DNA of 19,417 nt from Dehalococcoidia bacterium. Lineage in GTDB: Bacteria > Chloroflexota > Dehalococcoidia > GIF9 > UBA5629. The notes beneath the pieces were generated by a model. The model saw only the letters and a program-made list of their open reading frames with translations, was not told the origin of the DNA and searched no databases. This document shows, piece by piece, positions 1 through 19,417 of this stretch (positions are counted from its first letter, which is position 1; each line of letters starts with the position of its first letter). The stretch lies in contig JAFGLP010000155.1 in NCBI GenBank assembly GCA_016927965.1, positions 1 to 19,417 on the forward strand, read 5' to 3'. A program made the position numbers and the translations under genes.

Positions 1-81
1 GTTATTTAAATAATAATCCTCTGCACCTTTGGTGTCAATGTAACCTGCACAATAAAGGTAAAAATTTCCATGCTCACGCCG

Positions 82-110
82 TTGACATCCTTTACCCGAA
101 ATCTTATATT
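82..110 (+). promoter_or_regulatory. Promoter of the MarR-type gene
   Basis: TTGACA at 82-87 is a perfect -35 box. It is followed after exactly 17 bp by TATATT at 105-110, a 5/6 match to the -10 box. The start of transcription would lie near 117, leaving a leader of about 30 nt before the ATG at 146. Confidence 0.75.
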
Positions 111-118
111 GTATACAA
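109..118. promoter_or_regulatory. Candidate MarR operator (palindrome)
   Basis: TTGTATACAA is a perfect 10-bp palindrome that overlaps the end of the -10 box and the predicted transcription start. A second perfect palindrome, GTATTAATAC, lies at 135-144 just before the start codon. MarR proteins commonly repress their own promoter by binding such sites, so autoregulation is the simplest reading. The binding itself is inferred. Confidence 0.5.
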
Positions 119-145
119 ATATTTTGTGTTGAAAGTATTAATACA

Positions 146-571
146 ATGGAATACGATGCAAGAGAACATATCTGCTTTAATATAGGGCGCGTCATGCGCA
201 AGGTCTACGAGCATTATGAGTCAAGACTGTCTCCCTTCGGCCTGACCACACCCCAGTTCATGGTGTTCGGTGCGCTGTGGTCCGGGGACGGCATCACCAT
301 AGGCGAACTGGGGGAACGAGTGGCGCTGGACGGTTCCACTATTACGGGCATACTTGACCGCATGGAAAAGAACGGCTACGTCGAACGCAGACCCAACGCG
401 GAGGACAGGAGGTCGGCGCTGGTCTACCTGACGGACAAGGCCAGGCAGGTGGGACCTCAGATCAACAAGTTCGCCGATGAGCTTGACGCCGCACTGCGCA
501 AGAACTTTTCCCCCCATGATATGGCAGTCTTCGAGAGCGTCCTGCGTGAACTCGGCGAAACACAGGCGTAA
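146..571 (+). CDS. MarR-family transcriptional regulator
   Basis: This 141-residue protein has the length and layout of MarR regulators: N-terminal dimerisation helices (about 5-30), a winged helix-turn-helix (about 34-98), and C-terminal helices that complete the dimer. Typical signatures are LTTPQFMVFGALW, the recognition helix region STITGILDRMEKNGYVER, and the wing motif EDRRSALVYLT. MarR proteins are cytoplasmic dimers that release DNA on binding small phenolic or other ligands, or on oxidation; the ligand here is unknown. No co-directional partner follows before a terminator, so it appears monocistronic and probably autoregulated through the palindromes at its promoter. The ribosome binding site is weak (GAAAG region). 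The ATG is chosen because it follows the promoter directly and starts the family domain. Confidence 0.93.
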   Translation: MEYDAREHICFNIGRVMRKVYEHYESRLSPFGLTTPQFMVFGALWSGDGITIGELGERVALDGSTITGILDRMEKNGYVERRPNAEDRRSALVYLTDKARQVGPQINKFADELDAALRKNFSPHDMAVFESVLRELGETQA

Positions 572-616
572 TAAACAGAGCTTATCCAACTGTCTGTAAA
601 CTACAGCAACGAATCT

Positions 617-646
617 TTGACATGCCGCAACTTTTAATGTTAGAAT
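617..646 (+). promoter_or_regulatory. Strong promoter before a mini-ORF/terminator
   Basis: TTGACA at 617-622 and TAGAAT at 641-646 are separated by 18 bp; a perfect TATAAT at 646-651 sits too far away (23 bp). Transcription would start near 653, only about 20 nt before a strong terminator hairpin, so the promoter would mostly make an RNA of about 40 nt unless termination is overridden. Confidence 0.5.
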
Positions 647-668
647 ATAATATAAGGTGAGTTCATTT

Positions 669-728
669 ATGCCTCCGGAAACGGAGGTTTTTTATTGCTT
701 TTTTATCTTCAGAGAACTTAAGCGGTAA
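669..728 (+). CDS. Possible 19-residue leader peptide across a terminator
   Basis: An ATG at 669 follows an AAGGTGAG ribosome-binding-like sequence at 654-661 with good spacing. It opens a 19-codon frame (begins MPPETEVFYCFF) that reads straight through the hairpin and T-tract at 672-693 and stops at 726-728. A ribosome translating it would unfold the hairpin, which is the arrangement of a transcription attenuator. There is no obvious regulatory codon run, and the next gene has its own promoter, so this may be chance. Confidence 0.25.
   Translation: MPPETEVFYCFFIFRELKR
672..693 (+). terminator. Intrinsic terminator
   Basis: The stem CCTCCG (672-677) pairs perfectly with CGGAGG (682-687) around a GAAA tetraloop, followed by six T (688-693). 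It ends the MarR transcript and any transcript from the promoter at 617. Confidence 0.85.
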
Positions 729-729
729 T

Positions 730-758
730 TTGCCAAGATTTAATCCTGCATTTATACT
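730..758 (+). promoter_or_regulatory. Promoter of the beta-propeller lipoprotein
   Basis: TTGCCA (730-735, 5/6) and TATACT (753-758, 5/6) are separated by exactly 17 bp. Transcription would start near 765, giving a leader of about 35 nt before the ATG at 800. Confidence 0.6.
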
Positions 759-799
759 GTTCGGAACGGATTATTCTCAACATCAGAGGTGATACTGTA

Positions 800-1834
800 A
801 TGTCTAAATTTACGCGTCCCCTTAATATTATTCTGACGTGCTTCATTGCGCTGACGTTCCTGCTGACAATTTCCTGCGCAGGCCCTGCCATAGACTACCA
901 ACCGTCGGGACTGACCAGCCTGCTGGCATTCTCATCCGACCGTTATAATACAGTCCATATATATACCATAAAGCCTGACGGCACAGATCTTTTCTCCACT
1001 TCCAATGATAATATGACACTCGACGGGTCGCCCTGGTGGTCCCCCGACGGCAGCAGAATTGTTTTTAACTCCACCTTTTCCGATGACTTCGAGATATGGT
1101 CCATGAACGCCGACGGCACTGACCGCCGCCAGTTGACCAACAGGATAGGGATGGATACCGTACCGAGATACTCACCAGATGGAACCAAAGTTGTTTTCGT
1201 CGGCGAGTTTAAAGGTGAGTACACCGCACATGGACATGAACATGAGCACGAACATGCAGAAGAGGAAGAGGGACTGGGCATGGGACATACACACGCCCAT
1301 CTAATGCCCGCCTATGAAATAATGATTGTCAATGCAGACGGCAGCAACATGCGGAGGATCACCGATCATAATATATCAGGGAGCATCTGGAACAGCGTTC
1401 CCACCTGGTCGCCGGACGGCTCCAAAATACTTTTCGGCACAGGCCGCGAAGGCGACGGGATCACTCCGGTCCTGTACACCATGAACCTTGACGGCAGCAA
1501 CCAGCAGAGGTTCGGCTTCCCCTTCTTAATCGAAGGGACCATGCCGGACTGGTCCCCCGTCACGAATAAAATCGTCTTCGTGAGAGGCAGTGCAGCCAAG
1601 GGAGATATCTGGGTGATGGATGCCGGCTCACCCTTCCCCGGACTGACAGCTAAAAAGCTCACGGACAACTACGATAACAACCGCAATCCGGTCTGGTCGC
1701 CCGACGGCAAGCAGATCGCCTTTGTTTCAGATATCTACGGCAACGACGATATCTTCATCATGAATGCAGACGGCAGCGACGTCCGCCGCCTGACCTACGA
1801 CGAGGCCACCGAACGCCATCCCACATGGAGATAA
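800..1834 (+). CDS. TolB-like PD40 beta-propeller lipoprotein with His-rich loop
   Basis: The 344-residue protein begins with a lipoprotein-type signal peptide (hydrophobic 9-25, Cys26 in LTISC), so it is probably anchored on the outer face of the membrane. The body consists of PD40/TolB-type propeller repeats with the recurring pattern MNADGTD..QLT....P.WSPDG.KI.F, from about residue 45 to 344. I count five WSPDG-type repeats plus a closing half-repeat, consistent with a six-bladed propeller. Such domains act as protein-interaction or ligand-binding scaffolds; no catalytic residues are visible. Odd is an insertion at about 142-167 that is very rich in His and Glu (HGHEHEHEHAEEEE, then HTHAH), a likely Zn/Ni/Cu-binding loop. 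No tol or pal genes lie nearby, so this is not a Tol-system TolB. The start has an AGAGGTGAT ribosome binding site. Confidence 0.85.
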   Translation: MSKFTRPLNIILTCFIALTFLLTISCAGPAIDYQPSGLTSLLAFSSDRYNTVHIYTIKPDGTDLFSTSNDNMTLDGSPWWSPDGSRIVFNSTFSDDFEIWSMNADGTDRRQLTNRIGMDTVPRYSPDGTKVVFVGEFKGEYTAHGHEHEHEHAEEEEGLGMGHTHAHLMPAYEIMIVNADGSNMRRITDHNISGSIWNSVPTWSPDGSKILFGTGREGDGITPVLYTMNLDGSNQQRFGFPFLIEGTMPDWSPVTNKIVFVRGSAAKGDIWVMDAGSPFPGLTAKKLTDNYDNNRNPVWSPDGKQIAFVSDIYGNDDIFIMNADGSDVRRLTYDEATERHPTWR

Positions 1835-1870
1835 GATCCAGAAAACACTTAATACTAAACTCTAAGCTCT

Positions 1871-1917
1871 AAAAACCCAAAATACTGGCTTGGCACTTTT
1901 GTATTTTGGGTTTTTTT
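1871..1917 (+). terminator. Long-stem intrinsic terminator, possibly bidirectional
   Basis: Bases 1871-1885 (A5, CCC, A4, TAC) pair without mismatch to 1901-1915 around a 15-nt loop, and seven T run from 1911. It closes the propeller gene. The A-run on the left arm would also serve a transcript coming from the other side. Confidence 0.85.
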
Positions 1918-1968
1918 ATTTATCCAGTATTTACTGTTTAACACTCAGAGCCCCCTGCCGCCTATAAC

Positions 1969-1998
1969 TTGACTTTAGTACATTTGTTCTATTATAAT
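1969..1998 (+). promoter_or_regulatory. Promoter of the DUF6504-dnaE operon
   Basis: TTGACT (1969-1974, 5/6) and a perfect TATAAT (1993-1998) are separated by 18 bp. The predicted start near 2005 leaves about 25 nt before the GTG at 2031. The whole spacer is filled by a LexA-box-like palindrome. Confidence 0.75.
1976..1991. promoter_or_regulatory. Candidate LexA (SOS) box
   Basis: TAGTAC-ATTT-GTTCTA is an inverted repeat with one mismatch (the arms would be TAGAAC/GTTCTA). It resembles the GAAC-N4-GTTC core of Gram-positive-type LexA boxes. It fills the -35/-10 spacer, an ideal position for repression, and the operon encodes a DnaE2-like polymerase, a classic SOS target. LexA binding is inferred. 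Confidence 0.55.
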
Positions 1999-2030
1999 CC
2001 AGGTACACCTCCGTAAAAGAGGACAGTGAA

Positions 2031-2279
2031 GTGTCAAGGTACATTAACGAGTCGATAACCGTACATATCAGCAGGGAACTCAAACCTACTGCCTTTATCT
2101 GGCGCAAACGCCTTTACCGGGTAATTGAGATACTTTCGTGGTGGCATGAGCCTGCCGAGTGGTGGAACGGCGAGTCCATACGCACCCTCATGCTTGTCAG
2201 CGCCGAATGCGACAGCCCCGGCATCTATGAGCTCTGCAAAAGCAGCGCTGACTGGTCCCTGCGCCGACTGCTCGACTGA
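2031..2279 (+). CDS. DUF6504-like small protein upstream of the polymerase
   Basis: The 82-residue protein starts with GTG after a GAGG site. It resembles the small DUF6504 proteins known from actinobacteria: P..FIWR.RLYRV..IL..WHEP..WW near residues 18-45, then a hydrophobic strand, and G.YEL.....W.L..LLD at the C-terminus. The family's function is unknown. From memory, members often lie next to error-prone polymerase genes, as here: 19 bp separate its stop from the dnaE-like ATG and both share one promoter. The many aromatic residues and Trp pairs suggest a small folded beta domain; no catalytic motif is recognisable. The C-terminal half overlaps a spurious upstream extension of the polymerase frame. 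Confidence 0.75.
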   Translation: MSRYINESITVHISRELKPTAFIWRKRLYRVIEILSWWHEPAEWWNGESIRTLMLVSAECDSPGIYELCKSSADWSLRRLLD

Positions 2280-2298
2280 TACTTATGAGGGCCGCGCC

Positions 2299-5200
2299 AT
2301 GTCTTTCGTCCATCTCCATGTTCATTCCTATTACAGCTTCCACGACGGGGCCACCAGCCCTGCCGCACTGGTTGAGAAGGCCTGCCATTTCAACATGCCC
2401 GCCCTGGCACTCACCGATCATAACCGCCTCACCGGCGCCATCCGTTTTTACGACCTCGCCCGGAAAGCTGGCATCAAACCCATTATCGGTGCTGAGATAG
2501 GTATCGAGGGCAACTACCACCTTACCCTGCTCTGCAAAGACATCCGGGGCTACTCCAACCTATGCCGACTGCTTACCACCATGCATTGCAGCAGGAGAGA
2601 CGGCCGGCCCTCCGCCACACGCGAGATGCTCCGCCGCTACAACGAAGGCCTGCTAGCGCTATCGGGTTGCCGCCAGGGAGAAGTCCCCTTCCTGCTGAGT
2701 AAGAAAGAGCCAGAACGTGCCGCCTGCGCCTCCGCCTTCTACCGTGAGGTCTTCGGTGATGACTTCTTTATTGAGCTTAACCACTACCCATCCCGGCAGG
2801 GCACACCACTGTGCTACATACTCTCCAGCTTCGCCCGTGAGCAGGGCATACCGTCCGTAGCAACCAACAACGTCCATTACCTGTCCATGCAAGACTACCG
2901 TATTCACGAGTTGCTTAATGCCATCGGACTGATCGTGCCGGTTACGCAGCTCCACGGTCCCCGCACGGTCGAACAGCATTTCAAATCCCCCGCCGAGATG
3001 GAGCGGCTTTTCAGAGATTTCCCGGGCGCCGCAGCCATGACGCTGGAGATCGCCTCCCGCTGCAATCTAGAGCTCGAACTGGGAAAGCCACGCTTCCCCG
3101 GATTTACGCTGCCCGCAGGGGAAACGTCCCCATACTTCCTGCGTAAACTGGCCTATGCAGGGGCAGAGAAAAAATACGGCAGCCTGTCCCCGGAGATGAC
3201 TACCCGCCTAGAGATGGAACTGTCCACCATCGAAATTCTCGGCTTCTGCAGCTATTTCCTAGTGGTGTGGGACATCGTTCGCTGGGCCAGGGCACGGGGC
3301 ATCCGTCTCCAGGCACGTGGCAGCGCGGTGGACAGCATGGTGGTCTACACGTTGGATATCAGCAACGCCGACCCCATCCATTATGACCTGCTCTTCGAAA
3401 GGTTCATGCACCCGCTGAGAGATGAACCGCCCGACATCGACCTCGATATTGACCGCCGCCGCCGAGGTGAAGTAAGGGATTACATTTACCACAAATACGG
3501 CGCTGAAAACGTGTCCTGCGTGGCTACCATCAATACCTACATGGCACGTGGCGCTTTACGCGACGTCGGCAAAGCTCTGCAAATACCGCCTGAAACAATC
3601 GAAAAAGCCTGTAAAGGCATACACTGGCTCTCTGCCACCAAACTGGTAGAGAAATCAGCAACGCTGCCGGAGTTGAAGGATAACACGGTCTATCGAAGGC
3701 CGGAGTTGCAAGAATTCTTCAGACTGTGCGCCGCCATCGACGGTTTCCCCAAACACCTTTCCGTACACCTCGGCGGCTTGCTCATCGGTGAAGGGCGACT
3801 TTCCGATCTTGTCCCACTAGAAGTTTCCAGCGGCGGCGACATCATCAGCCAGTACGACAAGGACGATATCGAGAGACTGGGCCTGGTCAAGATGGACCTG
3901 CTGTCCCTACCCACCATCACGGTCATTGAAGACGCAGTCCGCAGCATTAAGGAAAGCCGCGGACTGGCAGTAGATATAGACAGCATACCGCGTGACGACC
4001 CCGCTCCTTTCGAAATGCTGCGCAGCGGCAGGACCATCGGCGTCTTCCAGCTCGAATCACCGGCGCAGAGGGAGATGGCGGGCAGGCTGCTGCCTCAAAC
4101 ATTCAACGATATCATTGTCACTCTGTCACTGGTGCGCCCCGGCCCGCTCAAATCCAGCATGGACAAGGTCTACCTGGCGCGCCGCCACGGACAGGAACCC
4201 GTAAGCTATACACATCCCCACCTGGAAAGGGCCCTGAGTGAGACACTGGGCGTCATCCTCTACCAGGAACAGGTGCTGCGCGTGGCGCATGACCTGGCCG
4301 GGATGAGCTATGCCGGTGCCGATGGCTTCAGGCGCGCCATGACCCACGACCGCACTAGCGGGGAGATGGAAAAGATGCGCCTGACGTTCATAAATTGCGC
4401 CACGCGCAACGGCGTCAAACAGGATATAGCAGAGGAGGTCTTCGAGCACCTGGCGGCCTTCGCCGCTTACGGCTTCTGCAAAGCCCATGCCGCCGCCTAT
4501 GCCATACTCTCCTATCAGACTCTGTGGCTGAAATGCCACTACCCGGCCGAGTTCATGGCTGCCGTCCTCTCCAATCAGCCCATGGGTTACTACCCGCCCC
4601 GTGTGCTGGCAGCCGACGCGCGCCGCTTCGGCGTTACAGTGCTGCACCCCGATGTAAACAGGTCATCCGGCCACTACACAGTGGAGAACGGGGCGATACG
4701 CGTCGGGCTGGGACAGGTCAGAGGTATCAGCAGGGAGACGATCGCCTCTATTATGAGTGAAAGGCAAAGCAGGCCGTTCAGTTCGCTGAGAGATTTTACC
4801 ATGCGCACCAGCGCCAGACAGGCGGTGGTTGAGAACCTGGTCAAGGCAGGAGCGCTGGACACGTTGGGCAGCCGCAAGGGGATGCTGGCAGAGATACCGG
4901 CGCTCCTGCAGCTTAAACGCGGGAACGGAGGGGAAAGAAGTGAGCTTTTCACCGATAATCCGGCCTCGCAAATGTGTCATTGCGAGGTCGCGCAGCGGCC
5001 GTGGCAATCTTCTGCACCAAATAATATCGACGTCACTCCCCAGTTAAAAAAAGAACGACATTTAAATGAACGCGAGCTACTCTCGCTCGACCTGTCGACG
5101 CATCCCCTTGACTTCTGCAAACTGGAGAACGGCTATACCAGACTCAAGGACCTGCTGCCGCTGCCAGCCAGGCAGCACATCAAAATAGCAGGCTCGGTCA

Positions 5201-5430
5201 TACGCTACCAGACACCCCCCACACGTACCGGCAAACGCGTCGTCTATATCATCATGGAGGACGGCACAGGGGTAGCCGACGTGACCGTATTCAGTGATGT
5301 GCAGGAGAAATGCGGCAGGTATCTCTTCCGTTCCGGCTGGCTGGAGGTGCAGGGCAAAATCCAGCGCCGCGGCCCCAAGTCCCTCTCGATCATAGCTGAC
5401 GATGTAAGGCCGCTGAGGAGGGACAGCTAA
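2299..5430 (+). CDS. dnaE: DNA polymerase III alpha-type polymerase, DnaE2/error-prone-like
   Basis: This 1043-residue family-C polymerase extends primers in DNA synthesis. Domains in order: PHP (from residue 3, HLHVHS...DG; ALTDHN; GAEIGI), palm with catalytic aspartates in PDIDLDID (378-385) and KMD (Asp533), fingers, helix-hairpin-helix region, and a C-terminal OB domain from about 961 (KIAGSV...MEDGTG). It is shorter than replicative DnaE (about 1160) and close to DnaE2/ImuC; the compact tail and small upstream partner favour a lesion-bypass role. No imuA or imuB is visible. The ATG at 2299 is chosen because the family starts at MSFVHLHVHS; the frame stays open back to 2125 but that part is not homologous. 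A GAGG site precedes it. A repeat-like insert lies at about residues 893-904. A replicative role cannot be excluded. Confidence 0.92.
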   Translation: MSFVHLHVHSYYSFHDGATSPAALVEKACHFNMPALALTDHNRLTGAIRFYDLARKAGIKPIIGAEIGIEGNYHLTLLCKDIRGYSNLCRLLTTMHCSRRDGRPSATREMLRRYNEGLLALSGCRQGEVPFLLSKKEPERAACASAFYREVFGDDFFIELNHYPSRQGTPLCYILSSFAREQGIPSVATNNVHYLSMQDYRIHELLNAIGLIVPVTQLHGPRTVEQHFKSPAEMERLFRDFPGAAAMTLEIASRCNLELELGKPRFPGFTLPAGETSPYFLRKLAYAGAEKKYGSLSPEMTTRLEMELSTIEILGFCSYFLVVWDIVRWARARGIRLQARGSAVDSMVVYTLDISNADPIHYDLLFERFMHPLRDEPPDIDLDIDRRRRGEVRDYIYHKYGAENVSCVATINTYMARGALRDVGKALQIPPETIEKACKGIHWLSATKLVEKSATLPELKDNTVYRRPELQEFFRLCAAIDGFPKHLSVHLGGLLIGEGRLSDLVPLEVSSGGDIISQYDKDDIERLGLVKMDLLSLPTITVIEDAVRSIKESRGLAVDIDSIPRDDPAPFEMLRSGRTIGVFQLESPAQREMAGRLLPQTFNDIIVTLSLVRPGPLKSSMDKVYLARRHGQEPVSYTHPHLERALSETLGVILYQEQVLRVAHDLAGMSYAGADGFRRAMTHDRTSGEMEKMRLTFINCATRNGVKQDIAEEVFEHLAAFAAYGFCKAHAAAYAILSYQTLWLKCHYPAEFMAAVLSNQPMGYYPPRVLAADARRFGVTVLHPDVNRSSGHYTVENGAIRVGLGQVRGISRETIASIMSERQSRPFSSLRDFTMRTSARQAVVENLVKAGALDTLGSRKGMLAEIPALLQLKRGNGGERSELFTDNPASQMCHCEVAQRPWQSSAPNNIDVTPQLKKERHLNERELLSLDLSTHPLDFCKLENGYTRLKDLLPLPARQHIKIAGSVIRYQTPPTRTGKRVVYIIMEDGTGVADVTVFSDVQEKCGRYLFRSGWLEVQGKIQRRGPKSLSIIADDVRPLRRDS
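4975..5010. repeat. Hairpin repeat-like element inside the polymerase gene
   Basis: The segment reads TGTCATTGCGAGG..., and ends ...GTGGCAATCT. ATTGC (4979-4983) pairs with GCAAT (5004-5008), and GGTCGC (4986-4991) pairs with GCGGCC (4995-5000) around a GCA loop. From memory, dispersed elements starting with TCATTGCGAG and ending in GGCAATCT are widespread in bacterial intergenic regions. Here one is translated in frame as a linker between the polymerase core and the OB domain. No second copy was found in the window. Confidence 0.55.
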
Positions 5431-5474
5431 TAATCGGCATTATAATTTGAATTGGAATTTTTCCCCCTGCCATA

Positions 5475-5503
5475 TTGACAGTCATTTCGCGCCGCTCTAT
5501 ATT
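5475..5503 (+). promoter_or_regulatory. Promoter placed for a leaderless mRNA
   Basis: TTGACA (5475-5480) and TATATT (5498-5503) are separated by exactly 17 bp, identical in both boxes and spacing to the MarR promoter. Starting 7 bp after the -10 box, transcription would begin at the A of the ATG at 5510. Confidence 0.65.
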
Positions 5504-5509
5504 ATTCAC

Positions 5510-5683
5510 ATGGGAAAGGTACTGCTCATCATCGCCTGTATACTGGTCGTCCTGACCATTGCCACCGGTTTCCTGCTTCCGCAGTTCAGCGACTTCATCG
5601 GCCCGGCCCTGATATTGGATATCATCATCATGGGGATCAGCGTGATGGTCATTGCCAAAGAAACCAGGCGCTACCCGTATTAG
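5510..5683 (+). CDS. Small two-helix membrane protein, possibly leaderless
   Basis: The 57-residue product (starts MGKVLLIIACILVV) has two predicted membrane helices, about 3-24 and 30-49, and a short basic tail KETRRYPY. I recognise no family. The reading frame is open from an upstream ATG at 5447, but a near-consensus promoter lies inside that extension (5475-5503), so the ATG at 5510, which directly starts the first membrane helix, is preferred. No Shine-Dalgarno site precedes it and the predicted transcript begins at the ATG, so translation may be leaderless. It follows the polymerase gene by 79 bp. Confidence 0.6.
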   Translation: MGKVLLIIACILVVLTIATGFLLPQFSDFIGPALILDIIIMGISVMVIAKETRRYPY

Positions 5684-5855
5684 CCGTAACCCACCCTCAA
5701 TTCTGCTGATTACTGCCTCTGCGCCCGTTACCGTTTCACATCAATCAGTCCGGCACCGTCCGCGCAGAAGCGTAATCAATGAAAATATCCCTCAAAAAAA
5801 CAGCACGGGACGCCTTAAGCGCCCCGCACCATTCAGAGGAGAATTTAGATAATGA
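5684..5855. other. Intergenic region with no further gene
   Basis: Apart from the minus-strand terminator at 5794-5829, no coding region is supported. An open plus-strand frame through here has no ribosome binding site and a proline/arginine-rich shadow-like composition. Confidence 0.45.
5794..5829 (-). terminator. Intrinsic terminator (minus strand)
   Basis: On the minus strand an 11-pair stem (5819-5829 with 5803-5813) forms around a 5-nt loop, followed by TG and seven T (5800-5794). Three of the pairs are G-U wobbles in minus-strand RNA but would be mismatches in plus-strand RNA, which fixes the strand. It ends the transcript of the small membrane protein at 5856-5975. Confidence 0.75.
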
Positions 5856-5975
5856 CTAAATAAATTTGATTATTGTAACCATCATCGTGATGATCAGCCC
5901 AACACAGACCACCAGTGATAAGAAAAGAAAGCACATTTTCCAATCAGTCCTCATTATGGTCAATATCGGCTTCAT
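5856..5975 (-). CDS. 39-residue single-pass membrane protein
   Basis: The product (MKPILTIMRTDWKMCFLF...) has a short basic N-terminus and one long hydrophobic segment (about 13-39). A GGGGGAG ribosome binding site ends 4 nt before the ATG, a promoter lies at 6005-6033 and an intrinsic terminator follows the stop, so this is a complete transcription unit. The frame is open upstream to 6110, but that part lacks a ribosome binding site. It resembles the neighbouring 43-residue protein (6146-6277) in its N-terminal half: the pattern I-L/M-K/R-x-D-x-K-hydrophobic-x-x-L-F is shared. Function unknown; too short for enzymatic activity, more likely a membrane-protein modulator or toxin-like peptide. 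Confidence 0.6.
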   Translation of the reverse strand: MKPILTIMRTDWKMCFLFLSLVVCVGLIITMMVTIIKFI

Positions 5976-6004
5976 TGTTCTCCCCCCTTTTTTCTTACAC
6001 AATA

Positions 6005-6033
6005 ATTCTAAGGCCACATCCACCCCTCTACAA
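6005..6033 (-). promoter_or_regulatory. Promoter of the 39-residue protein
   Basis: On the minus strand TTGTAG (6033-6028) and TAGAAT (6010-6005) are separated by 17 bp, about 30 bp upstream of the ATG at 5975. Confidence 0.5.
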
Positions 6034-6090
6034 TAGCGTATCAGTACTGCCCCGGCAGTGACATTAGTACTAGATAAAATCGGCACAATA

Positions 6091-6123
6091 TAAAAAATGA
6101 AGGCGGGCACAGCCCGCCTTCAT
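6091..6123 (-). terminator. Intrinsic terminator (minus strand)
   Basis: A perfect 12-bp stem (6112-6123 with 6097-6108) around a 3-nt loop is followed on the minus strand by a T run (6097-6092). It lies 22 bp after the stop of the 43-residue protein and separates it from the downstream small gene. Confidence 0.8.
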
Positions 6124-6145
6124 GTAATGGGTGATAAATATATTT

Positions 6146-6277
6146 TCAAAATAGCCCCAGGCCGGCAGCAATCACCAGCGCCAGCACCAGTGCTCCGTCA
6201 AGCAATACCCCGCTGAACAGTAACCTGAGCTTGCCGTCTCTTTTAAGTATCGCCGCAAATGTTCTTCCTGCTTTCAT
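6146..6277 (-). CDS. 43-residue single-pass membrane protein
   Basis: The product (MKAGRTFAAILKRDGKLR...) has a basic amphipathic start and a hydrophobic helix at about 19-43 with Gly/Ala/Leu composition. An AGGAGA site lies 8 nt before the ATG, a promoter candidate is at 6315-6343 and a terminator follows the stop, so the short frame is convincing. It appears to be a diverged paralogue of the 39-residue protein just downstream: I-L-K/R-x-D-x-K-L/M-x-x-L-F aligns in both. Function unknown. Two in-line direct repeats upstream of the promoter suggest activator control. Confidence 0.6.
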   Translation of the reverse strand: MKAGRTFAAILKRDGKLRLLFSGVLLDGALVLALVIAAGLGLF

Positions 6278-6314
6278 TGCATTCTCTCCTGTACAGCATT
6301 AAATCTATACTGGA

Positions 6315-6343
6315 ATTATGCGCCATTGGCAGTCCCCTGAAAA
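6315..6343 (-). promoter_or_regulatory. Promoter of the 43-residue protein
   Basis: On the minus strand TTTTCA (6343-6338, 4/6) and CATAAT (6320-6315, 5/6) are 17 bp apart, with the start near 6308. The weak -35 box fits an activator-dependent promoter; a pair of direct repeats lies just upstream. Confidence 0.45.
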
Positions 6344-6349
6344 CGGCAG

Positions 6350-6381
6350 CAAGTATGATATTGGATTATTACAAGTATGAT
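6350..6381. repeat. Direct repeats spaced two helical turns
   Basis: CAAGTATGAT occurs at 6350-6359 and again at 6372-6381, a 22-bp period. The core TATGAT recurs at 6383-6388 and 6413-6418. The pair starts 7 bp upstream of the minus-strand -35 box at 6343, a typical place for a response-regulator dimer. Regulatory function is inferred. Confidence 0.4.
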
Positions 6382-6404
6382 TTATGATAATCCGGCAGTG
6401 CTAG

Positions 6405-6425
6405 TACCGCGGTATGATATATCAT
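6405..6425. repeat. Two abutting palindromes
   Basis: TACCGCGGTA (6405-6414) and ATGATATATCAT (6414-6425) are both perfect palindromes and share one base. They lie between two oppositely oriented small genes and could be operators or a cruciform-prone spacer. Confidence 0.35.
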
Positions 6426-6444
6426 CATCCCAAAAGAGGAGAGC

Positions 6445-6498
6445 ATGACGCCGGATTCTGCTACATGCTGCCAGCAGTGCAGGCAGTCAGCATGGTAA
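6445..6498 (+). CDS. Possible 17-residue Cys-rich peptide
   Basis: An AGGAG site at 6437-6441 lies 3 nt before an ATG that opens a 17-codon frame (MTPDSATCCQQCRQSAW) with three cysteines. It runs antisense to the 3' part of the micro-lipoprotein gene at 6461-6547. The ribosome binding site is good, but no convincing promoter is seen; the frame may be chance. Confidence 0.2.
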   Translation: MTPDSATCCQQCRQSAW

Positions 6499-6547
6499 CT
6501 GCCACCAGGCAGAGCAATACTAATACGTTTAATTTGCCGGACCCCAT
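6461..6547 (-). CDS. 28-residue micro-lipoprotein, entericidin-like architecture
   Basis: The product is almost only a lipoprotein signal peptide: a basic start (MGSGKLN), a hydrophobic core (VLVLLCLVAVTM) and a lipobox LTAC with Cys at residue 22, leaving a mature peptide of seven residues (CTAGSM plus the stop context). An AGAGG site lies 4 nt before this ATG; a second ATG immediately upstream at 6548-6550 is possible but lies too close to the site. A TATAAT lies at 6597-6592 on the minus strand. The design resembles entericidins and lysis-type micro-lipoproteins, but there is no sequence evidence for homology. Confidence 0.45.
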   Translation of the reverse strand: MGSGKLNVLVLLCLVAVTMLTACTAGSM

Positions 6548-6604
6548 CATACCTCTTCCCGGAACAATATCAATATATTAGTATGCCAGTTATTATATAC
6601 CACT

Positions 6605-6633
6605 TTGACAATACTGATCATCATACTTATGCT
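6605..6633 (+). promoter_or_regulatory. Promoter of the lipoprotein pair
   Basis: A perfect TTGACA (6605-6610) is followed after 17 bp by TATGCT (6628-6633, 4/6). Transcription would start near 6640, leaving a short leader of about 17 nt before the ATG at 6657. Confidence 0.55.
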
Positions 6634-6656
6634 ATTAGAAAAGAGCATTCAGTATT

Positions 6657-7442
6657 ATGAAGGTAATTTACAGCTCTGCACTGCTACTTATTACATTTTG
6701 CACGGTGTTCTACACAGCCTGTGTCAGCCAGGAATATCCCGTAACTGAAAACTACGAGGAGACACAGTATAAGAGTGAGCTGACCAGCGAAACTTACACA
6801 GAAAATCAGACCTCTCTGCTTACCGATTCAGGTGAATTTGCCCTTGCTTCCTATTTCAAATGGAGTTCGTCCGGCCTGAGCTTCTCCGGTATTCGCAATG
6901 TCTATTACTACGGTTACGAAATACCGGAGGCAGACTTATATGACGATATACGCCTGAGGGTCTCGGTCTGGCAGCAGCTCCAGCAGGAGACAGCCAGAGT
7001 CAGCATATTCGATATGAGCGAGGCAGGGCACATCGAATCTCCCGAGCCAACGTCCGAAGGTATGGCGCCGGAAGAGCTGCCGCAAAGCTACCTGATTACA
7101 GGAAGCGCATCAATCACATGGCTTAAATCAGCCAATTCCATAATAAACCACGCTAAATTTTTAGGTGGGACAGGTTACCTCTGGTCAAAACCCGCTGACC
7201 CCCAGATTTTTTATCTTGATGCAGGAAAGGCCAGCAGCATCGCCGTCATCGTCAGCGGGCCCATTAATAAATGGAACGGCAGTGTCAATCTCGATGTCCT
7301 CTGGAACCACACCGCCACCAGTCGCCATACCGTAACCAAAGAGCGACAGGTAACCAGGCAGGTCCCTTATCAGGTCGAACATCAGAGGACCGTATATAAA
7401 GTAAAACAGGTCCCCTTCTGGGAAATTGTATCTTCCCCGTAG
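6657..7442 (+). CDS. Lipoprotein of unknown function, paralogue 1
   Basis: The 261-residue protein has a lipoprotein-type signal peptide with Cys22 (FYTAC; the -3 position is atypical), so it probably sits on the outer membrane face. I recognise no named family. A Tyr/Thr/Glu-rich stretch follows the Cys (about 27-55), then a beta-rich domain with WSSSGLSFSG...YYYGYEI (about 70-90), VSIFDM, FLGG and VIVSGP, and an extended C-terminal tail of alternating Val/Gln/Arg ending in QVPFWE. The next gene, 12 bp downstream, encodes a paralogue with the same landmarks in the same order. Together they form one transcription unit between the promoter at 6605 and the terminator at 8354. The ribosome binding site is weak. 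Confidence 0.8.
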   Translation: MKVIYSSALLLITFCTVFYTACVSQEYPVTENYEETQYKSELTSETYTENQTSLLTDSGEFALASYFKWSSSGLSFSGIRNVYYYGYEIPEADLYDDIRLRVSVWQQLQQETARVSIFDMSEAGHIESPEPTSEGMAPEELPQSYLITGSASITWLKSANSIINHAKFLGGTGYLWSKPADPQIFYLDAGKASSIAVIVSGPINKWNGSVNLDVLWNHTATSRHTVTKERQVTRQVPYQVEHQRTVYKVKQVPFWEIVSSP

Positions 7443-7454
7443 GTCGGCATACCT

Positions 7455-8300
7455 ATGAAATCACATCATGTTAAGGAGATAAGGCCAGAACGGGCGAAGC
7501 CTGCATCCGCAGCAATTGCCTGCACGGCGGCGCTATTGCTTGCTTTGCTCGTTTCGTGTGTTACAGTCGAATCTCAGTCACAGGAACCGTATTATTTAAC
7601 AGAATATACGACTGAAAACCGTACCGAGCTGTATACCGAGACAGTACCTGTGATAAAAACTATAACGCATGAAGAGAACCTGCAGCCGTATATAATATGG
7701 AGCAACCCCCAGCTCGTTTTTAACAACCATAAGTCCTTATGGTACTATGGCTATGACCTCTCGGGCTTTAAAAACGCTGCAGAGCAAAAAATAAAGATAC
7801 TCTTTTTTAAACAGCAATTTTATGAATACCTGGCTGTCAGCGTTTTCGATATGCACCGGCGCGGCCAGATACTGGCCCCCCCTTTAATCTCAGCTTCCGA
7901 TAATATCTCAGCGATAGCTGTATCCCAGAACTGGATAACCTCCAAGAAGGAAATAGGAACATACAATACTTGGTTCGGGATGGCTAATATGAAGCTCGAC
8001 TTTGCCCGCTTCCTGGGCGGCAAACCAAATATATTTTTGAACAGCGCAACCACATATCCCATAGAGCTGGATACCCGCAACTGCACGGAAGTGGCCATAC
8101 TTATCAGCGGGCCGACAGACCCTCAAAATTGCAGATTCAGCGCATTGCTGGTATGGGAAGAATCCGTCATCGAAGAGGTGACACGCACAGCCGAACGCTC
8201 CATACCGGTACAGGTAGAGCGGAGCGTCCTCAAACAGAACACCGTGATACAATCACGCCAGGTACCATTCTGGGAATCACTTTTAAACACCAATCCCTGA
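7455..8300 (+). CDS. Lipoprotein of unknown function, paralogue 2
   Basis: The 281-residue protein has a basic N-terminus, a hydrophobic core and a good lipobox (LVSC, Cys35). It is followed by a Y/T/E-rich segment (EPYYLTEYTTENRTELYTE), then the landmarks shared with its upstream neighbour: WSNPQLVFNN...LWYYGYDL, VSVFDM, NWITS, FARFLGG, AILISGP, and the tail ERSIPVQVERS...SRQVPFWE. The duplication is clearly old, because most other positions differ. The repeated V-x-V-E/K-R pattern of the tail resembles a long beta hairpin or stalk. No function can be assigned; a surface assembly role, perhaps with its paralogue, is a guess. The gene is co-transcribed with paralogue 1. Confidence 0.8.
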   Translation: MKSHHVKEIRPERAKPASAAIACTAALLLALLVSCVTVESQSQEPYYLTEYTTENRTELYTETVPVIKTITHEENLQPYIIWSNPQLVFNNHKSLWYYGYDLSGFKNAAEQKIKILFFKQQFYEYLAVSVFDMHRRGQILAPPLISASDNISAIAVSQNWITSKKEIGTYNTWFGMANMKLDFARFLGGKPNIFLNSATTYPIELDTRNCTEVAILISGPTDPQNCRFSALLVWEESVIEEVTRTAERSIPVQVERSVLKQNTVIQSRQVPFWESLLNTNP

Positions 8301-8353
8301 TCTCCTGCAATCAGCAGCCATACCTATTGGGCAGCCATACCTGTCAGAATGCG

Positions 8354-8392
8354 CCATTCGGCTCATTTTATGAGCCAAATGGTTGCTTTTTT
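8354..8392 (+). terminator. Intrinsic terminator of the lipoprotein operon
   Basis: GGCTCAT (8360-8366) pairs with ATGAGCC (8370-8376) around TTT. After one C-A mismatch the stem continues with CCATT/AATGG (8354-8358 with 8378-8382). Six T follow at 8387-8392. Confidence 0.8.
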
Positions 8393-8442
8393 GACCCCGA
8401 TAGCTAATAATAATTACATGTCATCTGAGTTCAGGTGGCAAT

Positions 8443-8799
8443 ATGCAGTTAAGGATTGGGGGTCAACCGATGAGGACCGCAACACTCAAATATCTGGATC
8501 GCGGGCACATGTTGTTTGTGCTTCTGTTGATGGTGCAGTTTCAGTTCTGGGATGGGTTGATAACACAGGTTTTCGTCAGCAACGGTTTGGTAAAAGAAGC
8601 AAACCCGCTCATGATGCCGTTGATATCGGAAGGCAGTTTTCTGGCTGTTAAATTGCTGGGGATAGCAGCTGTACTGCTGTTGCTATGGCTTATTTACACA
8701 CGTTTCCCCAGGATGGCACTGAGTGCCGCTTCCTGTATCTCCGCGTTTTATATTATTGTAGTCACCTGGAATTTTACCGTCCTTTTTTACCCCTGCTGA
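8443..8799 (+). CDS. DUF5658-like small membrane protein
   Basis: The 118-residue protein has three predicted membrane helices (about 23-43, 63-85, 92-114). Its middle shows the pattern GLITQVFV..GLVKEANPLM.PL...G.FL.VKLLG that I associate with DUF5658 membrane proteins, a family of unknown function. The conserved polar EANP between helices 1 and 2 is the family hallmark. The ATG at 8443 follows an AGGTGG site; the Met at residue 10 (8470), preceded by a G-run, is an alternative start. It stands alone, after the terminator of the lipoprotein pair and convergent with the HD-GYP gene, whose stop is only 36 bp away. It has no evident link to the archaellum cluster. Confidence 0.75.
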   Translation: MQLRIGGQPMRTATLKYLDRGHMLFVLLLMVQFQFWDGLITQVFVSNGLVKEANPLMMPLISEGSFLAVKLLGIAAVLLLLWLIYTRFPRMALSAASCISAFYIIVVTWNFTVLFYPC

Positions 8800-8809
8800 A
8801 GCAGGTTTT
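8792..8809 (+). terminator. Weak terminator at the convergent junction
   Basis: CCTGC (8792-8796) pairs with GCAGG (8801-8805) around TGAA, followed by four T. The hairpin overlaps the stop codon of the DUF5658-like gene. It is short, so efficiency is doubtful; no better terminator is visible for either of the two converging transcripts. Confidence 0.35.
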
Positions 8810-8835
8810 GCGGGCGGTTGTCCTTTATTTCATGG

Positions 8836-10626
8836 TCAGGTCATGGCGATTGCCAGTTCCCGCTTCTGATAATCTAATTCAAACTCATCCCTTTCAATAA
8901 TGTCGATAAGAACATCGACCACCCTGGCATCGTAGCGCTTTTCCCTGCCACTCTGCAATTCTTCGATTATCTCAACCTTTTTCCGGGCAGGGCGGTAAGG
9001 CCGGTGAGAGCCCATGGCTTCCACTACATCGCAAAGGCCCAATATCCTAGACTCGAGGCTCAACTGGTTGCGCCGGATACCTTTGGGATACCCTGAACCA
9101 TCCAACCTTTCGTGATGGTTCTTGACCATCTCGATAACGTTCGGAGGAAGGTTCATGCCCTGAAGCATTTCGTAACCTTGCATAACATGAGATCTGATCA
9201 GCCACCATTCCTCGTCAGTAAGTTTCCCCGGCTTAGAAAGGATAGTATTCGGTATTGCAGCCTTGCCGATATCGTGCAGCAGAGCGCCCACCTGCAGCCA
9301 TTCAATTTCTTCCTCTTTTAGACCAAGCTTCTCTCCCACGAAAGCAGCCAGGCCGGCCAGTCTTTCCTGGTGGGTCACGGTATAGGGATCCACAGCAAAC
9401 ATCGCCTTTGATATCATCCTGGTCAACTGCACAAATTGTTCTTTTATCTGCTTTCCCGCATTCTGCCTTTCAATAGTCTGTGCCAGCATGGAGACGGAAG
9501 TAGCAAGCAGGTTGATTTCCACCGGCTTGAAACCGCTGGAAATTATGGGTTTTTGGAATCCTACCACTCCTGCAAATTCAGAATTGACCATAATGGGTAA
9601 GATCAGGCTGGATGAATCATCATTGCAGGTGCTGACAATGGTACCTTCCTTTTTGGAGAGCTGCATCATATCTCTGGCAATGCCGTCGCCATCGATCTCT
9701 CCTCCGCCGGATTTACCTGTGCCGCTGCTTTTATCATTATCATCGGTATAACTTACATAGACCCGTGAATTCTCCTTCTCCACGGCGACGGCATGCAGGC
9801 CAGGCTCTAACACGGCCCCGGTATCATGGTCTCCACCTTGATTGTCTTTATCCAGCAGTATAAAAGCATTATTGATTTCCGAAGTATGGCACAATATCTC
9901 CAGTATTTTTTTATAAGGAATGTCTTTCTTTGTTTCCAGCAGTATCTGGCCTACTCTGGCAATGGCCTTGAGATATTTCTCCTTTTCTTTTTGGGCCTTT
10001 TCCACTTCTTTGCGCTCGGAAACGTCCCGCGCTACTCCATGAAAACCAATCAGCTCCCCGTCTCTATTTTTGACAGGCATAAAACTAAATTCAATGGGGA
10101 CCAGAGACCCGTCTTCCTTCATAAGGTCCACGTATAAATGCCTGCCGGCAATTTCCTTGTAACGCTTCAACTGGTCGGGGACAAATTTATTATATTCCGG
10201 GGAAAGCAGGCTTCCGATGCTATTGGTAAGTACCCTATCAACAGTATAGCCGCTGATTTCTTCAATTGCTTTATTTATAAATGTGAAGTTCCCTTCCCTG
10301 TCCAGCGTGAAAATTATATCCTGAGTGGTATCAATAATATGCTGGATCCTTTTTTCCGCCCTGGTTGCCTGTTCGCGCTGCAACACCAGCTCATTATGTA
10401 TTTTCAAAATTTCGCGAAAGCTGAAGTGCACCAGTAAAAAAATAACCGACATGCCGAATATCCAATCCAGCAACATCTGCCAGGCTGTAATTGCCATACC
10501 GGTCCCCCAAAACATGTAGTGGACTATCTGCAGGGACGCCAGGGTAGCGCCGGCCATCAGCAGTATGAGCGCTTCTAATTGTCGAATCTGTACTTTGGCA
10601 TCTTTCCTTGCAATCTCAACGGCCAT
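8836..10626 (-). CDS. Membrane PAS-GAF-HD-GYP protein (putative c-di-GMP phosphodiesterase)
   Basis: From the chosen start the protein has 596 residues: two membrane helices (about 18-37 and 48-70), a coiled coil, a PAS domain (about 93-200), a GAF-like domain (about 220-385) and a C-terminal HD-GYP domain. The catalytic motifs are intact: HDIGK (HD at 451-452), HH..LDGSGYP (504-514) and the family's DP.T..H..RL. HD-GYP enzymes hydrolyse cyclic di-GMP, the second messenger that sets motile versus sessile life, so its place as last gene of an archaellum operon suggests motility control by a PAS/GAF-sensed signal. The ATG at 10626 has AAGGAG 6 nt upstream; an in-frame ATG at 10677 (17 residues longer, weaker site) lies 6 bp after the previous stop and is an alternative. 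Enzyme activity and substrate are inferred. Confidence 0.9.
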   Translation of the reverse strand: MAVEIARKDAKVQIRQLEALILLMAGATLASLQIVHYMFWGTGMAITAWQMLLDWIFGMSVIFLLVHFSFREILKIHNELVLQREQATRAEKRIQHIIDTTQDIIFTLDREGNFTFINKAIEEISGYTVDRVLTNSIGSLLSPEYNKFVPDQLKRYKEIAGRHLYVDLMKEDGSLVPIEFSFMPVKNRDGELIGFHGVARDVSERKEVEKAQKEKEKYLKAIARVGQILLETKKDIPYKKILEILCHTSEINNAFILLDKDNQGGDHDTGAVLEPGLHAVAVEKENSRVYVSYTDDNDKSSGTGKSGGGEIDGDGIARDMMQLSKKEGTIVSTCNDDSSSLILPIMVNSEFAGVVGFQKPIISSGFKPVEINLLATSVSMLAQTIERQNAGKQIKEQFVQLTRMISKAMFAVDPYTVTHQERLAGLAAFVGEKLGLKEEEIEWLQVGALLHDIGKAAIPNTILSKPGKLTDEEWWLIRSHVMQGYEMLQGMNLPPNVIEMVKNHHERLDGSGYPKGIRRNQLSLESRILGLCDVVEAMGSHRPYRPARKKVEIIEELQSGREKRYDARVVDVLIDIIERDEFELDYQKRELAIAMT

Positions 10627-10683
10627 ATACTTCTCCTTGCGTGGCATGTTTTTCCGTTCCGCTCTATGCTTATACATCAGTCA

Positions 10684-12459
10684 TCACCTTTGCGTCCATT
10701 CATTTTCCGTGCTGTAATCAATGCCGTCACCAGCGTAACCTTCATCATCGATATCATCTTCATCCAGATTTCTGAGCTTCTTGATGGTATGACCTATCCA
10801 GAAGAACATGAAACCGAATAATACCAGTCCCAGAGCGATCAATACCCACTTAACCCACTCCGGCATGTTATTTACAATGGTTATAAAGGTATGCCCTTTG
10901 TAGAAAGAAGAGGCCAGAGACCACTGGCCTTCATTTTGGGCACGGTCTATAGCTTTAACGCGCCAGAAATACGGCTTCTCCCTCCCGGGCAGCATCTTGC
11001 TGTCCTCAGTAATATCGATATAATTGGCTACCACATTGGCCTGCGACATTATCACATTGGTGAATTGGGCGTCATCAGCAACCTCAAAAGTATAGGTTAC
11101 ACCGCTGGGATCAGAAACCGGGCCCCATTCAAAATGAATGTCTTTGATAACCCGGTCGCCGTCGGCCGGCAACTGCGTGACTGGCGCCATTGGCGGTGTT
11201 GATTCAACTGTGAAAGTGACCTTTTGCGTATTTATGCCGTCAGAGGCCACCACGCTATGTGCGCCGGCCCTGCTAACCGGTATTTTAAAACTCTGTGTAA
11301 AGCTGCCCTGGTCATGTACCGTGGTCCCTTCAAGCTTAATGTTGTCATAAGTTAGATTAACGGGAAAACCCGGCCTGAACCCTGTCCCCTGTATACCTAC
11401 CTGCATACCTATGAAACCGGTTTCCGGGCTGATACTCATAGTAGATGATACCTTTATATCTTTAAAACCCTTATTTGTCATATCATCCACTTTTATCCTG
11501 TGTGTACCGTCACCGCAGGGAGGGATTTTTATGATAGCTGTAAATCCACCGTTTGAGCCGGTCTGCACGACGCCGACCTCCTGATCGTCAAAGTAGGCAC
11601 TCACATCGGCAACAGCCCCAAAACCGGTGCCGACAATCGTCACGGTACTGCCAACAGCTGCATTTTCCGGCGAAATACTAACCTGCTGCCTTACGTTAAA
11701 CGGAGCAGTAGCTGCATTACTATTGGAATCCTGCATTTTTATATTGTGATTTCCCCGGGAACATGGCGGGATCACCAAACGCATATTCAGACACTGGCCT
11801 TTTTCATCCGCCTCGCCGGTCACTATTTTTTCATCGTCGACTCCCAGGTAAACGAGTTTGCTGGCAGCAAATCCATAACCATTGACGGATATAACATCGC
11901 CGACATACCCGCTGACTATGTCATCCTGCAGGTTTATAGAAGGATTAAGTTTAAATCCAGCGGTCAGTGTATTGGTACCGTCATCAGCCATGATGATATA
12001 CCGGCCGGCCGGAAATATATCGACTTCAAAATCCGCTACGGCGTAACCTGAGGAATCGGTAGTGGCCTTTGTAGCAACATATGTTTTGGTGCCGACTGAA
12101 GTGCCGGTACCGATCGTAGTGCCGGTGCCGAATGTAATAATTACCTGTTTATCGGCGGTATAATTAAGGATCTTTACGTAGACAGTTGTCCCCACAATAC
12201 CCTCGGCAGGCAATATCTCGATACTGGGAGAAGTCCCCTCATCGTCTGCAACGGCAGCAGGGAAAGAAGCAGCGAGAGGACAAAACAGCGTTAATCCCAC
12301 AACTGCAAATATCAGCAAGAGCCTGATAACAATGCAATGATCAGGCGTGGGGCTGCGCCTGGAGGCAAAACTCTTCCTAATACCTGCAATACTATTAATT
12401 AAGCAACAGAAACATTCAAGAATGGCTTCCGCTGCAATATTTATTCTCTTTGTCGCCAT
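10684..12459 (-). CDS. Surface protein with IPT/TIG-like repeats, Fn3-like domain and C-terminal anchor
   Basis: The 591-residue protein starts after a perfect AAGGAGGT site. It has a long basic N-terminus (1-41), a signal-type hydrophobic segment (about 42-65), then four IPT/TIG-like modules (about 76-170, 171-257, 258-340, 341-418). Each opens with a pattern like I.P..G.VG..V.I.G.GF. A Fn3-like module follows (about 423-521, ending YFWRVKAID...GQWS), then a membrane helix (about 537-558) and a short acidic cytoplasmic tail. Most of the protein is therefore outside, anchored at the C-terminus. It is not a known archaellum subunit. Its place in the operon, 11 bp after the acidic membrane protein gene, suggests an envelope-spanning anchor or bushing for the filament; adhesion is an alternative. 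Confidence 0.85.
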   Translation of the reverse strand: MATKRINIAAEAILECFCCLINSIAGIRKSFASRRSPTPDHCIVIRLLLIFAVVGLTLFCPLAASFPAAVADDEGTSPSIEILPAEGIVGTTVYVKILNYTADKQVIITFGTGTTIGTGTSVGTKTYVATKATTDSSGYAVADFEVDIFPAGRYIIMADDGTNTLTAGFKLNPSINLQDDIVSGYVGDVISVNGYGFAASKLVYLGVDDEKIVTGEADEKGQCLNMRLVIPPCSRGNHNIKMQDSNSNAATAPFNVRQQVSISPENAAVGSTVTIVGTGFGAVADVSAYFDDQEVGVVQTGSNGGFTAIIKIPPCGDGTHRIKVDDMTNKGFKDIKVSSTMSISPETGFIGMQVGIQGTGFRPGFPVNLTYDNIKLEGTTVHDQGSFTQSFKIPVSRAGAHSVVASDGINTQKVTFTVESTPPMAPVTQLPADGDRVIKDIHFEWGPVSDPSGVTYTFEVADDAQFTNVIMSQANVVANYIDITEDSKMLPGREKPYFWRVKAIDRAQNEGQWSLASSFYKGHTFITIVNNMPEWVKWVLIALGLVLFGFMFFWIGHTIKKLRNLDEDDIDDEGYAGDGIDYSTENEWTQR

Positions 12460-12470
12460 AATGACCTCCT

Positions 12471-13145
12471 TTATTTTGAGCGCATACCGTTGAGAAACTC
12501 AGATACCTCACTGCCCAGTTTTTCTATATTCTGAACATCCACATCAAATAAATTGGCCGCAAGATCGGATGTCGCAGAATCCTCAGCCTCCTCAGACTCA
12601 AAGACACTCATTAAATCTATCTCTTCCTCTTTGGGGGCTTCTTCCTCTTCAGTAAGCGTGTCCAGCGAGGGTAAATCAGGCAAATTCATTTCACCGTTTT
12701 CCTGAGCGGCGTCATCCGACGGAGCCTCCTGGGCGGTAGCTTCCTGGCTATTGTCTATACCTGCAGCAGGAGTCTCCCGGGCTTCTTCATTCGGGCTTTC
12801 CCCCATACCCTGAGGCTTATCTTGGGTTGCCGAAGACACCTTGCCATGGGCAAGCAGTCGGTTATCCGGCATATCCTTGAGTTCCAGGAGCTTTTCACCC
12901 TTGGGCCCTTTCTTCTTTTTTTCCTTTTTATTCTTCGTATTTTTCTTTCCTTTGTCCTGTTCACCAGATACCGGAGGCAGTTGCTTGGGGACTTGTCCGG
13001 CAGCGACCGTCGCCAGAGCAGCACGCTTCCTGGACTTGGACCGCTTCGGCTGCATGCTCCTCATCAGCAGCCACATGATGCCAAAAACGCACGCAGAGGC
13101 GACTACGATAATTAGCAGATATATGCCGACTTCGTAAAATCCCAC
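12471..13145 (-). CDS. One-pass membrane protein with acidic cytoplasmic domain
   Basis: The 224-residue protein starts with GTG, 6 nt after AAGGAG. A single membrane helix (about 6-28) is followed by a strongly basic stretch (PKRSKSRKR), which by the positive-inside rule puts the long C-terminal part in the cytoplasm. That part has a Lys-rich run (about 67-85), a long acidic low-complexity linker, and a short conserved-looking end (NLFDVDVQNIEKLGSEVSEF) likely to form helices. I recognise no family, and it is not one of the standard Arl proteins. It lies 22 bp after arlJ and 11 bp before the surface-protein gene, so it probably belongs to the archaellum machine, for example as a membrane-tethered docking protein. 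Confidence 0.8.
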   Translation of the reverse strand: MGFYEVGIYLLIIVVASACVFGIMWLLMRSMQPKRSKSRKRAALATVAAGQVPKQLPPVSGEQDKGKKNTKNKKEKKKKGPKGEKLLELKDMPDNRLLAHGKVSSATQDKPQGMGESPNEEARETPAAGIDNSQEATAQEAPSDDAAQENGEMNLPDLPSLDTLTEEEEAPKEEEIDLMSVFESEEAEDSATSDLAANLFDVDVQNIEKLGSEVSEFLNGMRSK

Positions 13146-13167
13146 TACTTGCTCCTTCGTTCAATGC

Positions 13168-14757
13168 TTAGCTGGGCGCCGCCAGGCTGCTGAACATTCC
13201 CGTAACCAGCCCGGGCACAAATACCATGGCAGCGCCGGTAATAATCATCATTATGGAGAGATAGAATAAATACTTGTAACTATGGCCACCCTCTACGACC
13301 TTGATGGCAGCCGGATTGACCAGGGTAAGCATGAGCAACATGGCCGTCGACATCATATAAAGTATCTGCAGCTGGCCATCCGAATTGGAAAAAAATGCGA
13401 ATGTAGGCAAGGATGCTATAGCGTTCATGCCCTCACCGGATGTTGTTCCCGACATCTTCTGCATGGCCTCCGAAAAATTCCACATTATCTGGTAAATGCC
13501 CACCAACAGCAGAGCCATCGTTGCGTGCATGGTAGCGCACAGATAGGAGAACCCTGACGATACCGCTCTTCGCTTGCCCCGTAAAAGAGCAATCTTCATG
13601 GCAAACATCGATGTCTGGCTGCCCACAGCCCCTGGATCGCCGCCCACAGCAATCCCGTCCCAGAAAATACGGACGCTGCGGTTTACCTGTTCGCTGCCGG
13701 ATTCACAGACAAATTTCTCCCAGCAAAGTTCCGGGCGGATGCCGAATTTAAGGGCATTATTCATCCTTGAGATAGGCTGCTTTAAAGAACCCAGTGAGCC
13801 GAAATCAAGCCTGCTGATAGCTTCAGTTACCGTTGTACCGATCACCTTGGTGATACCGCCCAGCGACCTGATAAATCCGGCAATGTCCTCATCGCTACGG
13901 TCGATCCGCCTGTCATCCCACCAGATCAAAATACCCGGTGGGGCAATAACCAGGCCCAGTACAAGGATCGACCATCCCAGACCTGCATTCATTAGAAACA
14001 ATATCGGGATTAACACTAAAGCCAGGGGTATCGACACATAAAAAAGGGCTGTCCTGCTTAATTCCTGCGCCCTGGATGTTTGCGGTAGAGAATGCGTCTT
14101 GATCTCCTTGGGCGCCGCACGGTACATTACCCAGACACCCAGCAGGGTTGACATCAGCATTAGGAAGGTAAGGACAGCTATAAAGCTGGGCTGCATAGGG
14201 AAAATCAAAATTGATACGACGCTTATCACCACAACCAGTGAAGCGGATATAATCAGCGCCGTAAAAGCGTCCGTCCACTTACTCAGGCTTTCTACCTGCC
14301 GCTCATATTCATCACCATAGGTCTCTCCCATCACTTCCGACTCGCGTTTTAAAAATAACGCCTGGTCTTCACCCGAGGCCATGGCTCCCGACATGCGCAA
14401 CAATAGTGCTTTAGGCTCGGCCTCCTTGGTTTTCTCGCCCACCATGCGGCATGCTTCCGAGTAATCGTAATTAAGCTTTTTCGCCAGGAAATGCACTTTC
14501 CTTAAATATACCGAGGACATAAATCCAAGCCTCGAAGCATATTCAAACATGAGTGACCTGGGCAGGTCAGACGTTGACAGCGCATACATATAGGTTAGAT
14601 GGCAAAACAGGTCTGCCTTCATCAGGTCAGTATTCAGTTTTATCTGCTCTTTGGCAGGGTTCTCCAGAGAAAAGCTTCTCTCTTTAGAAGAGTCCTTCCC
14701 GTTGAGCCTTTGCAAGGACTTTAAGGAGATCATAAAAGTTTTTAACTCCCTGTTCAT
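13168..14757 (-). CDS. arlJ: ArlJ (FlaJ) archaellum platform membrane protein
   Basis: The 529-residue protein is the polytopic platform of the archaellum motor, homologous to GspF/PilC-type T2SSF proteins. It carries two T2SSF-like cytoplasmic regions (about 50-160 and 290-390) and at least seven hydrophobic segments (near 165-190, 195-215, 238-285 (two), 405-430, 455-490 and 500-525). That is the long archaeal FlaJ layout and not the three-helix pilus type. ArlI is expected to dock on its basic cytoplasmic loops and turn ATP hydrolysis into assembly and rotation. With this ATG the gene overlaps arlI by 74 bp. A Met at residue 9 (14733), preceded at a distance by GGGAG, is an alternative, so the start is uncertain. 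Confidence 0.9.
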   Translation of the reverse strand: MNRELKTFMISLKSLQRLNGKDSSKERSFSLENPAKEQIKLNTDLMKADLFCHLTYMYALSTSDLPRSLMFEYASRLGFMSSVYLRKVHFLAKKLNYDYSEACRMVGEKTKEAEPKALLLRMSGAMASGEDQALFLKRESEVMGETYGDEYERQVESLSKWTDAFTALIISASLVVVISVVSILIFPMQPSFIAVLTFLMLMSTLLGVWVMYRAAPKEIKTHSLPQTSRAQELSRTALFYVSIPLALVLIPILFLMNAGLGWSILVLGLVIAPPGILIWWDDRRIDRSDEDIAGFIRSLGGITKVIGTTVTEAISRLDFGSLGSLKQPISRMNNALKFGIRPELCWEKFVCESGSEQVNRSVRIFWDGIAVGGDPGAVGSQTSMFAMKIALLRGKRRAVSSGFSYLCATMHATMALLLVGIYQIMWNFSEAMQKMSGTTSGEGMNAIASLPTFAFFSNSDGQLQILYMMSTAMLLMLTLVNPAAIKVVEGGHSYKYLFYLSIMMIITGAAMVFVPGLVTGMFSSLAAPS

Positions 14758-16462
14758 TCAGTTTTTCAAGTATCTTGGCACGCCTTTCTACTTCCGCATA
14801 AATACGGCGTTTTTTATGCGGCGGGATCCCCAGCTTAGGCGCGATCTTGTGCTCCAGCAAATAGCTGTTGCCGTCACCGGTAAAAAGGAATACATCAGTA
14901 ACAGAGTCCCAGCGGAAGACTTCTACAAATGAAAATGATTGGGAGACGGGATCGTAGCCCACTATCTCGTTTATACTGGTCATACGCCTGCCCACCTTGC
15001 CGTTGGGCAGTTTAACAGCCTGCTGGATGAGGCAGATATTCAGGTTGTCCATATAGGTCTTCGGGACGTTGATAGGGCTGCCTGTGAGACGCTGAATAAG
15101 CCTCTCAACTGAAGCAGCGTGGAATGTAGCCATGACCGAATGGCCCGTCTGCATAGCCTGAAAAGCAATGGCGCCCTCGGCGCCGCGGATTTCTCCCACG
15201 ATTATTTCGTTGGGCCTCTGACGAAGGGCGGCTTTGAGCAAATCGAACATGCCTACCCCAGCATCCCCTTCCTTGGTGGAGGATACCACCTCCCTGATCC
15301 AGTTCTGATGCGGGACCTGCAACTCCGGTGTGTCTTCGATCGATACGATCTTGGCATTGGGATGAATAAAGGTAGTAACCGCGTTTAATGTCGTGGTTTT
15401 TCCCGATGCGGTTTCCCCACATACAAACACATTCATACCCTCGCCTATGGTGAGTGAAAGATATGCCGCCATCTTGTAGTCCAGGGTGTTCATATCTATG
15501 ATTTCCATGATCGAAAGCGGTGTCTCGCTGAATTTCCTGATAGTAAAGTTGGAGCCGCGTTTGGACACATCGGTGCCGTAGACAATATTGATACGAGACC
15601 CATCGGGCAGCGTGGCATCAACTATCGGGCTGTGAACGCTGACTGGTTTCTTGATACGCTCAGCCAGCCTCATAACAAACTGGTCAAGATCCTCAGTCGT
15701 GGGAAAATTGACCACTGTCTTCAGGCTTTTAAAAATCTTATGCTCCAGAAAGATAACGCCCATCCCGCTGCAACTGATGTCTTCCACGTACTTGTCATAG
15801 ATGATGGGGTCAAGCATACCCATGCCGACCTTGTCCCTGACAATCAAATACTTGATTTCTCGCAACTGACGCGGCGTGACTTCAAGCGGTTTGACATGAT
15901 TGTTGACGCTGATCCTTTCCAGCAATCCCAACCCGGTTTTACCATTTCCGTTACCGTTTTTCTTCTGCCCATTTCCATTGTGGGGTATTGCCATACTACT
16001 GTTTCTCGTGACGCATATTTCGGAAATACACTTCAAAAAGGCCTCGCGTTTTTCATCCATGCTCTTGACCGCAAAATCGCCCAGCCTGTCGGACATCTCC
16101 AGCAATTTTTTCTCTACTTCCAGCATCAAGCGATCAATATTTGACAGCATGACCGGCTCAATGGGTATATAGGTATTTCTGCCGTCTCCGTGGTCGTACA
16201 GTATATGGGTAAATACTCCTTCCTTGACAGGATAAATGAGATTAGGATTGGGGGTACCGCCGATGTTGCGGTCAAGCTTGTCATAATACTTGGGCATGCC
16301 GTAGTCATCTATGGGAATCATTTGCAGATATTCCAGCAAATGCGGGTTCTTCTGCACTACATCCTGAGCCTGCTTTGAAAGCAGGCTCAGTAGATTGCAG
16401 GTCTCCGGTTTTTTCCTGTCCCTGGGTTCCGGAATTTTGAAGGGTAGAAGTATTTCAGGCAT
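14684..16462 (-). CDS. arlI: ArlI (FlaI) archaellum assembly and rotation ATPase
   Basis: The 592-residue secretion-superfamily ATPase is the cytoplasmic motor of the archaellum. The N-terminal domain has the ArlI-type pattern NPHLLEYLQ.IP...YGMP.YYDKL and PNLIYPV..GVFTHI (about 38-90), then YIPIEP. The C-terminal RecA-like domain has Walker A GETASGKTT (349-357), and LRQRPNEIIVGEIRGAE with the Walker B Glu at 424, followed by the His box region. The N-terminus separates it from pilus PilB/TadA-type ATPases. A low-complexity Asn/Gly/Lys insert (near 163-175) divides the two halves. A GAGG site lies 8 nt before the ATG, and 21 bp separate it from arlH; the coding end overlaps arlJ. Family-level identification is firm. 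Confidence 0.95.
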   Translation of the reverse strand: MPEILLPFKIPEPRDRKKPETCNLLSLLSKQAQDVVQKNPHLLEYLQMIPIDDYGMPKYYDKLDRNIGGTPNPNLIYPVKEGVFTHILYDHGDGRNTYIPIEPVMLSNIDRLMLEVEKKLLEMSDRLGDFAVKSMDEKREAFLKCISEICVTRNSSMAIPHNGNGQKKNGNGNGKTGLGLLERISVNNHVKPLEVTPRQLREIKYLIVRDKVGMGMLDPIIYDKYVEDISCSGMGVIFLEHKIFKSLKTVVNFPTTEDLDQFVMRLAERIKKPVSVHSPIVDATLPDGSRINIVYGTDVSKRGSNFTIRKFSETPLSIMEIIDMNTLDYKMAAYLSLTIGEGMNVFVCGETASGKTTTLNAVTTFIHPNAKIVSIEDTPELQVPHQNWIREVVSSTKEGDAGVGMFDLLKAALRQRPNEIIVGEIRGAEGAIAFQAMQTGHSVMATFHAASVERLIQRLTGSPINVPKTYMDNLNICLIQQAVKLPNGKVGRRMTSINEIVGYDPVSQSFSFVEVFRWDSVTDVFLFTGDGNSYLLEHKIAPKLGIPPHKKRRIYAEVERRAKILEKLNEQGVKNFYDLLKVLAKAQREGLF

Positions 16463-16483
16463 TATAAATCCTCAAAATCAGCA

Positions 16484-17209
16484 TTAGGCCCTGGCCCTGC
16501 CCAGCGGCATGACGCGCATCCCGATTCCCGGGTCTACGTCGAAGCTCATAATATTGCCGGTATTCTTATCTGCGCCCCTTACCTTGGCAACCTCGAGAAC
16601 TTTGACCAGCTTATCTCCGACTTCTTCAATCCTCAGCCGGAAATGGGCATCGCAGGCAGAGCGGATGCGAATTAAGACCTGTTCGTCGAAAGCATAGGTA
16701 TGCGTAATATTGATAATTGTGCGGCCTCCGTCACACAGCTTCTTGCATTGTTCGAAGTAGTCGATTATCTGCTCGACGGAAGTATGCGCTATCACCGGCG
16801 TTAAAGAGTCGACAACAATGAGCTTATAAGTTGGATACGCCATGATCCCCGAAATAATTGTGTCAAATGTATTGGTCGCCTTCATTTTTGACGCTTCAAC
16901 CTGAAAAACCTTTATCCAGCCCAGCAGCAGCGAGTCTAATATACCCAGGCCCAGGCTTTCCATCTGTGTATGCATACTCTTAACGGTGTTTTCCGTGGTA
17001 AAAAGCAAAACCCTGTGCCGGGCATTGAGAGCGCCCCACATCATTTGCTGTGACAGCACCGATTTACCGGCATCGGACTGCCCTTCTACAAGAGTCAACG
17101 ACCCAACGGGGATCCCTCCACCAAGCCTCTTGTCGATCTCATTGTGCCCCGTACAGATTATTTCGTCTTGCGACCGTTCTTCTTCGTCAGATGATAGTAT
17201 CCTTGTCAT
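16484..17209 (-). CDS. arlH: ArlH (FlaH) KaiC-like ATP-binding motor component
   Basis: The 241-residue RecA/KaiC-like protein matches ArlH in length (usually about 230). It has Walker A GQSDAGKS (43-50), Walker B KLIVVD (129-134) followed by SLTPV, and the LGGGIP.GSL..VEG entry typical of KaiC-like folds. In archaea ArlH forms a ring that binds ATP, interacts with ArlI and may be a regulatory switch; ATP turnover is usually low. An AAGGGG site precedes the ATG. It sits between arlF and arlI in the same order as in archaeal clusters. KaiC-type circadian proteins are excluded by the single domain and the operon context. Confidence 0.93.
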   Translation of the reverse strand: MTRILSSDEEERSQDEIICTGHNEIDKRLGGGIPVGSLTLVEGQSDAGKSVLSQQMMWGALNARHRVLLFTTENTVKSMHTQMESLGLGILDSLLLGWIKVFQVEASKMKATNTFDTIISGIMAYPTYKLIVVDSLTPVIAHTSVEQIIDYFEQCKKLCDGGRTIINITHTYAFDEQVLIRIRSACDAHFRLRIEEVGDKLVKVLEVAKVRGADKNTGNIMSFDVDPGIGMRVMPLGRARA

Positions 17210-17242
17210 CTAATCCCCTTATCAAATTTGCCCTTTCACTTA

Positions 17243-17741
17243 TTACCAGCCAAATGTAATTTCACTCTGGGCCCCATTGGGAGTGACGACTGTAACCAGG
17301 TTTGTCGTGTTCTCGGTGGCCGCCGGTGACATCGTAATGACTATCCACATGTCCTCACCCGGATCAAGAATATTGGGCTGATAAATTTCCGAATCGCCCT
17401 GGAAAAAAAAAGCCCCCGGTCTGCCATCCTGGAGTCGCTGCTGAATAAGGTATCCAGATGGTATCCCCATCCTCATAGCGCACGATTACATCCCATGCGC
17501 TGAAGCTGCTCAGCGCCGTATTGCCATCATTGTGGACATACAGCTTGATCGTTGCCCCGCTATCGGTAGTTGTGCTGTTCTCACACATTATGGCAGTGTT
17601 AATAATATCCCTCGACAGCGTCTCTTCTTCCCGCAATGCATCCGAAACCGTATTGATTGCATTCAGCGCAGTCATTGAGATGGATAATGCGCCAATAATC
17701 AAGAGAGCAATGCAAACGATTGTGATAGCGAAATTTTCCAT
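17243..17741 (-). CDS. arlF: ArlF-like archaellum anchor protein, frame broken at a T9 run
   Basis: The first frame (17741-17364, 125 aa) starts after AGGAG with an N-terminal membrane helix (about 5-25), then an exported beta domain with GATIKLYVHNDGNTALSSF, typical of ArlF/FlaF. After GWQTGGFFF it runs into the apparently random end PGRFGNLSAQYS. Another frame, ending at 17243, continues the beta fold: QGDSEIYQPNILDPGEDMW...VTPNGAQSEITFGW. The switch lies at nine T in the mRNA sense (plus 17403-17411); deleting one T gives a continuous 165-residue protein. ArlF caps or anchors the archaellum stator outside the membrane, binding the S-layer in archaea. The break may be a sequencing error, a real mutation, or polymerase slippage. 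The start overlaps the ArlG-like gene by 43 bp. The F/G assignment is by resemblance. Confidence 0.8.
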
Positions 17742-18217
17742 GGCACTCCTATACTGGTAGTATAAATATCCTGGTCAGAAATACCGTTCGGTAGAACGAT
17801 TTTGAAATAATATGAACCTGAAGGCGTCGATGTTAAATAAATAGTCAGTTTTACAGTAGCCGTCGGTCCCCATTCCGTACTATTTTCTATGCTGTAATTC
17901 CAGCATGGCTTGGAAGTGCCCGTCTCATCGTAGGGTATGCGGGCAAAGTTACCTTCAAGGCCGAAAAATACGTCGCTGCTGCTTATGCCGCCGATACGTG
18001 ATGCGCCTATATTCTTAATCCATATATATACGTCACTGGCATTGTCCGAAACCTCGATAATTTGCACCCGGCACCTGATCCTGTCGTCCAGCTTACCACT
18101 GGCATCGGCAATGGCGCCTGTGCTCTGTGTAATCGCAGGAAAAATGGCATTAATGACCACCATGCAGCAGACGATGCCGCCGATGATCAGCAGCACGGTT
18201 ACCAGGACTTTATCCAT
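17699..18217 (-). CDS. arlG: ArlG-like archaellum anchor protein
   Basis: The 172-residue protein has an N-terminal membrane helix (about 4-27) without an archaellin-type processing site and an exported beta-sandwich-like domain. The pattern DRIRCRVQIIEVSD...VYIWIKNIGASRI...DVFF matches ArlG/FlaG (polar strand, VKN.G turn). ArlG forms a filament with ArlF that anchors the motor in the envelope. The ATG lies inside the end of the upstream gene (ATGGATAA, 8-bp overlap), so translation is probably coupled. Here the ArlG-like gene precedes the ArlF-like one, the reverse of the usual archaeal F-G order, if the two are assigned correctly. The 43-bp overlap with the next gene makes the last 14 residues less certain. 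Confidence 0.8.
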   Translation of the reverse strand: MDKVLVTVLLIIGGIVCCMVVINAIFPAITQSTGAIADASGKLDDRIRCRVQIIEVSDNASDVYIWIKNIGASRIGGISSSDVFFGLEGNFARIPYDETGTSKPCWNYSIENSTEWGPTATVKLTIYLTSTPSGSYYFKIVLPNGISDQDIYTTSIGVPWKISLSQSFALLS

Positions 18218-19136
18218 GTGTGGACTCCTTCATCATCGAAAGCACTGAAAGCAGCGCATTATCCTGTATTTGCTCACCGCTCATCAGGCTTTCAAGCTGC
18301 GCCAGCGTAGCTAGATAATCGGTTGCAGTCGGCGACTGCGTGCTGTTTGATTCGTAGCGTGAAATCCGTACCATCCGTATTAAGACATCTTTAATATTAT
18401 CCGGAATACGTCCCATAGCATTGGACATCTCTACCAGCGCTTCTGTCCTATCTTTTCCCAGCTTACCGGTGGCCTGGTCGACCCACTGTGTCAGACCCGC
18501 AATGACTACCAGGTCGGACCGTGTTCCCCTTATCAAAGTAGCAGTCCCTTTCTTCTTGCCATTTTTAGGCAAGAACGCCCTGGTATTTATCAGTATGTCC
18601 TGTTCCTCGATTTCCTCCTCCTCTGAATCGAGTTCCTCTTCAATGGCAACCCCACCTTTCTTTTTTCCGCGGAGTTTTTTATTTTTCTGAGGCTGCTCAT
18701 CTTCAGCTTCATCTTCAGAAGCCATATCACCCAGTCCAGGCATCTCAACAGACGGTCCCGGTCCGGTAGAAAGTCCCGGCCCCGGATCTTCATTCATAAA
18801 ACCGGCAGGGGCCATACCGGGCGTCTCAATATCCGGCTGCCCGGATAGATCGGCAAACGGCTTATCGAAAGAAAGGACGGCATCTGCCATGTCAGTGTCC
18901 GCAGAGGCCAATGCAGTATCGCCGGCCAGGTCGATTTCATCCGGTGGTATTTCACGTCGTTTTTCCTTTTGCTCGGGGCTAGCTCCTGCGGGTGGCGTGT
19001 TGGCAACCATATTGAAGTTAAAGGGGTTTTGTATGTTGAGGTACTGTTCCCTGATATCGAGCAGTATTGTTTTAACCTCGTTTTTCAGGATTTTTAGTTC
19101 CTCTTCCATCAGTTTTATTCTTTGTTCTTCATTCAT
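18210..19136 (-). CDS. arlCDE: ArlC-ArlD/E fusion, archaellum switch component
   Basis: The 308-residue soluble protein joins two known pieces. The N-terminus (1-40) is a coiled coil ending in the ArlC-type motif LLDIREQYLNIQNPF. A long disordered linker follows (about 45-200), Pro/Asp-rich, with a Lys-rich and a Glu-rich patch. The C-terminal domain (about 203-308) has the ArlD/E pattern: hydrophobic helix, LTQWVDQATGKLG, EAL..M...GRI...IKDVL, then YLATLAQLESL. In Euryarchaeota ArlCDE form the cytosolic ring that links the motor to CheY via CheF. An AGGGG site precedes the ATG. It is separated from archaellin by a 96-bp gap with a stable hairpin, and its stop overlaps the ArlG-like start. 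Confidence 0.85.
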   Translation of the reverse strand: MNEEQRIKLMEEELKILKNEVKTILLDIREQYLNIQNPFNFNMVANTPPAGASPEQKEKRREIPPDEIDLAGDTALASADTDMADAVLSFDKPFADLSGQPDIETPGMAPAGFMNEDPGPGLSTGPGPSVEMPGLGDMASEDEAEDEQPQKNKKLRGKKKGGVAIEEELDSEEEEIEEQDILINTRAFLPKNGKKKGTATLIRGTRSDLVVIAGLTQWVDQATGKLGKDRTEALVEMSNAMGRIPDNIKDVLIRMVRISRYESNSTQSPTATDYLATLAQLESLMSGEQIQDNALLSVLSMMKESTHG

Positions 19137-19155
19137 GCTATTACCCCTTTTTCTC

Positions 19156-19185
19156 AGCGGGCACCTGCCGGAGCAGGTGCCCGCT
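19156..19185 (-). other. Very stable intercistronic hairpin after archaellin
   Basis: Bases 19173-19185 pair perfectly with 19156-19168 (13 bp). In minus-strand RNA the loop is UCCG closed by C-G, the extra-stable UNCG tetraloop; in plus-strand RNA it would be CGGA. The downstream sequence on the minus strand is A-rich, not a T-tract, so it is a poor intrinsic terminator. It more likely protects the archaellin mRNA 3' end or reduces read-through to the motor genes. Confidence 0.65.
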
Positions 19186-19232
19186 TTTCACATTACCACC
19201 TGTAAAGCAGTAGCTTTCTCACTTACTTTTAC

Positions 19233-19417
19233 TTAGTGGAGATCCATGATCGTGTCAAGGGCGGCGGGCAGGGTCCTCTGGATGGTTACAGTGGAACCGA
19301 GGGCCGGCTTGAGCTGCAGGGAGAAAACTTCGTTGGCGGTCAGGTTGTCGCTCAGCGTCATGCCGGTGCCGAGATCAGTGAGATCAATGGTGATTTCAAA
19401 CTGCTCGCCGGGCTCCA
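19233..19417 (-). CDS. arlB: Archaellin (ArlB/FlaB), C-terminal fragment
   Basis: The gene enters the window at its right edge; 61 codons and the stop TAA (19235-19233) are visible. The fragment reads EPGEQFEITIDLTDLG...LTANEVFSLQLKP...GSTVTIQRTLPAALDTIMDLH (three quoted pieces). This matches the archaellin C-terminal beta domain: F.ITVDL, L..N..F.L...P..G, TI.RT.P, and the terminal ...MDLH. Archaellins polymerise through an N-terminal helix, cut off here, after cleavage by a prepilin peptidase, to form the rotating filament. It is upstream of arlCDE on the same strand, as in archaeal clusters. Whether more archaellin copies precede it cannot be seen. Confidence 0.85.
   Translation of the reverse strand, partial: EPGEQFEITIDLTDLGTGMTLSDNLTANEVFSLQLKPALGSTVTIQRTLPAALDTIMDLH

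Follow-up and report, generated by a model that had tools for sequence, protein, structure and literature searches.

Two questions are raised by the window, a stretch of 19,417 nt from a Dehalococcoidia bacterium: whether its archaellum genes form a genuine bacterial locus, and how its stator gene arlF, whose frame is broken by a run of Ts, could yield a full-length protein. Archaella of Chloroflexota are already published (PMC12488501, PMC10444878), so that the surprising part of the sequence-only reading is already in the literature; PMC12488501 reports that Litorilinea aerophila swims with an archaellum and that the machinery is apparently encoded in 243 of 3,780 Chloroflexota genomes.

The archaellum locus and its bacterial setting

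The archaellum genes lie on the minus strand as the end of arlB, arlCDE, arlG, arlF, arlH, arlI and arlJ, confirming the order and single strand first read; this is the arl2 type of gene order, arlB-CDE-G-F-H-I-J.

19233..19415, minus strand: arlB (archaellin), of which the window end leaves the last 60 codons and the stop; matched best by full-length archaellins in L004, L002, L001 and L003
18210..19136, minus strand: arlCDE, 308 aa; homologues in 59 of 81 sources and 30 of 37 archaeal loci
17699..18217, minus strand: arlG, stator filament protein, 172 aa; NCBIfam ArlG at 2.8e-7, under the curated cut-off; 62 of 81 sources
17243..17741, minus strand: arlF, 499 nt spread over two frames; skipping one base at the T run gives 165 aa
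17364..17741, minus strand: arlF in plain reading, short product of 125 aa; likewise truncated in 46 of 46 clade clusters
17403..17411, minus strand: T9 run, presumed slip site in arlF, common to all 6 DNA copies examined
16484..17209, minus strand: arlH, KaiC-like ATPase; FlaH subfamily at 272.8 bits (cut-off 194), solved FlaH at 8e-31
14684..16462, minus strand: arlI, motor ATPase, 592 aa; archaellum-motor equivalog, solved FlaI at 1e-134
13168..14757, minus strand: arlJ, membrane platform; ArlJ model at 1.6e-125, under the curated cut-off

ArlI passed the NCBIfam archaellum-motor equivalog with 681 bits against a cut-off of 550. ArlH missed the ArlH equivalog cut-off (197.9 versus 215) and passed that of the FlaH subfamily, while ArlJ (419/570 bits), the first part of ArlF (34.6/110) and ArlG (30.7/110) remained below their curated NCBIfam cut-offs. 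For these four proteins the arl model was still the best or second-best named NCBIfam family, and for ArlJ, ArlF and ArlG the best; considering the gene order, tree and fold, the low scores are taken as divergence. ArlCDE matched no Pfam and no NCBIfam family, and its identity follows from its homologues and its position in the locus. A profile of intact ArlF homologues matched FlaF at 2e-10, and the structure model of cluster P0168 found FlaG and FlaF as best matches, in line with the solved ArlF/FlaF stator protein (4p94, 5tug). The archaellin named earlier is present, with only its C-terminal 60 codons inside the window; the full-length archaellins of L001–L004 show a hydrophobic N-terminus with a GLETA stretch, by eye a candidate class III signal peptide. 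The first ATG of arlJ overlaps arlI, and the true start may be later.

The locus is syntenic with Dehalococcoidia MAGs: homologues of the flank genes TIG, HD-GYP and tm118 and of two paralogous genes keep their order in loci L001 and L003, and a TolB homologue also occurs in the L003 flank. In the ArlI tree, built by a quick method with one distant TadA-type outgroup on a very long branch and therefore of unsure root, all 42 Chloroflexota rows fell together on the same side of a branch (SH-aLRT 99), the window being placed among them with L001–L005, not with PilB/TadA. Flank synteny and tree placement make an archaeal origin or a chimera unlikely, and the archaellum genes form a genuine bacterial locus, as had been proposed from sequence. 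The bacterial promoters and intrinsic terminators adduced for that proposal carry no such weight: between 8000 and 19417, promoter-like sites numbered 14 against 15.7 (sd 4.1) in shuffles, not above chance, and terminator-like sites 17 against 11.1 (sd 3.0), a slight excess only. Such near-chance counts are no evidence for the setting, which rests on synteny and tree. Shine-Dalgarno-like stretches were indeed seen upstream of most genes printed; no ribosomal marker and no Rfam match at gathering scores were found in the window.

With the published Chloroflexota archaella (Litorilinea aerophila, SAR202; PMC12488501, PMC10444878) the locus shares its gene set, arlG before arlF as in the arl2 order, confinement to a single locus, an ArlI clade beside Methanotecta archaea and a prepilin peptidase outside the locus. 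It differs from them as published in that arlF here requires a frame change; the words "frameshift" and "hypothetical" are absent from PMC12488501.

The conserved frame break in arlF

The earlier description of the locus as a complete cluster has to be qualified, since full-length ArlF can be reached only via a frame change at T9, missed earlier. The run at 17403–17411 shifts the gene out of one open frame, giving 125 aa instead of 165. The break recurs at the T run in six of six arlF DNA copies (T9 in five, T10 in one), and 46 of 46 clade protein clusters end 4–15 codons after the same FFF, the DNA being known for the 6 copies and the T run of the other clusters being deduced from FFF. The residue after FFF is P in 38 clusters, S in 6, T in 1 and R in 1; as this codon varies, the T run is the constant. 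Unlike FlaF, the plain arlF product of the clade lacks strands 6–8 of the eight-stranded beta domain. All seven more distant hits are full length and without FFF, and arlF is intact in L005 and its genome G005, the sister in the ArlI tree. Searches of 198 + 30 genomes added one further broken copy, that of G007, and a scan of viral contigs for more copies gave a single distant ATPase. No second arlF was found in G001, G003, G004 and G007, each with one match (a very divergent copy would escape), and the two matches in G002 are pieces of one gene.

Downstream of the run, arlF shows conservation in the shifted frame. The five complete copies each measure 499 nt and are gap-free. Before the run, variable sites fall 48/43/93 by codon position over 110 codons in frame 0, and after it 21/15/46 over 52 codons in the +1 frame, which contains no stop in five of five copies against 2–5 stops in frame 0. 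Just after the run, at positions 339–400, differences by codon position amount to 56/24/90, sums over 10 pairs that are not independent, with L002 left out for a 29-nt gap. Passing over one base at the run restores the exact length of intact relatives at this site.

These observations bear on a rival explanation, a sequencing or assembly error, a pseudogene or two genuinely separate genes. Gene callers do truncate arlF, four C-terminal ORFs were predicted separately, and an ATG lies 13 nt after the window's early arlF stop. The +1-frame conservation nevertheless begins right after the run, ahead of that ATG, and the same break is repeated in differently named MAGs and in cluster P0148, whose longest contig spans 2.47 Mb. 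An artefact, decay or split is thus hardly credible; sequencing error or chimera in particular was set aside given the 6 DNA copies, the 46 clusters and the synteny.

The run itself is rare. It is the sole homopolymer of at least 8 in the window and in L001–L004, and T9/A9 matches number 3 in G001, 3 in G003, 5 in G004 and 3 in G007, one of each lying in arlF. The sister genome G005 has 9 T9 matches and an intact arlF, so such runs are not rare in every relative. By eye, the remaining 10 T9/A9 runs in G001, G003, G004 and G007 fall in no gene common between genomes, which gives no sign of a wider slippage system. The T run was also considered as a terminator and is absent from the 17 terminator-like sites.

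Probable restoration of the reading frame

Restoring the frame at the run requires the loss of one U or the gain of two. The evidence argues for a programmed frame change, brought about most likely by slippage of RNA polymerase as judged from sequence, and against error, pseudogene and phase switch. This Chloroflexota archaellum thus probably expresses arlF through a conserved programmed frame change in which RNA polymerase slips on T9. Transcripts with 8 Us would encode full-length ArlF of 165 residues and those with 11 Us one of 166, while the templated 9-U transcript would give a short ArlF ending 4–15 codons after strand 5 of the beta domain. Bacterial precedents exist for slippage on 9A/9T, and the excerpted accounts list Thermus dnaX (A9), Shigella spa13, spa33, mxiA and mxiE, and Roseiflexus IS630 (PMC1088944, PMC5009743). 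The arlF run resembles these in comprising at least 9 A or T and in the two products presumed for the gene; it departs from them in lying in a motor stator gene, where slippage is presumptive. Roseiflexus also belongs to the Chloroflexota.

A programmed +1 ribosomal frameshift of the prfB kind, in which the peptidyl-tRNA-Phe on UUU slides one base forward onto UUC or UUU, would yield the same 165-aa product. The net shift is indeed +1, such re-pairing is possible in all six DNA copies, and an AGGAG lies shortly upstream of the run in L001. That motif, read by eye, is absent from the other copies, however, and the A site carries neither a stop nor a uniform codon: five copies have CCA there, L002 has TCA, and the clusters encode P, S, T or R. 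Flanking structure is not stable (z −1.35 to 1.86 versus single-base shuffles), and nine Ts would be superfluous, so that ribosomal frameshifting appears rather unlikely.

Slippage need not have been selected. One base may have been gained in the clade ancestor, with slippage rescuing enough ArlF and the short product having no role. Rescue by homopolymer slippage is known from Buchnera and Blochmannia in the excerpted text of PMC5009743, and one origin suffices, as the sister L005/G005 has an intact arlF. Yet losing one T would mend the frame, which is seen in none of the 46 clusters and none of the 6 DNA copies, and runs this long are few elsewhere in the four clade genomes tallied; a frozen accident is accordingly improbable. 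The missing in-frame allele also counts against phase variation, in which run length would change during DNA replication and switch arlF on and off, since alleles in either state should then occur. The homopolymer does lie within a surface-machine gene, and a pilus switch of such a kind is listed for Bifidobacterium (PMC9187656), but a switch of this sort is very improbable here.

Possible stator tuning and anchoring of the motor

Archaeal ArlF caps and anchors the stator. Under transcriptional slippage, the share of slipped transcripts would set the amount of ArlF cap relative to ArlG, the capped filament, and the short ArlF may be discarded or act as a blocker. The region 8836–19417 had been read as a motor cluster, which fits its arl genes; 8836–13145 holds no known motor gene and encodes instead three proteins behind arlJ.

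12471..13145, minus strand: p224, small membrane protein directly behind arlJ, with one N-terminal membrane helix, a charged linker and a short conserved C-terminal motif
10684..12459, minus strand: Ig/TIG membrane protein, 591 aa; TIG at 4.5e-6; 6 of 81 sources
8836..10677, minus strand: membrane-bound PAS and HD-GYP domain protein; HD_5 at 1.2e-34, PAS at 5e-13

The p224 gene is apparently undescribed. The Ig/TIG protein was modelled (pLDDT 76, pTM 0.45) with about five beta domains, a C-terminal membrane helix and an acidic tail; a structure search with this model returned generic Ig-like chains only, at TM of at most 0.21 of the query, and no family is claimed.

How an archaellum is fixed within an envelope containing peptidoglycan is also the question addressed by the PilN/PilO anchor of L. 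aerophila, and the excerpted text of PMC13319060 states anchoring to be open for members without PilO and PilN. Unlike in L. aerophila, PilO was not found in 8 kin genomes of unstated completeness, using one Pfam model that detected it in only 2 of 14 control genomes, and an Ig/TIG membrane protein is encoded near arlJ instead. This protein is a candidate anchor of the motor where PilO went undetected. It is conceivable, if tentative, that in one group of Dehalococcoidia the rotary motor tunes its stator by slippage: a T9 run maintained by selection would set the proportions of full-length and truncated ArlF and so control ArlG capping and anchoring, and the Ig/TIG protein would be a previously unrecognised partner in anchoring.

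Plain gene calling yields a truncated arlF in each of the 46 clade clusters found, and screens for completeness may therefore misjudge loci of this type. As a conserved, presumed recoding site in the gene for the stator cap and anchor, the T9 run would offer a direct handle on the anchoring and tuning of this motor in a bacterial envelope.

Archaellum locus and its setting

The sequence-only reading had described a complete archaellum motor cluster, in order, in a bacterial setting. On the minus strand, in the order of transcription, lie the archaellin end, arlCDE, arlG, arlF, arlH, arlI, arlJ, p224 (the gene behind arlJ), an Ig/TIG membrane protein gene and a PAS/HD-GYP gene. The arlCDE-G-F-H-I-J order held; completeness needs qualifying, the archaellin being represented by its last 60 codons and arlF by a broken frame. 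Features outside the core motor genes are as follows.

19233-19415, minus strand: archaellin gene, last 60 codons
12471-13145, minus strand: p224, with a short conserved C-terminal motif
10684-12459, minus strand: Ig/TIG membrane protein

ArlI scored over the cut-off of the curated archaellum-motor model and matched solved FlaI at 1e-134, and solved FlaH matched the window ArlH at 8e-31. ArlJ, ArlF and ArlG each matched their own arl models, all under the curated cut-offs. The arlCDE product gave no family match and was assigned by its gene position and its homologues, found in 59/81 sources (the related arl loci) and in 30/37 archaeal loci.

The nearest loci by ArlI identity, all from Dehalococcoidia or Chloroflexi MAGs, were L001 (84%), L002 (85%), L003 (80%) and L004 (78%), among the 80 top matches kept from 568 candidates. 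The ArlI tree proposed by the earlier reading, built by a quick method from 81 ArlI rows and one outgroup, separated all 42 Chloroflexota rows from the rest by a branch with SH-aLRT 99 and grouped the window with L001-L005. L001 and L003 share the flank arrangement of TIG, HD-GYP, tm118 and a pair of paralogues; L003 shares TolB too, and the DnaE-type gene is extra in the window. Because of this ArlI kinship, tree placement and flank synteny, the contig is judged bacterial with no sign of chimerism, and the claim of an archaellum in a bacterial setting was borne out. Such archaella are already known: one study reports the machinery in 243/3,780 Chloroflexota genomes, with arlG ahead of arlF and transfer from Methanotecta-like euryarchaea as its source (PMC12488501), and the window locus agrees with it.

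The polymerase gene (2125-5430) sits between genes that adjoin each other in L003, where it is absent; its score clears the superfamily cut-off and falls short of the equivalog/subfamily cut-offs for DnaE and for the error-prone type. Two adjacent paralogues that look secreted or like lipoproteins (6657-7442 and 7455-8300) stand as a pair in L001 and L003 too. The arl locus L021 lies on a contig labelled Candidatus Fermentibacteria, but its ArlI is almost identical to those of L023 and L032 (Methanosarcinales), and this contig is probably misbinned.

The frame change in arlF

The plain reading of arlF stops after 125 codons, and the homologous protein end is encoded in the +1 frame, whose stop lies at 17243. 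The site of change is GGC TTT TTT TTT CCA GGG, with nine Ts at 17403-17411. If one base is skipped, the gene yields an ArlF of 165 aa with no gap at the site against intact relatives, GFFFQGDSEIYQP of the window aligning with GIYYNGQPEIYEP of the homologous cluster P0168. The identical break was found with T9 in L001, L003, L004 and L090 and with T10 in L002, which arose by a substitution adjoining the run at unchanged length. An additional gap of 29 nt in L002, around 4850 in the early part of arlF and upstream of the run, does not recur in the close cluster P0130 and is perhaps an assembly fault.

Five complete copies, 499 nt each, aligned gap-free. Ahead of the run (frame 0) variable sites by codon position numbered 48/43/93 of 110; downstream of it (+1 frame) they numbered 21/15/46 of 52. 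The +1 frame is free of stops there in 5/5 copies, against 2-5 stops in frame 0 and 1-6 in the third frame. Over this downstream stretch, mean amino-acid identity was 0.39 in frame 0, 0.70 in +1 and 0.44 in +2. Directly behind the run, at positions 339-400, differences fell 56/24/90 by +1 codon position, a bias which argues that the shifted frame is in use from the run onward.

A search of the arlF first part against about 5.8 billion proteins gave 53 matches. The first 46 (60-100% identity), which include the window's own cluster and clusters near the DNA copies and were compared as proteins, with DNA read for a minority, share an FFF, positioned at residue 111 in 43 of them, and a stop 4-15 codons on; the remaining seven (42-48% identity) are 165-166 aa long and lack FFF. 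The tail alone was called as a separate ORF four further times, with FFFQG in 4/4. Among seven arlF-bearing genomes of the 30-genome family of G003, five are broken and two unbroken (G005, from the site itself; G008, from a 199-codon open frame). The break seems to have had a single origin.

The break amounts to a net shift of +1 (or -2). A -1 ribosomal slip would enter the third frame, with its stops and lower conservation. Homopolymers of at least 8 in the window and L001-L004 were confined to the arlF run, and runs of at least 9 A or T occurred in 14 of the 81 sources (1.39 Mb), five being this run. T9/A9 matches numbered 3, 3, 5 and 3 in the kin genomes G001, G003, G004 and G007 (1.8-2.5 Mb), one each in arlF, and by eye their other 10 runs had no gene in common; G005 had 9 and G008 none. 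One A9 run of G001, near L126 1415, lies close to where a gene read by eye as prfB begins. Phe codons in eight minus-strand genes were 78 TTT vs 46 TTC, and at the site in the five T9 copies 15/15 were TTT.

RNA polymerase slippage at 9A/9T is documented in bacteria (PMC1088944, PMC5009743), and slippage on the T9 run would probably explain the frame change, since the run alone stays constant, as slippage predicts. A ribosomal +1 shift at the run is unlikely: no single codon follows FFF (Pro in 38 of the 46 clusters, Ser in 6, Thr in 1 and Arg in 1), AGGAG precedes the run in L001 only, and 30 folds against single-base shuffles found no stable flanking RNA structure (z -1.35 to 1.86). A DNA-level switch by change of run length should yield in-frame alleles, and none was found among the 46 clusters and 6 DNA copies. 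No report of a recoded archaellum gene emerged from the titles and abstract openings of the papers listed in literature searches, and the word 'frameshift' is absent from PMC12488501 and PMC10444878.

Genes behind arlJ and a possible envelope anchor

p224 received no Pfam or NCBIfam name. A profile from five starting sequences found, after four rounds, 41/7,248 ORFs at E <= 0.01 and no shuffled or reversed ORF; 40 are in Chloroflexota sources and one in archaeal L014. In 34/41 the ORF starts from 126 nt before to 175 nt behind the arlJ end; of the other seven, four come from L048, L051 and L062, three loci where no ArlJ was called, and the rest are a tandem copy (L015), a longer ORF (L052) and a different gene order (L067). 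A similar C-terminal motif occurs in the ORF directly behind arlJ, picked by position and eye, in 35/38 archaeal-type loci (L021 included). The archaeal and Chloroflexota profiles matched weakly in hhalign (probability 74, P 2.8e-5), the archaeal profile finding 4/32 Chloroflexota loci and the Chloroflexota profile 0/35 archaeal ones. The two sets likely form one common family, and p224 looks like an undescribed arl-linked gene, possibly an archaellum component.

PilN/PilO have been proposed to link the archaellum to peptidoglycan, anchoring in members without them being described as unknown (PMC13319060). PilO was found in 0/8 kin genomes by a model that matched only 2/14 controls; CheW occurred in 7/8 and prepilin peptidase in 8/8. 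The arlI contig of G003 also carries CheW-domain genes and one of the peptidases, some 18-21 kb away from arlI. The Ig/TIG protein was modelled with about five beta domains, a C-terminal membrane helix and an acidic tail (pLDDT 76, pTM 0.45). It adjoins arl genes in 6/81 sources, including L005 and L008 with intact arlF, and is therefore independent of the frame break. Its topology and place make it a candidate envelope anchor of the archaellum.

ArlF and the stator

The predicted fold of intact P0168 (mean pLDDT 81) comprises a helix (2-48) and strands at 51-59, 64-71, 84-88, 94-97, 106-113, 129-136, 146-152 and 158-164; its best solved matches were FlaG and FlaF, and a profile found FlaF by sequence at 2e-10. 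The presumed slip site falls on residues 111-113, where strand 5 ends, and the short ArlF would therefore lack strands 6-8. In archaea, an ArlG filament is capped by two ArlF and two ArlG and tied to the S-layer (PMC8978795). Capping takes fewer molecules than building the filament, so slippage could hold ArlF low relative to ArlG.
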